A DNA stretch of 64,000 nucleotides from Sinorhizobium fredii (GTDB lineage: Bacteria > Pseudomonadota > Alphaproteobacteria > Rhizobiales > Rhizobiaceae), in contig NZ_CP024310.1 of the NCBI RefSeq assembly GCF_002944405.1, forward strand, positions 1,302,001 through 1,366,000, given 5' to 3'. Each line of letters starts with the position of its first letter. The stretch's first letter is position 1. Shown piece by piece: positions 1-64,000 of this stretch. The notes under the pieces were generated by a model. The model searched no databases. It had not been told where the DNA came from and worked only from the letters and a program-made list of their open reading frames with translations. The translations under genes and the position numbers were made by a program.

Positions 1-287
1 CCGGCGACCGACAGCGAAGCGCCGACAGTCACCGCCATCAGCGCGATCGGCATGCGGATGTCCCAGATCACCACGCGCAGCTGGTCGGTCACCGTATCGG
101 AGCTGAACAGCGCCGTCAGCACGTCGGAAAGCGGATAGTTCGCCGGTCCGAGCGCCATGTCGACCGCGACCGAAAGGAACAAGGCGGCGATCAGGGCGGA
201 AAGAATCAGGAGCCGGCGCGCGACAAGGGCGCGGTAGCGACCGCGCCCCTCGAGGCCGGAGATTTCGTCGGCGATCGCGACCATCAT
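1..287 (-). CDS. FecCD-family iron-siderophore ABC transporter permease, N-terminal part
   Basis: The frame opens at an ATG at 287 and runs off the left edge, so about 95 N-terminal residues are present. A short basic cytoplasmic start (residues 1-25) is followed by a hydrophobic helix (about 26-46) and then a stretch ending in RMPIALMAVTVGASLSVAG, which has the arrangement of the start of FecCD/BtuC-type permeases. Such permeases form the inner-membrane channel for ferric siderophores, haem or cobalamin. The start codon overlaps the stop of the upstream binding-protein gene (ATGA at 284-287), which points to translational coupling in one operon. A second in-frame ATG follows immediately. The family assignment is fairly safe; the substrate is not readable from this fragment. 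Confidence 0.85.
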   Translation of the reverse strand, partial: MMVAIADEISGLEGRGRYRALVARRLLILSALIAALFLSVAVDMALGPANYPLSDVLTALFSSDTVTDQLRVVIWDIRMPIALMAVTVGASLSVA

Positions 288-1420
288 TCACCCCCGTCCG
301 AAAGCGAGACAAAATAGCCGGGCCGGTAGGCGATCGGCAGGAACTTTTTATGAAATTCGCGGAAGGTCCGGTCCGGATCGATATCGGCGAAAAGTTCGGG
401 ATGAAACCATTTGGCGAATTGCTGGATCGGCACGAACTCATAGGGCGCGCCGTAGAACTGGTGCCAGACGGCATGCACCCTGCCCGCCTTGACGGCGTCG
501 AGCGTGGCAAAGGCCGGCCTTTCCACCAGCCCTTTCAGCCGCTTTTGCGCCGCTTGCAGATCGGCGCCGCGGCCGACGCTGACGAACTGGTTGACGTCGG
601 ATTCGGCCGTCCAGTTGCTGCCGGTGACGATCACATGGTCCGGATTGGCAACGACGAGTTGCTCGGGATTGAGGTCGCCGAAGGTCGCCGTGATCACGTC
701 GGAGCCGATATTGTGGCCGCCGGCCTTTTCCACCATCTCGCCGAAATTTGCCGGCCCGAAGGTGCGGCAGCAGGCCGTGTCGCCGGTGATCCCGGGCGAA
801 CGTTCGATGAAGACTTTCGGGCGCGCAATCGCGCCGGCCCCGGCGAGGCGGTCGGTGACGACGTCGATCTGGGCGCGTCGATAGTCGATGAACTCCTTTG
901 CCGGCGCCTCGGCGCCGAAAATCTGGCCGAGGATTTCGACCGATCTTTCGCTGTTCTTCGCCGGATCGACGCGGAAATCGAGGTAGACGACGGCGATGCC
1001 GGCAGCGGCAGCCTTGTCGATGAAGCCCGACTCCTCGACTGCCTCCTGCGCTTCAAGGTTCAGCGTCAGCACGTCCGGCTTCAGCGCGATTGCCGCCTCC
1101 AGGCTGAAGTCGCCGCTCGGGATATAGCCGAAGCGCGGCAGCTTATCGATCGCCGGAAAGCGTTCACGGTAACCCTCATAGGAATCCGGATCCTTCATGA
1201 TCAGATCGTCGCGCCAGCCGACGATCGTGTCGAAGACATGCTCGCCCCTGAGCGCCGCCGCGATGTGGATCTGCCGCGCCTCGCCGAGCAGGATCCGCTT
1301 GGCCGGAAGCTCGATACCGACCTTGCGGCCGGTGACATCGGTGATTTCCGCCGCAACGGCCGGCGCCGCGGCAATAACGGCGGCGGCAAGTGCCAGGACG
1401 ATAGTTTTCAGAACCCGCAT
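284..1420 (-). CDS. Iron-siderophore ABC transporter periplasmic binding protein (paralogue A)
   Basis: The product is 378 residues when started at the ATG at 1420, which directly precedes a good signal peptide (MRVLKTIVLALAAA with an AVAA-E cleavage region). The frame extends upstream, but that part lacks signal-peptide character and overlaps the intergenic region. The mature protein begins ITDVTGRKVGI, the usual start of class III (cluster A-II) metal-siderophore binding proteins, and carries the long-helix organisation of that family. It closely resembles its upstream neighbour, with shared VGWRDDL, WHQFYGAPYEFV and GYFVSL segments. Both carry an adjacent cysteine pair in the middle (TACCRTFG here). 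It is predicted to deliver a ferric chelate to the FecCD permease encoded next. Substrate is unknown. Confidence 0.9.
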   Translation of the reverse strand: MRVLKTIVLALAAAVIAAAPAVAAEITDVTGRKVGIELPAKRILLGEARQIHIAAALRGEHVFDTIVGWRDDLIMKDPDSYEGYRERFPAIDKLPRFGYIPSGDFSLEAAIALKPDVLTLNLEAQEAVEESGFIDKAAAAGIAVVYLDFRVDPAKNSERSVEILGQIFGAEAPAKEFIDYRRAQIDVVTDRLAGAGAIARPKVFIERSPGITGDTACCRTFGPANFGEMVEKAGGHNIGSDVITATFGDLNPEQLVVANPDHVIVTGSNWTAESDVNQFVSVGRGADLQAAQKRLKGLVERPAFATLDAVKAGRVHAVWHQFYGAPYEFVPIQQFAKWFHPELFADIDPDRTFREFHKKFLPIAYRPGYFVSLSDGGE

Positions 1421-1472
1421 GTTCAGTACCTCGCAAAAGCGATCGGAGGGCTTGTGCCCTCCGATCCGGATT

Positions 1473-2606
1473 TTACTGGCCGACATTCAGCGACACGAAG
1501 TAGCCGCTCTTGTAGGGAAGCGGCAGGAAGCGCTCGTGCAGTTCCTTGAACGTCGCGTCCGGGTCGAGGTCCTTGAAGAGGTCCGGATGCAGCCACTTGG
1601 CGATCTGCTGGATGGCGACGAACTGGTACGGGTTGTTGTAGAACTGGTGCCAAATGGCGTGGACATTGCCTTCCTTCACTGCCTTCACGCCGGTGAAGGC
1701 CGGGCGCTTCGTCAGGTTTTCGAGCTTGCGGAAGGCTTCCTTCTCATCGGCGCCATAGCCGACGCCGACCCAGTTTCCGCCCGGCACGTAACCTTCCCAG
1801 TTGCCGCCGGTGATGATGATCTGGTCCGGGTTCGAGGCGATGATCTGCTCCGGATTGACCGTCCCGAACGTCCCCGGGATGATCTCCTTCGCCATGTTGA
1901 TGCCGCCGGCGAACTCGACCATCTTGCCGAAATTCTCGTCGCCGAAGGACATGCAGCAATCGTCTGAATAACCGCCGGCGCGCTCCATGAAGACGAGGGG
2001 CTTCTTCGGATCGGCCTTAGCCAGCACGTCCGTCACCTTGGCGATGCTGTCGGCGCGGAACTTGATGAATTCCTCGGCCTTTTCTTCCTTGCCGAACAGC
2101 TTGCCGATCAGGCGCATGCTCGGCTCTGTGTTTTCCATCGGCTTTTCGCGGAAGTCGACATAGACGAGCGGAATGCCGACCTTCTCGAGCTTCTCGATAT
2201 AGCCCGCCTCTTCCGTCGCCGTCTTCGCGTCGACATTCATCAGCATGACGTCGGGCTTCAGCGCCACCGCCTGCTCGATGTCGAAGGTGCCGTCCTTCAT
2301 GCCGCCGAAGGCCGGCAGCTTGGCGATGTTGGGATATTTGGCGAGGTAGGCGCCATAGGTCTCGGGGTCGGCCTTGGTCAGGTCGTCGCGCCAGCCGACA
2401 ACGCGCTTGAAGGGCTCGTCCTTGTCCAGGGCGCCGACGAAATAGATCTGCCGACCTTCGCCGAGGATTACGTGCTGGACTGGCACATTGACTTCGACCT
2501 CGCGGCCCGTGATGTCCTTCACCTTGACCGTGTCAGCGAGTGCGGCGCTCGAAAAAAGCACGCAAAGACCCGCGGCGGCGGAAGCCACCCTGTTGAAAAC
2601 CTTCAT
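1473..2606 (-). CDS. Iron-siderophore ABC transporter periplasmic binding protein (paralogue B)
   Basis: This 377-residue protein has a clear Sec signal peptide (residues 1-24, ending AALA-D) and then VKVKDITGREVEV, the typical N-terminus of siderophore or metal-chelate binding proteins. It is a tandem paralogue of the following gene. The two share the order and spacing of VGWRDDL, KPDV, VYVDFR, NPEQ, WHQFY and GYFVSL blocks, and both have a central Cys-Cys pair (SDDCCMSFG here). A strong AAGGAG ribosome site lies 10 bases before the ATG. It is the first gene of the operon. Its promoter region holds iron-control sites, so repression under iron-replete conditions is inferred. Why two similar receptors are kept is unknown; different ligands or a dosage effect are both possible. 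Confidence 0.9.
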   Translation of the reverse strand: MKVFNRVASAAAGLCVLFSSAALADTVKVKDITGREVEVNVPVQHVILGEGRQIYFVGALDKDEPFKRVVGWRDDLTKADPETYGAYLAKYPNIAKLPAFGGMKDGTFDIEQAVALKPDVMLMNVDAKTATEEAGYIEKLEKVGIPLVYVDFREKPMENTEPSMRLIGKLFGKEEKAEEFIKFRADSIAKVTDVLAKADPKKPLVFMERAGGYSDDCCMSFGDENFGKMVEFAGGINMAKEIIPGTFGTVNPEQIIASNPDQIIITGGNWEGYVPGGNWVGVGYGADEKEAFRKLENLTKRPAFTGVKAVKEGNVHAIWHQFYNNPYQFVAIQQIAKWLHPDLFKDLDPDATFKELHERFLPLPYKSGYFVSLNVGQ

Positions 2607-2648
2607 TGATCCCTGCTCCTTTAAAAAACGCTGCCTTCTAATGTTTCA

Positions 2649-2690
2649 TGACTTTACCAGTCAACATTTATCTTTTAGAACGCTTCCAAA
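2649..2690. promoter_or_regulatory. Candidate iron-responsive sites: RirA-type IRO box and Irr-type ICE box
   Basis: Two dyads sit in the 103-base gap between the divergent transporter operon and the methyltransferase gene. At 2649-2663 there is TGACT-N5-AGTCA, which fits the TGA-N9-TCA core described for RirA operators in Rhizobiales. At 2674-2690 there is TTTAGAA-CGC-TTCCAAA, one mismatch from the symmetric TTTAGAA-N3-TTCTAAA core of the Irr iron-control element. The motif matches are seen directly; binding is inferred from family knowledge and from the iron-uptake genes next door. Confidence 0.6.
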
Positions 2691-2709
2691 CAGGAGAGGC
2701 GGACTGGTA

Positions 2710-3519
2710 ATGAGCGACGTGGCGGCGGGCCGGAACTACGATCTTCGCGACGAAATCAAGGCCTATTGGTCGGAACGTGCCGCCACTTTCGATCTCTCGC
2801 CGGGACACGAAATCTTCTCCGAGGAAGAGCGCGCCGCCTGGCACCGGCTTTTCCTGCGCCATCTCGGTCACGGTGAAGGGCGCGCCGCACTCGACCTTGC
2901 GAGCGGCACCGGCGTCATCTCACACCTGCTCGACGATCTCGGCTTCCAGGTGACCGGTCTCGACTGGGCCGAGCCCATGCTCGAGCGGGCACGTCAGAAG
3001 GCAAGAAGCCGCAAGCGTGCCATTTCCTTCCGCATGGGCGACGCGGAAAGCACGATGGAGCCGGACGACCACTATGACGTCATCGTCAACAGGCATCTGG
3101 TCTGGACGCTCGTCGATCCGGCCGCGGCCTTCGCCGAATGGCTGCGCGTGCTGAAGCCCCGCGGCACGCTTCTGATCGTCGACGGCGATTTCGTCAATAC
3201 GGGTGCGCTGGAGCGCCTGTTCTCGAAATTGAGCGCCTGGGGACAGCGCACCGGCGTTTTCAAGCCGGACGCACCCATGCACTCGCGCGAGATGATGGAG
3301 GCCCACCAGAGCATCCTCTCCCGTGTCCATTTCGCCAACGGCGCACGCGCCGAGGCCGTGGTCGAACTCCTTACGGCCACCGGCTTTACGGACATCATCG
3401 TCGATACCGATCTCGGCGAAATCCACCGGACGCAGGCGAAGAACTGGAACCTCTTCAAGGGGCTGGCGAGACGCAGCCAGCATCGTTACGCGATCCGCGC
3501 AAGCAAGCGCGCCGCCTGA
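2710..3519 (+). CDS. Class I SAM-dependent methyltransferase
   Basis: The ATG at 2710 is preceded by AGGAGAGG and gives 269 residues. Motif I of Rossmann-fold methyltransferases is plain at residues 61-69 (LDLASGTGV), followed by an acidic residue at the end of strand 2 (TGLDWAEPML) and a motif II/III region (YDVIVNRHLVWTLVDP, then LRVLKPRGTLLIVDGD). This is the UbiE/ArsM-like small-molecule group. It is divergent from an iron-chelate uptake operon and shares its iron-responsive intergenic region. A role in modifying a siderophore or metallophore is therefore possible but only inferred. A longer reading from an upstream start would cross the operator region and is rejected. Confidence 0.85.
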   Translation: MSDVAAGRNYDLRDEIKAYWSERAATFDLSPGHEIFSEEERAAWHRLFLRHLGHGEGRAALDLASGTGVISHLLDDLGFQVTGLDWAEPMLERARQKARSRKRAISFRMGDAESTMEPDDHYDVIVNRHLVWTLVDPAAAFAEWLRVLKPRGTLLIVDGDFVNTGALERLFSKLSAWGQRTGVFKPDAPMHSREMMEAHQSILSRVHFANGARAEAVVELLTATGFTDIIVDTDLGEIHRTQAKNWNLFKGLARRSQHRYAIRASKRAA

Positions 3520-3760
3520 CCGGGCGGCACTTCGCCGCCACCACTGGCTGTACTCGCTTTCTGGTTCGAGAGAAGCGCGGGGCCACAAAGCTGCCGCGCA
3601 ATGGTCAGCAAATTGCCCCGAGATCGCCCAACCGAGCACTTTTGAGGGCTACATGGTCTATCGCCGCTGCGTCACACACGACACGGAGCGGTTGAGCAAG
3701 GCGGTATTGCTGCCGATCACGTCATGCACGTCCAAGAGGGCACGTCCAAGAGGAATGAAT

Positions 3761-4210
3761 ATGATCACTCGTTACACCCCCGTTGCATCGCTGACCGCTG
3801 CAGTCTTCGGCCTGATGGTCGTGAGCCCGGCCTCGGCGCTGGAACTTGCCCAGGCCCAGGAAACACAGCCGGCGCAGCAGACGGCCCCGGCTCAACCCGG
3901 CGCCAAGGGTGCCCCGATCAGCGAACAGAAGATCGAGGCCTTCGCGGTCGCCTACCTTCAGGTCGACAAGGTCCGGCAGGAATATTCCGCCAAGATCGGC
4001 GCGACACAGGACGCGGCTGCAAAGGAGAAGCTGCAGAGCGAAGCCAGCCAGCAGATGGTCAAGGCCGTCGAGGCCTCGCCGAACATCTCTGTCGAGGAAT
4101 ATACGACCATTCTGACGGCCGCGCAGAACGATCCGGCGCTTGCCAAGAAGGTCCAGGAAAAGCTTCAGGGCACAGCGCCTGCCGAGCAGGCTCCGGCACA
4201 GCAACAATAA
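3761..4210 (+). CDS. DUF4168 family secreted protein
   Basis: The 149-residue product starts at the ATG at 3761, which has AAGAGG at the right distance; an ATG two codons upstream is too close to that site. An N-terminal signal peptide (about 27 residues, ending ASA-L) is followed by a Gln/Ala/Pro-rich linker. A helical domain follows, with the DUF4168 pattern: ISEQKIEAFAVAYLQVDKV near residue 50 and a terminal EYTTILTAAQNDPALAKKV. Members are small periplasmic or secreted proteins of unknown function. The C-terminus ends in a Gln-rich tail. The 240 bases upstream contain only a short hairpin (3523-3539) and no recognisable promoter. Confidence 0.8.
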   Translation: MITRYTPVASLTAAVFGLMVVSPASALELAQAQETQPAQQTAPAQPGAKGAPISEQKIEAFAVAYLQVDKVRQEYSAKIGATQDAAAKEKLQSEASQQMVKAVEASPNISVEEYTTILTAAQNDPALAKKVQEKLQGTAPAEQAPAQQQ

Positions 4211-4227
4211 GCTTCCCGCCCGCCGAT

Positions 4228-4271
4228 GCTTCCGGCGTTCCGACGTCAGGTCGGGACGCCGGAAGCGTTTC
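4228..4271. terminator. Bidirectional rho-independent terminator hairpin
   Basis: The arms 4228-4244 and 4250-4266 pair over 17 positions with one G-T wobble and a five-base loop, followed by GTTTCT. It lies between the convergent DUF4168 gene (plus) and the membrane protein gene (minus), where a shared terminator is expected. Confidence 0.75.
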
Positions 4272-4277
4272 TGGCTT

Positions 4278-4940
4278 CTACTTTCCGGTTGCGCTTATCG
4301 GGGCCGCGACCGGCTTCGATTCCGGCGATCCGCGGAAACGCAGGAAAATCGAGAGCAGAACCAGCAGCAGGGTGGAGAGGAACTCCGATTGCCAGTTCTG
4401 AAAACACTCGAACCAGAACTCGGCATCGGCCAGTCGCGTCCAGAGGCCGACAGACGGCTCGCCATGGCGCATCGCCTCGACATTTGCGGCCGCGGCGCTG
4501 GCGCGCAGATGGAAAACGAAGCTCAGGACGAACAGTGCAGCAAGCACGATGCCCAGCGAATAGGAATAGAGCGTCCTTATCAGCGGCCCTTGCCGAACGG
4601 CCCAGGGTGCCTTCGGATCGTTCTTCTTCTCGCGAGGATCTTCGTCCACCTCGTCCTGAAGGACGTCCGGGTCCTTGGACTCGGCCGAGCCACGCTGGTA
4701 GAGGAACGCCGTCAGGCAGACATAGGCCGCCATCTGCAGAAATTCGCTCTCCCAATTTTCGAAGAGAGCGGACAGGAAATGGCCAGTGGAGAGATATTCG
4801 ACGACGGTCACGGTCCCTTCGCCGTGCATGATAGCCTCTTGATTGAAGGCATGAGTGCCGGCGAAAACCGTGCCCGCGATGGTTGCGGCAGTGAGAATGG
4901 TCAGTGTAATGCTCAGCCCGTGGTCACGCAGAAGCGACAT
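4278..4940 (-). CDS. DUF6766 family integral membrane protein with internal duplication
   Basis: The product is 220 residues with about four transmembrane helices (near residues 8-28, 66-82, 125-145 and 187-203). The protein is a tandem duplication. An N-terminal unit with FENWESEFLQMAAYVCLTAF and then RGSAESK is repeated near the C-terminus as FQNWQSEFLSTLLLVLLSIF and RGSPESK. A charged linker (DPDVLQDEVDEDPREKK) connects the halves. The family is common in bacteria as a short membrane protein of unknown function. The neighbours are other small envelope or stress proteins transcribed in the same direction, which suggests membrane stress but does not prove it. Confidence 0.8.
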   Translation of the reverse strand: MSLLRDHGLSITLTILTAATIAGTVFAGTHAFNQEAIMHGEGTVTVVEYLSTGHFLSALFENWESEFLQMAAYVCLTAFLYQRGSAESKDPDVLQDEVDEDPREKKNDPKAPWAVRQGPLIRTLYSYSLGIVLAALFVLSFVFHLRASAAAANVEAMRHGEPSVGLWTRLADAEFWFECFQNWQSEFLSTLLLVLLSIFLRFRGSPESKPVAAPISATGK

Positions 4941-4984
4941 TCACTTTCTCCGCCATTGCGGTTCTACGCTCAATCCAACGTGCA

Positions 4985-5467
4985 TCAGGTGACGAGCCAG
5001 AAGAAGGTTCCCGCCACCAGAATGAAAAGGGCGATTGCAGCAAGCAGGCGAAGCATCCCGGCATTCGTCGTATCGCCAAGCATCCTGTTCCAGGTCTCTC
5101 CGCCCGTTCCTTCGTCACTGCTTTCCTGATGTTCCTGAGTTGCGGCTTCCTGTACCGTTCGGCCTTGGTCGTGTTTCGGCCTGATCGGTTGAGCGCCGCC
5201 GCTGAAATCGCGCGGCGAAGGTTGCGGCGGGTCGACCGACATTCCGGCGCGCAAGTCCTGGGCGCCGCCGCCCGCGTCCGAAGCGTCCGCTATGTGGTCT
5301 TCGCCGGAAGCATTCTCTGGCTGCGACTGCAGGTGCGCTGTCCTTTGCGGCTGCGGCCCCAGGCGACGAGCCGGCCACGATACATCGGGCGACTGCGACG
5401 TCCGGCGCGGGCGCTGCTCCGCGGGGCGACCCTTCCCAAGCTCTCCATTGTCCTGCTTTTGCGGCAT
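4985..5467 (-). CDS. Hypothetical C-terminally membrane-anchored protein
   Basis: The 160-residue frame starts at an ATG at 5467 with GGAGG seven bases upstream. Residues 1-135 are polar, rich in Gln, Pro, Gly and acidic residues, and probably disordered. The last 25 residues (MLRLLAAIALFILVAGTFFW) form one transmembrane helix followed by only three residues, a tail-anchor topology. No domain was recognised. The ribosome site, membrane tail and same-strand context support a real gene, although overlapping frames on the other strand are nearly as long. Confidence 0.6.
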   Translation of the reverse strand: MPQKQDNGELGKGRPAEQRPRRTSQSPDVSWPARRLGPQPQRTAHLQSQPENASGEDHIADASDAGGGAQDLRAGMSVDPPQPSPRDFSGGAQPIRPKHDQGRTVQEAATQEHQESSDEGTGGETWNRMLGDTTNAGMLRLLAAIALFILVAGTFFWLVT

Positions 5468-5526
5468 GCTGCCTCCATGGCTTGGCGCCCTTCGCGGGCG
5501 CCAATTCGATTTTCAAAGGGAGCGTG

Positions 5527-5964
5527 TCAGTGCCGGCCGGCCTGATTGTGCTCGCCGCCGGGCATGGTCACGCCCTTCAGGCCCGCGCCCGCCGCGGCGG
5601 GCTGCTCCCGCGCGGCGTCAGCCAAAGACACGATGCCGACGAGGCGCTTGTCCCGATTGACGACGGGGAGACGTCGCACCTGGATATCCCCCATGTTCCG
5701 CGCCACGTCGTCCACCTCTTCGTCCTCGAAGCAATATTTGACGTCTGTCGTCATCACGTCGCGCACTTTCGCCTGCGGATCGAGTCCGTCCGCCACGCCG
5801 CGCACGACGATGTCGCGGTCCGTCACCATGCCGACAAGGCGGTCATGGTCTTCGACCGGCATGAAGCCGATGTCGTTGTCCGCCATCTGCCGCGCCACAT
5901 CCCTGATCGTGTCGTTGGGGGTGGCGAGATGAACGTCCCTGCTCATGATATCCGATACATGCAT
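5527..5964 (-). CDS. CBS-domain protein
   Basis: The 145-residue product consists of a tandem CBS pair (Bateman module). The first repeat is residues 4-60 (VSDIMSRDVHLATPNDTI to VGMVTDRDIVVRG) and the second is about 66-125 (VRDVMTTDVKYCFEDEEV to LVGIVSLADAA). Stand-alone CBS pairs bind adenine nucleotides and act as energy-sensing or dimerisation modules. No enzymatic domain is attached. A short Gly/Ala-rich tail follows. It lies between other small stress-type genes on the minus strand, 85 bases from the DUF2934 gene that carries a general-stress promoter, so co-transcription from that promoter is plausible. Confidence 0.9.
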   Translation of the reverse strand: MHVSDIMSRDVHLATPNDTIRDVARQMADNDIGFMPVEDHDRLVGMVTDRDIVVRGVADGLDPQAKVRDVMTTDVKYCFEDEEVDDVARNMGDIQVRRLPVVNRDKRLVGIVSLADAAREQPAAAGAGLKGVTMPGGEHNQAGRH

Positions 5965-6049
5965 TGTCCTGCTCCTTTCTCGGAAGGTGCTGTCCGATCA
6001 GCCGAGCCGTCCGGGACCAGGCCGAATCAGACAGGTCGGAGGCGGCATT

Positions 6050-6295
6050 TCAGTGCGCTCGCGCTCCGTTCCTGGCAGTTTTTGCGCGCGGTGCAGGCGG
6101 CTTCGGGCTCGACACGGCATTGGTCGTACCCTCCGTTTCGAGGCTCTCGCCTCCGTTGGGGCTGGACGTGCCTTGCCCTTCCATTTCCCGCGCTGCCTGC
6201 TCCCAATGGCGCAGGTGTTCGCCGTCCGGACGGCCTTCCTGCTCCCAGATCGCGTAAGCCCTGCGCTTGATGAGCTCTTCCCTGTCGTGTTCCAT
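6050..6295 (-). CDS. DUF2934 family protein
   Basis: The 81-residue protein begins with the DUF2934 signature: REELIKRRAYAIWEQEGRPD followed by HLRHWEQAAREME. The rest is a Ser/Pro/Lys-rich, probably disordered tail. Members are small cytoplasmic proteins frequent in rhizobia, of unknown function, and often associated with stress loci. A near-perfect EcfG-type promoter ends 41 bases before the ATG, so general-stress control is likely. Confidence 0.8.
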   Translation of the reverse strand: MEHDREELIKRRAYAIWEQEGRPDGEHLRHWEQAAREMEGQGTSSPNGGESLETEGTTNAVSSPKPPAPRAKTARNGARAH

Positions 6296-6335
6296 GTCCC
6301 TTACCTCGCTGATGAAGCCTCGTCGGCAAAATGCA

Positions 6336-6360
6336 AACGGGACGACCGCCCATTTGTTCC
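6336..6360 (-). promoter_or_regulatory. EcfG/RpoE2-type promoter for the DUF2934 gene
   Basis: On the minus strand GGAAC (6360-6356) is followed after 16 bases by CGTT (6339-6336), matching the GGAAC-N16/17-CGTT consensus of alphaproteobacterial general-stress sigma factors. The ATG is 41 bases further on. Confidence 0.7.
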
Positions 6361-6364
6361 ATGC

Positions 6365-6547
6365 TTAAAACCTGTTCCAGTAACGCTCGCCGGAGCCGCC
6401 GCCATAGCGCGGCGGCTCCGGATTCTCATCGGGATTCGGTACCGGCGCCTCGTCCGGAAGGCGGTCGGGTTCAGGTTCGCCGATAGGCGGTTCCGGATCC
6501 CTCGGCGACGGTGGCGGAGCCTGACCCGGCTGACGCGGATTTTGCAC
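6365..6547 (-). CDS. Small proline-rich hypothetical protein
   Basis: A GTG at 6547 preceded by AAGAGG opens a 60-codon frame rich in Pro, Glu, Asp and Arg (PPPSPRDPEPPIGEPEPDRL) and ending GGGSGERYWNRF. It begins 13 bases after the stop of glgX, so it is probably co-transcribed with it. The frame continues upstream inside glgX, but the ribosome site marks the GTG. No domain is recognised; such peptides are probably disordered. Reality of the gene is likely but not certain. Confidence 0.5.
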   Translation of the reverse strand: MQNPRQPGQAPPPSPRDPEPPIGEPEPDRLPDEAPVPNPDENPEPPRYGGGSGERYWNRF

Positions 6548-6560
6548 TGCTGCCTCTTTT

Positions 6561-8687
6561 CTACGCGCCCGCAAGCGCAGTTGTTGTTGGCGCCTCCTGC
6601 TCGCCAGAGTCTTGTGGAACGAAAGCGGCGACGCTCTGCGCGCGGACCGTTTCCCGCTCCCTGGCAACGGTCTCGGTAAAGGCGTCGTCTTCGGCCGTAT
6701 TGAGCGCCCACCGCCAGCCTTGCGCCCCGTGCACAGGCGGAAGCGCGACATCGCAGTCGCCGCCGGCGTTGAAGACGAGAAAGATCTCTTCCGCCGGTGC
6801 CTCGTTAGGGGAGAGGTGGCAGAGATAGACGCCGAGGATGCGCAATTCGCCGTCGCCCCATGCCGGCTCGTCCATCATGCTACCGTCGGGCTTGTACCAG
6901 GCAATCTCGATACGTCCGTGCTCGTCGGTGGCCCCTTCCAGGAAATTCTCCTGGCGCAGCACCGGGTTCTCCCGCCGGAAGGCCGTCATCTTGCGGCAGA
7001 AGGTAAGGAACGCCTCGTCAGAGCTGCTCCAGTCGATCCAGCCGATCTCGTTGTCCTGGCAATAGGCGTTGTTGTTGCCGCCTTGGCTGTTGCCGAGTTC
7101 GTCGCCGCCGAGGATCATCGGAACGCCCTGGCTCATCATCAAGGTGGCGACCATTGCACGGCGGCGGCGCCGGCGCGCCTCGCCGATCCCGGGATCATCG
7201 GTCGGCCCCTCGGCGCCCATATTGTCCGAATGGTTGTCCGAGTGGCCGTCGCGATTGTCTTCGCCATTGCCCTCGTTGTGCTTCTCCGTATAGGAGACGG
7301 TGTCCATCAGCGTGAAGCCGTCATGTGCGCTTAGGAGATTGACGGAGGTGGTCGCCGCCCGGCCGGAATGATTGAACTGGACCGGCGAGCCCGTGAGCCG
7401 TTCGGCGAGCACCGGCACGACGCCGCCGTCTCCCTTCCAGAAGCGACGGACATCATCGCGGAAGCGATCGTTCCACTCGCGGAAGGGCGGCGGGAAACCG
7501 CCGAGCTGATAGCCGCCGTCGCCGATGTCCCACGGTTCGGCGATGAGCTTGACGCCGGCCAGCATCGGGTCTTGCCGGATCGCATCCAAAAAGCCGCCCT
7601 CGCGATCGAATTCCATGTATTCGCGCCCGAGGGCGCTCGCCAGATCGAAGCGGAAACCGTCGATGTGCATGACGCCCACCCAGTAGCGGAGGCTGTCAAG
7701 CACCATGCGCAGCACCATCGGATGCGCGACGTTCAGCGTGTTGCCGGTGCCGGTCATGTCATAAGTATGCCGGGGCTGCTCCGGCGACTGGCGGTAATAG
7801 CTGAGATTGTCGAGACCTCGGAAGCTGAGCGTCGGCCCCTGTTCCGAACCCTCGGCTGTATGGTTGTAGACGACGTCCATCAGAACCTCGATGCCGGCGG
7901 CGTGGAAGCGCTTCACCATCGCCTTGAACTCGGTAATCCTGGTGCCCTTCATGTAGCGCGCATGCGGCGCGAAATAGCCGAGCGGCTGGTAACCCCAGTA
8001 GTTCCTGAGGTTTCGCTCGATGAGGTAGCGGTCGTCGAGGAAATATTGCACCGGCAGAAGCTCAACCGCGGACACGCCGAGTTTCATGAGATGATCGATG
8101 ATCGGGTCGCTGGCCATGCCGAGAAAGGTGCCGCGCAATTCGTCCGGCACGCCGGGATGCGTCATGGTCATGCCGCGCAGGTGAGTCTCGTAGATGATCG
8201 TCTCGGTCCAGGGCCGGCGGATCGCCTCTTCGCCGTCCCAGTCGAAGTTCGGATCCTGGACGACGCCCTTGACCATGAACGGAGCGCTGTCCCGCTCGTC
8301 GAAGGAAAGATCGCCCTCCGGGTTGCCGATCGTATAGCCGAACAGCGCGTCGTCCCAGACGAACTCCCCCGCCACCTGCTTGGCATAGGGATCGAGGAGC
8401 AGCTTGTTCGGATTGAAGCGATGTCCGTTTTGCGGGTCGTAAGGTCCGTAGGCGCGGTAGCCGTAGAGCGTGCCCGGCCCCAGCCCCTCGATATATCCGG
8501 ACCAGATGTCGCCCTCCCGCTTCGGCAGGGGCAGCCGCGCCGTTTCCTTGCTGCCATCCTCGGAAAAGAGACACAGCTCGATTTTTTCGGCATGGGCGGA
8601 AAACACCGCGAAATGGGTGCCCTGGCCGGTGTATTCGGCGCCAAGCTCCGGCTTCAGAAAATCGAGTTCGGAGAAAGCCACATTCAT
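6561..8687 (-). CDS. glgX: Glycogen debranching enzyme GlgX
   Basis: The 708-residue protein has the GlgX/isoamylase layout: an N-terminal CBM48 domain (about 10-120), a GH13 alpha-amylase barrel (about 160-560) and a C-terminal beta domain. Catalytic elements are visible as DVVYNH (271-276), the nucleophile Asp348 in HIDGFRFDLAS and the acid/base Glu384 in LIAEPWD. Length is normal for GlgX. It hydrolyses alpha-1,6 branches left after glycogen phosphorylase action, providing maltodextrins. Divergent treZ lies 164 bases away. Both have EcfG-type promoters in the shared gap, which suggests coordinated glycogen-to-trehalose conversion under stress. Confidence 0.95.
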   Translation of the reverse strand: MNVAFSELDFLKPELGAEYTGQGTHFAVFSAHAEKIELCLFSEDGSKETARLPLPKREGDIWSGYIEGLGPGTLYGYRAYGPYDPQNGHRFNPNKLLLDPYAKQVAGEFVWDDALFGYTIGNPEGDLSFDERDSAPFMVKGVVQDPNFDWDGEEAIRRPWTETIIYETHLRGMTMTHPGVPDELRGTFLGMASDPIIDHLMKLGVSAVELLPVQYFLDDRYLIERNLRNYWGYQPLGYFAPHARYMKGTRITEFKAMVKRFHAAGIEVLMDVVYNHTAEGSEQGPTLSFRGLDNLSYYRQSPEQPRHTYDMTGTGNTLNVAHPMVLRMVLDSLRYWVGVMHIDGFRFDLASALGREYMEFDREGGFLDAIRQDPMLAGVKLIAEPWDIGDGGYQLGGFPPPFREWNDRFRDDVRRFWKGDGGVVPVLAERLTGSPVQFNHSGRAATTSVNLLSAHDGFTLMDTVSYTEKHNEGNGEDNRDGHSDNHSDNMGAEGPTDDPGIGEARRRRRRAMVATLMMSQGVPMILGGDELGNSQGGNNNAYCQDNEIGWIDWSSSDEAFLTFCRKMTAFRRENPVLRQENFLEGATDEHGRIEIAWYKPDGSMMDEPAWGDGELRILGVYLCHLSPNEAPAEEIFLVFNAGGDCDVALPPVHGAQGWRWALNTAEDDAFTETVARERETVRAQSVAAFVPQDSGEQEAPTTTALAGA

Positions 8688-8731
8688 TCGGTGTCGTCGC
8701 GCCCCCTGCAGCGTCGTGGAAGTGAGGGGGC

Positions 8732-8757
8732 AACGCCGATGGCGGCAACTTTGTTCC
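8732..8757 (-). promoter_or_regulatory. EcfG/RpoE2-type promoter for glgX
   Basis: On the minus strand GGAAC (8757-8753), a 17-base spacer and CGTT (8735-8732) lie 45 bases before the glgX ATG. This is a full consensus match. Confidence 0.75.
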
Positions 8758-8787
8758 TGCCGAAGCTCGGCGACGATTGATTGCCGC

Positions 8788-8813
8788 GGAACTTTCGACC
8801 CGTCGACGCAGTT
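8788..8813 (+). promoter_or_regulatory. EcfG/RpoE2-type promoter for treZ
   Basis: GGAAC (8788-8792), a 17-base spacer and AGTT (8810-8813) lie 38 bases before the treZ ATG. One -10 base differs from the commonest form. It is arranged back to back with the glgX promoter. Confidence 0.65.
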
Positions 8814-8851
8814 CTCGTCTCTTGCCGATCTCGCAGCATCAAGGAAAATGA

Positions 8852-10624
8852 ATGACCGATTCTGTCCGGAAAACCTGGGGCGCCGAGCTCACCTCAGACG
8901 ACGTCGCACATTTTCGCCTGTGGGCCCCCGACGAGCAGGCGGTCCGCCTCGTTCTTGCCGATGTGCCGCACTCGATGCGCGCGCTCGACAGCGGCTGGTT
9001 CGAAATCTCTGCCCGGGCGCAGGCAGGCGATCGCTACTGGTTCGAACTTTCCGACGGAACCCGCGTCGCCGATCCTGCCTCTCGCGCCCAGCCAGAAGGA
9101 GTTTCCGGCCCGTCGATGCTCGTCTATCATTCGGCCTACCAGTGGAAGGCTTCCTCCTGGCGCGGCCGGCCCTGGGAAGAGGCAATCATCTCCGAGCTGC
9201 ATGTCGGCTGTTTTACGCCGGAGGGCACCTTTAGAGCGGCGGCCAAGCGGTTGCCGCATCTCGCCGAGGCCGGGATCACCGCCATCGAGATCATGCCCGT
9301 CGCGGAGTTTCAAGGCGAGCGCGGATGGGGCTACGACGGCGTTCTGCCCTATGCGCCACACCATGCCTATGGCACTCCCGACGATCTCAAGGCGCTGGTC
9401 GATGCGGCGCACGGGCTCGGCATGATGGTCCTGCTCGACGTCGTCTACAATCACTTCGGACCGGAGGGCAACAGCCTCCCCCGTTACGCCAGCCGCTTCT
9501 TCAACCGCGACCGGCCGACCCCATGGGGTGCGTCGATCGCCTTCGAGGAACCCGCCGTGCGCCGCTTCTTCATCGACAACGCGCTCTATTGGCTCGGTGA
9601 CTTCCACTTCGACGGGCTGCGCCTCGATGCGACGGACCAGATCCGAGACACCAGCCAGCCGCATTTTCTTGCCGCCCTGGCCCGCGAGGTGCGCGAAACT
9701 TTTGCCGACCGCAGCATCCATCTGGTGGTCGAGGATGCCGACCGTCGGCGCAATCTGGTGCGGCGCAACGCCGACGGGACAATCGCTCTCTTCACTGCCG
9801 GGTGGAACGACGATTTTCACCACGGCCTCCATGTCATCGCAACGGGCGAAGACAGGGGCTTCTATCGGCCCTTTGCAGCGCGCCCTTGGCAGGCGACGCG
9901 CGAGGCCATGACCGACGGCTTCGCCTCGACCGAAACGATCGAGTCCCTCCCTCAGCCGGAGGGCCAAGTGCCGCCGCAGGCGCGCGTGAGCTTCCTGCAG
10001 AACCACGACCAGATCGGCAACCGCGCCTTCGGCGAGCGCCTCGTCTCGCTCGCGAGGACTGACCAGCTGAACGTGATGACCGCGATGCTGATGCTTTCGC
10101 CGCAGATTCCGCTGCTCTTCATGGGCGAGGAATACGGGGAAAGCCAGCCGTTCCTGTTCTTCGCCGACTATGCGGGCGAACTCGGCGCGGCCGTTCGGCG
10201 CGGGCGGCAGGAGGAAGCCGAGAAATTCGGCGGCATGCCGCCCGGCAAGACGGCAGAAGATCTCCCCGATCCGATCGATCCCGAGACCTTTGCCGCTTCG
10301 AAGCTTCGCTGGGAACGCGCCGAGAGCGCGGCCGGCAGGACTCACCTCGCCTTCATGCGCGACCTCGCCGATATCCGGCAGCGGCACATCGCGCCGCTGA
10401 TGAGACAATGCAACCTTCCGAGTTTCGAGGTCCATTCCGCTCGCGACGGCATTGTCGCCGTTGACTGGTCGTTCGGCGGCCCGGTGCTCGAGTTGCGCGC
10501 CAATCTCTCCGCAGGCAAAGCCGCCGTACCGCCGATCTGCGGCGAGCAGATATTCGGCGCACTTAAATTGGACGGACGTGAGTTGCCGGGCCCAAGCATC
10601 GTTGCTGCCGTACGGTCCAATTAA
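8852..10624 (+). CDS. treZ: Malto-oligosyltrehalose trehalohydrolase TreZ
   Basis: The 590-residue protein has the TreZ arrangement: an N-terminal beta-sandwich (about 1-100), a GH13 barrel (about 110-480) and a C-terminal domain. The catalytic Asp259 (LRLDAT) and Glu294 (VVEDADRR) are visible, as is a QNHDQIGNR motif near residue 385. It releases trehalose from maltooligosyl-trehalose, the second step of the TreYZ pathway; the first enzyme, TreY, is not in this window. The pairing with divergent glgX suggests that maltodextrins from glycogen feed trehalose synthesis for osmotic or desiccation protection. The ATG follows a GGAAAATGA context. Confidence 0.95.
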   Translation: MTDSVRKTWGAELTSDDVAHFRLWAPDEQAVRLVLADVPHSMRALDSGWFEISARAQAGDRYWFELSDGTRVADPASRAQPEGVSGPSMLVYHSAYQWKASSWRGRPWEEAIISELHVGCFTPEGTFRAAAKRLPHLAEAGITAIEIMPVAEFQGERGWGYDGVLPYAPHHAYGTPDDLKALVDAAHGLGMMVLLDVVYNHFGPEGNSLPRYASRFFNRDRPTPWGASIAFEEPAVRRFFIDNALYWLGDFHFDGLRLDATDQIRDTSQPHFLAALAREVRETFADRSIHLVVEDADRRRNLVRRNADGTIALFTAGWNDDFHHGLHVIATGEDRGFYRPFAARPWQATREAMTDGFASTETIESLPQPEGQVPPQARVSFLQNHDQIGNRAFGERLVSLARTDQLNVMTAMLMLSPQIPLLFMGEEYGESQPFLFFADYAGELGAAVRRGRQEEAEKFGGMPPGKTAEDLPDPIDPETFAASKLRWERAESAAGRTHLAFMRDLADIRQRHIAPLMRQCNLPSFEVHSARDGIVAVDWSFGGPVLELRANLSAGKAAVPPICGEQIFGALKLDGRELPGPSIVAAVRSN

Positions 10625-10634
10625 CGTAGCGAAC

Positions 10635-10659
10635 GGAACATGGTCGGAGCCTGTCGGTT
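10635..10659 (+). promoter_or_regulatory. EcfG/RpoE2-type promoter for udgX
   Basis: GGAAC (10635-10639), a 16-base spacer and GGTT (10656-10659) lie 40 bases before the udgX start. The -10 has G in place of C, a common variant. Confidence 0.7.
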
Positions 10660-10698
10660 TAGCCGATTGCACGACTGAAATGGACCGAGGCTCGTGTC

Positions 10699-11349
10699 TT
10701 GAAAGCCATGCCGACTGAACTTGTAAAAATGGGTCCGGCCCTTTCCGGCGAGCACGCTGATGCGCCCTCCATTGCAGCGTTGCGCAAGCAGGCCGAGGGC
10801 TGCGAGCGTTGCGATCTCTACAAGCATGCGACGCAGCTCGTGTTTGGCGAGGGACCCGGCAAGGCCCGCGTCGTCCTTGTCGGCGAACAGCCCGGCGATC
10901 GCGAGGATCTGGCCGGGCGGCCCTTCGTCGGCCCGGCGGGACGTATTCTCGACGAGTGCCTGCATGAGGCAGGCATCGATCGCTCAAGCTGCTATCTCAC
11001 CAATGCCGTCAAGCATTTTAAGTTCGAGCAACGCGGCAAGCGCCGCCTGCATTCGCGGCCCAATGCGGGCGAGATCCAGCGCTGTTCCTGGTGGCTCGGC
11101 GCAGAGCTCGAGCAGCTGCGGCCCAAGGTCGTCGTCGCGCTGGGTGCAACGGCGCTTTCGTCGCTGCTCGGACGCCGCGCCGGCGTGATGAAAAACCGCG
11201 GCGACCTGGTCGCCACGCCCGCCGGATACCCGGTGCTCGTCACCATCCATCCCTCCTATCTTCTCAGAATTCAGAACAGGGACGACGCCGCGGCGGAACG
11301 CGCCCGCTTCGTGAAAGACCTCGCCCAAATCGCCGGCCACGTGGATTAG
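10699..11349 (+). CDS. udgX: UdgX-type uracil-DNA binding/glycosylase protein
   Basis: The 216-residue protein belongs to the family 4-like uracil-DNA glycosylases, with GEQPG at 62-66, an [Fe-S]-type cysteine set (Cys35 and Cys38 plus later cysteines) and a terminal HPSYLLR. It carries the loop KRRLH (114-118) that defines the UdgX subgroup. In UdgX the His of this loop forms a covalent bond with the deoxyribose after uracil excision, leaving the protein fixed to DNA. Translation may start at TTG 10699, with CGAGG upstream, or at ATG 10708. The EcfG-type promoter upstream makes it a stress-induced gene. It is convergent with the GST gene, with only four bases between the stops. Confidence 0.85.
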   Translation: MKAMPTELVKMGPALSGEHADAPSIAALRKQAEGCERCDLYKHATQLVFGEGPGKARVVLVGEQPGDREDLAGRPFVGPAGRILDECLHEAGIDRSSCYLTNAVKHFKFEQRGKRRLHSRPNAGEIQRCSWWLGAELEQLRPKVVVALGATALSSLLGRRAGVMKNRGDLVATPAGYPVLVTIHPSYLLRIQNRDDAAAERARFVKDLAQIAGHVD

Positions 11350-11353
11350 CAAC

Positions 11354-12076
11354 TCAGGACGGTCGGTCGAGTTCGGGATAGCGGCGGAAAATGCAGGACT
11401 CGTTGAAGGGCAAGCGCCTGTCGGAAGCCAGATAGCTCATGATCCGCGGTCGCGCCGCGACCGAATCATGCAGCGCAATCAGCGCCGGCACATGCTCTTC
11501 ATTGGCACGCATCGCGTTCGGAAACGCGTAGCGGAGCCCCTCGACCAGGTGGAACAGCGAAAGATCGACATAGCTCGGTCGCCCGCCGACGCTATGCTCC
11601 GGGCCTTCCGGATTTTGGGCGAGAACGCGTTCGAAATAGCCAAGATATTTCGGGAGCCGCTCGGATAGGAAGTTCTCCGCCCGCTTCGACGCTTGCGGTT
11701 TCTGCTCCTCGTAATAGAGCGACACGCCTATCGGATGGTGCGTGTCGTGGATTTCGGTAACGAGATCCGTCACCGTCAATTGCAGGCCGTTGGCAACGTG
11801 GCGCAGGCCCTCATCCTCGGGCGTCAGCCCCAGCCTCGGGCCGAGATAGAACAGGATATTGGCGACGTGGGAGATGAGCAGTTCGCCATCGACCAGAAAG
11901 GGGGGCGCGAAAGGGCTGGTGGCACCGCCAGCATCCTTCATCAGCTTCAGCATTGCATCTGTGCCGCCCGGCTGGCGCGCCGCATCTACATAGTCGGCGC
12001 CTGCGTCCTCCAACGCGAGCCGCACAAATTCGCCGCGGCCGGGAATTCCGTCCCAGTAATAGAGCGTGAATGCCAT
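11354..12076 (-). CDS. Glutathione S-transferase family protein
   Basis: Started at the ATG at 12076, preceded by a GAGGG site, the product has 240 residues. It opens with FTLYYWDGIPGRGEFVRLAL, a thioredoxin-like GST N-domain with the catalytic tyrosine region. ISHVANILFYL (about 70-80) and an all-helical C-domain containing PSYVDLSLFHLVEGL follow. The pattern is of the sigma/alpha-like GSTs of proteobacteria. The open frame continues upstream without a stop into the remains of a DUF3175 gene, but the ribosome site and the GST N-terminus fix the start. It is probably the last gene of the stress operon beginning at 12631. Confidence 0.85.
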   Translation of the reverse strand: MAFTLYYWDGIPGRGEFVRLALEDAGADYVDAARQPGGTDAMLKLMKDAGGATSPFAPPFLVDGELLISHVANILFYLGPRLGLTPEDEGLRHVANGLQLTVTDLVTEIHDTHHPIGVSLYYEEQKPQASKRAENFLSERLPKYLGYFERVLAQNPEGPEHSVGGRPSYVDLSLFHLVEGLRYAFPNAMRANEEHVPALIALHDSVAARPRIMSYLASDRRLPFNESCIFRRYPELDRPS

Positions 12077-12096
12077 GAAATCCCTCGTCTCCCGGT

Positions 12097-12408
12097 TCAG
12101 CCTGTGGGCTCCCGCCCGAAAATCCCTCCTGAGTTCGTCCTTCGCCTGTTCGAGCACGCACCGCTGTTCGTCGGCCAATCCAGAGGCCTGCCCTGTTGAT
12201 ATAGAAGGTGAGCATCGACATCGCGGACCGGTAGGCGCTCGACTTACGGCGGTCGCTCGCTTCCGCCGAGCGTCTCAGGGAACGTGCAATCTTCCGCGGA
12301 TCGTCCGAGGCATAGATACCGGGCTCGATGTCCAGCGCATTGCTATGCGCCGTCACCTCTTGCGACCATTTCGTCGTCTTTTTACTGCCGTTGCCCTTCG
12401 GGCCCCAT
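12097..12408 (-). pseudogene. DUF3175 family gene broken by about three frameshifts
   Basis: Pieces of one DUF3175 protein lie in three frames. From an ATG at 12408 the frame closes after eight codons. Removing one G from the GGGG run at 12403-12406 would lead into KKTTKWSQEVTAHSNALDIE and on to SAMSMLTFYINRAG. The match then moves to another frame near 12185-12195 (ADEQRCVLEQAKDELRR). A further one-base change near 12121-12127 would give IFGREPTG and a stop at 12097. With these repairs the protein would be about 103 residues, the usual family length, spaced 7 bases from the upstream gene and 20 from the GST. As written it cannot make the full protein. Confidence 0.75.
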
Positions 12409-12415
12409 CAGCGGC

Positions 12416-12631
12416 TCAGCGCAGCCACACGGGCAATTCGGAAGCCTGCCGAAATTCGCGCGCCCGGTCCTTCCAGCCGAGCTTTTCCCAGGCGAATTGC
12501 TGGGCCGCCATCCTTGCCGTCTCCTTCGTGGGATAAAAATCAGGCAACACATAATCCTTGTCGCCACAGCAGAGCAACGCTCTCCCGCTCATCAGGTCGA
12601 AATGAAGCTCTAGGCATTCCTGTGCATGCAT
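12416..12631 (-). CDS. Conserved hypothetical protein (71 residues)
   Basis: The ATG at 12631 follows GGGAGGG; an earlier in-frame start at 12649 lacks such a site. The protein is a small alpha/beta type with a Cys-Cys pair (RALLCCGDKDYVLPDF) and a helical second half (ARMAAQQFAWEKLGWKD). No family was recognised. It is the first gene of a stress operon: an exact EcfG-type promoter ends 29 bases upstream, and the remnant DUF3175 gene and the GST follow. Confidence 0.65.
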   Translation of the reverse strand: MHAQECLELHFDLMSGRALLCCGDKDYVLPDFYPTKETARMAAQQFAWEKLGWKDRAREFRQASELPVWLR

Positions 12632-12659
12632 CGAATCCCTCCCGGACATGATTCACAAA

Positions 12660-12684
12660 AACGGCCCTCGCGAGAGGAAGTTCC
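12660..12684 (-). promoter_or_regulatory. EcfG/RpoE2-type promoter for the operon starting at 12631
   Basis: On the minus strand GGAAC (12684-12680), a 16-base spacer and CGTT (12663-12660) form an exact consensus match, 29 bases before the ATG. Confidence 0.75.
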
Positions 12685-12725
12685 AACGACATGAAAAGAA
12701 GCTCGCAAATCCGCATCGTACCACC

Positions 12726-12750
12726 GGAACAACGGAGGCTTCCCGGAGTT
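12726..12750 (+). promoter_or_regulatory. EcfG/RpoE2-type promoter for the gene at 12775
   Basis: GGAAC (12726-12730), a 16-base spacer and AGTT (12747-12750) lie 25 bases before the ATG. It is divergent from the operon promoter at 12660-12684. Confidence 0.6.
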
Positions 12751-12774
12751 TAGAGCGCTTACGGGAGACCAGCC

Positions 12775-13101
12775 ATGAGCAAGCACGGAAAAGCGCGATC
12801 CCCGACCGTCGCACGCCCTCTTGATCCGCACGGTGTCGACGAACCGATCGATGCGTCGGAACGTCATGCGGCAGAGACCAGTGGTACGGTCCGGCAACAG
12901 ATCACTGACCTGCAGGAGCGCATCGCCGAGCTCGAGGCAGAGATCGATGCGATTGCGACCGAGGCGCATACCGCAATCGGTACGCTCCCCGGCGCCGACC
13001 GGATCGAGACGGCAAAGGATGTGGTTACCGAGAAGCGCGACGAGATTCAGAGGCTGAGGGCACGGCTGGAGGAAATTCAAAGGCTCGTCGCGACGCGTTA
13101 G
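12775..13101 (+). CDS. Hypothetical coiled-coil protein
   Basis: The 108-residue product starts at an ATG preceded by CGGGAGA. Residues 1-38 are polar and probably disordered. Residues 39-62 (RQQITDLQERIAELEAEIDAI) and 84-106 (VTEKRDEIQRLRARLEEIQR) show heptad patterns of a helical hairpin coiled coil. No named domain was recognised. An EcfG-type promoter precedes it, so it is probably a small stress protein. It is divergent from the 12631 operon. Confidence 0.65.
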   Translation: MSKHGKARSPTVARPLDPHGVDEPIDASERHAAETSGTVRQQITDLQERIAELEAEIDAIATEAHTAIGTLPGADRIETAKDVVTEKRDEIQRLRARLEEIQRLVATR

Positions 13102-13208
13102 CTTCTCCAACTCACCCGCGGCGAGGCCGGTTCAAAACACGTCATACCTCAAAATAGGCGCGCCATACGGCGGCGGCCTGAACAGGGTTTCCTTGCAAGT
13201 GTCCGCTC

Positions 13209-13472
13209 TCACTCGCGGTCGACGAACTTGAAGAAACGGCTGACTTTCCCCTCCGCGGTCCGGTCCTGATAAAGGAAGGCCAGCTTGTTCTCGTCGAATA
13301 TGCTGAAGAAATCCTCCCAGGAAATCTCCTCCAGCCTCTCTTCCGGCTTTCCAAAGTCGATGCGCAGCAAACCGCCGTCGGATGCCCCCTTGACGCGGGC
13401 CGGATGGCCGTCGCGGCTCTCTGCCCATTTGCGGATCGTGTCGTGATCGGTCGTTGTTTTCGAAGCGCTCAC
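13209..13472 (-). CDS. Small conserved hypothetical protein (rhizobial stress-type family)
   Basis: The 87-residue protein has the layout of a widespread small family that starts TTTDHDTIRKWAESRDG, continues LRIDFGKPEERLEEISWEDF and ends with DRTAEGKVSRFFKFVDRE. Members are sometimes mis-named glucan branching enzymes in databases, but no catalytic motif is present. An AGGAGG-like site (GGAGGTTCC) precedes the ATG at 13472. An EcfG-like promoter lies 44 bases upstream. The function is unknown. Confidence 0.75.
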   Translation of the reverse strand: MSASKTTTDHDTIRKWAESRDGHPARVKGASDGGLLRIDFGKPEERLEEISWEDFFSIFDENKLAFLYQDRTAEGKVSRFFKFVDRE

Positions 13473-13515
13473 CGGAACCTCCTTCGGTTGGGGATGTCTC
13501 GCATCTCGCCCCTCT

Positions 13516-13540
13516 AATCGATCGGTCCGGTGATTGTTCC
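13516..13540 (-). promoter_or_regulatory. EcfG/RpoE2-like promoter for the gene at 13472
   Basis: On the minus strand GGAAC (13540-13536), a 16-base spacer and GATT (13519-13516) lie 44 bases before the ATG. The -10 is imperfect. Confidence 0.5.
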
Positions 13541-13547
13541 CGTGAGC

Positions 13548-14831
13548 TCAGCTGCGGCTGCGGCCCTTGACGGCGGCAGCGTCCCTGTGGTCTTCCTTGT
13601 CCTCCGGCTCCCAGCCGAACACGCTCCGCCCGCCAAAGCGGGCAGAATTTCTGAACTCGCCGGCAACGATCTCCTTAAGATCCGGGCCGGTGACGTAGCG
13701 CTCCAACTGGCGCGACTGCTCATCGAGCCGCCGCAAGGCGGCGAGTTCCTCCTCTCGCCCGAGCCGCCCTTTCTGCACCGCCGATTTCATCACGTTGATC
13801 GTCTCGTCATAGACCTTGAGCGGCACCGGGAAGGGATGACGGTCCTTGCCGCCATGGGCGAGCGAAAAACGAGCCGGGTCGGAAAAGCGGCACGGCGTGC
13901 CGTGCACCACCTCGGCGACCATCGCGAGCGCCTTGACGGTTCGCGCGCCGACGCCCGGCACGAGAAGCAGTTCCTCGAAATCCTTCGGCCCGCGATCAGC
14001 TGCGGCGGCGAAATTGCCGTGCAGGCGCCGCATGTTCACGTCGCTTTCGCGCACGTCGTGATGGGCCGGCATGAAGAGGTGCGGCAGCATCGGCTGGGCC
14101 GGAGCCGGCAGTCCCGGCCCGCGCGCCTCGATCGTCGCCAGCTCGCGCATGAGGCCATCGGGTCCGAGCGCGCTTAAAAGGTCGAGCTGGCTTGCCCGCG
14201 AGGCGCCGGCGCGCCGGTCCGCAAGGTTGATGATCTTGCCCTGCTCCCGCCCCTCGATCGCCGCATGCGGCGAGTCGACGAAGCTATCCAGGCCTTCGGA
14301 AAGCCAGTGATAGCGCCGTGCCTGCCGTCGGTCGCCATTCATGCCCTGCTGGACAACCACCCAGCTCGCATCGTCCGTGACAATGAAGCCGTGAAGGTAG
14401 AGATCGAAGCCGTCCTGTACGGCGGCACTGTCGACCTTGGCGACGAGGCGGCTCGCCTCGGCAAGCCTCGCGCCGTCGAACCCGATGCGTTCGCCGATCA
14501 CGACAAGTTCGCCCGGGGTCATTCGGGAATGCCGGCCACGGCCGCCGCAGACGTGAATGCCGAGTTCGCCCGAAAGCGGCGTCAGGCCACGCTTCAAGGC
14601 GCCGATGACGCTGGTGGTGATCCCCGACGAATGCCAGTCCATGCCCATCACCGCGCCGAAGGACTGGAACCAGAACGGGTGCGCAAGCCGCCTCAGGAAT
14701 TCGTCCCGTCCATAATGATGGACGATCGCCTCGGTGATCAGAGTGCCGAGGCGTGTCATCCGGTCGCCCAGCCACTTCGGGACCCGGCCGCCATGCAGCG
14801 GCAGATCCGCATTGCCCGCTCGTTGCGCCAT
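13548..14831 (-). CDS. DUF763 domain-containing protein
   Basis: The 427-residue protein matches the DUF763 family from its start (AGNADLPLHGGRVPKWLGDR) through VMGMDWHSSGITTSVIGALK and the GIHVCGGRGRHSR motif near residue 95. A helix-hairpin-helix-like segment (FEELLLVPGVGARTVKALAM, about 285-304) suggests DNA contact, consistent with a nuclease or repair role proposed for the family. The last 60 residues are charged. Flanking genes include DNA glycosylase and ligase genes. No EcfG-type promoter was seen directly upstream. Function is unproven. Confidence 0.8.
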   Translation of the reverse strand: MAQRAGNADLPLHGGRVPKWLGDRMTRLGTLITEAIVHHYGRDEFLRRLAHPFWFQSFGAVMGMDWHSSGITTSVIGALKRGLTPLSGELGIHVCGGRGRHSRMTPGELVVIGERIGFDGARLAEASRLVAKVDSAAVQDGFDLYLHGFIVTDDASWVVVQQGMNGDRRQARRYHWLSEGLDSFVDSPHAAIEGREQGKIINLADRRAGASRASQLDLLSALGPDGLMRELATIEARGPGLPAPAQPMLPHLFMPAHHDVRESDVNMRRLHGNFAAAADRGPKDFEELLLVPGVGARTVKALAMVAEVVHGTPCRFSDPARFSLAHGGKDRHPFPVPLKVYDETINVMKSAVQKGRLGREEELAALRRLDEQSRQLERYVTGPDLKEIVAGEFRNSARFGGRSVFGWEPEDKEDHRDAAAVKGRSRS

Positions 14832-14989
14832 GTCTCGGCTCCTCGTCGTATCGTCTTTGATTTAACCCTACATGCTTCGGATGTTCGCGGAAAGTTCTCA
14901 GTGGCTGCGCGCAAGTTTCGGGCGCAACGTTGGCGAGCGTGAAAATATGAGACTACATACGACCGGCATAGATCGGGGAGCGCTATCGA

Positions 14990-15538
14990 TTGCAGTGGGA
15001 TGACAGCTTCTTTGCGCGCGACGCCGTTAAGGTCGCCGCCGATTTAATCGGTGCGGAATTCGCTGTCTCCGGCATCGGCGGCATCATAGTCGAGACGGAA
15101 GCTTATCTGCCCGAAGATGCCGCCTCCCACAGCTTCGCCGGTACCACGAACCGCAACCGCTCGATGTTCGGCCCGCCGGCGCATGCGTATGTCTATCTTT
15201 CCTACGGTCTTCACTGGTGCCTGAATTTCGTCTGCCTGCCCGGCAGCGCCGTGCTCGTCCGCGCCATCGAGCCGAGATGGGGGCTGGAGACGATGCGGGA
15301 GCGGCGCGGCGTTTCGCAAGACAGGTTGCTCTGTTCCGGCCCCGGACGAGTCGGCCAGGCGCTCGCGATCGGCAAGGAACAGGATGGCTTGCCGCTTAAC
15401 GGAAAGCCCTTCCAGCTAAGCCTGCAGACGAAGCGGCCGCCCGTTGCAACCGGCCTTCGCGTCGGAATATCCAAGGCCGTCGAGCACCCCTGGCGCTTCG
15501 GGCTGCAGAACTCGCCCTTCCTCAGCCGCAAGTTCTAA
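14990..15538 (+). CDS. mpg: 3-methyladenine DNA glycosylase (AAG/MPG family)
   Basis: The 182-residue product aligns with AAG/MPG glycosylases: an N-terminal VAADLIGAEF, the active-site stretch VETEAYLPEDAASHSF (about 34-49, containing the catalytic glutamate), NRNRSMFGPPAHAYVYLSYG and CSGPGRVGQAL. It removes alkylated purines, starting base excision repair. No ATG is available at the expected N-terminus. A TTG at 14990 with GGGGAG upstream is the likely start. It is divergent from the DUF763 gene and convergent with ligC. The C-terminus is slightly short but complete. Confidence 0.9.
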   Translation: MQWDDSFFARDAVKVAADLIGAEFAVSGIGGIIVETEAYLPEDAASHSFAGTTNRNRSMFGPPAHAYVYLSYGLHWCLNFVCLPGSAVLVRAIEPRWGLETMRERRGVSQDRLLCSGPGRVGQALAIGKEQDGLPLNGKPFQLSLQTKRPPVATGLRVGISKAVEHPWRFGLQNSPFLSRKF

Positions 15539-15547
15539 CGCCTCTTG

Positions 15548-15643
15548 CCCAAAAGTGTGCAGCGGTTTTGGGATGACGACATGCACAAAACAAGGACCTA
15601 AAGCGCGCAGCGTGAATACATTTTCTCGCGACGCGCTTTGGCC
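15548..15643. repeat. RIME-like rhizobial intergenic palindromic element, also a likely terminator
   Basis: The sequence begins AAAAGTGTGCAGCGGTTTTG and ends in an imperfect palindrome whose arms are CCTAAAGCGCG (15597-15607) and CGCGCTTTGG (15632-15641). I recognise this layout as the intergenic mosaic elements repeated in Sinorhizobium genomes. Only one copy is present here. It sits between the convergent mpg and ligC genes, where the palindrome could terminate both. Confidence 0.65.
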
Positions 15644-15645
15644 TG

Positions 15646-16740
15646 TCAGCGTGGCTCGATCTGCTCATAGGTGCATTGGCGCGGATCCTTGTCGGGACGC
15701 CAGCGCATCAGCTTCGTGCCATGGCGGAAACGACGGCTGCTGACGTGATCGAATCTCACCTCGACCACCAGCTCCGGACGGACCGGTTCCCATTCGCCGC
15801 TGCGCTCTGTGCTCCAGCGGCTCGGGCCGCCGGGTGCCTTGCCGGTAAAGCCGGGCGGCTCGCGCAATGCCTCCAGCCGACGTGTCAATGCCGGGCGCTC
15901 CTTGTCGGAAATCGTCGCAGTAAAGCCGACATGGTTCAGCGTTCCGTCGCTGTCGTAGAGGCCGAGCAGGAGGGAACCAACCTCGTCGCTGTCGCTCTCG
16001 TAGCGGAAGCCGCCTACGACGCAATCGGCGGTCTTCAGGCGCTTGACCTTGACCATCGCACGCTCGCCGCATTCGTAATTCCCGTCGCGCCGCTTGGCGA
16101 CGACGCCGTCGGTCGCGCCCGCCTCCCACGAGGCGAGCCATCGCTCGGCCTCCTGTCGGTCTCGCGTGAAGGGGGAAAGGGCGAGCTTGTCCGGAACTGC
16201 GTTTTTGGCGGCAAAGGCTTCCAGTGCCGCTCTCCGGGCGGGAAGAGGCTTGTCGGTCAGGACTGCCCCCTTTGCGTCGACCAGCATGTCGAACAGGATG
16301 AGGCGGGCCGGCGTTTGCTGCGCGAGCTTCTCGACGCGGCTTGCCGCCGGATGCAGGCGCATCTGCAGGGCGTCGAAGGAAAGACGCCCCTCGACTTCGA
16401 TGACGAGTTCACCGTCAAGGACGAATTGCCGGGCGTCCAGCCGGCGCAAGAGGGCGATGACTTCCGGGAAAAACCGCCCGAGCGGCTTGCCGGATTTGGC
16501 CCTAAGATCAACCTCCTCGCCGGATTTGAAGGCAAGGCAGCGGAAGCCGTCCCATTTCGGCTCATACTGCCATGCCCCATCGCTCGGAAGCTCGGTCGCA
16601 GAGCGGGCCTCCATCGGCGCGGTGCTGACCGGCAGCGCGAAGCCGCCGGCCGATACAGCCTCCGCCGCCGCCCTTGCCTTTCTCGCCGAGCGCGGCCGTC
16701 CGGTCGCCTTGGTCGGTTTTCGATGCGCCGGTGACGGCAT
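15646..16740 (-). CDS. ligC: ATP-dependent DNA ligase (LigC/LigD ligase-domain type)
   Basis: Started at the ATG at 16740, after AAGGAG, the product has 364 residues. After a basic N-terminal tail (1-45) comes ligase motif I, EPKWDGFR, with the AMP-accepting lysine near residue 64. Motifs III-V follow, including LILFDMLV, GVVAKRRDG and MVKVKRLKTADCVVGGF, and an OB-fold domain fills about 240-364. There is no phosphoesterase or polymerase domain, so it is the stand-alone LigC form. The gene lies 23 bases after katE and probably shares its EcfG-type promoter. A longer upstream reading would overlap the catalase gene and is rejected. Confidence 0.9.
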   Translation of the reverse strand: MPSPAHRKPTKATGRPRSARKARAAAEAVSAGGFALPVSTAPMEARSATELPSDGAWQYEPKWDGFRCLAFKSGEEVDLRAKSGKPLGRFFPEVIALLRRLDARQFVLDGELVIEVEGRLSFDALQMRLHPAASRVEKLAQQTPARLILFDMLVDAKGAVLTDKPLPARRAALEAFAAKNAVPDKLALSPFTRDRQEAERWLASWEAGATDGVVAKRRDGNYECGERAMVKVKRLKTADCVVGGFRYESDSDEVGSLLLGLYDSDGTLNHVGFTATISDKERPALTRRLEALREPPGFTGKAPGGPSRWSTERSGEWEPVRPELVVEVRFDHVSSRRFRHGTKLMRWRPDKDPRQCTYEQIEPR

Positions 16741-16763
16741 CGTCCACTCCTTCCCCGATCGCC

Positions 16764-18881
16764 CTATTTCAGCTTCACGGCCGGTTCCCTCGCCCAGACG
16801 CGCAGCTTGCCGAGTTCCTTGAAGAAGGCGGCGATGCTCCCGGCATCGGTGAGCTCGATCGTTCCCTCGTCGAGGGCGTCGGCAATGCCGGCCCTCTCCA
16901 GGAGGGGACGTGCCGCACCGACAAAGCCGATATATTTGCAGTGGGCGAAAGCATCGGCCACGAAATCGCGGGCGGTGGCGACATCGATCAGATCGGCGAC
17001 GGCCTCTGCCGAAGGAAGAAGCACCACCGCGTCGTAGAGCACGGATGGGCCGCCATCGACCATCTGATGGGCTGCGACCCACCTGCCGTCCGAGGCGGTG
17101 AATCCGCCGACCTTGGGGGCGATCAGCTCGAAGGCTGCCTTTTGCTCCGTGACCGCAGCGATCAGGCCATCGAGCAGCGCCGCATCCGCGCCGTCGGTCG
17201 CCAGAATTCCGAGCTTACGGCCCTCGAAGCGCTTCGGACCGCGCTCGATGATGCTGAGCGCCGGCGATGGATCGAGGTCCTGCCGCGTGGGTACGGCAGC
17301 TTCGGCCGGCTTCGGCATTGTTTGCAACCCGAGCGCGTGGCCGACCTTCTTGCCGAGCGTCTCGTCGATATTGAGGAGATGGGCGACCATGCGCTCGCGG
17401 ATCACAGGTGTCTCCACCTTGCTCAATTCGAAGGTCAGGGCGTCAGCAATATGACGCTGCTCGGGCGGCGTCTGGCTGATGAAGAACTGGCGCGCCTGGC
17501 TATAGTGGTCCGCGAAGCTCTCGGCCCGAATGCGCAGTTTCGGCCCCTGCTCCTCCGAAGCGAAATGCCGGAACCCCTTCGTCGGAGACTCGCGCGGCCC
17601 CTCGCCCCAGGAATTCGGCTGGTAATTCACGCGCCCGACCGGATTGCGCATGGCCATGTGGCCGTCCTGCTGGAAGTGCTGGAAGGGACATTTCGGCGCA
17701 TTGATTGGCAGATGGGTGAAGTTCGGGCTGCCGAGCCGCTTCAGCTGCGTGTCGAGATAGGAGAAGTTGCGCCCCTGCAGCAGGGGGTCATCGCTGAAGT
17801 CGATGCCCGGCGGCACGTTCTGGGTCATGAAGGCGACCTGCTCGGTCTCGGCGAAGAAATTCTCCGGCATTCGATCGAGCACCAGCCGCCCGACCGGCTT
17901 CGTCGGCAGAACCTCCTCCGGAATGATCTTGGTGGGATCGAGAATGTCGAAATCGAACTTGTCGGCAAAGTCCTGGTCGAAAAGCTGTACATGCAGTTCC
18001 CACTCCGGGAAATTGCCGGACTGGATCGCCTGCCACAGGTCGCGGCGGTGGAAGTCGGGATCCGCGCCGTTGATCTTCACCGCCTCGTTCCAGGCGACCG
18101 ACTGCAGTCCGAGCTTCGGCTTCCAGTGGAACTTGACGAAGGTCGACTCGTCCTTGGCATTGACGAAGCGGAAGGTGTGAACACCGAATCCTTCCATGAA
18201 GCGGAAGGACCGCGGGATGGCCCGATCTGACATGACCCACATGATCATGTGCATGCTCTCCGGGGTCAGGCTGATGAAGTCCCAGAAATTGTCGTGCGCC
18301 GATTGCGCCTGCGGGAACTCCCGGTCCGGCTCCGGCTTCACAGAGTGGATCACGTCCGGAAACTTGATCGCGTCCTGGATGAAGAAGACTGGTATGTTGT
18401 TGCCAACGAGGTCCCAATTGCCCTCCTTGGTATAGATCTTGACGGCGAAGCCGCGCACGTCGCGTGCCAGATCGAAGGAGCCCTTGCTGCCGGCCACGGT
18501 CGAGAAGCGCACGAAGGCCGGCGTCTGTTCGCCCGCCCGCTGAAACAGGTCCGCCCGGGTATAGGCGGCAAGCGATTCATACGTCTCGAAGAAGCCATGG
18601 GCGCCGTAGCCGCGGGCGTGCACGACGCGCTCCGGGATCCGCTCGTGATCGAAGTGAAAGATCTTTTCGCGGAAATGAAAGTCCTCGATCAATGTCGGGC
18701 CACGCTCGCCGGCGCGCAGGCTGTTCTGATCGTCTACCACCGGTCCTCCTTGCGCGGTCGTCAAGACAGGAGTGGCGCCTTCGGCGATCTGATGGAGCTC
18801 GCCGCCGTTGCCGCGGGTTGCTTTCTGGTCATGAATGGTGGCCGGCTTGGAATTGTTGGGCGCAGAGGGTTTCTTGGCCAT
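16764..18881 (-). CDS. katE: Large-subunit catalase HPII type (KatE; KatC of Sinorhizobium)
   Basis: The 705-residue protein is a clade-2 catalase. The haem catalase core spans about 60-550, with catalytic His88 ([11 protein letters not shown]) and Asn161/162 ([14 protein letters not shown]). A C-terminal class I amidotransferase-like domain (about 565-700, [20 protein letters not shown]) is characteristic of HPII enzymes. It destroys hydrogen peroxide. A strong EcfG-type promoter lies 37 bases before the ATG, which agrees with the general-stress control known for KatC in Sinorhizobium meliloti. ligC follows in the same transcription unit, joining peroxide defence with strand-break sealing. 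Confidence 0.95.
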
Positions 18882-18917
18882 CGCAGCACTCCTTGATCGG
18901 GGACGGAATGGGCACGA

Positions 18918-18942
18918 AACCGCGACCGCTGAGGTTGGTTCC
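18918..18942 (-). promoter_or_regulatory. EcfG/RpoE2-type promoter for katE-ligC
   Basis: On the minus strand GGAAC (18942-18938), a 16-base spacer and GGTT (18921-18918) lie 37 bases before the katE ATG. Confidence 0.75.
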
Positions 18943-18993
18943 CGGCGAACTCGTTTTTCGAAGGCTGAGGTGATCGACGCCGTAACCGAAGCG

Positions 18994-19455
18994 TCAGCCT
19001 TGACAGGTGCCGATCAGAACGGCCTCCGCGATGCGGTGCTTGCGGGCCTCGTTCCAGGCCTGCACCGCCCCGACATCGTCCGAGATCGACATGTTGCGGG
19101 TGTCCAGCGCGGCGAGCTTGAAGTGATAGTGATGCAGGCCAGTCCCCGCCGGAGGCTGCGGCCCATCATAGCGCGCATTGCCGAAGTCGTTCCGGATGAA
19201 CTTAATGGCGTGTTCCGGGCCGGTATCGACAGCCTGCGAAAGCTCGGTCCAGTTGCCGGGAATGTTGATGATGGCGCAATGCCGGAACACCCCCCTTACG
19301 GCGTCCGGATCCTCGACGATCAATGCAAAGCTCTGTGTACCGTCGGGCGTACCCGTCCATTTCAGCGGCGGAAAGATGTTCTCGCCGAAGCGCGTATGTT
19401 TTTTCGGGATCGGCTGGCCTTCCGCGAAGGCGGGGCTCATCAAGCTGAAAGTCAT
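18994..19455 (-). CDS. YbhB/YbcL family (PEBP-like) protein
   Basis: The 153-residue protein starts at the ATG at 19455 after GGAGAGAGG. It shows the phosphatidylethanolamine-binding fold of the bacterial Raf-kinase-inhibitor-like family: [25 protein letters not shown] (about 29-53) with the conserved DPDA, then a HCAIINIPG segment and a [13 protein letters not shown] strand. An early [13 protein letters not shown] is typical of the family N-terminus. Bacterial members have no established biochemical role. It lies upstream of katE on the same strand with a 112-base gap that holds the katE promoter, so it is a separate unit. Confidence 0.85.
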
Positions 19456-19614
19456 CACCTCTCTCCTTCATGTTCGGCACATGGAACGGGCGCACGACCG
19501 CCGGATTGTACTCCCAAAGCAGGCCGGTGTTGAGGTCGGTGGCAGCAAATCGCCACCCGACCGAACCGGTCGCGGCGCGCACAGAGGCTCCTGCAAAAAT
19601 TTCGATTTCGCGGC

Positions 19615-19640
19615 GGAACTTTGCGCACGGGCTTCGTGTT
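19615..19640 (+). promoter_or_regulatory. Possible EcfG/RpoE2-type promoter for glgA
   Basis: GGAAC (19615-19619), a 17-base spacer and TGTT (19637-19640) lie 67 bases before the glgA ATG. The -10 deviates, so this is weaker than the other sites. Confidence 0.4.
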
Positions 19641-19707
19641 GAAGGAACTGCAAATGGGGCGGCGATTGGCCGGCAACGGCCAACACAATTTTCCGGAAAT
19701 ACGATCT

Positions 19708-21168
19708 ATGAACGTTCTCTCCGTGACGGCCGAGATTTTCCCTTTGGTGAAGACCGGCGGGCTGGCCGATGTTGCCGGCTCGCTGCCCAAAGCTTTGAAA
19801 TCGCACGGGATTCGCACACGCACGCTGATCCCGGGCTACGCCTCCGCCATCGAGGCCCTCGAGGCGGCCGCACCGGTTGCCCGCTACGATTGTCTTTTCG
19901 GAGAGAAGGCGACCCTGCTTTCCGGACGCGCCGCGGGGCTGGAGCTTTTCGTGCTCGATGCGCCGGGATTCTTCTACAGATCGGGCGGCCCCTACACCGA
20001 CGAGCACGGGGTGGACTATCCGGACAATTGGAAGCGCTTCGCCGCCTTCTCCCTGGTCGCATCGCAGATCGCCGGCGGACTCGTGCAGCACTGGCGGCCG
20101 GACATCATTCACGCGCACGACTGGCACGCCGCCTTGAGTCTGGTCTACGCCAAATATGCAAAGAACGTGCCGATTCCACGTGTCCTGACCGTCCACAACA
20201 TTGCCTTCCAGGGACAGTTTTCCGCCCATCTCTTCTCAGAACTCGGCCTGCCGAACGAGGCCTATTCCATAGACGGCCTCGAATATTACGGCGATGTCGG
20301 GTATTTGAAGGGCGGCCTCCAGGCGGCCGATGCCATCACCGTCGTCAGCCCCACCTATGCGCGCGAAATCATGACGCCGACCTTCGGGATGGGTCTCGAA
20401 GGAGTGGTGAATGCACGCCATGAAGACGTCGTCGGCATCGTCAACGGGATCGACGTCGACGTCTGGGATCCCTCGATCGATCCCCATATCGAGCATTCCT
20501 ATTCGGCGAGAACGCCTCTCCGGCGGCTGCCGAACCGCGAGGCGCTGCTCGAGCTGTTCGGCCTGCCGCATACGCGCGCTCCGGTCTTCGCCAGCATCAA
20601 CAGGCTGACTTGGCAGAAGGGCATGGATCTTCTGGCAGCCGTCGTCGACGAAATCGTCGCCATGGACGGCCGGCTGATCGTTCATGGCAATGGCGACGCG
20701 GATATCGAATACGCCTTTCTCGACGCCGCCCGGCGGTTCCCGCAACACGTCGCCATGAGGCTCGGCTACGAGGAGCAGATCGCCCATAAGATCCATGCCG
20801 GCGCCGACGCCATGCTCGTTCCCTCGCGCTTCGAACCCTGCGGGCTGACGCAGCTCTATGCGCTTCGATACGGCTGCGTGCCGATCGTCGCGCGGACCGG
20901 GGGCCTGTCGGAAACGATCATCGACGCCAACGTCGCTGCGCTCCAGGCGCAGGCCGCCACCGGAGTGCAATTTTCCCCGGTCGATACGGAGGGATTGCGG
21001 CACGCGCTGCGCCGCGCCCTCAAACTATTCCGGCACCGGCGCGTCTGGGAGAGCCTGCAGCGGCAGGGGATGAAGACGGACTCATCCTGGCACCGCAGTG
21101 CTGCCAGATATGCGGAGCTCTACGGCGACCTCACCGCGACCGCCACCGACATGCGCTTGGCCGGCTAG
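19708..21168 (+). CDS. glgA: Glycogen synthase GlgA
   Basis: The 486-residue protein starts at the ATG at 19708, immediately before the GT5 N-terminal motif MNVLSVTAEIFPLVKTGGLADV, with the ADP-glucose-binding Lys15 in KTGGL. The donor domain contains RLTWQKGMDLL and the conserved EPCGLTQLYALRYG and ARTGGLSETI blocks (about 375-415). Length is normal. It transfers glucose from ADP-glucose to the non-reducing end of the glycogen chain. glgB, glgC and glgP are not in the window. The frame can be extended upstream by 29 codons, but that part overlaps the putative promoter and is not conserved in type. Confidence 0.95.
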   Translation: MNVLSVTAEIFPLVKTGGLADVAGSLPKALKSHGIRTRTLIPGYASAIEALEAAAPVARYDCLFGEKATLLSGRAAGLELFVLDAPGFFYRSGGPYTDEHGVDYPDNWKRFAAFSLVASQIAGGLVQHWRPDIIHAHDWHAALSLVYAKYAKNVPIPRVLTVHNIAFQGQFSAHLFSELGLPNEAYSIDGLEYYGDVGYLKGGLQAADAITVVSPTYAREIMTPTFGMGLEGVVNARHEDVVGIVNGIDVDVWDPSIDPHIEHSYSARTPLRRLPNREALLELFGLPHTRAPVFASINRLTWQKGMDLLAAVVDEIVAMDGRLIVHGNGDADIEYAFLDAARRFPQHVAMRLGYEEQIAHKIHAGADAMLVPSRFEPCGLTQLYALRYGCVPIVARTGGLSETIIDANVAALQAQAATGVQFSPVDTEGLRHALRRALKLFRHRRVWESLQRQGMKTDSSWHRSAARYAELYGDLTATATDMRLAG

Positions 21169-21283
21169 CATCAGCCGGTCCGTTTGACGTCTCATTCGCA
21201 ACGCTGATGAGTCGATCAAGAACGATGCATGGATTGCGGCGCCGGAATATGCCAATGGCTCAGCGCTCCACAAGGACTTCGCC

Positions 21284-22195
21284 ATGGCCGTCGAGACCGC
21301 GCCCGCCGCCCTAGCCACCGCGTCCAACGCCACCCGCACGGGCGTGCTGGTCATGCTCTTGGGCATGCTGATGTTTTCGCTCAACGACGTCATGGGCAAG
21401 TGGCTCGTCGCCACCTATTCGGTCGGTCAGGTCGTGCTGATCCGCAGTCTCGCCGCGGCGGTCCTGCTTGTCCCTTTCCTCTGGCTCGGCGGTGCCCGCA
21501 AACTTCTCGCCATCGAGCAGCCGGGCCTCCAGGTCGCCCGGGTCGTCGCCTCGACGGCGGAGGTCTTCGCCTTCTATTTCGCCGTCATCTACCTGCCGCT
21601 TGCCGATGTCATGACCTACTGGCTGGCGGCGCCGATCTATGTGGCGGCCGCCTCACCGCTCCTGTTGAAGGAACATGTCGGCTGGCGACGCTGGACGGCG
21701 ATCGCCTTCGGCTTCGTCGGCGTCCTGATCGCCCTCGAACCTTCTTCTGAGGCGCTGACTCTGCCGGCGCTGATTTCGATCTTCGGCAGCATGTGCTTCG
21801 CCTTCATGATGGTGTCCGGCCGCTCGCTGCGCGGCACGCCGGATACGACGCTCGCCTTCTGGCAGCTGGTCGGGGCGGCGCTTGCCGGCCTCCTCTGGGC
21901 GCCGTTTGACTGGACGCCGCTGAAGCCGCTCGACACGGCGATGCTCGGCCTGCTCGGCGTCGTCGCGATGGTCGCCCACGTGCTCGTCAATCGGGCGCTG
22001 AAGCTTGCCGACGCCGCGACGGTGGCGCCACTTCAATACACGCTGCTCTTCTGGGCGATCGTCTTCGGCTGGCTGATCTTCGGCGACACGCCGCGCCTGT
22101 CGATGGTGCTCGGCGCCGGTCTCATCGTCGCCTCTGGCCTCTTCATTTTCTTCCGCGAGCAACAGCTCAAGCGGCAGGGGCGGCTGAAGGCTTAG
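21284..22195 (+). CDS. EamA/DMT-family transporter
   Basis: The 303-residue protein has ten predicted transmembrane helices in two five-helix EamA repeats (about 20-150 and 160-290). Typical DMT features are visible: a first helix with FSLNDVMGKWL, AVIYLPLADVMTYWLAAPIYVA at the end of repeat one and LKLADAATVAPLQYTLLFWAI in repeat two. These are inner-membrane drug/metabolite exporters, and substrate cannot be inferred. The gene stands alone between glgA and a convergent FAH-family gene; the two stops are 36 bases apart. Confidence 0.9.
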   Translation: MAVETAPAALATASNATRTGVLVMLLGMLMFSLNDVMGKWLVATYSVGQVVLIRSLAAAVLLVPFLWLGGARKLLAIEQPGLQVARVVASTAEVFAFYFAVIYLPLADVMTYWLAAPIYVAAASPLLLKEHVGWRRWTAIAFGFVGVLIALEPSSEALTLPALISIFGSMCFAFMMVSGRSLRGTPDTTLAFWQLVGAALAGLLWAPFDWTPLKPLDTAMLGLLGVVAMVAHVLVNRALKLADAATVAPLQYTLLFWAIVFGWLIFGDTPRLSMVLGAGLIVASGLFIFFREQQLKRQGRLKA

Positions 22196-22231
22196 ACCCG
22201 GCGGCGCCCTCAAGGGGCGCCACCCGCGAAA

Positions 22232-23071
22232 TCAGTCGTCCGCAACCACCATCTGCTTCTGCGCGCCGAGGCCTTCGATGCCGAGTTCGATGACGTCGCC
22301 GCCCTTCAGATATTGCGGCGGCTTGAAACCCATGCCGACACCGGGCGGCGTACCGGTCGAGATGATGTCGCCCGGATGGAGCGTCATGAACTGCGAAAGG
22401 TAGCTGACCAGATACGCGACGCCGTAGACCATCGTCTCGGTCGAGCCGTTCTGCTTCGTCTCGCCATTGATCTTCAGCCACATCGCCAGGTTTTGCGGAT
22501 CGGCGATCTCGTCGCGGGTGACGAGCCAGGGACCGGTCGGACCGAAGGTGTCGCAGGACTTGCCCTTGGTCCACTGGCCGGAGCGCTTGATCTGGAAATC
22601 CCGTTCCGAGACGTCGTTGATGACGCAATAGCCGGCGACATGGTCCATCGCTTCGTCTCGGCCCACATATTTGGCCCTCTTGCCGATCACCACGCCAAGT
22701 TCGACTTCCCAATCGGTCGCCACCGAACCGCGCGGGATGATGACTTTGTCGTTCGGACCGACGATCGCCGAGGTGGCCTTCATGAAAACCACGGGCTCCG
22801 GTGGAACCTCGAGGCCGGATTCTGCCGCATGGTCCGCGTAATTGAGGCCGATGCAGATGAACTTGCCGCTACCGGCGACGCAGGGGCCGAGCCGGGGCGT
22901 GCCCTCTACGAGCGGAAGGCCCTCGAGGTCGAGACCGCGAGCCCAGCCGAGATCGGCGATTGCCGGGCCGGCGACGTCGGCGATCACCGCCGAGAGGTCG
23001 CGAATTCGGCCAGCACTGTCCAGAACGCCCGGCTTTTCCGCCCCTTCGGGGCCGTAACGCAACAACTTCAT
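22232..23071 (-). CDS. Fumarylacetoacetate hydrolase (FAH) family protein
   Basis: Started at the ATG at 23071, after GGAGGAG, the product has 279 residues. An N-terminal lid (1-70) precedes the FAH catalytic domain: FICIGLNYADHAAESG, then PVVFMKATSAIVGPND, then DWEVELGVVIGK with metal-binding acidic residues. HPGDIISTGTPPGVGMG lies near the C-terminus. The family splits C-C or C-O bonds of acylpyruvate-like diketo acids, often in aromatic or deoxy-sugar-acid catabolism. The exact substrate cannot be read from sequence. No partner pathway gene is adjacent. A longer upstream frame lacks a ribosome site. Confidence 0.9.
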   Translation of the reverse strand: MKLLRYGPEGAEKPGVLDSAGRIRDLSAVIADVAGPAIADLGWARGLDLEGLPLVEGTPRLGPCVAGSGKFICIGLNYADHAAESGLEVPPEPVVFMKATSAIVGPNDKVIIPRGSVATDWEVELGVVIGKRAKYVGRDEAMDHVAGYCVINDVSERDFQIKRSGQWTKGKSCDTFGPTGPWLVTRDEIADPQNLAMWLKINGETKQNGSTETMVYGVAYLVSYLSQFMTLHPGDIISTGTPPGVGMGFKPPQYLKGGDVIELGIEGLGAQKQMVVADD

Positions 23072-23214
23072 TCTGCTCCTCCAAACGGTCGAGACGAAAG
23101 ACTCCGCCTCACAAACCAAAGGAAGCGGTAGATGTAAAGTTGTTTTGGAAGGTGCCGGAAGAAAAGCGGATCCTCGCAGGTCCGGTTCGCGGCGGAAGCG
23201 AATCGAAAGAGCGT

Positions 23215-23239
23215 GGAACCTTCCCGTCACCGGCCGGTT
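23215..23239 (+). promoter_or_regulatory. EcfG/RpoE2-type promoter for the gene at 23284
   Basis: GGAAC (23215-23219), a 16-base spacer and GGTT (23236-23239) lie 45 bases before the ATG. Confidence 0.7.
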
Positions 23240-23283
23240 CGGTGCGCTGCGCGTTGTGCGCGCTAATAAGAAGGACAACGCAG

Positions 23284-23826
23284 ATGAAATACAATTATTT
23301 TTTTGCCGCGGCTATCTCGCTTGCAATGGCATCCGCCGCTGTCGCTCAAAGCAGTTCAGGGTCAACATCGGGTGGTGGCACGGCGGGCTCCGCATCAGGG
23401 ACGACCTCCGCCTCTCCTTCCGGGAGCAGCTCGGGAGCCCCGGGGGTCATGCAGATGAACGAAGCGGAAAGGAGCACCACGTCGAAATGGCCGGATCCGG
23501 TACGCAACGCCCTCTTCTCCGATGCGTCAGGGACGAGCTTGCGCAGCCAGGATGAAATCAAGGCCAACTGGTCGAAGCTGACGGCCGAGCAGCAGAGCCA
23601 GATCAAGCAGGATTGCAATACGATGCAAACCGCATCGGCGACGGGAGCCGGAAGCGCATCAGGCAGCGCAAGTGGGTCGGCGGCCGGAACTACACCCCAG
23701 GTTTCGGGCGAAACCACTGCAAGCACCTCTACCGGATCGACCTCGTCCGGGTCGGCGGCGGGCACTCAGGCCACAGGCGGCGCGATGACCATCGCGCAAC
23801 TCTGCACTATGGTCAACGCGATGTAG
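23284..23826 (+). CDS. Secreted Ser/Gly/Ala-rich hypothetical protein
   Basis: The 180-residue protein has a signal peptide (1-22, ending AVA-Q). Two low-complexity Ser/Gly/Thr/Ala tracts (about 23-52 and 118-168) flank a more regular core (about 55-115) containing SKWPDPVRNALFSD and KLTAEQQSQIKQDCN. Two cysteines (one in the core, one in LCTMVNAM at the end) could form a disulphide in the periplasm. No named domain was recognised. An EcfG-type promoter and an AAGGA site support expression under general stress. A perfect hairpin terminator follows the stop. Confidence 0.65.
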   Translation: MKYNYFFAAAISLAMASAAVAQSSSGSTSGGGTAGSASGTTSASPSGSSSGAPGVMQMNEAERSTTSKWPDPVRNALFSDASGTSLRSQDEIKANWSKLTAEQQSQIKQDCNTMQTASATGAGSASGSASGSAAGTTPQVSGETTASTSTGSTSSGSAAGTQATGGAMTIAQLCTMVNAM

Positions 23827-23836
23827 AGCTGGCCGT

Positions 23837-23887
23837 CCGTATCGCGGGAGACGTGGCGCTCCCGCGATACGGCTATTCCGCTTTCCT
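23837..23887. terminator. Bidirectional terminator hairpin
   Basis: Perfect 14-base arms at 23837-23850 and 23859-23872 with an eight-base loop are followed by a pyrimidine-rich tract. It lies between convergent genes ending at 23826 and 23906. Confidence 0.7.
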
Positions 23888-23905
23888 TCTCCGCAACATC
23901 TCGGC

Positions 23906-24739
23906 TTATCGGCACTGACGGCGCGGCCCGCCGTCATAGGGCTGGTAGGTGTTGTCTTCCGGACGGTACGATCGGTATCGACTGAAGCAATAGTCGACAT
24001 GTTCGAACGACAGGTTCGTCGCATCGGCCGAGAGGTCCATCTCGGCTGAAGGAGCGTCGACGCTTTCCTCAGGAGTGGGTGGCGGCAAGGCGACTTCCAA
24101 CGGCGTTCCGGCCGCATTCATATAGGGAGAGATGCAAGTCCGCCGGCCGCCACTAAAGGATGTATAGCTGTTGTCGCGGGCACGGTAGGACCGATAGCGG
24201 TTCGCACACCATTCGACGTGCGCCGTCGGCCCGGCTGCCGACACCGGCTGTTCCTCGCTGGGTATCGTTTGAACTGAGCCGGTGGCCATTGAATCCAGAG
24301 AAGGAAGTTCCTTTTCGTCCCCATTGACCCTTGCGATCACCTCGGGTTCCGAAGGAAGGTCTTCTGCAGCCTCATTGCCCTGCGTGGTTACCACGTGTTC
24401 CGGGAAGTCCTCCACTGCCTCTTTGCCTTTTGTGGTCGCGATGCGTTCTGAAGGCAGGGTCACTACCGGCTCTTTGCCTTTTTCGGTCTCCAAGGGCTCC
24501 TTGGGAGAGACATCAATTGCCGCGGCGCGGGCGGGGAGCCGCTCGAATTGCTGAGCCGCCGGGTTCACTGCACGCGGCTGCTCGGTCCATATTTCCGACT
24601 GATTCATATCGAGCTGCGGCTCACGTGCCGGGTTCCCGTTAAGGATGAAAGTTGCGACCGCCGCCCCGCTAAGGAAGAGTGCGAGTGACAGGGCGAACCC
24701 GCAAAGTCCCGCCAATAAGCCTTTCACCTGACCCTCCAT
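23906..24739 (-). CDS. BA14K-family membrane-anchored protein with two BA14K motifs
   Basis: The 277-residue protein starts at the ATG at 24739 and has one N-terminal transmembrane segment (about 7-33). Three degenerate repeats of roughly 18 residues follow, each with an EKGKEPV/TKGKEAV/TQGNEAA core (about 80-135). Two BA14K motifs end the protein: [19 protein letters not shown] and, at the C-terminus, [19 protein letters not shown], each followed by a GG..R.C segment. Brucella BA14K is an immunoreactive envelope protein with lectin-like activity. Two copies in one chain are less usual. The motifs end in Cys pairs that probably form disulphides outside the membrane. A weak EcfG-like promoter lies upstream. 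Confidence 0.8.
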
Positions 24740-24756
24740 CGTTTGTCTGTACGAAG

Positions 24757-24782
24757 AATGCGAGGGCTCCGTCTCAGGTTCC
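24757..24782 (-). promoter_or_regulatory. Possible EcfG/RpoE2-type promoter for the BA14K gene
   Basis: On the minus strand GGAAC (24782-24778), a 17-base spacer and CATT (24760-24757) lie only 18 bases before the ATG. The -10 is imperfect. Confidence 0.4.
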
Positions 24783-24885
24783 GCCGTGCGTGAGAATCCC
24801 CTGAATTTTGGCGGCCAGCTTCTCGCGCACGGTCGCGGAGATGCCTGACAAAGGTCTGGCTCCGCGATAAGAAAGAAACCCGCCC

Positions 24886-25164
24886 CTACTGCAGGGTGGC
24901 CGGATCGATCTTCCGGCTGTTCAACAGGTGCACGAATGTGATCCCCTGCTCCAGGAGCAGTTCGGCGGCCTTCAGGTCGCACGCCTCAAGGCCGGAGGAA
25001 CAGCCGCGAAGGCTGCATGCGAGCGACATCGAGTTCGCAACCGCGCGCGCGTCGCCGTCCTCCTCGGCCTCGTCGGCGGCTGCTTCGAGCGCGTCGGCTA
25101 CCGCCGACATCAGGTCCGCCAGTTCTCTGACATTCATCTCTTCGACAGTTTTCAGAACTTGCAT
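24886..25164 (-). CDS. Hypothetical acidic helical protein
   Basis: The ATG at 25164 follows AAGGAGAC at an ideal distance and gives 92 residues; the open frame extends further but without protein character. The product is largely helical and acidic ([20 protein letters not shown] followed by EAEEDGDA), with three cysteines in [16 protein letters not shown]. No family was recognised. It is transcribed in the direction of the BA14K gene but separated from it by 146 bases. Confidence 0.6.
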
Positions 25165-25481
25165 GACGTCTCCTTGGCGCGCGACAATTCGCGGTGGCAA
25201 ACAGCGCGCGCATCTTTCATATGGAAGTCGTGGAAGTGGTCTGATGAGATATGGTCGCGGAACCCCTGGCCTGCAAGGCATGGCTACCATGCCCGTGGCG
25301 CATGCCCTATGCCGCGGAGAACCGGCTCGCTCAGGCTTTTGGAGATGAAAAGCAACTTGCGCGCTACCCAAAGGCATCAGTTTTTGAAAAGATGCGCGAT
25401 GCTGCGTGTCAGCGCCTGCCGCTCAAGTCGCCATCCGATGTGACTTGAAGCGGAGGAGACGAGGATGACCGGGAGCAAGCC
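25165..25481. other. Intergenic region without a convincing gene
   Basis: This 317-base gap separates the divergent genes starting at 25164 and 25482. Short open frames are present on both strands but none has a ribosome site or protein-like composition. A GGAGGAGACGAGG stretch near 25453 looks like a ribosome site, but the frame it would serve (ATG at 25465) closes quickly. No operator-like dyad was recognised. Confidence 0.4.
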
Positions 25482-25748
25482 ATGTGCCGAAACATCAAAC
25501 CTCTCTTCAATTTCAATCCGCCGGCGACGGACGAGGAGATACGCGATGCCGCACTGCAGTTCGTGCGAAAATTGAGCGGAACGACCAAGCCGTCTAAGCG
25601 CAATGAAGCGGCGTTCGAGCGCGCCGTAAGCTCGATCGCGGCCTGCGCCAGCGAACTGCTCGAAACGCTGGAGACTTCCCAACCCCCGCGCAACCGTGAG
25701 GACGAAGCAGCAAAGGCGCGTGCGAGAATGGCGATCCGCTTCCCGTAA
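25482..25748 (+). CDS. DUF2277 family protein
   Basis: The 88-residue protein begins MCRNIKPLFNFNPPATDEEI, the signature start of DUF2277, and continues DAALQFVRKLSGTTKPSKRN and then a helical AFERAVSSIAACASELLETL. The family is small, cytoplasmic and of unknown function; the conserved Cys near the N-terminus may bind metal. The ATG has GGGAG seven bases upstream. No partner is evident. Confidence 0.85.
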   Translation: MCRNIKPLFNFNPPATDEEIRDAALQFVRKLSGTTKPSKRNEAAFERAVSSIAACASELLETLETSQPPRNREDEAAKARARMAIRFP

Positions 25749-25860
25749 CATGTGCGGGCGTAAAATTCTGTCAAGAGTTGCACAGGCAAAGGGACTCGAC
25801 CTCTAGGTTTTTCTTTGGTTTTATCTTCAGCTAATATTCTTGGGTGGAGGAGGACAGAGG

Positions 25861-26019
25861 ATGGTTTACGACTGGGACGGAAAGCGGACACGTCGCCTTC
25901 AGATGCTGAAATTCTTCAGCGCGCTGGCGATACCTGCCCTTCTTTTCGGTTCAGCGGTTGCGGCAGTGGAGTGGACCGACAGAGGCACCCAGGGCGTCAA
26001 GGCCACTCGAATTCGGTAA
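25861..26019 (+). CDS. Small single-span membrane protein (52 residues)
   Basis: A GGAGGAGGACAGAGG stretch directly precedes the ATG, and the 52-codon frame ends with TAA at 26019. The peptide has a basic N-terminus (VYDWDGKRTRRLQM), one hydrophobic helix (LKFFSALAIPALLFGSAVAA, about residues 16-35) and a short polar tail. It could be a membrane miniprotein, or a precursor whose helix ends in an AVAA signal-peptidase site. A hairpin terminator follows the stop. No homologue is recalled with certainty; the strong ribosome site is the main evidence. Confidence 0.55.
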   Translation: MVYDWDGKRTRRLQMLKFFSALAIPALLFGSAVAAVEWTDRGTQGVKATRIR

Positions 26020-26028
26020 GCGGCCGAT

Positions 26029-26071
26029 GAACGCTTCGGCGTTCACCCGGCGAGCTCGGAAGCTCACCGGG
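26029..26071. terminator. Double hairpin, probable bidirectional terminator
   Basis: A perfect GAACGC-TTCG-GCGTTC hairpin (26029-26044) is followed by a second near-perfect one, CCGG-c-GAGCT paired with AGCTC-a-CCGG (26047-26070). They lie between convergent genes ending at 26019 and 26083. Confidence 0.6.
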
Positions 26072-26082
26072 GGAATTCAAGT

Positions 26083-26502
26083 TTATTGTATGACCTGTAC
26101 CACCGTGCGGCTTTTCGGGTCGGCGATGACCCGTTGCTCATTCACGACCGCATAGGCATAGCGCGTATCTTCGGGTATCGGAGTAAGGACAACCGTCTCG
26201 GGCAAGGGCTTGCCGACGACGATCTGTTCCTGGATGACGACTGGCTGCGTCGGAAGCGGCTGCGCTTCGACATAGGCAATCACTTTCGGCGGAGGCGGGT
26301 CGATGACCGCTCCCGCGATCGCGCCCGCGACGCCGCCAACCGCGGCTCCGACCGGACCTCCAACGACTGCGCCCGCGGCGGCTCCGCCAGCGGCGCCGGT
26401 CACTGCGCTATTTCTCGACGTGTCTTCTGCTGCAGCAGGAAGAGTTACGGCTCCAATTCCAAGACTCAACGCAACAGCACTCTTGAGGAGCATGGCTTTC
26501 AT
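26083..26502 (-). CDS. DUF1236-type secreted protein with glycine-zipper segment
   Basis: The 139-residue protein has a signal peptide (1-25). A glycine-rich segment follows (about 33-66, GAAGGAAAGAVVGGPVGAAV), typical of membrane-inserting glycine zippers. The C-terminal domain (about 70-139) has the DUF1236 pattern: VGKPLPETVVLTPIP, then RYAYAVVNEQRVIADPKSRT. Rhizobial genomes carry many such small envelope proteins. The ATG at 26502 has AAGGGAGAA upstream. An EcfG-like promoter is placed 38 bases before the start. Confidence 0.8.
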   Translation of the reverse strand: MKAMLLKSAVALSLGIGAVTLPAAAEDTSRNSAVTGAAGGAAAGAVVGGPVGAAVGGVAGAIAGAVIDPPPPKVIAYVEAQPLPTQPVVIQEQIVVGKPLPETVVLTPIPEDTRYAYAVVNEQRVIADPKSRTVVQVIQ

Positions 26503-26539
26503 CAGAAAATTCTCCCTTGTGCATCCCTTCGGGTCGACA

Positions 26540-26565
26540 AACTACAGGGTTCGGGCTTTTGTTCC
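26540..26565 (-). promoter_or_regulatory. EcfG/RpoE2-like promoter for the DUF1236 gene
   Basis: On the minus strand GGAAC (26565-26561), a 17-base spacer and AGTT (26543-26540) lie 38 bases before the ATG. Confidence 0.55.
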
Positions 26566-26599
26566 GGCGGTCCGCAAACGAGATCAAGGAGGATGAGAC

Positions 26600-27241
26600 A
26601 TGCGCGAGGCACTGATCGTCTGGGGCGGCTGGAGCGGGCACGAGCCAAAGGAATGCGCCCATGTCATTCGCGACATGCTGCAGGAGGACGGCTTCCGGGT
26701 CTATCTGGAACACACGACCGAGACCTTTGCCGATCCCTCCATTCACGACGTGTCGCTGATCGTGCCGATCATGACCATGTCGAAGATCGAGAAGGAGGAG
26801 GCGAAAAACCTCGCCGCTGCCGTGCAAGGTGGCGTCGGCATTGCCGGCTATCACGGCGGCGCCGGCGATGCGTTCCGCGAATGCGTTGAGTACCAGTTCA
26901 TCATCGGTGGCCAATGGGTGGCCCATCCCGGAAACATCATCGACTACCGCGTGAACATCAGCCGCCCCGACGACCCCCTGATGGAAGGGATCTCCGATTT
27001 CCCTTACACCTCAGAGCAATATTACATGCATGTCGATCCCTCGAACGAGGTGCTGGCGACGACCACCTTTTCCGGCGAGCATGCGTGGTGGATCGAGGGC
27101 GTGGTGATGCCGGTAGTCTGGAAGCGCAAGCACGGTAAGGGCCGGGTCTTCTATTCCTCGCTCGGCCACGTATCGAAGGAATTCGAGGTTCCGCAGATGC
27201 GGACGATCTTCCGCCGCGGTGCCAACTGGGCGGCGCGGTAA
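26600..27241 (+). CDS. ThuA domain-containing protein
   Basis: The 213-residue protein is one ThuA (glutamine-amidotransferase-like) domain. It starts MREALIVWGGWSGHEPKECA, has ESMTSL-type elements replaced by GIAGYHGGAGDAFRECVEYQ, and contains WVAHPGN, EQYYMHVDPSNEVLATT, PVVWKRKHGKGRVFYSSLGH and a terminal helix. The canonical nucleophile Cys of class I amidotransferases is not evident. ThuA/ThuB of Sinorhizobium act in trehalose or related disaccharide use, but this is a shorter paralogue without thuB nearby, so a role in sugar metabolism is only inferred. A strong AAGGAGG site precedes the ATG. Confidence 0.85.
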   Translation: MREALIVWGGWSGHEPKECAHVIRDMLQEDGFRVYLEHTTETFADPSIHDVSLIVPIMTMSKIEKEEAKNLAAAVQGGVGIAGYHGGAGDAFRECVEYQFIIGGQWVAHPGNIIDYRVNISRPDDPLMEGISDFPYTSEQYYMHVDPSNEVLATTTFSGEHAWWIEGVVMPVVWKRKHGKGRVFYSSLGHVSKEFEVPQMRTIFRRGANWAAR

Positions 27242-27907
27242 ATCGATCTGGCGCTTACTGGATGGGTTGCCGCTCGGCGTTCTCTCGCTGCGCCAAGCCG
27301 ACCGCTCTTCGGCCTCGCAACTGATCCAGCCTATCGCCAAACGGGCTATGACTGTGTTTCGTCTGGCGCTGCACAACGAGGCCGCTCCGCCTACAATCCT
27401 TCCCCAACCCTTTGGAATTCCCTGTAAAGCTGCTCCGGCAGAAAACTTTCATGCACATGTTGCAATGCAATAATATTCTGTTAGGGTGTATTGCAGAGAT
27501 CATCTCCTCTTGAGGTTGTGCAATGAAGGCATGTGCTTGGTCGGGCAGCCGGAGTTTTCAACGGGCTAAGGTCGTTCCCCGCAGGCCGTCCGCCCGCTTT
27601 GGTGAAGCGCAGTTTCGAGGTAAGTGCCCACAGCGCGAATATTCAAAGTGCGGGTCGTTTCTTCGGCATCTGCGTGTCATTGCAAAAACTGTAGCTGCGG
27701 TCTGCAGCCGGTAATCGCCTGTGCCGCATTTCACAGGCAATAGCGGCCGTCGGGGAACTCCGACTGCTGCCATCCGAAATTCGCATCGAAGCATCTGCCT
27801 ACTACCGCAGCACTGGTGAGAACGTGACCGGAGTGAATTTGCTGACCCTGCAATTCGGGCCCCGCAGGCCAATGCGGTTGCTCCTCCCCGTCTTACGAGG
27901 TTAACCG
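27242..27907. other. Long intergenic region with no convincing gene
   Basis: This 666-base stretch between the ThuA and GMC genes holds only short frames without ribosome sites; a 63-codon plus-strand frame at 27523-27714 has unnatural composition. It is less GC-rich than its neighbours around 27440-27510. A perfect 7-base hairpin (GCCTGTG/CACAGGC, 27717-27738) is present without a T-run. It may be the leader or promoter region of the GMC operon. Nothing specific is recognised. Confidence 0.4.
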
Positions 27908-29350
27908 ATGGTGCTGGGTGTTCGCGCCGAAGAGATCGCCGGAGAGCATTTCGACGTGGTCGTGATCGGTTCCGGCTTCGGATCCGCCTTCTTCCTCCAT
28001 GGTTTCACGCATCGCCGCAGCGCGCGCATTCTTCTCCTTGAATGGGGTCGCCACAACTCGCATGCGTGGCAGTTGGAACATGGTGCGAATACCGATCTCA
28101 AGGATGAGCAGACCTACAGGAGCAATTCAACAAAGCCGTGGAACTACACGATCGGGCTGGGCGGCGGCACCAACTGCTGGTTCGCCCAGACGCCACGGCT
28201 GCATCCGAATGATTTCAGGCTGAGAAGCCTCTATGGGGTCGGACAGGATTGGCCGATCAGCTACGATGATCTCGAGCCTTTCTACTGTCAGGCCGAGTCG
28301 ATCATGTCCATATCGGGCGATCCGGATATGGCGTCGCTCATGCCGCGATCGAGGCCCTTCCCTCAACCGCCGCATCGGATGTCGACGCCGGATCGGATGA
28401 TGAAAGCGGCGCAACCGGATCGGCACTTCGTCATGCCGACAGCACGGGCGCGGGTAGCGACAGAACAGCGTGCGTCCTGCTGCGCATCGCTGCACTGCTG
28501 GCTCTGCCCGGCCGATGCGAAATTCACTGCCAATAACGGTCTCATGCATGTCTTCGAACATCCGCAGGTATCCGTCTGCCTGGAATCGGAAGTGCGGCGA
28601 TTGGAGCACGCGGCCGGAAGTATGCGCGCCGCGACGTTCCGGCACGATGGCAGGGAGCATACGGTCACGGGCGACCTTTTCGTGCTCGGCGCCAACGGTA
28701 TCCAGAGCCCGGCTATCATGCTGCGATCGGGTCTCGGCGGCGATTTGGTCGGGCGGGGTCTGCATGAATCCTACGGCTGGAACCTTGAAGCCTATCTCGA
28801 CGGCGTCGACAATTTCGATGGAAGCACCATCACCACTGGTCTGAATTTCGGCCTGTATGACGGAGCCCACAGATCGGAGCACGGCGCGGCTCTGGTCTAT
28901 TTCGAGAACCGCTGGCAGCACGGTCTTCGTCCCGAGAAGGGGCGATTGCGGCAAACACTTCCCCTCGTAATCGTCACCGAGGACCTGCTGGAGGCGGACA
29001 ATTTCGTCAGCCTCGATGAAAACGGCGACGCTTTCATAAGCTACAAGGGAGCGGCCGAATACGCGGTCAAAGGCATGACGAGAGCCAAGGAGCAACTGCC
29101 GGAGCTTCTTCGGCCGCTGCCGGTCGAAAAAGTCCTGGATCGCGGCATCCGGCGGACGGAATCGCATGTTCAAGGCACGCTTCGCATGGGGAAAGACCCC
29201 AAGGACTCGGTGGTCGACGGTGATTTGATCCACCACCAAATTCGCAATCTGCTGATCGTCGGCACCAGCACCTACCCAAGCTGTTCCTGCGCCAATCCCA
29301 GCTTGACGGCCGCGGCCCTCTCGTTGCGGGCGGCTAGTCGCCTAACATGA
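27908..29350 (+). CDS. GMC-family FAD-dependent oxidoreductase
   Basis: The 480-residue protein has an N-terminal FAD-binding Rossmann motif, VVVIGSGFGSAFF (17-29), followed by LLLEWGR. A GMC-type second signature lies near 78-100 (NYTIGLGGGTNCWFAQTPR), and the C-terminal block is HVQGTLRMGKDPKDSVVDGD followed by NLLIVGTSTYPSCSCANPSLTAAAL. The C-terminal catalytic His/Asn region is modified (the usual NP-T becomes NPSLT). A Cys-rich patch (RASCCASLHCWLCPAD, about 197-212) is unusual. Substrate is unknown; glucose/choline/gluconate dehydrogenase relatives are possible. The next gene encodes a Tat-exported small protein, as in three-component gluconate 2-dehydrogenases. A GAGG site lies before the ATG. 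Confidence 0.85.
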   Translation: MVLGVRAEEIAGEHFDVVVIGSGFGSAFFLHGFTHRRSARILLLEWGRHNSHAWQLEHGANTDLKDEQTYRSNSTKPWNYTIGLGGGTNCWFAQTPRLHPNDFRLRSLYGVGQDWPISYDDLEPFYCQAESIMSISGDPDMASLMPRSRPFPQPPHRMSTPDRMMKAAQPDRHFVMPTARARVATEQRASCCASLHCWLCPADAKFTANNGLMHVFEHPQVSVCLESEVRRLEHAAGSMRAATFRHDGREHTVTGDLFVLGANGIQSPAIMLRSGLGGDLVGRGLHESYGWNLEAYLDGVDNFDGSTITTGLNFGLYDGAHRSEHGAALVYFENRWQHGLRPEKGRLRQTLPLVIVTEDLLEADNFVSLDENGDAFISYKGAAEYAVKGMTRAKEQLPELLRPLPVEKVLDRGIRRTESHVQGTLRMGKDPKDSVVDGDLIHHQIRNLLIVGTSTYPSCSCANPSLTAAALSLRAASRLT

Positions 29351-29362
29351 TGGAGAAAAAGC

Positions 29363-29806
29363 ATGATCACGCTTTCACGGCGCGCGGTTCTCGGTCTGGC
29401 CGGCGGGTGTGTCGCTTCAACCGCCCTTGCCTACACGGCGGCCCGGTCCTTTTCCGGCGAGGATTTGGTCCGGGCATCTCTGAAACGGTATCTCGGAGAG
29501 CTGAACATGTCGGATGAGCATCTGCGCGCCTTCACCCTGGAATTCCACAAGCGAAATCCATGGGATTTCCCGACGGAAAAGCTGGCGGATGCTTCGACGC
29601 TATTCGAAGGACTGGGTCTGGGAGACGCGGTTCGACCACTGCTGCCCGATGATGACGCAAAGCGTTTGGAGCGGTTCGAGCGCTGGCTGCTCGCCGACTT
29701 TCATCTCCTCACCGACTACGCCTGGCGCAGCGGACCGGAAGATGCCGTTACCTTTTCAGGCAGCCAGCATTGCGTGAACCCGTTTGCAAATTTCGACGCT
29801 GCATAG
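29363..29806 (+). CDS. Tat-exported small subunit-like protein next to GMC oxidoreductase
   Basis: The 147-residue protein begins with a twin-arginine signal (LSRRAVLGLAGGCVASTAL, about 5-23), implying export of a folded product. The rest is helical (EDLVRASLKRYLGEL, then ERFERWLLADFHLLTDYAWR) and ends QHCVNPFANFDAA. Length and position, 12 bases after the GMC gene, resemble the gamma subunit of membrane-bound gluconate/sorbitol dehydrogenases, which carries the Tat signal for the complex. Similarity to that subunit is positional and structural only. It is probably translated with the oxidoreductase and could carry it across the membrane. Confidence 0.65.
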   Translation: MITLSRRAVLGLAGGCVASTALAYTAARSFSGEDLVRASLKRYLGELNMSDEHLRAFTLEFHKRNPWDFPTEKLADASTLFEGLGLGDAVRPLLPDDDAKRLERFERWLLADFHLLTDYAWRSGPEDAVTFSGSQHCVNPFANFDAA

Positions 29807-29836
29807 TGTCCATCAATACTACTTGGGGGTGAAGTT

Positions 29837-30832
29837 ATGTACTACAGATCAATTGCAGATATGAATTCCACCATTGCCAAAAACCTCCACCGACTGCCAC
29901 GTGATATCGATCTCGTCGTCGGAATCCCCAGAAGCGGCCTCCTGGCTGCCAACCTCGTCAGTCTGACCGCGAACATCCAGATGACCGATCTCGACAGCTT
30001 TGTCGCCGGCAAGACCTTCTCCTGCGGGATCACCAAGCGCTCCGCCGCTCTGCAGCGCACCATACCTGAGATGCGCCGGATACTGGTTATCGATGACAGC
30101 ATCAATGGCGGTGGCGCCATGCGGGAGGCGCGGGTAAAGGCAGCCGCCGCGGGCGTTGCCCGCGACCAGCTTGTCTTCGCTGCCGTATACGGCACCTATG
30201 AGCGCTACGACGAGGCCGATCTCGTGCTCGAGGTCGTACCACAGCCTCGGCTTTTCCAGTGGAACGTGATGCACCACAAGTTTCTCGGCCAGAGCTGCGT
30301 CGATATTGACGGGGTCCTGTGTTTCGATCCCACCAACGAAGAAAACGATGACGGCCCCGCCTACCTCCAATTCCTGGCGCAAGCACGTCCACTGTATGTC
30401 CCGACGCGAAAGATCGCCTATCTGGTGACCAGTCGGCTGGAAAAATACCGGGCCCAGACGGAGGCCTGGCTGGCGGCGCAGGGAATCGAGTATGGAGAAC
30501 TCATCATGCTCGACCTTCCCAGCAAGGAAGAGCGCCAACGGCTCGCCGCGCACGGCCGCTTCAAGGCCGAGTTCTACCGGCGTTCGGATGCCGTGCTTTT
30601 CATCGAAAGCGAGCACGATCAGGCGGTGAATATAGCCAAGCTCTCGGGAAAGCCGGTGCTTTGTATGGAGTCGCAACAGATGATCTCTTCGAATTCCGCG
30701 TGGCTGCTGGCAGGGCTAAAACAGGCGAAATCGTTGGAGGGTCGGCAGGCAATGCTGAAGGCAGCGGCCCGTGCGATGCTTGGAGAACGGGGTTACCAGG
30801 CGCTGAAGGGCAGGGTGCGAAAGCCGGCCTGA
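29837..30832 (+). CDS. Phosphoribosyltransferase-HAD fusion protein
   Basis: The 331-residue protein has two domains. Residues 1-145 form a type I phosphoribosyltransferase, with the PRPP-binding motif RILVIDDSINGGGAM (81-95) and VVGIPRSGLLAAN (28-40). Residues 153-331 carry a HAD-type start, CVDIDGVLCFDP (Asp156 and Asp158 in the DxD position), and a Rossmann-like continuation to HDQAVNIAKLSGKPVLC. It probably couples a PRPP-dependent step with a phosphatase. Such fusions occur near polysaccharide and nucleotide-sugar genes; a Wzx-like gene follows here. Substrates are unknown. The gene begins 30 bases after the Tat-protein gene and may be co-transcribed. Confidence 0.8.
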   Translation: MYYRSIADMNSTIAKNLHRLPRDIDLVVGIPRSGLLAANLVSLTANIQMTDLDSFVAGKTFSCGITKRSAALQRTIPEMRRILVIDDSINGGGAMREARVKAAAAGVARDQLVFAAVYGTYERYDEADLVLEVVPQPRLFQWNVMHHKFLGQSCVDIDGVLCFDPTNEENDDGPAYLQFLAQARPLYVPTRKIAYLVTSRLEKYRAQTEAWLAAQGIEYGELIMLDLPSKEERQRLAAHGRFKAEFYRRSDAVLFIESEHDQAVNIAKLSGKPVLCMESQQMISSNSAWLLAGLKQAKSLEGRQAMLKAAARAMLGERGYQALKGRVRKPA

Positions 30833-30875
30833 TGATTGATGATTGCAGAAGGCCTCCGATGCGCAGAAGGCGCTC

Positions 30876-32369
30876 TTAGGCCTCCCCGCCCCGCGATCCG
30901 ATCACGCGTCCCGGCACGAGCTTGATGGCCTCCCGCAAGGTTTGTCTGCCGAACGGGAAAAGCATCGCGATCACGATTGTAACGGCGTATGACAGGGCGG
31001 CAACGGCCGCAATGGCGAGAATAGGCTGGTTCGGCAAGACCGGTCGGGAAAACCAAAGGACCAGCAATGCGCAATGCGAACCGAGCACAAAGGGGCCGGC
31101 AGCACAAAGCACATCCTTCAAACCCAACGGCCCCTTTCTCCCGACATAGATCCACAGAAGCGGTGTTCGAACATACTCGCTGAGCGAATAGACAACGGCG
31201 ACCCCTAAGGCTCCGTAGGGCAGACCGATGACGAAGGCCAAAGCCGACGTTACCGCTGTCACGATTCCCCACCGCATGAAATCACCCGACCGGCCCTGGC
31301 TGATGAACAGCCAACCTGCAGGATTGTTGACCGGCTGCAGCAAGCCGGCAAAGCCGAGCGCCATGAAAATGACTGCGCTCTCCCGCCACTGCTCTCCCAA
31401 GACAAAAGGAATAAGCACATCGGCCGTGGCAATGGCGGCGCCGACGCCGGGGAGCGCCACAATGAGCATCAAGGGCAGCACCCGAAGATAGGCGCTGCGA
31501 TACCGATCGGGCTCGTTCGCCAGGCGGGAGAGCGCCGGCACCATGACTTTCGACAGCGGATTGGCCAGTTGGCTGAGCGGAAAAAGCAGCAGCTTATAGG
31601 CTCGGTCGTAAAGCCCCAATTGCGTCTCGCCCCAGTATCGGCCGATGAGAATGTTGTCCAGATTGCGGGCAAAGAAGTTCGCGAAGTTGAATCCAGTTAT
31701 GCCGGCACCGAAGGTCAGCAACGCGCCTACGCCTTCGGTTTTGAGTGTGAAACCTGGCCGCCACCCCGAATTCGCCCAGTAACAGAGCGTCGGCAAGACG
31801 GCACTCGTCAGCGTGCCGGCGTAAAGCGCCCAATAGGATCGATCGACGAAAGTCCAGCCGACGGCGGCGAAAAAGCCACCCATGGCGCTAGCGATCTCCA
31901 CCACCGCCAGGCGATCGAAGGCCATGCGCCGGTTGAGCAGTGCAAGGTGTTGGGCCCCGAAGCCATAGGCGAGTATCTGCAACGACATCGCGGCGACAAG
32001 AGGCCCCACTCGGGGCTCATCGTAAAAAGCTCCGATGAGCGGTGCCATGCCCACCATCAAACAGGCAAGCGCCACGCTGACCGCAACGTTGATCCAGAAG
32101 AGAGAATTCACCTCTTCGTGTGTTATGGAGCGTTTCTGCACGGTCGCCTGCGTGAGCCCAAGGTCCTGAAACAGTGCGATGAACGCCAATACCGGCGCGC
32201 ACATCGCAACCACGCCAAAATCCTGAGGTGACAGGAGGCGCGAAAGGACGATTACGGAAAGGATCTGCGTCGCGACCTTGACCGCTTGGGCAAGGGCCGT
32301 CGCGACGGCACCCCGACCTACTTTCTCGCGGAGCGAACCGTCAGGGGGATCGAATGCGCTGGCTTCCAA
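30876..32369 (-). CDS. Wzx/MOP-type polysaccharide flippase
   Basis: The 497-residue reading has 12-14 hydrophobic segments and the oligosaccharide-flippase pattern: GRGAVATALAQAVKVATQIL at the N-terminus, LSRLLSPQDFGVVAM, then LGLTQATVQKRSITHEEVNSLFWINV and FARNLDNILIGRYWGETQLG. It belongs to the polysaccharide transporter branch of the MOP superfamily, moving lipid-linked sugar repeats across the inner membrane. The start is uncertain: a TTG at 32369 with GAGGGTGAGG nearby gives the family-like N-terminus, while longer readings include a stretch of unlikely composition. Gene context (HTTM, PRTase-HAD) suggests a small surface-polysaccharide locus. Confidence 0.8.
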   Translation of the reverse strand: MEASAFDPPDGSLREKVGRGAVATALAQAVKVATQILSVIVLSRLLSPQDFGVVAMCAPVLAFIALFQDLGLTQATVQKRSITHEEVNSLFWINVAVSVALACLMVGMAPLIGAFYDEPRVGPLVAAMSLQILAYGFGAQHLALLNRRMAFDRLAVVEIASAMGGFFAAVGWTFVDRSYWALYAGTLTSAVLPTLCYWANSGWRPGFTLKTEGVGALLTFGAGITGFNFANFFARNLDNILIGRYWGETQLGLYDRAYKLLLFPLSQLANPLSKVMVPALSRLANEPDRYRSAYLRVLPLMLIVALPGVGAAIATADVLIPFVLGEQWRESAVIFMALGFAGLLQPVNNPAGWLFISQGRSGDFMRWGIVTAVTSALAFVIGLPYGALGVAVVYSLSEYVRTPLLWIYVGRKGPLGLKDVLCAAGPFVLGSHCALLVLWFSRPVLPNQPILAIAAVAALSYAVTIVIAMLFPFGRQTLREAIKLVPGRVIGSRGGEA

Positions 32370-32841
32370 ATCCTCACCCTCATGCAGGTTGCAGTCGACG
32401 ACAGGTTTGAAACTAACCCAGATGCTTGCCGCAGCGCAACAGAAACGGTCTGTTGTTGCTGCCATGCACAATGAAATATTGCTGCGCAACATGGGCCGTA
32501 GTAGAGTTGCTTCGTAACCGTGGGTCATGCAGCGTGCCGCTTCCGTGGGAACCAACTCTCCAAGGAACCGTCTTGGAAGGGTCGTCCGCAAACGCTCACC
32601 GCCGGTTGCTGACCGAATTGTTGTTTACAATTGAGAGTTGCTTAAGCTAATCATCGCGTGCGAATGGACCCCGCCAATGGTCGGGGCGCGTTGGACAGGA
32701 CACCGGCAAGATGTCGTGATGCGGCAAATTGCTCCCGGTGCATTCGAGGTCGTGTGAAATTGTCGGTGCACAAAAGGCTGCCCGGAGGAGCATGCCTTCT
32801 TCTCCGGCGCGAGAAACAATCACTTCAAGTGGGTTCTAACG
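32370..32841. other. Divergent intergenic region with a short dyad
   Basis: The region separates the flippase gene (minus) from the membrane protein gene (plus). A perfect dyad, AATTGT-N5-ACAATT, lies at 32616-32632 in an AT-rich patch and could be an operator. Two GGAAC sequences near 32548 and 32560 lack a proper -10 and are not promoters of the EcfG type. No gene was supported. Confidence 0.4.
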
Positions 32842-34320
32842 ATGACGGCGAGCGCAATACCTTTCTGGAACTTTCGTCCAAGCAAAATCTCAACTGTCGG
32901 AAATCCCGCCTATACCTATGACGGTCTTACTGCATTTACGCCGTTTTGGGCGATGGCAGCGCTCTTCAGCATCGCGGGCGATGTCTATTCACTGATCGGT
33001 TACAAAGGGCTGGCCTACACGGTTTTGAGCTGGTCCATCGTCCTGCTCAGCATCTTGCTTCTGCTCTATCCGCGCCGCACCGGCATCCTGCTGGGGCTGG
33101 TCGCGGTCTCGCTGCTGTTATACGGCCTCCGCTTGCCGGTTGCCTCAAACAACAAGACGATCACGGCCGTGATGAACTTGGGAATCCTGCTCAGCGCAGC
33201 GGCTCTCTACGTCAAAGCCGGCAGCATCGCCGCCATCGACCGCATGACGCTCTATGGTCAGATCCGTGTCGTCGCCCGCGCCCTGCTCGCGATCATGTAC
33301 TTCTACGGAATCTTTCATAAGATCAACACGGACTTCCTCGATCCTTCCGTCAGTTGTGCCGTGGGGCTCTACGTTCCGCTTGCTCGCCCGTTCGGTCTCG
33401 AAGACAATCTGTTTGGCAGGTACCTGGCGATCTATGCGACCTTTGTTATCGAGGCGATTGCCATCGTCGCACTCTACTGGAAGCGCTATTTCGCGATCGG
33501 CTTCATCCTGGCGCTTGTCTTCCACTACGTGATCCCGATCTCCGCCTATTCGTGGTACATGGATTTTTCGAGCCTTGTATTCGCGCTTTACGTGCTGAGC
33601 ATTCCAGTTCCCGCCAGCCGATCGCTCTACGGCATCTCGCTTGCCGCCGCCAATGGCCTTCGCGCGCAGTTCGGACGGATTGGCACGCTCTTCCCGGCGG
33701 CGGTGCTCATGTTTTTTGCGATTGCAGTCGTCCTGCTTCTCGCCCGGACCTATCCGGAGCGCAGCTTCGACATGGTGGTCCACTCCGTATGGATCCTCGT
33801 GTGGTCCGTGGTCGGCGGCGTCGCGATGATCGTCCTGGCCTATGTGGCGCTGCAGAATCTGCCTTGCGACAACGTTTCCGCCCCGCGCCCGCCGGCATGG
33901 GTCTACGTCATCCCGGGCTTGTTTTTCCTTTCGTGCCTTTCGCCCTATGTGGGGCTAAAGACCGAAAGCTCGATCAACATGTTCAGCAATCTGCATACCG
34001 AAGCCGGTCAAACCAACCACCTGCTGTTCCCGACGCCGCCGTATCTTTTCAACTACCAGAACGAGGTGATGAAGATCGTCGATTCTTCCGAGCCGCACTT
34101 GGTCAGGCAAGCGCAGGCCGGAAAGTATCACGTCCTGCACGAGATTAAGAAGCAGCTCCGCTGGAATCCCGAGGCGTGGGTGACCTACGTCAAGGATGGA
34201 GAAACCGTTAGTCGCGCGACGGCAGCGACGTTGGCAGATGAAATGCCCAACATCCTCGAACGCAAGCTGCTGATCTTCAAGCTGGTGGACTTCTCCCGGC
34301 CTAAGGTCTGCACCCACTAG
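32842..34320 (+). CDS. HTTM-like multi-pass membrane protein
   Basis: The 492-residue protein has about ten transmembrane helices in residues 30-380 and a soluble C-terminus (about 385-492). One loop (YFYGIFHKINTDFLDPSVSC, about 152-171) resembles the conserved loop of HTTM/vitamin-K-carboxylase-like proteins, in which a Lys/Asn pair sits before an aromatic. The overall match to HTTM is partial, so the name is tentative. The convergent neighbour encodes a DCC-type (DUF393) thiol oxidoreductase; HTTM and DCC proteins are frequently adjacent or fused in other bacteria, which supports the call. A hairpin separates the two convergent genes. Confidence 0.65.
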   Translation: MTASAIPFWNFRPSKISTVGNPAYTYDGLTAFTPFWAMAALFSIAGDVYSLIGYKGLAYTVLSWSIVLLSILLLLYPRRTGILLGLVAVSLLLYGLRLPVASNNKTITAVMNLGILLSAAALYVKAGSIAAIDRMTLYGQIRVVARALLAIMYFYGIFHKINTDFLDPSVSCAVGLYVPLARPFGLEDNLFGRYLAIYATFVIEAIAIVALYWKRYFAIGFILALVFHYVIPISAYSWYMDFSSLVFALYVLSIPVPASRSLYGISLAAANGLRAQFGRIGTLFPAAVLMFFAIAVVLLLARTYPERSFDMVVHSVWILVWSVVGGVAMIVLAYVALQNLPCDNVSAPRPPAWVYVIPGLFFLSCLSPYVGLKTESSINMFSNLHTEAGQTNHLLFPTPPYLFNYQNEVMKIVDSSEPHLVRQAQAGKYHVLHEIKKQLRWNPEAWVTYVKDGETVSRATAATLADEMPNILERKLLIFKLVDFSRPKVCTH

Positions 34321-34346
34321 GCTCGGGACCTGCAGTTTTCTGCCAG

Positions 34347-34371
34347 GCGGACGCGCGGCTCAGGCGTCCGC
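34347..34371. terminator. Hairpin between convergent genes
   Basis: Perfect 8-base arms GCGGACGC (34347-34354) and GCGTCCGC (34364-34371) with a nine-base loop lie after the membrane protein gene. No clear T-run follows. Confidence 0.45.
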
Positions 34372-34451
34372 GCGGCCACCGGGACGGAGCAGGGCGACAA
34401 TGCGAGCCAGACCATTAGCCTGCCGGGTTTAGCGCCTGAGGAAGTTCCCCC

Positions 34452-34874
34452 TCACCAGCCGCTATTTCCATCCGGTGGAGGGTCAAGGTCGGCCGGAATG
34501 AGCGGGCGCCCGCGCAGTCGCAGCGTAGCACGGCGCCCCGCCTTGAGGAGCGGGTAGATCAACCTCGCGGCCGTTCTATTGGAAAGAAGCGCCCGGTTAA
34601 GGCGGCCGAAGAGGGACGAAGACGAACTAAGGATTGCCAGGAGATTGACCGCTTCGTCGCCGTGGTAAATGCGATCCTGGAAGACGAACAGCATTCCTTC
34701 ATTGAGGTCGAAACCCTGCTTCTGGAAGCGAGCCACCCGCGGATCAGCGGAGCGGGCGTCGAGCAGTTCGACGGCACCAATGGTTTCGCGCAATCGCATG
34801 AAGCGAACATAGCTTTGGCAGAAGATGCAATCGCCATCATAGACGATCAGTGCTGGTGTCGGGGGCTCTTTCAT
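34452..34874 (-). CDS. DCC-family thiol-disulfide oxidoreductase (DUF393)
   Basis: The 140-residue protein carries the DCC signature YDGDCIFCQ (12-20) with a CxxC pair at Cys16 and Cys19, followed by VRFMRLRETIGAVELLDARS and a helical half. Members are thioredoxin-like and often partner HTTM membrane proteins. The start at 34874 overlaps the stop of the upstream 58-residue gene (ATGA at 34871-34874), so the two are translationally coupled. The C-terminus is basic and then acidic/proline-rich. It faces the HTTM-like gene across a hairpin, so the three genes are treated as one functional neighbourhood. Confidence 0.85.
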   Translation of the reverse strand: MKEPPTPALIVYDGDCIFCQSYVRFMRLRETIGAVELLDARSADPRVARFQKQGFDLNEGMLFVFQDRIYHGDEAVNLLAILSSSSSLFGRLNRALLSNRTAARLIYPLLKAGRRATLRLRGRPLIPADLDPPPDGNSGW

Positions 34875-35047
34875 TGGACTGGCGGATCGACGCCCAGGTC
34901 GGTGGGCGGCTCGGCCATGTCGCCGAGGCGGCATTCACCATAAAACGTGCAGCCCGAAACGACGGGCAAATTGATGAGCGCATCGAATACACCGACAAAC
35001 GCCAGAGCGACAATCCCGAGGGCAACGAGCTTCTTATAAAGAGGCAT
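34871..35047 (-). CDS. Small membrane protein coupled to the DCC protein (58 residues)
   Basis: The product is MPLYKKLVALGIVALAFVG followed by FDALINLPVV and a C-terminal part with two cysteines (GCTFYGECRLGDM). One N-terminal helix (about 7-28) anchors it, with the Cys pair exposed on the other side. It shares four bases with the DCC gene. No family was recognised. Its Cys-x5-Cys arrangement beside a CxxC oxidoreductase suggests it may be a substrate or adaptor; this is inference. A longer upstream frame lacks a clear ribosome site. Confidence 0.6.
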   Translation of the reverse strand: MPLYKKLVALGIVALAFVGVFDALINLPVVSGCTFYGECRLGDMAEPPTDLGVDPPVQ

Positions 35048-35382
35048 GTCTCGAAAACCCACCGGCTCCACTCCTCTCAGGCTCGCGTCGTATGATATGA
35101 GCGCTCGCAGTGCGACTAAGCTGCGCCTCGCCCGCCGCCGATCTTGTGCAATGCACAATGCTTCGAAATCAGCTTGAGATCAAGAGGTTTCCTATCATTG
35201 GTTGTATTCAACTCATCCTCGCGGCACCTCTCGCCCGTCATGGGCAAATGTGGCTTGATCTTTGAATATTGAAATATATCGCGGCTCGCATGGGCGTCTC
35301 GATGATCCGCGCCTGTTTCCATCGAAACGGCCCCGTCATAAGCTCCGGACTGTCTTCTCGATCCTCGCGGAGTTCCATTCCC
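35048..35382. other. Intergenic region, AT-rich in part
   Basis: This 335-base divergent gap contains an AT-rich stretch around 35258-35280 that may hold a promoter, and short frames without ribosome sites. No EcfG, ICE or LuxR-type motif was recognised. Confidence 0.35.
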
Positions 35383-37002
35383 ATGCGTGACCTGCAATTT
35401 CCCGGCCGTTCAGTCGTCATGGGCAGGCATGGCGCCGCGGCCACGTCGCATGCTCTTTCGACGCTCGCCGCCATCGAAATCCTGCGCCGCGGCGGTAATG
35501 CGGCCGACGCCGCGATCGCCGCCTGTGCCGTCCAATGCGTGGTCGAGCCGGGCTCGACAGGCATCGGCGGCGACAATTTCGTGCTCTTCGCTCCCGCGTC
35601 TACCGATCCGCCGGGCACCGACACCAAGACGCGCGGCAAGGTCTACGGTCTGAACGGCTCGGGGTGCGCGCCGGGGGGCCTCACCGCCGAGCATCTCTTG
35701 AGGCAGGGAGTGAAGAAGATCGCTCTAACGTCGGTGCATGCGGTGACCGTCCCGGGCGCCATTGATTCCTGGGCCAAGCTGAACCAGCGCCTCGGCTCCA
35801 TGCCGCTCGGCGCGTTGCTGCAGCCCGCCATCCGCCATGCCGAGGAAGGTTTTGCGGTGACCGAGCGCGTCGCCACCGATTGGGCCCGTAACGAAGACAA
35901 GCTGAAGGCGGATGCCAATAGTGCGCGCATGTGGTTGAAGGGTGGCCGCGCTCCTACGGCCGGTGAGGTGTTCAGGCAGCCAGAGCATGCGAAAGTCCTC
36001 CGGGAGATCGCCGCCAAGGGCCGCGACGGCTTTTACACCGGCTGGGTCGCCGAGGACATGGTGGCCTATCTCCGCAGCCTCGGCGGCACGCATTCGCTGG
36101 AGGATTTCGCCTCGCAGGAGGCTTTTTGGGTCGAGCCTATTTCGACCAGCTATCGCGGCATCGAGATCCTGGAAATCCCGCCGAACGGCGTCGGCATCAC
36201 GACTTTGCTAATGCTCAACATCCTGAGCGGCTTCGACCTGGGCAAATACGATCCGGTCGGCGTCGAGCGCTTCCATATCGAGGCCGAGGCCACAAGACTG
36301 GCCTTTGAGGCGCGCGACATGTATGTCGCCGACCCGGCCTTTGCCGATGTCCCCGTGCAGAAGCTGCTTTCGGCCAACTTCGCCGACGGCCTGCGCGGCC
36401 GCATCGACCTGAGGAGAGCCATGCCGGCTGGGGGCCCGCTCGGCACCACGACATATCGGGATACCGTCTATATCAGCGTGGTCGACGGAAAGGGCAACGC
36501 CTGCTCCTTTATCAACTCGCTGTTCTGGCCCTATGGCACCGGCCTTTCCAGCCCGAAAACCGGCGTGCTGCTGCACAACCGCGGCACGGGCTTCCTTGTC
36601 GATCCCGCGCACCCCAATTGCGTGGCACCGCGGAAGCGCCCGCTGCACACGATTATCCCGGCGATGGCCATGAAGGACGGCAAACCGTGGCTCTGCTTCG
36701 GCGTCATGGGCGGCGGCTTCCAACCGGTCGGCCAAACCCACGTGCTCACCAATATCATCGACTTCGGCATGAATGTGCAGGAAGCCATCGACTGCGCCCG
36801 CGGCTTCCCCCAGATGGGGCGCTTCGAGGCCGAGCGCGGCATCCGCGAGGATGTGCTGAAAGGCCTCGTGGCATTGGGCCATGATATCAAAATGGCCGAG
36901 ATGCCGCTTGGCGGCGGCCAGGCGATCATGATCGATGCGGCCAGCGGCGTGCTGCAGGCCGGCTCGGATCCGCGCAAGGACGGCTGCGCGCTGGCTTACT
37001 GA
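35383..37002 (+). CDS. Gamma-glutamyltransferase family protein
   Basis: The 539-residue protein has the GGT Ntn-hydrolase layout. The N-terminal region includes ALSTLAAIEILRRGGNAADA and the oxyanion/binding motif VVEPGSTGIGGDNF. The autoprocessing site has RDTVYISVVDGKGNACSF, in which Thr361 occupies the place of the catalytic Thr of E. coli GGT (T-x-x-x-S-V-V-D). PLHTIIPAMAMKDGKPWLCF and a terminal GHDIKMAEMPLGGGQAI also fit. No signal peptide is visible from the ATG at 35383, so it may be cytoplasmic, as in some acylase-type relatives. Substrate is unproven. A longer upstream reading is rejected because of composition. Confidence 0.9.
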   Translation: MRDLQFPGRSVVMGRHGAAATSHALSTLAAIEILRRGGNAADAAIAACAVQCVVEPGSTGIGGDNFVLFAPASTDPPGTDTKTRGKVYGLNGSGCAPGGLTAEHLLRQGVKKIALTSVHAVTVPGAIDSWAKLNQRLGSMPLGALLQPAIRHAEEGFAVTERVATDWARNEDKLKADANSARMWLKGGRAPTAGEVFRQPEHAKVLREIAAKGRDGFYTGWVAEDMVAYLRSLGGTHSLEDFASQEAFWVEPISTSYRGIEILEIPPNGVGITTLLMLNILSGFDLGKYDPVGVERFHIEAEATRLAFEARDMYVADPAFADVPVQKLLSANFADGLRGRIDLRRAMPAGGPLGTTTYRDTVYISVVDGKGNACSFINSLFWPYGTGLSSPKTGVLLHNRGTGFLVDPAHPNCVAPRKRPLHTIIPAMAMKDGKPWLCFGVMGGGFQPVGQTHVLTNIIDFGMNVQEAIDCARGFPQMGRFEAERGIREDVLKGLVALGHDIKMAEMPLGGGQAIMIDAASGVLQAGSDPRKDGCALAY

Positions 37003-37067
37003 GCCTGCTCGAAGCGAGAACATTCGCCAACGTTCGGAACCTTGCGCGGGCGCGGGACGTTAGAGCC

Positions 37068-37179
37068 CGTCGCTTTACCAAGCGACGTTGACGCAATGGG
37101 GGTCGACTCTTTCCCTCCCACTGCCCCCGAGTCGACCTTGTTGGCAGCGCCCCTCCTCCCTCCTCCGAGGGGCGCTGCC
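37068..37179. terminator. Three successive hairpins between convergent genes
   Basis: Three perfect inverted repeats occur in a row: CGTCGCTT/AAGCGACG (37068-37087), GGTCGACTC/GAGTCGACC (37101-37137) and a 13-base stem (37143-37155 with 37167-37179). They lie between the GGT-family gene and the convergent MFS gene. The last is the strongest terminator candidate. Confidence 0.55.
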
Positions 37180-37221
37180 TCACCATGGCAATGTTCGGCA
37201 GTGATGCTGTAGATGCCTCGA

Positions 37222-38430
37222 TCAGAGCCGCCTTCTCTCTGCCATCAGAAGCACTGCCAGAACGCAGCACAGGAGGCCGAGGGACGTTGGCAGCCCGTGA
37301 TGTCCGATCAGTTGCATCGTCAATCCCGTCGCGGGCGAGCCGACGATGCCGCCGATACCCCATACGAAGGCGAAGGCCGCGTTACCGGCGATCAGCGCCT
37401 GACCGGTGAACCGCTCGCCGAGCCGGATGAGCGATACGGTATAAATCCCGAAGGAGACTCCGCCCCAGACGAAAACGAGCGGCCAGACGAGCCATGCGTC
37501 GAAGATCGACGGCAGCAGCAGGCAGCCGGCCAGCGCAGCCAGGGCACAGAGCAACAGGGTCCGCCTCGAGCCGAGCCGTTCGGTCATGCGCCCGAACAAA
37601 ATCTGCAGCACGGCATTGCCAGCGATGAAACAGGCGATGAGCGAAGCGATACGGGCCTCGGCGCTACCGAGCGCGGCGCCATAGACCGCCAACAAAGAGA
37701 GCAGGGTCTGCTCGAATGCGGCGGCCGTGAAGACCGCGAACAATAGGAGCGGCGCCCGTGCGAAGAAGCCGCCGACCGATATTGCCTCGCCTTCGTGCGG
37801 CATCTTCGGCAGACGTGGCACGACCCCAAGCACGATCAGGCCGCAGAGTAGAAGGGCCACGATGCCGATCAGGAAAGGCGGCCAACCCTCGGTACCGGTG
37901 AGGCCGAGCGAGAGCGGGCCGATGGCGAAGCCCCCCGAAACAATCGATGAATAGAGGCCCAGGATGCGGCCCCGGCGTGGCGCCGGCGTGATCGACATCA
38001 GCCAGGTCTCGCTGATGACGTAGAGCGGATTGGCGAAGAAGCCGAGCAGGAAGCGCAGCGGCATCCAGGCCCAAACGCCCTGCATCCAGGCGATCGCGGC
38101 CAGCGTGAGCGCCGCCAGCAGCGAACACAGGATCGCAAGCCGCGCCCCGCCCACGCGCCGCGCCAGCGCCGGAACGAGGGGTGCGGATACAATGAAACCC
38201 AGCGGCGTCATCGCCGCCGACAAGCCGATCAGGTCCGGCGCCATCCCCTGCCGCTCGAGGATGAAGCTGAGCAGCGGATAGGTCAGCCCCTGCGCCACGG
38301 CAAACACCGAGACGGTCGCGATGATGCCCGCCATCGCCGCCCAGGGGAGCCGATCCTCTCGCGGCGATGCCGTGCTTTGCAGGTGCCGGCAAACAACTGC
38401 GGCACGCGGAAACTGGCGATCCTCTGTCAT
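37222..38430 (-). CDS. MFS transporter
   Basis: The 402-residue protein has 12 transmembrane helices and the MFS loop motif between helices 2 and 3 (VPALARRVGGARLAIL, about 84-99). A second related motif in the C-half is FGRMTERLGSRRTLLL (about 276-291). It matches the small-molecule efflux or YcaD-like group. Substrate is unknown. The DUF1127 gene is 13 bases upstream on the same strand, so they may be co-transcribed. The start at 38430 has no strong ribosome site and could be further inside. Confidence 0.85.
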   Translation of the reverse strand: MTEDRQFPRAAVVCRHLQSTASPREDRLPWAAMAGIIATVSVFAVAQGLTYPLLSFILERQGMAPDLIGLSAAMTPLGFIVSAPLVPALARRVGGARLAILCSLLAALTLAAIAWMQGVWAWMPLRFLLGFFANPLYVISETWLMSITPAPRRGRILGLYSSIVSGGFAIGPLSLGLTGTEGWPPFLIGIVALLLCGLIVLGVVPRLPKMPHEGEAISVGGFFARAPLLLFAVFTAAAFEQTLLSLLAVYGAALGSAEARIASLIACFIAGNAVLQILFGRMTERLGSRRTLLLCALAALAGCLLLPSIFDAWLVWPLVFVWGGVSFGIYTVSLIRLGERFTGQALIAGNAAFAFVWGIGGIVGSPATGLTMQLIGHHGLPTSLGLLCCVLAVLLMAERRRL

Positions 38431-38443
38431 TGCAGCAGTCGCC

Positions 38444-38671
38444 TCATAGAGGCGGCATCGGCCCTTGCCAGAAGGGCTTGGCGATCTCTGCCTCGAACTG
38501 CCGTTGGGTCAGGCCGATATCGGCGATCAAATGCGGATCGTCCTTCAACTTCTGCTCGAGTTCCCGGCGAAAGCCTATCCGCGCGCCCCAGGTCGCGATG
38601 ATGCTCCGCAGAGTCGCGAGGCTGTAATGCCGATGGGGCGGGGCCGAAGCAGGGGTCGGAGTCTCGTTCAT
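38444..38671 (-). CDS. DUF1127 domain protein
   Basis: The 75-residue protein starts at the ATG at 38671, preceded by AGGAGG. Residues 25-65 (RSIIATWGARIGFRRELEQK, then DPHLIADIGLTQRQFEAEIA) form the DUF1127 motif found in many small rhizobial proteins; some family members bind RNA and affect phosphate or carbon metabolism. The N-terminal 15 residues are polar. It is divergent from the winged-helix regulator, with which it shares a 135-base gap. Confidence 0.85.
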   Translation of the reverse strand: MNETPTPASAPPHRHYSLATLRSIIATWGARIGFRRELEQKLKDDPHLIADIGLTQRQFEAEIAKPFWQGPMPPL

Positions 38672-38806
38672 ACCAATCCTCCTTATGGTTTGCGGGTCGG
38701 GGATCCGACCTGAAAGAGGATGAATTCTGCGGGAGACGAGGAGCGCCGTAATTAAGCGCTCCCAAAAAGTTCTCAAAAACTTCCAAACGGACTATAGACT
38801 TGCCCT

Positions 38807-40315
38807 ATGCAGGGATCGCGCTTTGCCTTTGGTCCGTTCGTGCTTGATCCGGCTGCGGGAACGCTGCTTCGGAACGATGACCCCGTTGCGGTCGGCTACC
38901 GCGGGCTGAAGCTGCTTGCGGCTCTCGTCGGACGGTCCGGCGAAATCCTGAGCAAAGCCGAGTTGATGGACGCGGCGTGGCCCGACACGGCCGTCGAGGA
39001 AGGCAACCTCACCGTCCAGATTGCGCAGCTCCGGAAGCTGCTCGGTCCAGCCCCCGACGGCGGTGAATGGATCTCCACGGTTCCGCGCGTCGGCTACCGC
39101 TTCACGGGGGCGACCGAACAGCTCGGTGGCGCCATGCGAAAGCCTTTGCCACTGCCCGACAGGCCGTCGATTGCCGTGCTCCCCTTCGTGAATTTCAGCA
39201 ACGATCCCGAGCAGGAAGCCTTCGCGGACGGGTTGACCGAAGATCTGATCACCGATTTATCCAGGATCTCCGGCCTGTTCGTCATCGCCCGCAACTCGGT
39301 CTTTGCCTACAAAGGACAGGCGACAGACGTGCGCGAGATCGCCGAGGACCTCGGCGTCCGATACCTGCTCGAGGGCAGCGCAAGACGCGCCAAGGGGCGC
39401 GTGCGCATCAACGCCCAGCTGGTCGATGCGCTGAGTGGCGCTCATCTCTGGGCGGAACGCTTCGATCGCAGCCTCGAGGATATCTTTGCCGTTCAGGACG
39501 AGGTCACCGGCAAGATCGTCGAGGCGCTGCTCGGCCGGCTGCGGGCACCGCCGCAGCGCAATCGGCCCAAGAATCTCGAGGCATACGATCTCTGCGTGCG
39601 GGCGCGCAAGCTGATCGACGATTCGCCGCAGACGGCGCGGGAGGCGCATCTGATGCTGACCCGCGCGGTCTCGCTCGATCCGCGATATGCCGAGGCCTAT
39701 CGCTGGCTTGCCATGAATCATTGGATGGGGTGGGTGCATTGGGGCGAACCGATCGAACCAAGCCGCAGCGTTTCCTTGGAACTGGCGCGCAAGGCCGTAG
39801 CGATCGATCCCAACGATGCCGGCTGCCGCTGGGTGTTGGCCAACTTGCTTGCCTATGAGCGCAGCTTCAGGGAGGCGGATGCGGAATTCGCCAAGGCGAT
39901 CGAGCTCGATCCGAACGACGCCGACATCTGGGCGACCTTATCCGACATTGCGGTCCTGGCCGGCCGGGTCGCGGAGGGCCTGGAGCACATCAGAAAGGCC
40001 TTCCGGCTGAACCCGTTTCCGGCAAGCTGGTACTATCTGACGCTCGGCCAGGCGCAATATGCGGGCGGCGAATACGAAGCGGCTGTCGTGACACTCAGCC
40101 GGGACGAGACCTATCGCACGGGCTCGCGCCGTTTCCTGGCGGCAAGCCTTGCCCAACTCGGCCGGCTGGACGAGGCGCGCGCCGAGGTCGAGCTTTTCCT
40201 CGTCGGCAACCCACATTTCACGATCCGCCATTGGGCCACGACCGAGCCGTTCCGCGACGACGCGACGCTCGAGCATTTCGTTGACGGTTTCCGCAAGGCC
40301 GGGCTTCCGGAGTGA
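38807..40315 (+). CDS. Winged-helix transcriptional regulator with TolB-like and TPR domains
   Basis: The 502-residue protein has an OmpR-type winged helix at the N-terminus (about 5-100: GPFVLDPAAGTLLRNDDPVA and VQIAQLRKLLGP, then ISTVPRVGYRF). A region of the type found in adenylate-cyclase-like regulators follows (about 118-230, SIAVLPFVNFSNDPEQEAFA). A TPR array occupies about 260-460, with repeat cores such as AVSLDPRYAEAYRWLA and AIELDPNDADIWATLS. Such proteins lack a receiver and are thought to respond through their C-terminal domains. Target genes are unknown; the divergent DUF1127/MFS pair is the nearest candidate. Confidence 0.85.
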   Translation: MQGSRFAFGPFVLDPAAGTLLRNDDPVAVGYRGLKLLAALVGRSGEILSKAELMDAAWPDTAVEEGNLTVQIAQLRKLLGPAPDGGEWISTVPRVGYRFTGATEQLGGAMRKPLPLPDRPSIAVLPFVNFSNDPEQEAFADGLTEDLITDLSRISGLFVIARNSVFAYKGQATDVREIAEDLGVRYLLEGSARRAKGRVRINAQLVDALSGAHLWAERFDRSLEDIFAVQDEVTGKIVEALLGRLRAPPQRNRPKNLEAYDLCVRARKLIDDSPQTAREAHLMLTRAVSLDPRYAEAYRWLAMNHWMGWVHWGEPIEPSRSVSLELARKAVAIDPNDAGCRWVLANLLAYERSFREADAEFAKAIELDPNDADIWATLSDIAVLAGRVAEGLEHIRKAFRLNPFPASWYYLTLGQAQYAGGEYEAAVVTLSRDETYRTGSRRFLAASLAQLGRLDEARAEVELFLVGNPHFTIRHWATTEPFRDDATLEHFVDGFRKAGLPE

Positions 40316-40339
40316 CGCGCTTCGCGCGGTTCGCTCGAC

Positions 40340-40732
40340 CTACTCCTCGAACCGACCCGAGCCCTCTCGATCGCGCTCGTATTGTCTCGTGAGCGGAAAC
40401 GGCGGCAGCCAGGCCTCACGGCGAACGATCCAGCTTTCATAGGTCGGCATCAGTTGGTCGGGGGCGTCCAGGGATCCCAGGTTCACTTCGATTTCGTCCG
40501 CGCTGCGGCCGAAAAGCGACGAGCCGCAGCGGGGGCAGAAAAACCGCCCGGCATAGGCGCGCGTTTCGCCATCGACCGTCACCGCGCTTTCGGGGAATAT
40601 CGCGGAAGCGTGAAAAAGCGCCCCGTGATGCTTGCGGCAGTCGAGACAGTGGCAAAGGCCGACCCGGTATGGGAGTCCCGACGCCACAAGACGAACGTTG
40701 CCGCACAGGCAACCTCCGGTGAACCGGTCCAT
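40340..40732 (-). CDS. GFA family protein (glutathione-dependent formaldehyde-activating type)
   Basis: The 130-residue protein starts at the ATG at 40732 after GGAGGAGG. Zinc ligands are clear: GGCLCGNVRLVA (Cys8, Cys10), CHCLDCRKHHGA (about 27-38) and FFCPRCGSSLFG (about 65-76). The fold is of the GFA/CENP-V family; biochemical activity varies and formaldehyde activation is not assured. The C-terminus has a typical ESWIVRREAWLPPF segment. It is divergent from ku, and a GGAAC element also reads in its direction from the shared gap but with a poor -10. Confidence 0.85.
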   Translation of the reverse strand: MDRFTGGCLCGNVRLVASGLPYRVGLCHCLDCRKHHGALFHASAIFPESAVTVDGETRAYAGRFFCPRCGSSLFGRSADEIEVNLGSLDAPDQLMPTYESWIVRREAWLPPFPLTRQYERDREGSGRFEE

Positions 40733-40843
40733 GCTGTGCCTCCTCCAGATCAAGCGGAGCGGATTGTTTACAACGAACGGCCCTGTCATTGCAATTTTCC
40801 GCCACCGGCGGGGAGTGATCGACTGACGCGCCCGCCTCCGAGG

Positions 40844-40869
40844 GGAACAAACCGCCACGCCTCCACGTT
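40844..40869 (+). promoter_or_regulatory. EcfG/RpoE2-type promoter for ku-ligD
   Basis: GGAAC (40844-40848), a 17-base spacer and CGTT (40866-40869) form an exact consensus match, 64 bases before the ku start. Confidence 0.75.
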
Positions 40870-40933
40870 CCCGACCGTCGAGCATGTTGCGCGCAACCAC
40901 CCCAGTGCTCCGTTCCCAGAGTGAGGCCGCATC

Positions 40934-41800
40934 GTGGCGCCGAGAGCAAATTGGAAGGGCTATCTGAAGGTCGCCGAGGTCAGCTGCCCGGTCGCGCTCT
41001 ACACAGCGGCCTCGACCTCGGAACGAATTGCCTTTCACACCATCAACCGTGCCACCGGGCATCGCGTTCACCGGCAATTCGTCGACAGCGAGACCGGAAA
41101 GCCGGTCGAAAAGGACGATCAGGTCAAGGGCTATGAAGTCGGATCCGGCGACTACGTCGTGCTGGAGCCCGAGGAGATCGCGGCGGCCGTTCCGGAGAGC
41201 GACAAGACCCTGTCGATCTCGGCCTTTATCGCCTGCGGCGATATCGACAACGTCTATTTCGACAAGCCCTATTACCTTGCTCCGACCAAGAGCCATGCCG
41301 AAGACGCGTTCGCTCTGATCCGCGAGGGCATGCGCAAGAAGAACGTCGCGGCCATCGCCAGTGCAGTGCTGTTCCGGCGGGTGCGCACGCTTCTGATCCG
41401 CGCCTATGAGGACGGACTGATCGCAACGACCTTGAACTTCGACTACGAGGTCCGCTCGGCCCAAGAAGCGTTCGACGACGTGCCGGATCTGAAGATCGAG
41501 GGCGAGATGCTGAAGCTTGCCGAGCACATCATCAAGACCAAACGCGGAAAGTTCGACCCAGCCAAATTCGATGATCGCTATGAGGCGGCCCTTGCCGAGC
41601 TGGTCAAGGCGAAACTCGAGGGCAAGAAGATCGAGCCGCGCAAGGAGCCGAAGCGCGGAAAGGTCGTGGACCTGATGGAGGCATTGCGGCAGAGCGCCGG
41701 CGTTCCGGCCAAGAAGACAAAGGCGGCCACTCAAACCAAAAAGAAGGCGACCCGTGGCGCGAAGACGAAGGAAGCTTCGCCGCGTCGCAAGGCGGGCTGA
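40934..41800 (+). CDS. ku: Ku DNA-end-binding protein (first copy)
   Basis: The 288-residue protein is a bacterial Ku: APRANWKGYLKVAEVSCPVA, then IAFHTINRATGHRVHRQFVD, and the core DIDNVYFDKPYYLAP. The last 60 residues are Lys/Arg-rich (KKTKAATQTKKKATRGAKTK), a typical DNA-binding tail. Ku forms a ring on double-strand ends and recruits LigD. The start is a GTG. It is followed after three bases by ligD, so they form an operon under an EcfG-type promoter, consistent with stress-inducible NHEJ in Sinorhizobium. Confidence 0.95.
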   Translation: MAPRANWKGYLKVAEVSCPVALYTAASTSERIAFHTINRATGHRVHRQFVDSETGKPVEKDDQVKGYEVGSGDYVVLEPEEIAAAVPESDKTLSISAFIACGDIDNVYFDKPYYLAPTKSHAEDAFALIREGMRKKNVAAIASAVLFRRVRTLLIRAYEDGLIATTLNFDYEVRSAQEAFDDVPDLKIEGEMLKLAEHIIKTKRGKFDPAKFDDRYEAALAELVKAKLEGKKIEPRKEPKRGKVVDLMEALRQSAGVPAKKTKAATQTKKKATRGAKTKEASPRRKAG

Positions 41801-41803
41801 CCC

Positions 41804-43819
41804 ATGGGCCTCGAAACCTATCGGGAAAAGCGCGACTTCGCCTCGACACCCGAACCGAAGGGGGGCAAAGCGCGTCGATCCGGCAACAGTTTCGTTGTCC
41901 AGAAGCACGACGCCACGCGGCTGCATTACGACTTCCGGCTGGAGATGGACGGGGTTTTGAAGAGCTGGGCCGTCACTAAGGGTCCGAGCCTCGTTCCCGG
42001 CGAGAAGCGCCTTGCCGTTCACGTCGAGGACCACCCTCTCGAATACGGAGATTTCGAAGGCACGATCCCGAAAGGCGAATATGGCGGCGGTACCGTCATC
42101 CTGTGGGATCGCGGCACGTGGACGCCGATCGGCGATGCCCGGCGGGGCTACGCGAAAGGCCATCTCGACTTCGAGCTCAGCGGCGAAAAGCTCGGCGGCC
42201 GCTGGCATCTGGTTCGGATGGCCGGCAAGCCGCGCGAGAAACGGGAAAACTGGCTGCTGATCAAAGGCGACGACGAGGCGGCGCGATCGGAGCAAGACCC
42301 CGATATTCTCGAGGAGCGGCCGGAGTCGGTTCTGACCGGCCGCGAGATCAAGGATGTTGCCGGCGAAGAGCCGGGCTGGTCGTCGAAGACCGGCCGGATA
42401 CGCAAGCGGGCTCGCGGCAGGAAAACCGCCGCTTCACCAGGGCAGGAGCCGGAAGCGGCTTCGAACGTCCCAGATCCCGCGAAGTTCAAGGGCGCCAAGC
42501 GCGCTCCTTTGCCGGACTTCGTCGAGCCCTCATTGGCGACCCTCGTCGCCTCCGCGCCGGCCGGCGAACGCTGGCTCCACGAAATCAAGTTCGATGGCTA
42601 CCGGTTGCAGGCGCGGATCGAAGCCGGGCGCACCAAGCTTCTCACCCGTGGCGGGCTGGACTGGACGAAAAGGTTCGGCAAGGCGCTGGTGTCGGCATTG
42701 CAGGCGCTACCGGTCGGAACGGCCTTGATCGACGGCGAGGTCGTTGTCGAAACGGGCTCCGGGGCCTCCGACTTTTCCGGATTGCAGGCCGACTTGAGCG
42801 AGGGTCGCAGCGATCGTTTCCGCTTCTATGTCTTCGACCTGCTCTATCTCGACGGCTACGACTTGCGCGCTCTGCCCCTGGTCAAACGCAAGGAGCTGCT
42901 CGGCCAGCTGATCAGCGAAGGCGATGGCCTCATCCGCTTCAGCAGCCATTTCGAGGAGGAAGGCAGCCTGGTGCTGCGTCATGCCTGCAGGCTGAGCCTC
43001 GAAGGCATCGTCTCGAAGCAGCGCGATGCGCCCTATCGTGCGGGACGGAACAAAAGCTGGGTGAAATCCAAGTGCTCGGCGCGTCAGGAGTTCGTCGTCG
43101 CCGGCTACGTGCCGTCGACCACGTCGCGCAAGGCGATCGGCTCACTCGTGCTCGGCGTCTATCAAGGCGGCAAGCTCCATCATGTGGGCCGCGTTGGAAC
43201 AGGGTTCACCGTCGCCGTTGCGGAGGAGCTCTTCAAGAGGTTGGACCGTTTGCGGACGCCCGAGAGCCCGTTCGCGGCGCGGCTTGCGGCGGAAGATGCG
43301 CGCCAGGTCCGATATGTCAGGCCGGAGCTCGTTGCCGAGGTCGAGTTCAGGGCCTGGACCGCCGACGGCCTTCTCCGCCACGCTTCGTTCAGGGGATTGC
43401 GAGAGGATAAACCCGCCCGCGACATCGTGCGCGAAACGCCGAAGTCCGCGGCAGTTGCGCCCAAGGCTCCGCGTCGGACCGTGAAACTCACCCACCCCGA
43501 CCGGTTCTACTGGCCGGACGAGGGTGTCACCAAAGAGGGGCTCGCCGATTATTACTCCGAAGTCTGGCGCTTTGTCGGCCCCCATATCGTCGGGCGCCCG
43601 CTCGCTTTGGTCAGATGCCCCAATGGGATCACCGGGGAGACGTTCTTCCAGAAGCATGCCTGGAAGGGGCTGAACCCCAATATCGTGCTCGTCAACGATC
43701 CGAAGGACCCGCCCGACGAACAGCTGTTGAGCATCAGGGATCTCGATGGCCTGATGGGGCTAGTCCAGTCCGCGGTTCTCGAAATCCATCCTTGGGGCTC
43801 GACGGTCGCCGATTGGTAA
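41804..43819 (+). CDS. ligD: LigD: phosphoesterase and ligase domains, polymerase domain cut by an in-frame stop
   Basis: The frame encodes 671 residues. Residues 1-190 are the 3'-phosphoesterase domain (FVVQKHDATRLHYDFRLEMD). Residues about 230-520 are the ATP-dependent ligase with Lys262 in LHEIKFDGYR and the OB domain. From about 560 the polymerase/primase domain begins (KLTHPDRFYWPDEGVTKEGL, VRCPNGITGETFFQKHAW, VLEIHPWGSTVAD). A TAA at 43817-43819 ends it. The downstream frame carries on in register as the rest of the polymerase domain. Without the stop the protein would be 850 residues, the normal LigD length. The phosphoesterase and ligase domains may still function alone. Confidence 0.9.
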   Translation: MGLETYREKRDFASTPEPKGGKARRSGNSFVVQKHDATRLHYDFRLEMDGVLKSWAVTKGPSLVPGEKRLAVHVEDHPLEYGDFEGTIPKGEYGGGTVILWDRGTWTPIGDARRGYAKGHLDFELSGEKLGGRWHLVRMAGKPREKRENWLLIKGDDEAARSEQDPDILEERPESVLTGREIKDVAGEEPGWSSKTGRIRKRARGRKTAASPGQEPEAASNVPDPAKFKGAKRAPLPDFVEPSLATLVASAPAGERWLHEIKFDGYRLQARIEAGRTKLLTRGGLDWTKRFGKALVSALQALPVGTALIDGEVVVETGSGASDFSGLQADLSEGRSDRFRFYVFDLLYLDGYDLRALPLVKRKELLGQLISEGDGLIRFSSHFEEEGSLVLRHACRLSLEGIVSKQRDAPYRAGRNKSWVKSKCSARQEFVVAGYVPSTTSRKAIGSLVLGVYQGGKLHHVGRVGTGFTVAVAEELFKRLDRLRTPESPFAARLAAEDARQVRYVRPELVAEVEFRAWTADGLLRHASFRGLREDKPARDIVRETPKSAAVAPKAPRRTVKLTHPDRFYWPDEGVTKEGLADYYSEVWRFVGPHIVGRPLALVRCPNGITGETFFQKHAWKGLNPNIVLVNDPKDPPDEQLLSIRDLDGLMGLVQSAVLEIHPWGSTVADW

Positions 43820-43837
43820 AGACCGGACACGATCATA

Positions 43838-44356
43838 ATGGATCTCGATCCCGGCGAGGACGTGCCGTTCGAAGCGGTGATCGAAGCTGCGCTCGAGACC
43901 GCAGGCCGCCTGAAGGCGGCCGGCCTTGTTCCCTTCGTCAAGACATCCGGCGGCAAGGGGCTTCACGTGGTGGCGCCGTTGAAGCCCAAGGCGGAGTGGC
44001 CGGCCGTCAAGGCCTTCACCAAGTTGGTTGCCGATGCGATGGCCTCCGACAGTCCCGACCGGTTCGTTTCGACCATCAGCAAATCCAAGCGCCGCGGCAA
44101 GATCCTGGTCGACTATCTGAGAAACCAGCGCGGCGCGACCGCGGTGGCCCCCTATTCGACGCGAGCGCGGCCGGGCGCCGCCGTCTCGATGCCCCTCTCC
44201 TGGGACGAATTGGCTCCCAGCATCGGACCGGCCTATTTCACGGTGGAGAACACGCCGACGCGGCTGGCGTCGCTGCACGCCGACCCATGGGCGGATTTTC
44301 GCGCGGCCGCCGTTCCGCTCAAGGAGGCGAAGGCCGGGCGAAGGAGGGCCGCGTAA
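43838..44356 (+). CDS. ligD: C-terminal LigD polymerase-domain fragment after the in-frame stop
   Basis: This frame is in register with the preceding one, six codons after its TAA. It encodes 172 residues beginning MDLDPGEDVPFEAVIEAALE, where the DLD triplet is the metal-binding DxD of the LigD polymerase domain, followed by FVKTSGGKGLHVVAPL and KSKRRGKILVDYLRNQRGAT. The sequence is intact to its natural stop. No good ribosome site precedes the ATG at 43838, so translation would need reinitiation or readthrough. Alone it lacks the N-terminal half of the polymerase fold. It could be a fresh mutation, a sequencing error, or a split enzyme; the first two are more likely. Confidence 0.75.
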   Translation: MDLDPGEDVPFEAVIEAALETAGRLKAAGLVPFVKTSGGKGLHVVAPLKPKAEWPAVKAFTKLVADAMASDSPDRFVSTISKSKRRGKILVDYLRNQRGATAVAPYSTRARPGAAVSMPLSWDELAPSIGPAYFTVENTPTRLASLHADPWADFRAAAVPLKEAKAGRRRAA

Positions 44357-44397
44357 GGCTGTACTCAGAACGGACCCTTTCAGGAAGCGGTGAGGCA

Positions 44398-44604
44398 ATG
44401 CCGTCGCATCTGATAAAAAGGACAGACTACGACGCCGAGACGCGAACGCTCTCGGTCTGGCTCCTGACCACCGAAAAGCGTTATGACTATGAGGACGTGC
44501 CTCCCGAAACTTATGCGGCCTTCAAGCGGGCCTTTTCGAAGGGCCGCTTCTTCAACGCGCATATCCGCGATCGCTTCAAGTATCGCGTCTCGATGCCGGA
44601 CTGA
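44398..44604 (+). CDS. KTSC domain protein
   Basis: The 68-residue protein matches the KTSC family: a short beta-rich N-terminus (LIKRTDYDAETRTLSVWLL), then YDYEDVPPETYAAFKRAF and the conserved SKGRFFNAHIRDRFKYRV. Family members are small, sometimes fused to lysyl-tRNA synthetase-like or DNA-related proteins, and function is unknown. A GAGG site precedes the ATG. It lies 41 bases after the LigD fragment, pointing in the same direction, and is convergent with the second ku gene, so it sits inside the NHEJ cluster. Confidence 0.8.
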   Translation: MPSHLIKRTDYDAETRTLSVWLLTTEKRYDYEDVPPETYAAFKRAFSKGRFFNAHIRDRFKYRVSMPD

Positions 44605-44621
44605 CACCTTGATGCTTGGAG

Positions 44622-45431
44622 TTAACTCTTCGTCTTTTTCTTCTTTTCCGAACTGAGGCTCTTGCGAAGCGCGTCCATGATATTGACCACGTTGCTGGGT
44701 CGCTCCTCTTCCTCAGCCTTTGCCTTGGCCGGCCGCTTCCGGCCCTTCTTTTTGGCGGAAATGATGTCCAGGAGTCGCGCCTGAACGGGATCGCTCACCA
44801 TAGCGGAATCCCAGGGCTTGCTGCGTTCTTCGATCAGCTTCGTCACGAGGCGCATCAGTTCGGGATCGTTATCGCTGTCATCAATGTTGCGGAAGTACTC
44901 CTCGGGTTTCCGCACCTCGTCGCCATAGCGCAGCGTCCAAAGAACGATCCCCTTCCCTCTCGGTTCGAGCATAACGGCGCGCTCGCGGCGATACATGACA
45001 AGCCGCGAAATCCCGACCGTCCCGGTTGAGGCCATCGCGTCGCGGATGACTGAAAAGGCCTCCTCACCGACGGGATCGTCGGGAACGAGATAGTGCGGCT
45101 TGTCGTACCATATCCAGCGAATGCTGTCGGCCTCCACGAACATGTCGATGTCGATGGTGCGCGTGCTTTCCAGCCCGACCGCTTCGAGTTCCTCGTCCTC
45201 CAGAAGCACGAAATCGTCCTCGCCACGTTCATAGCCTTTGACTTCGTCATCTTCGTCGACAGCTTTTCCGCTCACCGCATCGACATACTGGCTGACGACG
45301 CGATTGTTGGTCTTCCGGTTGAGCGTGTGGAAGCGGACCTTCTCGTTCTCGGTCGTCGCCGGCGTCATTGCCACCGGACAGGTGACGAGTGACAGTTTCA
45401 GATAGCCTTTCCAGAATGAGCGGGGTGCCAT
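44622..45431 (-). CDS. ku: Ku DNA-end-binding protein (second copy)
   Basis: The 269-residue protein is a second Ku with the same core order: APRSFWKGYLKLSLVTCPVA, then VRFHTLNRKTNNRVVSQYVD, and IRWIWYDKPHYLVPDDPVGE. It differs throughout from the first copy and has a shorter Lys-rich tail (GRKRPAKAKAEEEERPSN, then SEKKKKTKS). A conserved NVVNIMDALRKSL segment near the end corresponds to the LigD/end-binding extension in the first. Two dissimilar Ku proteins near one LigD suggest a heterodimer, as known for the stress-inducible pair of Sinorhizobium meliloti. An exact EcfG-type promoter lies 38 bases upstream. Confidence 0.95.
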   Translation of the reverse strand: MAPRSFWKGYLKLSLVTCPVAMTPATTENEKVRFHTLNRKTNNRVVSQYVDAVSGKAVDEDDEVKGYERGEDDFVLLEDEELEAVGLESTRTIDIDMFVEADSIRWIWYDKPHYLVPDDPVGEEAFSVIRDAMASTGTVGISRLVMYRRERAVMLEPRGKGIVLWTLRYGDEVRKPEEYFRNIDDSDNDPELMRLVTKLIEERSKPWDSAMVSDPVQARLLDIISAKKKGRKRPAKAKAEEEERPSNVVNIMDALRKSLSSEKKKKTKS

Positions 45432-45468
45432 TGCGGTTGGCCTCGAAGCCTCTCGTTTGAATTTCCGA

Positions 45469-45494
45469 AACGGGGCCGCGCGCGAGTTTGTTCC
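45469..45494 (-). promoter_or_regulatory. EcfG/RpoE2-type promoter for the second ku gene
   Basis: On the minus strand GGAAC (45494-45490), a 17-base spacer and CGTT (45472-45469) form an exact consensus match, 38 bases before the ATG. Confidence 0.75.
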
Positions 45495-45586
45495 TCAGTC
45501 CTCGGGCAGGCACTGCCCTGCTCTATCCCGATGAGCGGCGCCCCGAGCTTTAGCGCCCTGTTTGCGCTGGCCAAAGGCGCTCTCTG

Positions 45587-45790
45587 CTATCGGTCTCTCA
45601 GCCTTTCAGCCAAGAGATTCGGGTCTCTGACGCCTTCCTGATAGAGCGCGACCAGCCTCCTTGCGAGCGTTTCGGCCTCCTCGGTGTCACTCCTCAGCCT
45701 TGTCCGGGCAAGTTCGGTTTCGAACACGCCTTGCAGCATACTGATCTCGCTTGGTCGGATAACGCAGTCAAAGTCGCGGAACGGATACAT
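45587..45790 (-). CDS. Small conserved hypothetical protein (67 residues)
   Basis: The ATG at 45790 follows AGGAGG at eight bases. The protein is helical and charged (SEISMLQGVFETELARTRLR, then ETLARRLVALYQEGVRDP). It resembles short rhizobial proteins with an ETELA...LA..LV..YQ.G pattern but no named family was recognised. It stands alone between the second ku gene and the large fusion gene. Confidence 0.65.
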   Translation of the reverse strand: MYPFRDFDCVIRPSEISMLQGVFETELARTRLRSDTEEAETLARRLVALYQEGVRDPNLLAERLRDR

Positions 45791-45970
45791 GGCGCGGCCT
45801 CCTAGGATGGGGCGAAAGCGCGATGATCTCCCAGCCAGTGGCGCCCTTGCTAATAGCCGCTGATACTACGCAGCATGCGCCTCAAGTGAGACCGCAGCAA
45901 GGGCACCTTCTCGCCTGTCCTTCGCTCCTTATGAGCGAAGGCCGTCTCTATAAACCTGAACCCGGTAATC

Positions 45971-48940
45971 CTACTCCTTGGCAGCAGGGGCCAGCAGACC
46001 GGCAGACCTTAGAAGTTGAATCTGCTTCAACGCGTTCTGCGCAAGCAGTGACCGGTAGCGCTCGACGATCCGCGCTTTGTGAGCCTCGTCGGACACTGTT
46101 TCGAGCGATCCGAGGATCGCGGCTATCTTTTCGCTGGCCTCCCGCAACTGGACGAGAAGACCCTTGTCGTTCGCAACTCGGTCAAGGACGGAGCGCGTAA
46201 CAAGCCCAATGCCAGAGGGGCTGCTTGCACCTTGCGATACATAGCCATCGGGCAGGTCACCCTTGAGGTTCGTGACCGAGAGCAATCGTATCGAGTCGAT
46301 GATCTGGTCGACGGCTTGCTTCGCGCCGGCGACGCGCGTCGGATGGTCGGTGTCCGCTGCCGCGTGCGGAAGGAGTTCAAGCTTATCGGCATGCTTCGGG
46401 AGAAGCGAGAGATAGGGTTTCATCGGGCCGCTCGGGCCGTCCGACGACTTGAAGATGTCGGCATCGATCGCCGCATGCCTGACCTTGCCGGATGTCAGGG
46501 CGTCGTCCAGGTCTGTCACGTTCACGAGCTCGCCGCGATCGTAGTTGAGCAGAACGGCCCTGTCGTTCAGAGCGGACAGGACTTCGCGATCGACGATCCC
46601 GGCATTGGAGAATGTCCCGGTGGCCGGATCCTGTTTTCCGAGGCCGAGATGGACCGACAAGACGTCCGAGCCACGCGCGGCCTCCGCCGGAGTAGCGGCG
46701 TATTCATAGCCTTCCGCGATGATGTTGTCGCGATGCGCAGGCCGGGCGTAGACGACCACATCCATGTGGAACGCCTTGGCAAGACGTGCGAGTTCCCTGC
46801 CTATGTTGCCGTAGCCGAGGATCGCGATCCTCTTTCCCTCAAGCTTCTCGGTCGGATATTCGGCCAGGTTCTTGCCCGTATCGAAGTCGTCGCCAACGAC
46901 GCGGGCATGCAATTCTTCCACCGGCAGATCGGGCAGAACCTTGAGAAGCGCCTTCATGGCCATCTGCGCGGTAGCCCGGCTATTGATGCCCGGCGTGTTC
47001 ATCAGCGGGGCCTCGCCGCCTTCGCCGTTCGGACCGCCCCAGGAAGCGGAACCCATGTTTCCGGTGCCCGTGCCGATACGGACGCCGCCAAGGCGGAACT
47101 TCGCAGCCTGGGGGATGAATGTTGCGGCGGCGATCACCGCATCGTACTGCCCCTCGCCCGCTTCAGCGAGGATCTCGTCGGCGGTGCTGAGGTGGGGTCG
47201 GTAGTAGAAGTGAATCTTGCCGTCGTCGGCCGTGCTTGAACCGTTCGCGGATTTTTCGTGGAACACGCCGCCTTTTTCGTGGATGTATGCGGCCAGTTCG
47301 CTGTGATCGAGACGGCCCTCAGCATCGAAGCGGAGGCCGATCGCATCCGCGATCAACACCTTGAAAGTGCCCTCGCGCACCGATGCGGCACCGGCGCCGG
47401 CAGATTCGGCGTAGTCAACGCGGCTGCCTCTCTTCTCGAGCTCTTCTTCGATGACGACGATCTTGGCCCTGAGATAGGCGTATTTGAGATTGTCGAGCAG
47501 AGCGGTGACGTCGGCAGCGTCCCGAATGCCGCCGATCCAGGCGCGATAATCCCCCGGCGTGCCGGGGAACGCGTTCACATAACGCGCGGCATCCAGGCCC
47601 TTTTCGTGAACACCGTTCGGATGGCTAATTCCCTCATAACCCAGGATCTGCTTCGACCGCGCGATGATGCGCTGATGCAGGTCCGACGAGGAGATGCTGC
47701 CGTCATTGACCTTCAGCAGCGTTACCGCCGCGCCGCGGCGATCCTCTTCCTCCACGACGAGACTGAACAGCGGGTTGCGGTCCACCCATTCGTTGACGAG
47801 CTTGCGGTTCTTTGCCGAGCGCCTGTTCAATTCGCTGACGGACCCGACGCGCCGTTCGGTCTGCAAGAGCCCGAAGGTGGTCTCGGCGAATGCCAGGGCG
47901 CTATAGGTGTTGATGACGCCGCCGAGCATCCTGTCTTCCTCGGCATCGTAGAACGGACCGGAATCGACCGACCGCTTGCTGCTGAACGGCTGCCGGGGAT
48001 TGATCGGCGGCGCAATCTTGAGCTGCCTCGGGATTGCCCAGGACGGATTGCTCTGGTTGCGCTCGATCAATGCCAGAGCCGCCGGTGTGAAGGATGCGAC
48101 GAAGTAGCCAGACACGCCGCCGATTGCTTTCTGGAACGGCATGAACAGGCAGCATTTGGCCATTACCGCCCGAACGACATCGGGCTCCCAAGGCATCGCC
48201 CCCAGCATGGAGGTCGCGTCGAAGACGGCATGACGGTTTTCAGGGTCGCCGTCCAACCAGGCCAGGAGCTCGGTGATCTCCTCGTTGGTGTATGAATTGG
48301 CACCGGTCGTTTCGTGTCCCACGCCAATGAAGATCGAAACGCCGAGTTCTGCGAGCGCGCTTGCCGAGGGGATCTCCCCCTCGCGCTTCGCAAAGTGAAT
48401 CCTGTTTTCGTCGCCCTTTTCCGCGAAGCGATGCATCTCTATGAGCTGGGTTGCCCAGGATTGCCGGAAGAAGCCCGCTGCACCGGCGCGGTCGCTCTCG
48501 GGGCGCGGGGTGTCGACATACACCCGCTGGCCCGCGTCATTTGCGTTGAGCAGGTGCTGCACGCACACGGTATAGCCGCTGTGGCCGCCGCCCAAACCGA
48601 CTGCAATCCTGTTCGACTTGGGGAATTCAAAATAGCGATGGATCGCCCGCATCATATCGAGCAGAATTTTGTCCGCCGGGTAACCGCGATGCATGCTGCG
48701 GGAAAGCTCGGCGGTCGTAAACGCGCCGATATCCTTGCCGGTGTCATCGTATTTCCGGTAGGTGCTCTCTATCCATTTGTCGAACTCATAGCGCCGCAGC
48801 CGGCTGTCGACCTCATCCTTTGTCGCATCGGTTATCGGACCGACCCCGAAGAACGGATTCGTCGGCAGCGAAGGAGCGCCGCCTTCGGTGCGTTTCATTG
48901 CGTCGAGGCGATGCGCGACAAGGTCTGAATCGGAAATCAT
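45971..48940 (-). CDS. Class V aminotransferase (SerC-like) fused to a D-2-hydroxyacid dehydrogenase (SerA-like)
   Basis: The 989-residue protein has two enzyme halves. Residues about 25-500 are a fold-type I PLP aminotransferase of the phosphoserine type, with Asp241 (AVFDATSMLG) and the probable PLP Lys271 (MPFQKAIGGVSGYF). Residues about 525-885 are a D-2-hydroxyacid dehydrogenase: GYGNIG at 709-714, Arg802 in DRGELV and His859 in LLPHAA. The glutamate of the usual Arg-Glu-His triad is not obvious (IDADIF). The residue after the second beta strand is not acidic (VYARP), which hints at NADP(H). A helical tail ends the protein. A GAGGTAGAA site precedes the ATG. Substrates are inferred only as serine-pathway-like keto or amino acids. 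Confidence 0.8.
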   Translation of the reverse strand: MISDSDLVAHRLDAMKRTEGGAPSLPTNPFFGVGPITDATKDEVDSRLRRYEFDKWIESTYRKYDDTGKDIGAFTTAELSRSMHRGYPADKILLDMMRAIHRYFEFPKSNRIAVGLGGGHSGYTVCVQHLLNANDAGQRVYVDTPRPESDRAGAAGFFRQSWATQLIEMHRFAEKGDENRIHFAKREGEIPSASALAELGVSIFIGVGHETTGANSYTNEEITELLAWLDGDPENRHAVFDATSMLGAMPWEPDVVRAVMAKCCLFMPFQKAIGGVSGYFVASFTPAALALIERNQSNPSWAIPRQLKIAPPINPRQPFSSKRSVDSGPFYDAEEDRMLGGVINTYSALAFAETTFGLLQTERRVGSVSELNRRSAKNRKLVNEWVDRNPLFSLVVEEEDRRGAAVTLLKVNDGSISSSDLHQRIIARSKQILGYEGISHPNGVHEKGLDAARYVNAFPGTPGDYRAWIGGIRDAADVTALLDNLKYAYLRAKIVVIEEELEKRGSRVDYAESAGAGAASVREGTFKVLIADAIGLRFDAEGRLDHSELAAYIHEKGGVFHEKSANGSSTADDGKIHFYYRPHLSTADEILAEAGEGQYDAVIAAATFIPQAAKFRLGGVRIGTGTGNMGSASWGGPNGEGGEAPLMNTPGINSRATAQMAMKALLKVLPDLPVEELHARVVGDDFDTGKNLAEYPTEKLEGKRIAILGYGNIGRELARLAKAFHMDVVVYARPAHRDNIIAEGYEYAATPAEAARGSDVLSVHLGLGKQDPATGTFSNAGIVDREVLSALNDRAVLLNYDRGELVNVTDLDDALTSGKVRHAAIDADIFKSSDGPSGPMKPYLSLLPKHADKLELLPHAAADTDHPTRVAGAKQAVDQIIDSIRLLSVTNLKGDLPDGYVSQGASSPSGIGLVTRSVLDRVANDKGLLVQLREASEKIAAILGSLETVSDEAHKARIVERYRSLLAQNALKQIQLLRSAGLLAPAAKE

Positions 48941-49158
48941 TTCTACCTCTGTTCATTCTGGGCAGCAGGTAATCGCTCCCCGTCATTGGTGATCGCCGAA
49001 ACTGACGCTGCGGCCGAACGTGCAAGTCTCGCTCCCGGATCGGGCGATTGCTCAGGCGACAATGTTGGACAATTCAAAAATCCACGCAGCACGAATTCCG
49101 AACGTATTGCCATCGAATTGCGACATGAGACGCTGGATACGATCGAACGCATGCTTTT

Positions 49159-49196
49159 CTTAAGAGCGGCCGATCAGAAGATCGGCCGCTCTTAAG
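49159..49196. terminator. Perfect 17-base hairpin downstream of the BCCT gene
   Basis: Arms 49159-49175 and 49180-49196 pair perfectly around a four-base loop. T-rich flanks are weak. It lies after the BCCT stop (49210) on the minus strand, so it probably terminates that gene. Confidence 0.6.
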
Positions 49197-49209
49197 ATTA
49201 TCAGCATCG

Positions 49210-50787
49210 TTATTGTGCGGCTTCAGGCGCAAGTGCGGCGGCTTCGCCAGCGGTAGCGGCAGTCGGCACCCTCCGCGGCGACCGCCCCTCTTCCAGTTCG
49301 TCGAGGAGCGAGTGCCACAGCGAGATGCAGAGCCCGACCATGACGATCAGGAACGGGGCCGCCGCGATGATCGAGGCCGTCTGCAAACCCTGCAATCCGC
49401 CCATCATGAGCAGGACCGAGGCCGAGGCGCCCGCCAGCACGCCCCAAAGCACGACGACACTCGGGGGCGGCTCGAGCGTGCCGTTCGACGAGAGCATTCC
49501 CATCACCACCGCGCCTGCATCGGCGCCGGAGATGAAGAAGATCGCAACCAGGAAAATGGCGACCAGGGACGTCAGCCAGGCAAAGGGATATTGCGCCAGC
49601 AAAGCAAAGAGCGAGACTGCGGCACCCTGGTTGTAGACCGCGTCGACGATGCCGCCGGCGCCGAAGAGCTCGGAATGCAGCGCGGTTCCACCCATGATCG
49701 TGAACCAGACGAAGGTGACGCCGCTCGGGATCAGCAGAACGCCGATCACGAATTCGCGGATCGTGCGGCCACGCGAGATGCGGGCGATGAACACGCCGAC
49801 GAAGGGCGCCCAGGAAACCCACCATGCCCAATAGAAGATCGTCCAGCTGCCGAGCCACTTGCCGTCGCTGAAGGCCGCGGTGCGGAACGACATGGTTACG
49901 AGGTCACTCAGATAGAAGCCGAGCGATTCCGTGAAGGTGTTGAAGATGAAGATCGTCGGACCGATGCAGAGCAGGAATATCAACAGCAGCATCGCGATGA
50001 TCATATTCATGTTGGAGAGGAACTGGATGCCCTTGCCCACACCCGACACCGCCGAGAGGATGAACAGCACCGACATGACGCCGATGATGGACAGCGCGAT
50101 CGCGTTGGAAGTCCCGGTCCCCCATAGGAAGTCCATGCCGCTGTTGATCTGCTGGGCACCGAGGCCGAGCGAAGTGGCCGTGCCGAACAGCGTCGCGATG
50201 ATCGCTAGCACGTCGATTGCCTTGCCGATCGGCCCGCTTGCGGCCTTGCCGAGAAGCGGCGTGAAGGCAGACGAAATCAGGTTCGACTTGCCCTTGCGGA
50301 ACGTGAAATAGGCGATCGTCAGGCCGACCACGGCATAGATGGCCCAGGGGTGAAGCGCCCAGTGGAAATAGGAGTACTTCATGGCGAGAAGCGCCGCCTC
50401 GAGGCTCTTCGGCTCCGCCTGCCCGTGCGGCGGGCTTGAAAAATGAAAGATCGGTTCTGCAACGCCCCAGAACATCAGGCCGATGCCCATGCCGACGCTG
50501 AACATCATGCAGATCCAGGATGCGGTGCGGAATTCCGGCCGCTCGTCGTCCTGTCCGAGCCGGATCTTGCCCAGGCGGCTGACGGCAAGAAAAAGCGCGA
50601 AAATCAGGAAGCCCGCTGACGAGACGACGAAGCCCCACCCGAAATCGTCGATGACCGTGTTGAGGACCACTTTCGAGACCGAGGACAGGCTGTCGGGGAA
50701 CACCGTCCCCCAACCGACAAATCCCAAAATGATGGTGATCGACGGCCAGAAGACGGCCGGATCGACCTGAGGTCTTGATCCTTGCAT
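49210..50787 (-). CDS. BCCT-family betaine/choline/carnitine transporter
   Basis: The 525-residue protein has 12 transmembrane helices and BCCT signatures: FSVGMGIGLMFWGVAEPIFHF (about 96-116), FHWALHPWAIYAVVGL (about 140-155) and the tryptophan-rich WTIFYWAWWVSWAPFVGVFIA segment (about 318-338). The G-M-G-I-G motif and Trp box of betaine binding are present. N- and C-terminal extensions are short, unlike osmotically activated BetP, so it may act more as a nutrient importer. An AGGAGGAG site precedes the ATG. It lies 141 bases after mtkB on the same strand, with a short GC-rich hairpin (50852-50870) between, and could bring methylated amines to the serine-cycle enzymes. Confidence 0.9.
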   Translation of the reverse strand: MQGSRPQVDPAVFWPSITIILGFVGWGTVFPDSLSSVSKVVLNTVIDDFGWGFVVSSAGFLIFALFLAVSRLGKIRLGQDDERPEFRTASWICMMFSVGMGIGLMFWGVAEPIFHFSSPPHGQAEPKSLEAALLAMKYSYFHWALHPWAIYAVVGLTIAYFTFRKGKSNLISSAFTPLLGKAASGPIGKAIDVLAIIATLFGTATSLGLGAQQINSGMDFLWGTGTSNAIALSIIGVMSVLFILSAVSGVGKGIQFLSNMNMIIAMLLLIFLLCIGPTIFIFNTFTESLGFYLSDLVTMSFRTAAFSDGKWLGSWTIFYWAWWVSWAPFVGVFIARISRGRTIREFVIGVLLIPSGVTFVWFTIMGGTALHSELFGAGGIVDAVYNQGAAVSLFALLAQYPFAWLTSLVAIFLVAIFFISGADAGAVVMGMLSSNGTLEPPPSVVVLWGVLAGASASVLLMMGGLQGLQTASIIAAAPFLIVMVGLCISLWHSLLDELEEGRSPRRVPTAATAGEAAALAPEAAQ

Positions 50788-50928
50788 TGGTTGCTCCTCC
50801 TAGTTAACCGGGGCTGCCCGCCTTCTTCCGAGCAGCCTGTTCCCACTCGTGCGATCCGCCGGGCGGATCGTGTCTTCTTGTTGTTGTCTGGGGCGAGCAC
50901 GCCCGCACTCAACGGGCGGCCTTGCCGC

Positions 50929-51828
50929 TCAGGCTGCCTTGTTCATCGCCGACAACACGTCGGCGACGCTCTCGCCGAAGGAGGACGGAGTCGGCACGAT
51001 CGTGACACCCGCCCCCTTCAGGATCTCGACCTTTTCCTGCGCCGATTCCCCGAAGGCGGAGATGATCGCGCCCGCATGACCCATGCGCCGGCCTTTCGGC
51101 GCCGAAAGCCCTGCGATATAGGCGATCAGCGGCTTCTTCATCTGGTCGCGCGCCCACAGAGCGGCCTCCGCCTCCTGCGGGCCGCCGATCTCGCCGATCA
51201 TCAGCACGGCGTCCGTTTCCGAATCCTGTTCGAACAACTCCAGCATGTCCTTGAAGGACGAGCCGTTGACCGGGTCGCCGCCAATGCCGACCGATGTCGA
51301 CACACCGATGCCGAGGGCCTTCATCTGGCTCGCCGCCTCGTAGCCGAGCGTCCCCGAGCGGCCGACAATGCCGATGCGGCCGGGCAGGTAGATCGAGCCC
51401 GGCATGATCCCCATCATCGCCTCGCCAGGCGTGATCATGCCGGCGCAGTTCGGCCCGATCAGGGTCATGCGATCCTCAAAGCGATAGCGCCTCATGTATC
51501 GCTTGACCCTGATCATGTCCTGGGAGGGAATGCCGTCGGTGATGCAGACGCAGAGCCGGATGCCGGCATCCGCCGCCTCCATGATCGAGTCGGCGGCAAA
51601 GGGCGGCGGCACGAAGACGATCGAGGCATCGGCGCCGGTTTCCTGGACGGCGCCTTTCACCGTGTTGAAGACCGGCATGCCGAGATGCGTCTGCCCGCCC
51701 TTGCCGGGCGTGACGCCGCCGACCACGTTGGTGCCGTAACGCTTCATGTCTTCGGCATGGAAGCTGCCGATTTTACCGGTGAAGCCCTGCACGATGACGC
51801 GCGTGTTCTTGTCGAGGAGAATGGACAT
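50929..51828 (-). CDS. mtkB: Malate-CoA ligase (malate thiokinase) alpha subunit
   Basis: The 299-residue protein is of the succinyl-CoA synthetase alpha type: an N-terminal CoA-binding Rossmann motif (VIVQGFTGKIGSFHAEDMKR) and GPNCAGMITPGE, then the active-site phosphohistidine His251 in GRRMGHAGAIISAF. Neighbouring mcl and sga genes identify it as the malate-activating form of the serine cycle rather than the TCA enzyme. It begins 14 bases after mtkA. The reaction uses ATP and CoA to make malyl-CoA, which Mcl then splits. Start is the ATG at 51828. Confidence 0.85.
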   Translation of the reverse strand: MSILLDKNTRVIVQGFTGKIGSFHAEDMKRYGTNVVGGVTPGKGGQTHLGMPVFNTVKGAVQETGADASIVFVPPPFAADSIMEAADAGIRLCVCITDGIPSQDMIRVKRYMRRYRFEDRMTLIGPNCAGMITPGEAMMGIMPGSIYLPGRIGIVGRSGTLGYEAASQMKALGIGVSTSVGIGGDPVNGSSFKDMLELFEQDSETDAVLMIGEIGGPQEAEAALWARDQMKKPLIAYIAGLSAPKGRRMGHAGAIISAFGESAQEKVEILKGAGVTIVPTPSSFGESVADVLSAMNKAA

Positions 51829-51842
51829 GGCGTAGGCCTCCC

Positions 51843-53027
51843 TCAAGCAGCTTTGTTGGCGGTGTAGGAACGCCAGGCGGCGACCGCCTTCTCGGCAGCC
51901 TCGGCCAGCGTTTCCGCGACGATGATGTCCTCGCCGGACTCGGCGAGGATGCGCCGGCCCTCTTCCATGTTGGTGCCGGAAAGGCGCACGACGAGCGGAA
52001 CCGGGACACCGACTTCCTTCAGCGCCTTGATCACGCCCTCCGCCACCCAATCGCAGCGGTTGATGCCGGCGAAGATGTTGACGAGGATCGTTTCAACGTT
52101 CTTGTCGTGCAGCACGGCGCGGAAGGATTTCGCAACGCGGTCGGGCGAGGCGCCGCCGCCGATGTCGAGAAAATTCGCGGGCTCGCCGCCGGCAATCTTG
52201 ATCATGTCCATGGTCGCCATGGCCAGCCCCGCGCCGTTGATGATGCAGCCGATATTGCCGTCGAGACCGACATAGGAGAGGCCGCGGTCGGACGCGTAGG
52301 TCTCGCGCGGATCTTCCTGGCTCTTGTCGCGCATTTCGGCGATATGCGGCCGGCGGAACAGCGCGTTCTCGTCGAAGCTCATCTTGGCGTCGAGCGCCAC
52401 GAGATCACCGCGGCGGGTCACGACCAGCGGATTGATCTCAAGCATCGCGGCGTCATAGTCGACGAAGGCGCGATAGCAGCCCATGAGCGTCTGCGTGGCG
52501 CGGCCGATCAGGGCATTGTCGATGCCGAGCCCGAAGGCAATCTCGCGGGCCTGGAAATCCTGCATGCCGACGCCCGGATCGACGGTGGCGCGGATGATGG
52601 AATCGGGCTCCGCCTCGGCGATCTCCTCGATCTCCATGCCGCCCGAGGACGAGGCGACGATCATGATGCGCTCGGATTTCCGGTCGAGGACGAAGCCGAG
52701 ATAGATCTCGCGCTCGATATCCATCGCCTCCTCGACGTAGAGGCGGCTGACCAGCTTGCCCTGCGCTCCGGTCTGGTGCGTCACCAGCTTGGCACCGAGC
52801 ATGGCATCGGCAGCCGCGACGATCTCGTGGTCGGACGAGCAGAGCTTGATACCGCCGGCCTTGCCGCGCGCCCCGGAATGGATTTGCGCCTTGACGACCC
52901 AGCGGTCGCCGCCGATCTCGCTTGCGCGATAGGCAGCCTGTTCGGGACTGTAGGCCAGCCCGCCCCGCGGAATGTGGATATGATAGCGGGAGAGAAGTTC
53001 CTTGGCCTGGTATTCGTGGATATCCAT
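51843..53027 (-). CDS. mtkA: Malate-CoA ligase (malate thiokinase) beta subunit
   Basis: The 394-residue protein has the succinyl-CoA synthetase beta layout: an ATP-grasp domain starting [20 protein letters not shown] with [19 protein letters not shown], then [20 protein letters not shown] and a CoA-ligase domain with [14 protein letters not shown] and [16 protein letters not shown]. It sits between mcl and mtkB with gaps of 12 and 14 bases, so one operon is clear. Assignment to malate rather than succinate rests on this context. Confidence 0.85.
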
Positions 53028-53039
53028 GGCTTCCTCCTC

Positions 53040-53981
53040 TCAGCGGCCGGCCGTGATGGCTTCATGGGTGGCGAGCACGTTGCGCGCCATGCGCTCGGAA
53101 GCGGCATCGATCATCTTTCCGTCGAGCGAGGCTGCACCTTTGCCCTCGCTCTCGGCGACCTTCAGCGCATCGATGATGCGGCGGGCGCGCTCGACCTCCT
53201 TCTCGGGAGGGGAAAAGATCTCGTTGGCAAGCGCGATCTGGCTTGGATGGATGGCCCACTTGCCCTCGATGCCAAGCGCAGCGGCACGGCGGGCCGCGGC
53301 CTTGTAGCCTTCCGGATCGGAGAAATCGCCGAAGGGACCGTCGATGGCGCGCAGGCCATAGGCGCGGCAAGCAACGGTCATCCGCGACAGGCCGAAGTGC
53401 CACTGGTCTCCCGGGTAGTCGGGATTGAGACCGCCGATATTGACCGTGCGGGCCTTGAGGCTGGCGGCATAGTCGGCAACGCCGAAATGTAGGGCTTCCA
53501 GCCGGCCGCCAAAGGAGGCGATGGCCTCGACATTGGCCATGCCGAGAGCCGTCTCGATCAGGGCCTCGAGACCGACACGGGTCTTGTAGCCCTTGGCGAT
53601 CTCGATCTGGTTGACCATCGCCTCGACCATGTAGAGGTCGGCGGGCACGCCGACCTTCGGCACCAGCAGCGTGTCGATCCTGTCGCCGGCCTGCTCCATG
53701 AGGTCGACGACGTCGCGGTACATGTAGTGCGTGTCCAGCCCGTTGATGCGCACCGAGATGGTCTTGCCACGGCCGCGCCAGTCGATCTCGTTCAGCGCTG
53801 CGACGATATTGGCGCGGGCCCGCTCCTTGTCCGGCGGGGCGACGGCATCCTCGATGTCGAGGAAGATGTAGTCGGCGCCGGAATTTGCGGCCTTCCCGAT
53901 CATTTCGGGGTTCGAGCCCGGAACGGCGAGTTCGCTGCGCTGCAGCCGCAACCGGCGGAGATGGTTTATCGTGTGGCTCAT
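53040..53981 (-). CDS. mcl: L-malyl-CoA/beta-methylmalyl-CoA lyase
   Basis: The 313-residue protein is a CitE-like lyase: RSELAVPGSNPEMIGKAANS, then ADYIFLDIEDAVAPPDKERA with acidic Mg-binding residues, and IETALGMANVEAIASFGGRL, ending with AIHPSQIALANEIFSP. The PGSNP motif near residue 20 is typical of malyl-CoA lyases. It splits malyl-CoA into acetyl-CoA and glyoxylate. The gene lies between sga and mtkA, so together they return glyoxylate to the serine cycle. A GGGAGGAGAGG site precedes the ATG. Confidence 0.9.
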   Translation of the reverse strand: MSHTINHLRRLRLQRSELAVPGSNPEMIGKAANSGADYIFLDIEDAVAPPDKERARANIVAALNEIDWRGRGKTISVRINGLDTHYMYRDVVDLMEQAGDRIDTLLVPKVGVPADLYMVEAMVNQIEIAKGYKTRVGLEALIETALGMANVEAIASFGGRLEALHFGVADYAASLKARTVNIGGLNPDYPGDQWHFGLSRMTVACRAYGLRAIDGPFGDFSDPEGYKAAARRAAALGIEGKWAIHPSQIALANEIFSPPEKEVERARRIIDALKVAESEGKGAASLDGKMIDAASERMARNVLATHEAITAGR

Positions 53982-54002
53982 GATTTCCTCTCCTCCCGGT
54001 TT

Positions 54003-55193
54003 TCAGGCTGCCTTGGCGGACGACGCGGTCGCGGCGGAACGGAACTGGCTGATCGCCGCACCCACACCCGCACCCGGCTCGATCTTCAGGCCGCAGTCGA
54101 GCAGCGTCAGTTCGGCGGCGGAAAGCGCGCCCAGAACCATGACCTCGTTCAGCGAGCCGAGATGGCCGATGCGGAAGACCTTGCCTGCCACCTTGCCGAG
54201 CCCGCTGCCGAGCGAGGTGTTATAGGTTTGGTAGGCGTGGCGGATGACCTCGACACCATCGATTCCTTCCGGCAGACGGATTGCCGAAACGGTGTCGGAA
54301 TGCCATTTCGGTTCGGTTGCGCAGAGCTTGAGCCCCCAGGCGGAGACCGCGGCGCGGACGCCATTGGCGAGATGATGATGGCGGGCGAAGATAGTCTCCA
54401 GGCCTTCTTCGAAGATCAGGTCGAGCGCCGCTCTGAGGCCGTGCAGCAGCTGTGTCGGCGGCGTATACGGAAAGTAGCCGGTGTCGTTGGTCTTGATCAT
54501 GTCCTCGAAGGAGAAGTAGCAGCGCATGTGACGCGCGGTCCTGGCGGCCTCGAGCGCCTTCTGGCTGACAGAGAGGAAACCGAGGCCAGCAGGCATCATG
54601 AACCCCTTCTGCGAACCGGACACGGCGCAGTCGACGCCCCATTCGTCCTGGCGAAAGTCGATCGAGCCGATCGACGAGACGCCATCGACGAAGAGCAGCG
54701 CCGGGTGGCCGCAGGCGTCGAGCGCGGCGCGCACGGCGGCGACATCCGAGGTGACGCCGGTCGCGGTTTCGTTATGGGTCACGAAGACGGCTTTGATCGT
54801 GTGGGCCTTGTCGGCGGCGAGCCGGTCGGCATAGAGCTCGACCGGCACGCCCGTGCCCCACTCCCGGTCGAGGCAATCAACCTCGAAACCGAGGCGTTCG
54901 GCCATGTCGACCCAGAGATGCGAGAACTGGCCGAAACGGCTCATCAGCACCCTGTCGCCGGGGGAGAGCACGTTGGTCATCGCCGCTTCCCAGGCGCCGG
55001 TGCCGGACGATGGATAGATGAAAACGCGGCCGCTCTGGTTCTTGAACACTCTCTTGATGTCGGCGAAGAGCGGCAGCGTGAGCTCCGGATAGCGAGGGGA
55101 CCGCATGTCCTCCATCGGCAGGTTCATCGCCTGGCGGACCTGCTCGGGAATGTTGGTGGGGCCTGGGATGAAGAGATGATTGTAGCCTGACAT
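54003..55193 (-). CDS. sga: Serine-glyoxylate aminotransferase
   Basis: The 396-residue protein is a class V aminotransferase with HLFIPGPTNIPEQVRQAMNL at the start, PSSGTGAWEAAMTNVLSPGD (about 61-80), Asp170 in LLFVDGVSSIGSIDF and the PLP lysine Lys196 in VSGSQKGFMMPAGLGF. It converts serine and glyoxylate to hydroxypyruvate and glycine. It is the first gene of the operon sga-mcl-mtkA-mtkB. The ATG at 55193 follows GGAGG; an earlier frame extension lacks protein character. The 188 bases upstream hold candidate operator repeats and end at the LuxR-type gene. Confidence 0.9.
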   Translation of the reverse strand: MSGYNHLFIPGPTNIPEQVRQAMNLPMEDMRSPRYPELTLPLFADIKRVFKNQSGRVFIYPSSGTGAWEAAMTNVLSPGDRVLMSRFGQFSHLWVDMAERLGFEVDCLDREWGTGVPVELYADRLAADKAHTIKAVFVTHNETATGVTSDVAAVRAALDACGHPALLFVDGVSSIGSIDFRQDEWGVDCAVSGSQKGFMMPAGLGFLSVSQKALEAARTARHMRCYFSFEDMIKTNDTGYFPYTPPTQLLHGLRAALDLIFEEGLETIFARHHHLANGVRAAVSAWGLKLCATEPKWHSDTVSAIRLPEGIDGVEVIRHAYQTYNTSLGSGLGKVAGKVFRIGHLGSLNEVMVLGALSAAELTLLDCGLKIEPGAGVGAAISQFRSAATASSAKAA

Positions 55194-55343
55194 CGTTCCT
55201 CCAATGGCTGCGTCCGCGGACGGCGTTTCCTCGGAACCGAAGCTGCCTTTCAGGGAAAGTCTGCACAACACTCGCTCAGGCAGAAAAGAATGCCGGACGG
55301 GCAGCGCGAGCGCGGTCCTTGCGGGTGGTCACTTCGAGGAGAT

Positions 55344-55381
55344 GGGTAGGCGAAGACTACCCGCAGACTACCCGCAGGTAG
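55344..55381. promoter_or_regulatory. Repeated CTACCC/GGGTAG dyads, candidate operator for the LuxR-type regulator
   Basis: GGGTAG at 55344-55349 faces CTACCC at 55357-55362. An 11-base unit AGACTACCCGC is present in direct tandem at 55354-55364 and 55365-55375. A further dyad CTACC-N4-GGTAG spans 55368-55381. The spacing of one helical turn suits a dimeric regulator. It lies just outside the LuxR-type gene and about 150 bases before sga. Binding is inferred. Confidence 0.5.
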
Positions 55382-56023
55382 TTACTCCGGGTTGCGCCGG
55401 CGTTCTTTTGTGTAGAGTGCTACGGCCATGGCGCGATTGCGCACCTCGAGCTTGTCGTAAAGGTTTTTGAGGTGGTATTTCACGGTATTCTCGGAGATGC
55501 CGGTTCGCGCGGCGATCTGGATATTGGTCCAGCCATTGGCCAGCATGCCGAGCAATTCGCTCTCGCGAGAGGTGAGCTGCTGAAAGGGCGTGTTGGAGAT
55601 TTTGGAGAGCACCGTATAGGGAATGCAGATCCGGCCCTTCATCACGGCGGTGAGCGTCGCGAACAGGATTTCCGGATCCTCGAACTGATAGCAAAGCCCG
55701 TTCACACCCAGCCTGATCGTCTCGTTGACGACGGCCGGATCACGAGTATCGGCGAATAGAACGATCCTCGGATCGAGTCCGAGCCGGCCGAGATCGGCGA
55801 GAACCTCGGGTGCCTCGGCATCGTCGAGCTGCCAGGAAAGCAGCACGCAATCCACTTCGGCGATGGCAAGCTTCTCGTAAAGCTCGGCCGATGTGCTCGC
55901 GGTGTCGGCGATGAAAAAGCGGGCATTCTCGGAAAACAATCCACGGAGGGCAGCAATGACGAGCGGATTGCGTTCCGCGATCAGAACACGCCCGACCGCC
56001 TCCTGCGGCACGGATGCAACCAT
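55382..56023 (-). CDS. LuxR-family regulator with degenerate receiver domain
   Basis: From the ATG at 56023 (GGGAGAG upstream) the product has 213 residues. Residues 10-125 have the receiver fold (GRVLIAERNPLVIAALRGLF), but the phosphoacceptor position is Ser63 in VDCVLLSWQL and the usual N-terminal acidic pair is ER. It therefore probably does not accept phosphate in the standard way. Residues about 145-205 are a LuxR helix-turn-helix (LTSRESELLGMLANGWTNIQ then ISENTVKYHLKNLYDKLEV). It lies 188 bases upstream of the serine-cycle operon on the same strand and is its likely regulator, perhaps acting through ligand or partner binding. Confidence 0.85.
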   Translation of the reverse strand: MVASVPQEAVGRVLIAERNPLVIAALRGLFSENARFFIADTASTSAELYEKLAIAEVDCVLLSWQLDDAEAPEVLADLGRLGLDPRIVLFADTRDPAVVNETIRLGVNGLCYQFEDPEILFATLTAVMKGRICIPYTVLSKISNTPFQQLTSRESELLGMLANGWTNIQIAARTGISENTVKYHLKNLYDKLEVRNRAMAVALYTKERRRNPE

Positions 56024-56273
56024 GCGTCTCTCCCGTTGACGCAGACCTGTTCGACTACTGCATGTCTCGTTCAATCGATCTCGATTTAAGGACAAAGACA
56101 TGCGGCAATTCCAAGTACTGCAGCGACCTTTGAGCGCCTGATAGGACGCGCGGCGCTGTATGGAACGTATCATTTGCGTCGGCGGCCGGGTCACCGCGAA
56201 ACGACGGAACATATTCAAATAGCCCGCTTTGCCTTTACTTGCCTGGGGGAGACGCTCCCCTACATGGGCAGGC

Positions 56274-56447
56274 ATGGACATTGAGGATAGTGCAGTCTCG
56301 GCGCGTAGGCTTGATCCGTCCGCACAGATGCAGCTTCAGGCACAGGATCCTGCGGTCATGGCCGAGGTTGCCCGCCTTCTCGCGGGCCGAACGCGTGACA
56401 TCCGCCTCAAGGGCGAGCTTCGTCGCCTGTTCCAGGAGCGCTCCTAG
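56274..56447 (+). pseudogene. N-terminal fragment of the GGDEF protein, cut by an amber codon
   Basis: From the ATG at 56274 an intact 57-codon frame reads DIEDSAVSARRLDPSAQMQL and later MAEVARLLAGRTRDIRLKGE, then LRRLFQERS and TAG at 56445-56447. The frame continues in register for ten codons into the ATG of the GGDEF protein. Together they would make a 421-residue membrane protein with a soluble N-terminus before the first helix, an arrangement common in rhizobial diguanylate cyclases. The TAG may have replaced TGG. On its own this fragment probably has no function. Confidence 0.65.
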
Positions 56448-56477
56448 CCGCGAACCGCCAAGGTTATTCGTGCCTGG

Positions 56478-57539
56478 ATGATTTGGGTGGCCCTGTTGGA
56501 TGTCCTGACCCTGGGCCTCAACGCCATCCTCCTCCCGAAGGCGATCGTCCTGTCGATGCTCGCGCCCGCCTGCATCCTGCCGCCAGCCGCTCTCGGCACA
56601 GCCTTCGTCTGGCGAAAACCGCGAGCGACCTCGATCCAGGGAGGCTCGATCATCGCGGGCCTGTTTTTCATCCTCCTCTCGGTCGCGCTGGTGGGCGTCG
56701 GCGCGGGTGGCGAGTTTTACGAACGCCACCTGACCATCATGCTCTTCGTGGCGATCACCGCCATTATCATCTTCAGCGTTCCGTTGGCTTGGACCGTTAC
56801 CGTCGCCGCCCTGGCGCTGAGCCTCTACCTGGTTTTCCAGTTGCTGAACCCCAGCCTGGAGACCGGAAGCGCCGTGGCTGCGACGTTGTTTTTTGCCAGC
56901 GGCATCGTCGCCACTGTCGTTGCGCGGCGCACCATGACGATCCTGGCGCAGAAGGGGTTTCTCCTCGAGCTCAGAGACCGCAGCCGTGTGGCAGAACTGG
57001 CCGATGCGAATGCCCGGCTGGAACGTCTCGCCAGAACCGATCCGCTGACGGGGATCGCCAACCGGCGCTGGATGATGGAAACGCTCAACCGGTTCTGGAG
57101 CGCAGGCCTGGATAGCCGCGGCTGCTCCATGCTGATGTGCGATATCGACGAATTCAAGAAGCTCAACGATCGCCTCGGCCATGCGGAGGGCGATCGTTGC
57201 CTCGTGAAGGTTGCGGGTATTATTGAAAGCAGCGTGCAAAGCGATCGCGATCATGTCGCCCGTTACGGCGGCGAGGAATTCCTGATCGTGCTTCCGGGCG
57301 TCGACGAGAGCGAGGCGGTCCTTCTCGCCGAACGGATTCGCAAGAGTGTCGAAGCCGCCTCCCTTCCGAACCCGGATTCCCGCGTTTCGCCTTGCGTCAC
57401 CTTGAGCATCGGAGTGGCGACCCAGCCGCCGGATGAGACGATCGTTTCACCGGAACAGCTTCAGAACCAGGCCGATGCTGCACTTTATCTTGCCAAGCAG
57501 GCCGGCCGAAATCGCGTGGTCCTGCACGAACCAAGCTGA
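56478..57539 (+). CDS. Membrane diguanylate cyclase (GGDEF domain), N-terminally shortened
   Basis: The 353-residue reading has six hydrophobic segments (about residues 1-150), then a linker helix and a GGDEF domain (about 180-350) with TDPLTGIANRRWMME, CDIDEFKKLND and the active-site GGEEF at 264-268. The inhibitory RxxD site is not present at the expected place. It should make cyclic-di-GMP if translated. The ATG at 56478 lacks a good ribosome site and lies in register after an amber codon, so expression of this portion is doubtful. Without the stop the gene would be a normal 421-codon cyclase. Confidence 0.8.
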   Translation: MIWVALLDVLTLGLNAILLPKAIVLSMLAPACILPPAALGTAFVWRKPRATSIQGGSIIAGLFFILLSVALVGVGAGGEFYERHLTIMLFVAITAIIIFSVPLAWTVTVAALALSLYLVFQLLNPSLETGSAVAATLFFASGIVATVVARRTMTILAQKGFLLELRDRSRVAELADANARLERLARTDPLTGIANRRWMMETLNRFWSAGLDSRGCSMLMCDIDEFKKLNDRLGHAEGDRCLVKVAGIIESSVQSDRDHVARYGGEEFLIVLPGVDESEAVLLAERIRKSVEAASLPNPDSRVSPCVTLSIGVATQPPDETIVSPEQLQNQADAALYLAKQAGRNRVVLHEPS

Positions 57540-57583
57540 CCGACAGCTCAAGCATCTCGCTCAATGTGGAACAGCAGGGACAG

Positions 57584-57910
57584 CTACGTTGCCGGTGGGC
57601 GATACCGCACCTGCTTTGCCTTTGCCAAAGCATCAATGGTCTCATCGACGCTGAGAAGTACGGTGGTCTCAATGGAGCTCAGCGCTCCTCCCGCGCCGAT
57701 CGCAATCGCGACAGCGGCCATTGAGACACTGTCCGGCGCCTCCCAAAGCGTCCAACCGTCATGCTCGCCAAACGCGTACCAGAAACCGTGAAGCTTGCCG
57801 CCGACGGCCTCGATATAGGTCCGAGCTGCCTCGCGGCGATCCTCGGGGTTTTGAATCATGCGCGCCCATGTTTCGGGCGTGTAGCTGAAGCGCGTGAGAT
57901 ACATGGTCAT
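57584..57910 (-). CDS. GYD domain-containing protein
   Basis: The 108-residue protein matches the GYD family: MYLTRFSYTPETWARMIQNP, then AARTYIEAVGGKLHGFWYAF and GEHDGWTLWEAPDSVSMAAV. The fold is a ferredoxin-like small dimer of unknown function. The start may be either of two ATGs at 57910 or 57904. It is convergent with the GGDEF gene and probably upstream-independent from the cyclase gene at 59219, whose stop is 83 bases away. Confidence 0.85.
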   Translation of the reverse strand: MTMYLTRFSYTPETWARMIQNPEDRREAARTYIEAVGGKLHGFWYAFGEHDGWTLWEAPDSVSMAAVAIAIGAGGALSSIETTVLLSVDETIDALAKAKQVRYRPPAT

Positions 57911-57992
57911 GGCTCACCTCCTGCGTGAGAGCGATTCAGTTAACGCTCAAGCCGCGGGGAACGCGAGTCATTTCCAGGATAGTGTTCCAGAC

Positions 57993-59219
57993 CTACTTGG
58001 CACCCAAGAGGGCAAACACATCGACCGGTTCGTCCAGTCCTCTCAAGGCATAGGAGCCGAGACTTTCAAGTTCTCCGGCGCATCCTGCCCTTTCGACAAA
58101 GGCTCTTGAAAGCAGAACGGGGCGCTTGAGCTCCTTGGTCAGGCTCTCGAGCCGAGAGGCGATGTTGACGGCCGGACCGATGACTGTGAAATCGAGGCGC
58201 TTGCGCGAACCGATATTGCCGTACATCACGTCGCCGACATGGACGCCGATGCCGTAGCCGAGCGGATCGTGGCCCTTTTTTAGATTGGCCTCGTTAAGCC
58301 TGGAAAGCGCCGCCTGCGCTTCGTCAATGGCGGCGAGAAGCTGGCTGCAGGCGCAAGGATCGGTGAGCGGAAAGATCGCCAGCAGCCCGTCGCCCATGAA
58401 TTTCAGTATTTCTCCGCCATGCCGTTCGATCGGCTCGGACATCGCGTCAAAATAGTCGTTCAGGAGCTCGATGACGTCGTCGCGCGGCCAGAGATCCGAC
58501 AATCTCGTGAAGTCGCGCAGGTCGCAGATCAGGATTGCCGCGCCGACCGTCACGCCGCTGCCGCGCGTCGTCGCCCCCGCCAGAATCTGCTCGCTGGCAT
58601 GCGGGCCGACATAGGTTTCGAGGAGCGTGCGAGCCATACGGTTTTTCAACCGGATCTCGCTGACGAGCGCCAGCGCCGGCAGGATGTCCGACAGGAAGGC
58701 GATATCCTCGGCATCGAAGCCGCCCGGCCTGTCGCTGGCAAAGGTGATCGCGTGGCGCTTGCCCAGTGTGTGGTAGAGCGGCCAGATCATGTAATCGGTG
58801 AGACCTTCGGTCCTGAGCTCTTCGTAGAGCGGGTAGTTCGGACCGTCGGCTGTCGGGTCGTCCAGGTGCCGGCGCACCTCGTCGGCTCCCTCGTTGAACG
58901 CGTGCAAGGGGCTGTTCAGATATTGCGTGCTGTCTTCGACGCCATATTCATAGGTGTCGATCTCCGCCTCCGACAACCCTTTCCGCCACAGGATGCGGGC
59001 GCCGATCCATTGCGGATGATGAATCCTGAAATGCAGGGTCGCACGGGCAAGCGGCAACCCGGCCTCCGACAATCTCCGGCAGAGCTCCACGAAGATGTTG
59101 TCGATGAAGCGTTCTTCGCGCGTCTCCATCACCAGCCAGTCGAGAATCTTCCTTCGCTCGACGGACCACGCCCGATCGCTCTGGCGAGCGGAACCCAACC
59201 GCGCCTCTAACGTCTGCAT
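57993..59219 (-). CDS. Class III adenylate/guanylate cyclase with N-terminal sensor region
   Basis: The 408-residue protein starts at the ATG at 59219 after AGGAGGGAG. Residues 1-220 form a soluble sensor-like region. Residues about 235-400 are a class III cyclase domain: ILICDLRDFTRLSDL with metal-binding Asp, HGGEILKFMGDGLLAIFPLT, and GYGIGVHVGDVMYGNIGSRK, then DFTVIGPAVNIASRLESL. It should make cAMP (or cGMP). No membrane segment is evident, so it is cytosolic. The sensor input is unknown. Rhizobia carry many such cyclases. Confidence 0.9.
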   Translation of the reverse strand: MQTLEARLGSARQSDRAWSVERRKILDWLVMETREERFIDNIFVELCRRLSEAGLPLARATLHFRIHHPQWIGARILWRKGLSEAEIDTYEYGVEDSTQYLNSPLHAFNEGADEVRRHLDDPTADGPNYPLYEELRTEGLTDYMIWPLYHTLGKRHAITFASDRPGGFDAEDIAFLSDILPALALVSEIRLKNRMARTLLETYVGPHASEQILAGATTRGSGVTVGAAILICDLRDFTRLSDLWPRDDVIELLNDYFDAMSEPIERHGGEILKFMGDGLLAIFPLTDPCACSQLLAAIDEAQAALSRLNEANLKKGHDPLGYGIGVHVGDVMYGNIGSRKRLDFTVIGPAVNIASRLESLTKELKRPVLLSRAFVERAGCAGELESLGSYALRGLDEPVDVFALLGAK

Positions 59220-59258
59220 TGCTCCCTCCTTCGGCCTGGGTTCCATCGCAACCCTTGT

Positions 59259-59822
59259 TCAAAATCCCAGGGATTGCTGTGCCGGCTCCGGCCGGCCGAT
59301 GTGGACGCCTTCCAATTCGAGCATGCGCAGCTTCGTGGTGGCGCCGCCCGGTGCCGAAAAACCGCCGACCTTGCCGCCGGCCGCCAGCACGCGGTGGCAC
59401 GGTATGATCAGCGCGACCGGGTTTTTCGCCATCGCCTGGCCGACATCGCGCGCCGCTTCCGGGCCGGCACCGACCTCCTTGGCGAGCGCGCCATAGGTCG
59501 TCGTGCGCCCCCAGGGAATTTTTCGCGTCGCTGCATAGATCTGCTTGAACAGAGAGTCCTCTTCTTCGAGATCGAGCGCGAGCCCGGAAAAATCCGTCTC
59601 CTTGCCCTCGAAATAGCGTTTCACCTCGGCAACGGCTTCCACGACTGCCGGCGTGGGCTCGTGTGGTACCGCCTCGGGCAGACGCCTGAGCAGAAGCCGC
59701 TCGGTCGCCTCCGCGCTTTTGGTCGGCAGTTGAAAGCGTGTGATGCCTCGCACGCTCCAGGCAATGCCGCAGAAGCCGGCGGCCGTTTCGAAGATCAGAT
59801 ATTGGTGCGCTGTCTGGCCCAT
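59259..59822 (-). CDS. ogt: Methylated-DNA-[protein]-cysteine S-methyltransferase
   Basis: From the ATG at 59822 (GGGAGG eight bases upstream) the product has 187 residues. The C-terminal domain has the helix-turn-helix (FKQIYAATRKIPWGRTTTYG) and the acceptor Cys142 in IIPCHRVLAAGGKVGGFSA. The enzyme transfers methyl groups from O6-methylguanine or O4-methylthymine to itself. The length and the absence of an Ada-type N-domain identify an Ogt-type protein. Two upstream in-frame ATGs exist but lack a ribosome site. It lies 39 bases after the cyclase start in the opposite sense of travel, that is, upstream of it on the minus strand. Confidence 0.9.
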   Translation of the reverse strand: MGQTAHQYLIFETAAGFCGIAWSVRGITRFQLPTKSAEATERLLLRRLPEAVPHEPTPAVVEAVAEVKRYFEGKETDFSGLALDLEEEDSLFKQIYAATRKIPWGRTTTYGALAKEVGAGPEAARDVGQAMAKNPVALIIPCHRVLAAGGKVGGFSAPGGATTKLRMLELEGVHIGRPEPAQQSLGF

Positions 59823-59921
59823 AGCCACAGCCTCCCACGATTCTGGAGTTTCCATGAAAATCGTGCGGCCAGGCTGCGAATTCAACCCGTTTCTTGGGTT
59901 GGGCGGCGGTAAGGCCGTCCC

Positions 59922-60812
59922 CTATCCCAGGGCGTGGCTGGCCAAGCCATAGATTATCGGCTTCTCGCCGCCCGCGTCGTCGATCAGCCAAGGCCGCCGG
60001 AGCGACATGCTGGTAACGGTGTCGTAGACCGGAAGGCCGGATTGCGCGACGAACTCTGCGAACGAACCGCTCTTCTGCCGGGTGTCGATGCGCAGAAAGG
60101 CCCCGGCGTGGTCGGCCACATGCGGCCTCGTCACCGCAATAGCATCATCGTCGCTTGCCGCCACCACCGGGCCGATCAAGTGGCCGCGCCCGAAGCGCCG
60201 GCACAGCGAGTAGGCGGCGATGCGATCGCCACGAACAAGCGCCATGCCTTTCGAGAGCTCGACGAGGCGGGCCAAAACTGAGGTGCGGTCGGCGCTATAG
60301 GCGGCGCGGTCGAGAGCCGCGATCTCGTCAAGATCGTCCCGCGTAAGCGAACGCAGCGCCGCTCCCGATGGAAGAGTGCCCTGCGGCGTTGCAATCGCAT
60401 CGCCCTGGCACTGATAGACGGTTCGTTCCGGAGCAAAACCGAGCGACTTATAGAGCCGCCGAGCGGAGCGGGTCGCGTTGAGGCCGATCGCCCGCGAGCC
60501 GGTTTGGGCCAGCAGATGATTCATCAACCAGGTACCGGCGCCGAGCATCTGCAAGCGCGGCAAGGTGATGACCAAGCCGAAGGTGGTGAAATCGGGTGCA
60601 TGATCGAACCACATGGCCGAGCCGAGCACGCGCCCGATCGCATCGCGTGCCACGATCCCGTGACCGAGCTCGCGCGCGAGCTGCCAATCCTCGGCTCGAT
60701 GCGGCCAGCCGACGGACATGGACAGGGCATGGAGCGCGTCGAGATCGGCATCGGCGATGTCACCGATACTCAATTCGAAGGAATCCAACTTTATCGAATC
60801 GGCTCTTTCCAT
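59922..60812 (-). CDS. GNAT family N-acetyltransferase (two-domain)
   Basis: From the ATG at 60812 the protein has 296 residues. The first half (about 15-140) is a GNAT domain with LSMSVGWPHRAEDWQLAREL, then VITLPRLQMLGAGTWLMNHL as the acetyl-CoA-binding region and GLNATRSARRLYKSLGF. The second half (about 150-290) is a C-terminal domain of the type found in paired GNAT proteins, with YSLCRRFGRGHLIGPVVA. Substrate is unknown. It is divergent from argE across a 242-base gap that shows no recognised motif. Confidence 0.85.
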   Translation of the reverse strand: MERADSIKLDSFELSIGDIADADLDALHALSMSVGWPHRAEDWQLARELGHGIVARDAIGRVLGSAMWFDHAPDFTTFGLVITLPRLQMLGAGTWLMNHLLAQTGSRAIGLNATRSARRLYKSLGFAPERTVYQCQGDAIATPQGTLPSGAALRSLTRDDLDEIAALDRAAYSADRTSVLARLVELSKGMALVRGDRIAAYSLCRRFGRGHLIGPVVAASDDDAIAVTRPHVADHAGAFLRIDTRQKSGSFAEFVAQSGLPVYDTVTSMSLRRPWLIDDAGGEKPIIYGLASHALG

Positions 60813-61054
60813 TTTCTTGCCCCTTGGAGGCACCAGCACGCCATCCGCGCTACGGTTCGTACTCGGGCCGCGGAAGCCGAATGTCCCGCTTCAGTTGTAG
60901 CCGCTTGCCCGCAACACAAAACGCTTCAGATCTTTCCCAGTTCAGCACTTTCCACCGAAGCCGCAAATCATTCGGCAGGCATTTGCCCGCTCTGGACCTA
61001 TCCTGATGCGACGCCACCTCGACCCCGGCCAACCCGGCATGCTGTGAGGCAAGA

Positions 61055-62179
61055 ATGAAGACAGAAGAAATCCTCGCCCGGCTGATATCCTTTCCGTCGG
61101 TGGTCGGAACGGCGAACCACGAGATAGTCGACTGGATCCGCAGCTACCTTGCAGAGCTCGGCGCCAAGGTGAGCGTGCTGCCGGGTCCGGAAGGCGATCG
61201 CTCCAACCTCTTCGCCAGCCTCGGCCCCGTCGACCGGCCGGGCATCATCCTGTCGGGACACATGGACGTGGTGCCGGCTGCCGAGCCGACATGGAAGAGC
61301 GATCCCTTCACGCTCAGGCACGAGGGTGAACGGCTCTATGGCCGTGGAACCAGCGACATGAAGGGGTTTCTCGCCTGCGCCCTCGCGGCTCTGCCGGCGA
61401 TCGCCTCCCTGCCGCTCTCCCAGCCGCTCCACCTCGCCTTCTCCTATGACGAGGAAGCCGGCTGCCGCGGCGTCCCGCACCTGATTTCCCGGCTTCCGGA
61501 TCTCTGCGCCAAGCCCGAAGGCTGTATCGTCGGCGAGCCGAGCGGCCTGCGTGCCATCCGCGCTCACAAGGGCAAGGCCGCCGCGCGCATCGAGATCGTC
61601 GGCCGGGCCGGCCATTCCTCACGGCCGGACCTCGGCCTCAACGCCATCCACGCCATGGCGGAGATCGTTGGCGAGGCGGTCCGTTCCGCCGCGGCTTTGA
61701 TGGCAGGTCCGTTCGACGGCAATTTCGAGCCGCCCTATTCGTCGCTCCAGGTCGGCACCATTGCCGGCGGGCAGGCGGTGAACATCATTCCCGACCGCTG
61801 TACGATCGAACTGGAAGCCCGCGCCGTGGCGGGGGTCGATCCCGCCGGGCTCCTCTCAGGCATTGAGGCGAAGCTCCAAAGCCTGGCCGGCCGCGGCTTC
61901 AAGGCCCGCTGGGAAAGCTTGAGCTCCTATCCGGCGTTGTCGCTCAGGGAAGATGCGCCGCTTGCCGCGCTGCTGCACGATCTCACCGGTAAGGAGCCGC
62001 TTGCCGCCGTCAGCTACGGCACGGAAGCGGGCCTTTATCAAGCGGCCGGTATCGACGCGATCATCTGCGGTCCGGGTGACATCGCACGAGCCCACAAGGC
62101 GGACGAATATATCGAGATCGGCGAACTCGCGGCCTGCCGAACAATGATCGAGGCGCTTGGCCGAAGGCTAGGCGCGTGA
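61055..62179 (+). CDS. argE: Acetylornithine deacetylase
   Basis: The 374-residue protein is an M20 metallopeptidase-family enzyme of the ArgE type: IILSGHMDVVPAAEPTWKSD with a zinc-ligand His, YGRGTSDMKGFLACALAALP, FSYDEEAGCRGVPHLISRLP with the general-base Glu, and VGEPSGLRAIRAHKGKAAAR. The dimerisation domain spans about 170-280. It removes acetate from N-acetylornithine in arginine synthesis, though relatives act on other acyl-amino acids. A GAGG site lies before the ATG. It is followed by ghrA at 126 bases and may be a separate unit. Confidence 0.9.
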   Translation: MKTEEILARLISFPSVVGTANHEIVDWIRSYLAELGAKVSVLPGPEGDRSNLFASLGPVDRPGIILSGHMDVVPAAEPTWKSDPFTLRHEGERLYGRGTSDMKGFLACALAALPAIASLPLSQPLHLAFSYDEEAGCRGVPHLISRLPDLCAKPEGCIVGEPSGLRAIRAHKGKAAARIEIVGRAGHSSRPDLGLNAIHAMAEIVGEAVRSAAALMAGPFDGNFEPPYSSLQVGTIAGGQAVNIIPDRCTIELEARAVAGVDPAGLLSGIEAKLQSLAGRGFKARWESLSSYPALSLREDAPLAALLHDLTGKEPLAAVSYGTEAGLYQAAGIDAIICGPGDIARAHKADEYIEIGELAACRTMIEALGRRLGA

Positions 62180-62304
62180 ACCCGGTCAACCGGCAAGTCG
62201 AAGCCACCCATCAAATCGGTGCCAAATGCCGTCGACCCTGCCTGCTTCGGAGCATTCTACCGGGGCAACACGGCAATGATGCATGAAAAGAAACGGGGAC
62301 GACC

Positions 62305-63228
62305 ATGGCCTTTCTATTCAACTCGGATGCCGTACGGGCGAAGATCTTCGCGACTGAATTCGCCCGCGAGCTACCCTCGCTTTCTTTCTTCACGGATGCC
62401 GGCAGCGTCGATCCTGCTGCGGTCCGCTACCTGCTGACTTGGACCGCACCGCCGGACCTCGAACGCTATGTCAATCTCGAAGTGCTGTTCTCGATCGGCG
62501 CCGGCGTCGACCAGTTCGCGCTCGACCGCCTGAAGAAAAGGGTCAAGCTCGTCCGGATGATCGAAGACGGCATCACCCGGATGATGCAGGAATATGTGAC
62601 ACTCGCCGTCCTCGCGCTGCATCGCGACCTTCCCGGTTATCTCAACCAGCAACGTGCCGGCGAATGGCGCGGGCGTCCCGTCCGCCAGGCGGCGGAGCGC
62701 CGGGTCGGCGTCATGGGCCTCGGCAATCTCGGCCGGGCGGCGCTGGACCGGCTCGGTCCCTTCGGCTTCCCGCTTGCCGGCTGGAGCCGCTCGCCGCACG
62801 AGGTCCCGGGCGTCACCTGCTACCACGGCGAAAGCGGTCTTGCCGACTTTCTCGCCAAGCAGGACATCCTGATCTGCCTGCTGCCGCTCACCGCCGAGAC
62901 ACACGGCATCCTCGACGCGTCGCTGTTTTCTAAACTCCCGCTGGGCGCCGGTCTCGTTCATGCCGGGCGCGGGCCACAGCTCGATACCGATGCGCTTGTT
63001 GCAGCACTTGAGAGCGGCCAGCTCGCCGGCGCAGTGCTCGACGTCACCGATCCGGAGCCGCTGTCGGCGGAGCACCCGCTCTGGCGCCATCCGAAGGTGA
63101 TCATCACTCCGCATATCGCCAGCGTCACCCAGCCGGAAACCGCGGCAAAAACCGTCGTCGCCAATATCCGGCGCCACGAGGCCGGCCTCGAGCTCGTCGG
63201 CCTCGTCGACCGCGACCGCGGCTATTGA
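62305..63228 (+). CDS. ghrA: Glyoxylate/hydroxypyruvate reductase A
   Basis: The 307-residue protein is a short-type D-2-hydroxyacid dehydrogenase: [20 protein letters not shown] at the N-terminal domain, NAD(P)-binding [17 protein letters not shown] (about 133-149), catalytic region [17 protein letters not shown] with the Arg, then [20 protein letters not shown] and [12 protein letters not shown] with the His. The pattern matches GhrA. It reduces glyoxylate to glycolate or hydroxypyruvate to glycerate, which would complement the serine-cycle operon at 51-55 kb, though it is 7 kb away. A cupin gene follows 27 bases later. Confidence 0.9.
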
Positions 63229-63255
63229 ACCCACAGCAACGCCGAAAGGAAAGCC

Positions 63256-63612
63256 ATGTCTCTTCTGAAGAAAATCGACACCAATCCGCAGTTCGAGCCG
63301 AAGCGGTCGACGCCGACCCCCGAACGACTGATTTCCGGCAATCCGTCCTTCAAGACTTGGGCACAGGACGTCGCCCGCGACGGCAAGATCAATACCGGCG
63401 TCTGGGAAGCAACGCCGGGCGAGACCCGCTCGATCAAGGGTGAAACATTCGAGTTCTGCCATATCATCGAAGGCGTCGTCGAACTGACGGAAGAAGGCGG
63501 TGCGGCTCCCGTCACCTATCGCGCCGGCGACAGCTTCGTGATGAAGCCCGGCTTCAAGGGCGTCTGGCGGACGATCGAAACCGTTCGAAAAATCTATTTG
63601 ACCGTCGGCTAG
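63256..63612 (+). CDS. Cupin domain-containing protein
   Basis: The 118-residue protein is a single cupin: ETRSIKGETFEFCHIIEGVV holds motif 1 (with partially changed metal ligands), and YRAGDSFVMKPGFKGVWRTI is motif 2. It resembles the small cupins found beside ghrA and amino-acid or hydroxyacid genes. Function is unknown. Its start is 27 bases after ghrA, which suggests an operon. Its stop codon overlaps the GTG of the decayed acetyltransferase (TAGTG). Confidence 0.85.
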   Translation: MSLLKKIDTNPQFEPKRSTPTPERLISGNPSFKTWAQDVARDGKINTGVWEATPGETRSIKGETFEFCHIIEGVVELTEEGGAAPVTYRAGDSFVMKPGFKGVWRTIETVRKIYLTVG

Positions 63613-64000
63613 TGGCAGCGCTTCAGGATCTCCCGGTCTACGAGGTCCAGCGGGACGGCTACTGGCTCAGCGCCGACCGTGGCCGTCCTCGACCTTAACC
63701 GAATCCAGCATCTTGCCGAGGAATCCTACTAGACCCTTGGTTTCGACCGCCGTCTTTTCTGCGCCCTCGCCGTCTTCGCCATCTCCGACGTCTTTACCCT
63801 GCCTGCTGATTTCGGGCGACGACTTGTCGCCGAGCTGACAAAGGGCATGCGCCAGCTGCCTAACCCGCTCACCCCCTGGATGCTCCCCATGTAGGATATC
63901 TTCCGACGAGCTGAAAAGGCGAAACGACGGCCGTTGACCTCACACCTGATCTTCTGTTGTTCCCCGCCGGGCGGATCGGAACGTGGCGATGCAGACCGCC
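63612..64000 (+). pseudogene. Decayed GNAT acetyltransferase gene
   Basis: A GTG at 63612, overlapping the cupin stop, opens a frame reading AALQDLPVYEVQRDGYWLSA, which resembles the start of short GNAT acetyltransferases, and ends at 63698. A shifted frame reads AVLDLNRIQHLAEESY and then a stop at about 63728. Beyond this, in the same frame, ISDVFTLPADFGRRLVAELT is followed by another stop near 63890; this resembles the acetyl-CoA-binding region of the same family. The pieces are collinear but cannot give a protein. The gene may continue past the right edge. The assignment is moderate, since each fragment is short. Confidence 0.5.

Follow-up and report, generated by a model that had tools for sequence, protein, structure and literature searches.

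The window analysed here, a stretch of 64,000 nucleotides from Sinorhizobium fredii, carries on its minus strand a single gene (45971..48940, stop codon included) for a protein of 989 amino acids with three modules. Residues 1-505 (47426..48940) form a class V (fold type I) aminotransferase (AT). Its PLP lysine, Lys271 (codon at 48128..48130), aligns with the lysine of the SerC SWQK motif. Residues 525-890 (46271..47368) form a D-2-hydroxyacid dehydrogenase (DH), whose NAD-binding domain scored 88.7 bits with PF02826 against a cut-off of 25.1 and includes the nucleotide-binding motif GYGNIG at residues 709-714 (46799..46816). The C-terminal helical tail (residues 910-989; 45974..46213) resembles those found on relatives that consist of the AT or the DH alone. 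In structure comparisons, the top match of the AT half was the phosphoserine aminotransferase (PSAT) 2fyf, 2 Z units above AGT, and the DH half matched phosphoglycerate dehydrogenase (PGDH) and glyoxylate/hydroxypyruvate reductases. A sequence-profile search at E 0.01 found no solved structure for the AT half. The initial annotation had described a PLP aminotransferase (Lys271) joined to a D-2-hydroxyacid dehydrogenase (GYGNIG 709-714, Arg802, His859) with a helical tail, and this description was borne out.

Five genes lie upstream of the fusion gene on the same strand. The nearest (49210..50787) encodes a BCCT-family (betaine/carnitine/choline) transporter, which was above the cut-off of PF02028 and slightly below that of the glycine-betaine model (635.7 bits; cut-off 650). 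It is followed by genes for the alpha subunit of a succinate/malate-CoA ligase (50929..51828; NF004230, 439.5 bits, cut-off 336), the beta subunit of malate-CoA ligase (51843..53027; NF010647, 726.8 bits, cut-off 604) and a CitE/HpcH-HpaI-type C-C lyase (53040..53981), probably a malyl-CoA lyase, which was above the cut-off of PF03328 and below that of every NCBIfam model. The fifth gene (54003..55190) encodes a glyoxylate aminotransferase of the SGAT/BhcA type. Its best PDB sequence match was the serine-glyoxylate aminotransferase 6pk1 (476 bits), and it scored 596.2 with the BhcA model, the cut-off of which is 650. A LuxR/NarL-type regulator gene with an uncertain start (55382..56281, minus strand; PF00196 above cut-off) lies beyond it.

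The gap from the transporter gene to the fusion gene contains a perfect 18-bp inverted repeat (49158..49197, minus strand), and an 80-nt stretch here folds at -44 kcal/mol (z -7.8). No T run follows the hairpin on the minus strand. Such a strong hairpin separates the fusion gene from the transporter gene, so their co-transcription is doubtful. In addition, we found no consensus promoter in 45700-49400. Therefore, we do not claim that these genes form one operon.

On the other side of the fusion gene, the translations of 40934-45431 resembled, by eye, two copies of Ku and a LigD, the proteins of bacterial end joining. One LigD-like frame ends at 43819 and another starts at 43838, which suggests that this gene may be interrupted.

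Distribution of the fusion and of its separate modules

The fusion query matched 695 proteins at E 0.001, and the 120 matches listed had 60-91% identity and covered 97-100% of its length. When each species was represented by one genome, relatives were encoded in 159 stretches of the collection, 80 of which were kept; most of them contained full-length fusions. Their hosts were Rhizobium, Sinorhizobium, Mesorhizobium, Shinella, Paracoccus, Kiloniella, Roseovarius, Aestuariivirga, SAR324 MAGs, a gammaproteobacterial MAG and others. The occurrence is patchy, and only three of the 385 genomes of the host's class, the source genome included, had the fusion. An assembly artefact or a frameshift at the junction was ruled out by the conservation of the whole fusion across many Alphaproteobacteria and the SAR324 and gammaproteobacterial MAGs, and the single chain proposed at first therefore stands. 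One MAG contig (L085) had two fusion matches in tandem, from 8001 and from 11000 onwards.

Separate versions of both halves also exist. Proteins among the listed matches of the AT-half query were mostly 460-870 residues long, although some of these 120 matches are partial records or extend into the DH. Many of them, 565-635 residues long, have the AT and lack the DH in BLAST comparisons with the fusion. A second BLAST match, to the helical tail (about residues 890-988 of the fusion), was found in many of these AT-without-DH forms. Similarly, the stand-alone proteins found with the DH-half query were mostly 450-497 residues long and consisted of the DH and the tail; some of the listed DH-half matches are shorter and some are partial fusions.

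We built FastTree trees from a family alignment with 52 fused, 27 AT and 16 DH rows. Stand-alone and fused forms were interleaved, with seven label changes by parsimony on the AT tree and eight on the DH tree. The trees have no outgroup, and we tentatively infer an ancestral fusion that was repeatedly split. Among whole genomes no stand-alone AT was found, as the matches in 3 of 385, 4 of 398 and 1 of 229 genomes were all in frames of at least 993 residues. Stand-alone AT genes were present on plasmid records, in one Ensifer adhaerens case and in two further E. adhaerens records. In the plasmid context of the Ensifer adhaerens case, the annotation showed no such dehydrogenase gene up to 12 kb away.

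Comparison of the two halves with SerC and SerA

The first reading of the two halves was as SerC and SerA, the PSAT and PGDH of the phosphorylated serine pathway, which would act here as a fused pair on 3-phosphohydroxypyruvate. Some observations fit this reading. Both halves have weak NCBIfam matches to these families, the AT half had a profile match to SerC (99.2%; 23% identity in the alignment), and its top structure match is a PSAT. Like SerC (TIGR01365; 2fyf), it has the class V fold. His84-Arg85, His120, Lys271 and Arg466 were invariant in all 79 AT rows of the family alignment, so the PLP lysine, the alpha-carboxylate arginine (Arg466) and the His-Arg pair of PSAT are all retained. We take this pair and a second arginine of SerC to be the phosphate-side residues.

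However, both halves are far under the cut-offs of the families. The AT half scored 52.5 bits with one PSAT model (cut-off 477) and 38.4 bits with the other (TIGR01365, cut-off 448.2), and the DH half scored 68 bits with the PGDH model (cut-off 454). The second arginine, found in a YR motif in alphaproteobacterial SerC, is lost. Its position (Val455) has V, I or L in 79 of 79 family rows, whereas 20 of 24 alphaproteobacterial SerC rows have R and two have K. The AT half also differs from SerC by an insertion ahead of Arg466. In the DH half, I-A-A-A-T is aligned with I-R-S-A-T of the genome's own SerA. The arginine of this RSAT motif, presumably phosphate-binding, is replaced by A, V, T or C in 68 of 68 DH rows. 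Since these phosphate-side arginines are absent, we would not expect either half to deal with phosphorylated substrates in the manner of SerC or SerA. In addition, the genome has its own SerC (392 residues, L102) and SerA (531 residues, L001), the genes of which adjoin on C1, and thus the fusion is not needed for the phosphorylated pathway. Together with the Arg at the acidic NAD position, these results make a fused PSAT-PGDH very improbable. Membership of the PSAT and PGDH families was ruled out by the model scores and the residues, and the identification with SerC and SerA was not upheld. The retained His-Arg pair of the AT could nevertheless, judging from the residues, reflect an acidic substrate, which would count against a reaction with serine.

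The DH half shares the fold, the GxGNIG motif and the catalytic Arg and His with SerA and the glyoxylate/hydroxypyruvate reductases (PF02826). Arg733, Arg802, Asp826, Asp828 and His859 were invariant in 68 of 68 DH rows. Thus, of the catalytic Arg-Glu-His set, Arg802 and His859 are present. The DH rows have no conserved Glu at its usual EP position, as noted in the initial annotation, and the invariant Asp826 and Asp828 are nearby. The two sets of active-site residues look intact in the family alignment. Another difference is that an arginine occupies the place of the acidic NAD residue. Where the second strand ends, an arginine is taken as a mark of NADP preference. The invariant Arg733 suggests, at the level of sequence, that NADP(H) is the cofactor, in agreement with the earlier proposal.

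It had also been stated that the two enzymes are separate in known serine pathways. This does not hold throughout, as oomycetes have a bifunctional PGDH-PSAT (Ps142688 / Pr80380; PMC2705460). Like the fusion, that protein joins a SerA-superfamily dehydrogenase and a SerC-superfamily aminotransferase in one chain. Its domain order is the opposite, with PGDH N-terminal and PSAT C-terminal, whereas the Sinorhizobium fusion starts with the AT (1-505) and continues with the DH (525-890). The fusion here further differs in the helical tail that it has in common with the split forms and in the absence of phosphate-side arginines from both halves. Searches of the open-licence PMC literature gave no description of a bacterial fusion of this AT-DH kind.

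Gene context and possible function

The neighbours of the fusion in other genomes were taken from codon-based gene calls. In the Sinorhizobium loci, the BCCT gene and the serine-cycle-type gene set adjoin the fusion, whole or in part. Among MAGs labelled Deltaproteobacteria, L069 has the lyase and both ligase genes divergently beside the fusion and L075 has the lyase. The genes downstream of the fusion in these two match those of the SAR324-labelled L072 and L081. In L072, we found no lyase or ligase gene upstream beside the fusion and no ligase match in the genome. One gene 3′ of the fusion in the SAR324-type MAGs (L069 6269-7579, L072 4412-5830; 436-472 residues) had no supported Pfam or NCBIfam match, and the idea that it is a kinase, based on its appearance by eye, was dropped for this reason. 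Genes of methyl-group metabolism were also observed. Sarcosine oxidase subunits and FolD are encoded at the L012 locus, an FAD/GcvT-type protein and FolD at L016, and an FAD/GcvT-type protein at L090; both FAD/GcvT-type proteins were below the model cut-offs. GbdR-like regulators, all below the GbdR cut-off, were found in Sinorhizobium, Kiloniella (L056) and G443 (L178).

A panel gene was present at 19 of the 80 fusion loci and absent from 61, compared with 2 of 38 control stretches of 19 kb taken from fusion-carrying genomes (P = 0.019). Outside Sinorhizobium the enrichment was not significant (8/66 vs 2/38, P = 0.32). At the genome level, 26 of the 48 genomes with the fusion had malate-CoA ligase above the cut-off, compared with 17 of 385 in the host's class (Fisher test ignoring kinship, P = 1e-17) and 13 of 151 in its family (Fisher test ignoring kinship, P = 1e-10); both comparison sets contain the source genome and perhaps further carriers of the fusion. 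Several of the 48 genomes are incomplete MAGs. Seven are labelled as non-Alphaproteobacteria (L065, L069, L071, L072, L075, L080, L081) and two only as Proteobacteria (L084, L085), and 24 of 39 had the ligase when these nine were left out.

Malyl-CoA lyase and malate-CoA ligase, as neighbours and through this co-occurrence, could suggest a glycine/glyoxylate enzyme, the AT of which would interconvert glyoxylate and glycine and the DH of which would reduce glyoxylate to glycolate, so that glyoxylate from malyl-CoA cleavage is kept in check. The glyoxylate/hydroxypyruvate reductases among the structure matches of the DH agree with this. However, of the 26 ligase-carrying fusion genomes, 24 had a close SGAT/BhcA-type enzyme (E <1e-100) as well; among the remaining 22 fusion genomes it was present in five, at about E 1e-100 or better. 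Most ligase carriers thus have a separate glyoxylate aminotransferase, and therefore the AT half is usually not the sole candidate for serine-glyoxylate transamination there. This also weakened the idea that the AT half stands in for a missing SGAT.

The position of glycerate kinase is a second argument against a glyoxylate enzyme. In L040, a glycerate kinase frame (PF13660 and PF05161 above cut-off, NCBIfam glycerate kinase models below) starts 3 nt past the stop codon of the fusion. The stand-alone DH gene lies directly before or overlaps a glycerate kinase gene in three of six plasmid contexts (L103, L104, L105), from Paracoccus and Aminobacter (L104/L105, which share one near-identical cluster) and from Pseudochrobactrum; in the other three no glycerate kinase is beside it. 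Of the six further stand-alone DH stretches (L164-L169), a listing of loci with at least two panel hits included one, L167, in which glycerate kinase was about 7 kb from the DH. On balance, we consider the glycine/glyoxylate reading unlikely.

We did not find a conserved neighbourhood common to all lineages. Many fusion genes sit among unrelated genes, and in a scan of 80 flanking proteins (79 cut out manually among 118 listed, and L069:6269-7576) each Pfam family was matched by three at most. Such variety would be expected if the fusion were a transaminase-reductase for another amino acid, freed by flanking amidases or peptidases or brought in by transporters, with the serine-cycle genes as neighbours in some lineages only. 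Proline-iminopeptidase-type hydrolases with ABC transporters, an M20 amidohydrolase with an amino-acid ABC transporter and, elsewhere, an amidase were indeed observed. The adjacency to glycerate kinase and the co-occurrence with malate-CoA ligase speak against this explanation, which we regard as rather unlikely.

The context of the fusion points to C1, serine and glycerate metabolism, and a shared 2-oxo acid most economically links the two modules. Hydroxypyruvate is the best candidate because of the D-2-hydroxyacid chemistry, the NADP-type pocket and the absence of the SerC/SerA phosphate arginines, because glycerate kinase is beside one fusion and some of the split DH genes, and because of the association with serine-cycle and methyl-amine genes. 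We therefore propose, with a probability of roughly 0.45, a bifunctional transaminase-reductase that converts L-serine through hydroxypyruvate to D-glycerate. The substrate, direction, cofactor and channelling of the enzyme are all inferred. Several results count against this proposal: 61 of the 80 fusion loci lack a panel gene and the enrichment outside Sinorhizobium is not significant, most ligase carriers have a separate SGAT/BhcA-type enzyme, L072 has neither lyase nor ligase, three plasmid contexts of the stand-alone DH have no glycerate kinase, and the hairpin makes co-transcription with the transporter gene doubtful. The N-terminal PLP module would take the amino group off an L-amino acid, most likely L-serine, to give hydroxypyruvate, and the C-terminal module would reduce this with NADPH to D-glycerate, which glycerate kinase could then feed into central metabolism. 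In Sinorhizobium, the serine used by the fusion would be that formed from betaine-derived glycine and methylene-tetrahydrofolate, and the adjoining malate-CoA ligase and malyl-CoA lyase genes would supply glyoxylate. The serine-related two-step route of the initial annotation thus survives as a possibility, and not as a SerC/SerA route.

The same two-step chemistry would be that of SgaA and HprA of the serine cycle, the genes of which are neighbours in Methylobacterium extorquens. These are two separate proteins, whereas the AT of the fusion comes from another class V branch and the window additionally carries a separate gene of the SGAT/BhcA type.

If the serine reading is true, one protein would fill the step from serine to glycerate in bacteria that consume betaine, choline or sarcosine, and the database names phosphoglycerate dehydrogenase, phosphoserine aminotransferase and NAD(P)-dependent oxidoreductase would be corrected. 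Because the two modules occur in nature both joined and apart, they offer a ready test for channelling gained by fusion. A wider scheme is tentative and, in our opinion, somewhat doubtful. One polypeptide would cover the part of the serine cycle from serine to D-glycerate, pass hydroxypyruvate between its sites and, in rhizobia and marine bacteria, aid the assimilation of methyl carbon of amines such as glycine betaine. The AT half would found a class V family missed by the Pfam copy used, and the three-module form would have come apart or been rejoined on several occasions, while the tail retained by the pieces might serve for docking. According to a 2025 study (PMC12478193), serine-cycle proteins were raised in a marine bacterium on N-osmolytes including glycine betaine, and a serine-ammonia lyase provided an alternative fate for serine.

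Two minor observations concern the plasmids. The cluster at 810-11682 is near-identical in L104 and L105, which are Paracoccus versutus and Aminobacter plasmids, and comprises RraA, Ldh, Fe-ADH, ALDH, a TRAP transporter, a class II aldolase, the stand-alone DH and glycerate kinase, which suggests recent transfer. Another stand-alone DH relative (L106, 8977-10386) is on the Agrobacterium larrymoorei Ti plasmid, where several FAD oxidoreductase genes adjoin it.
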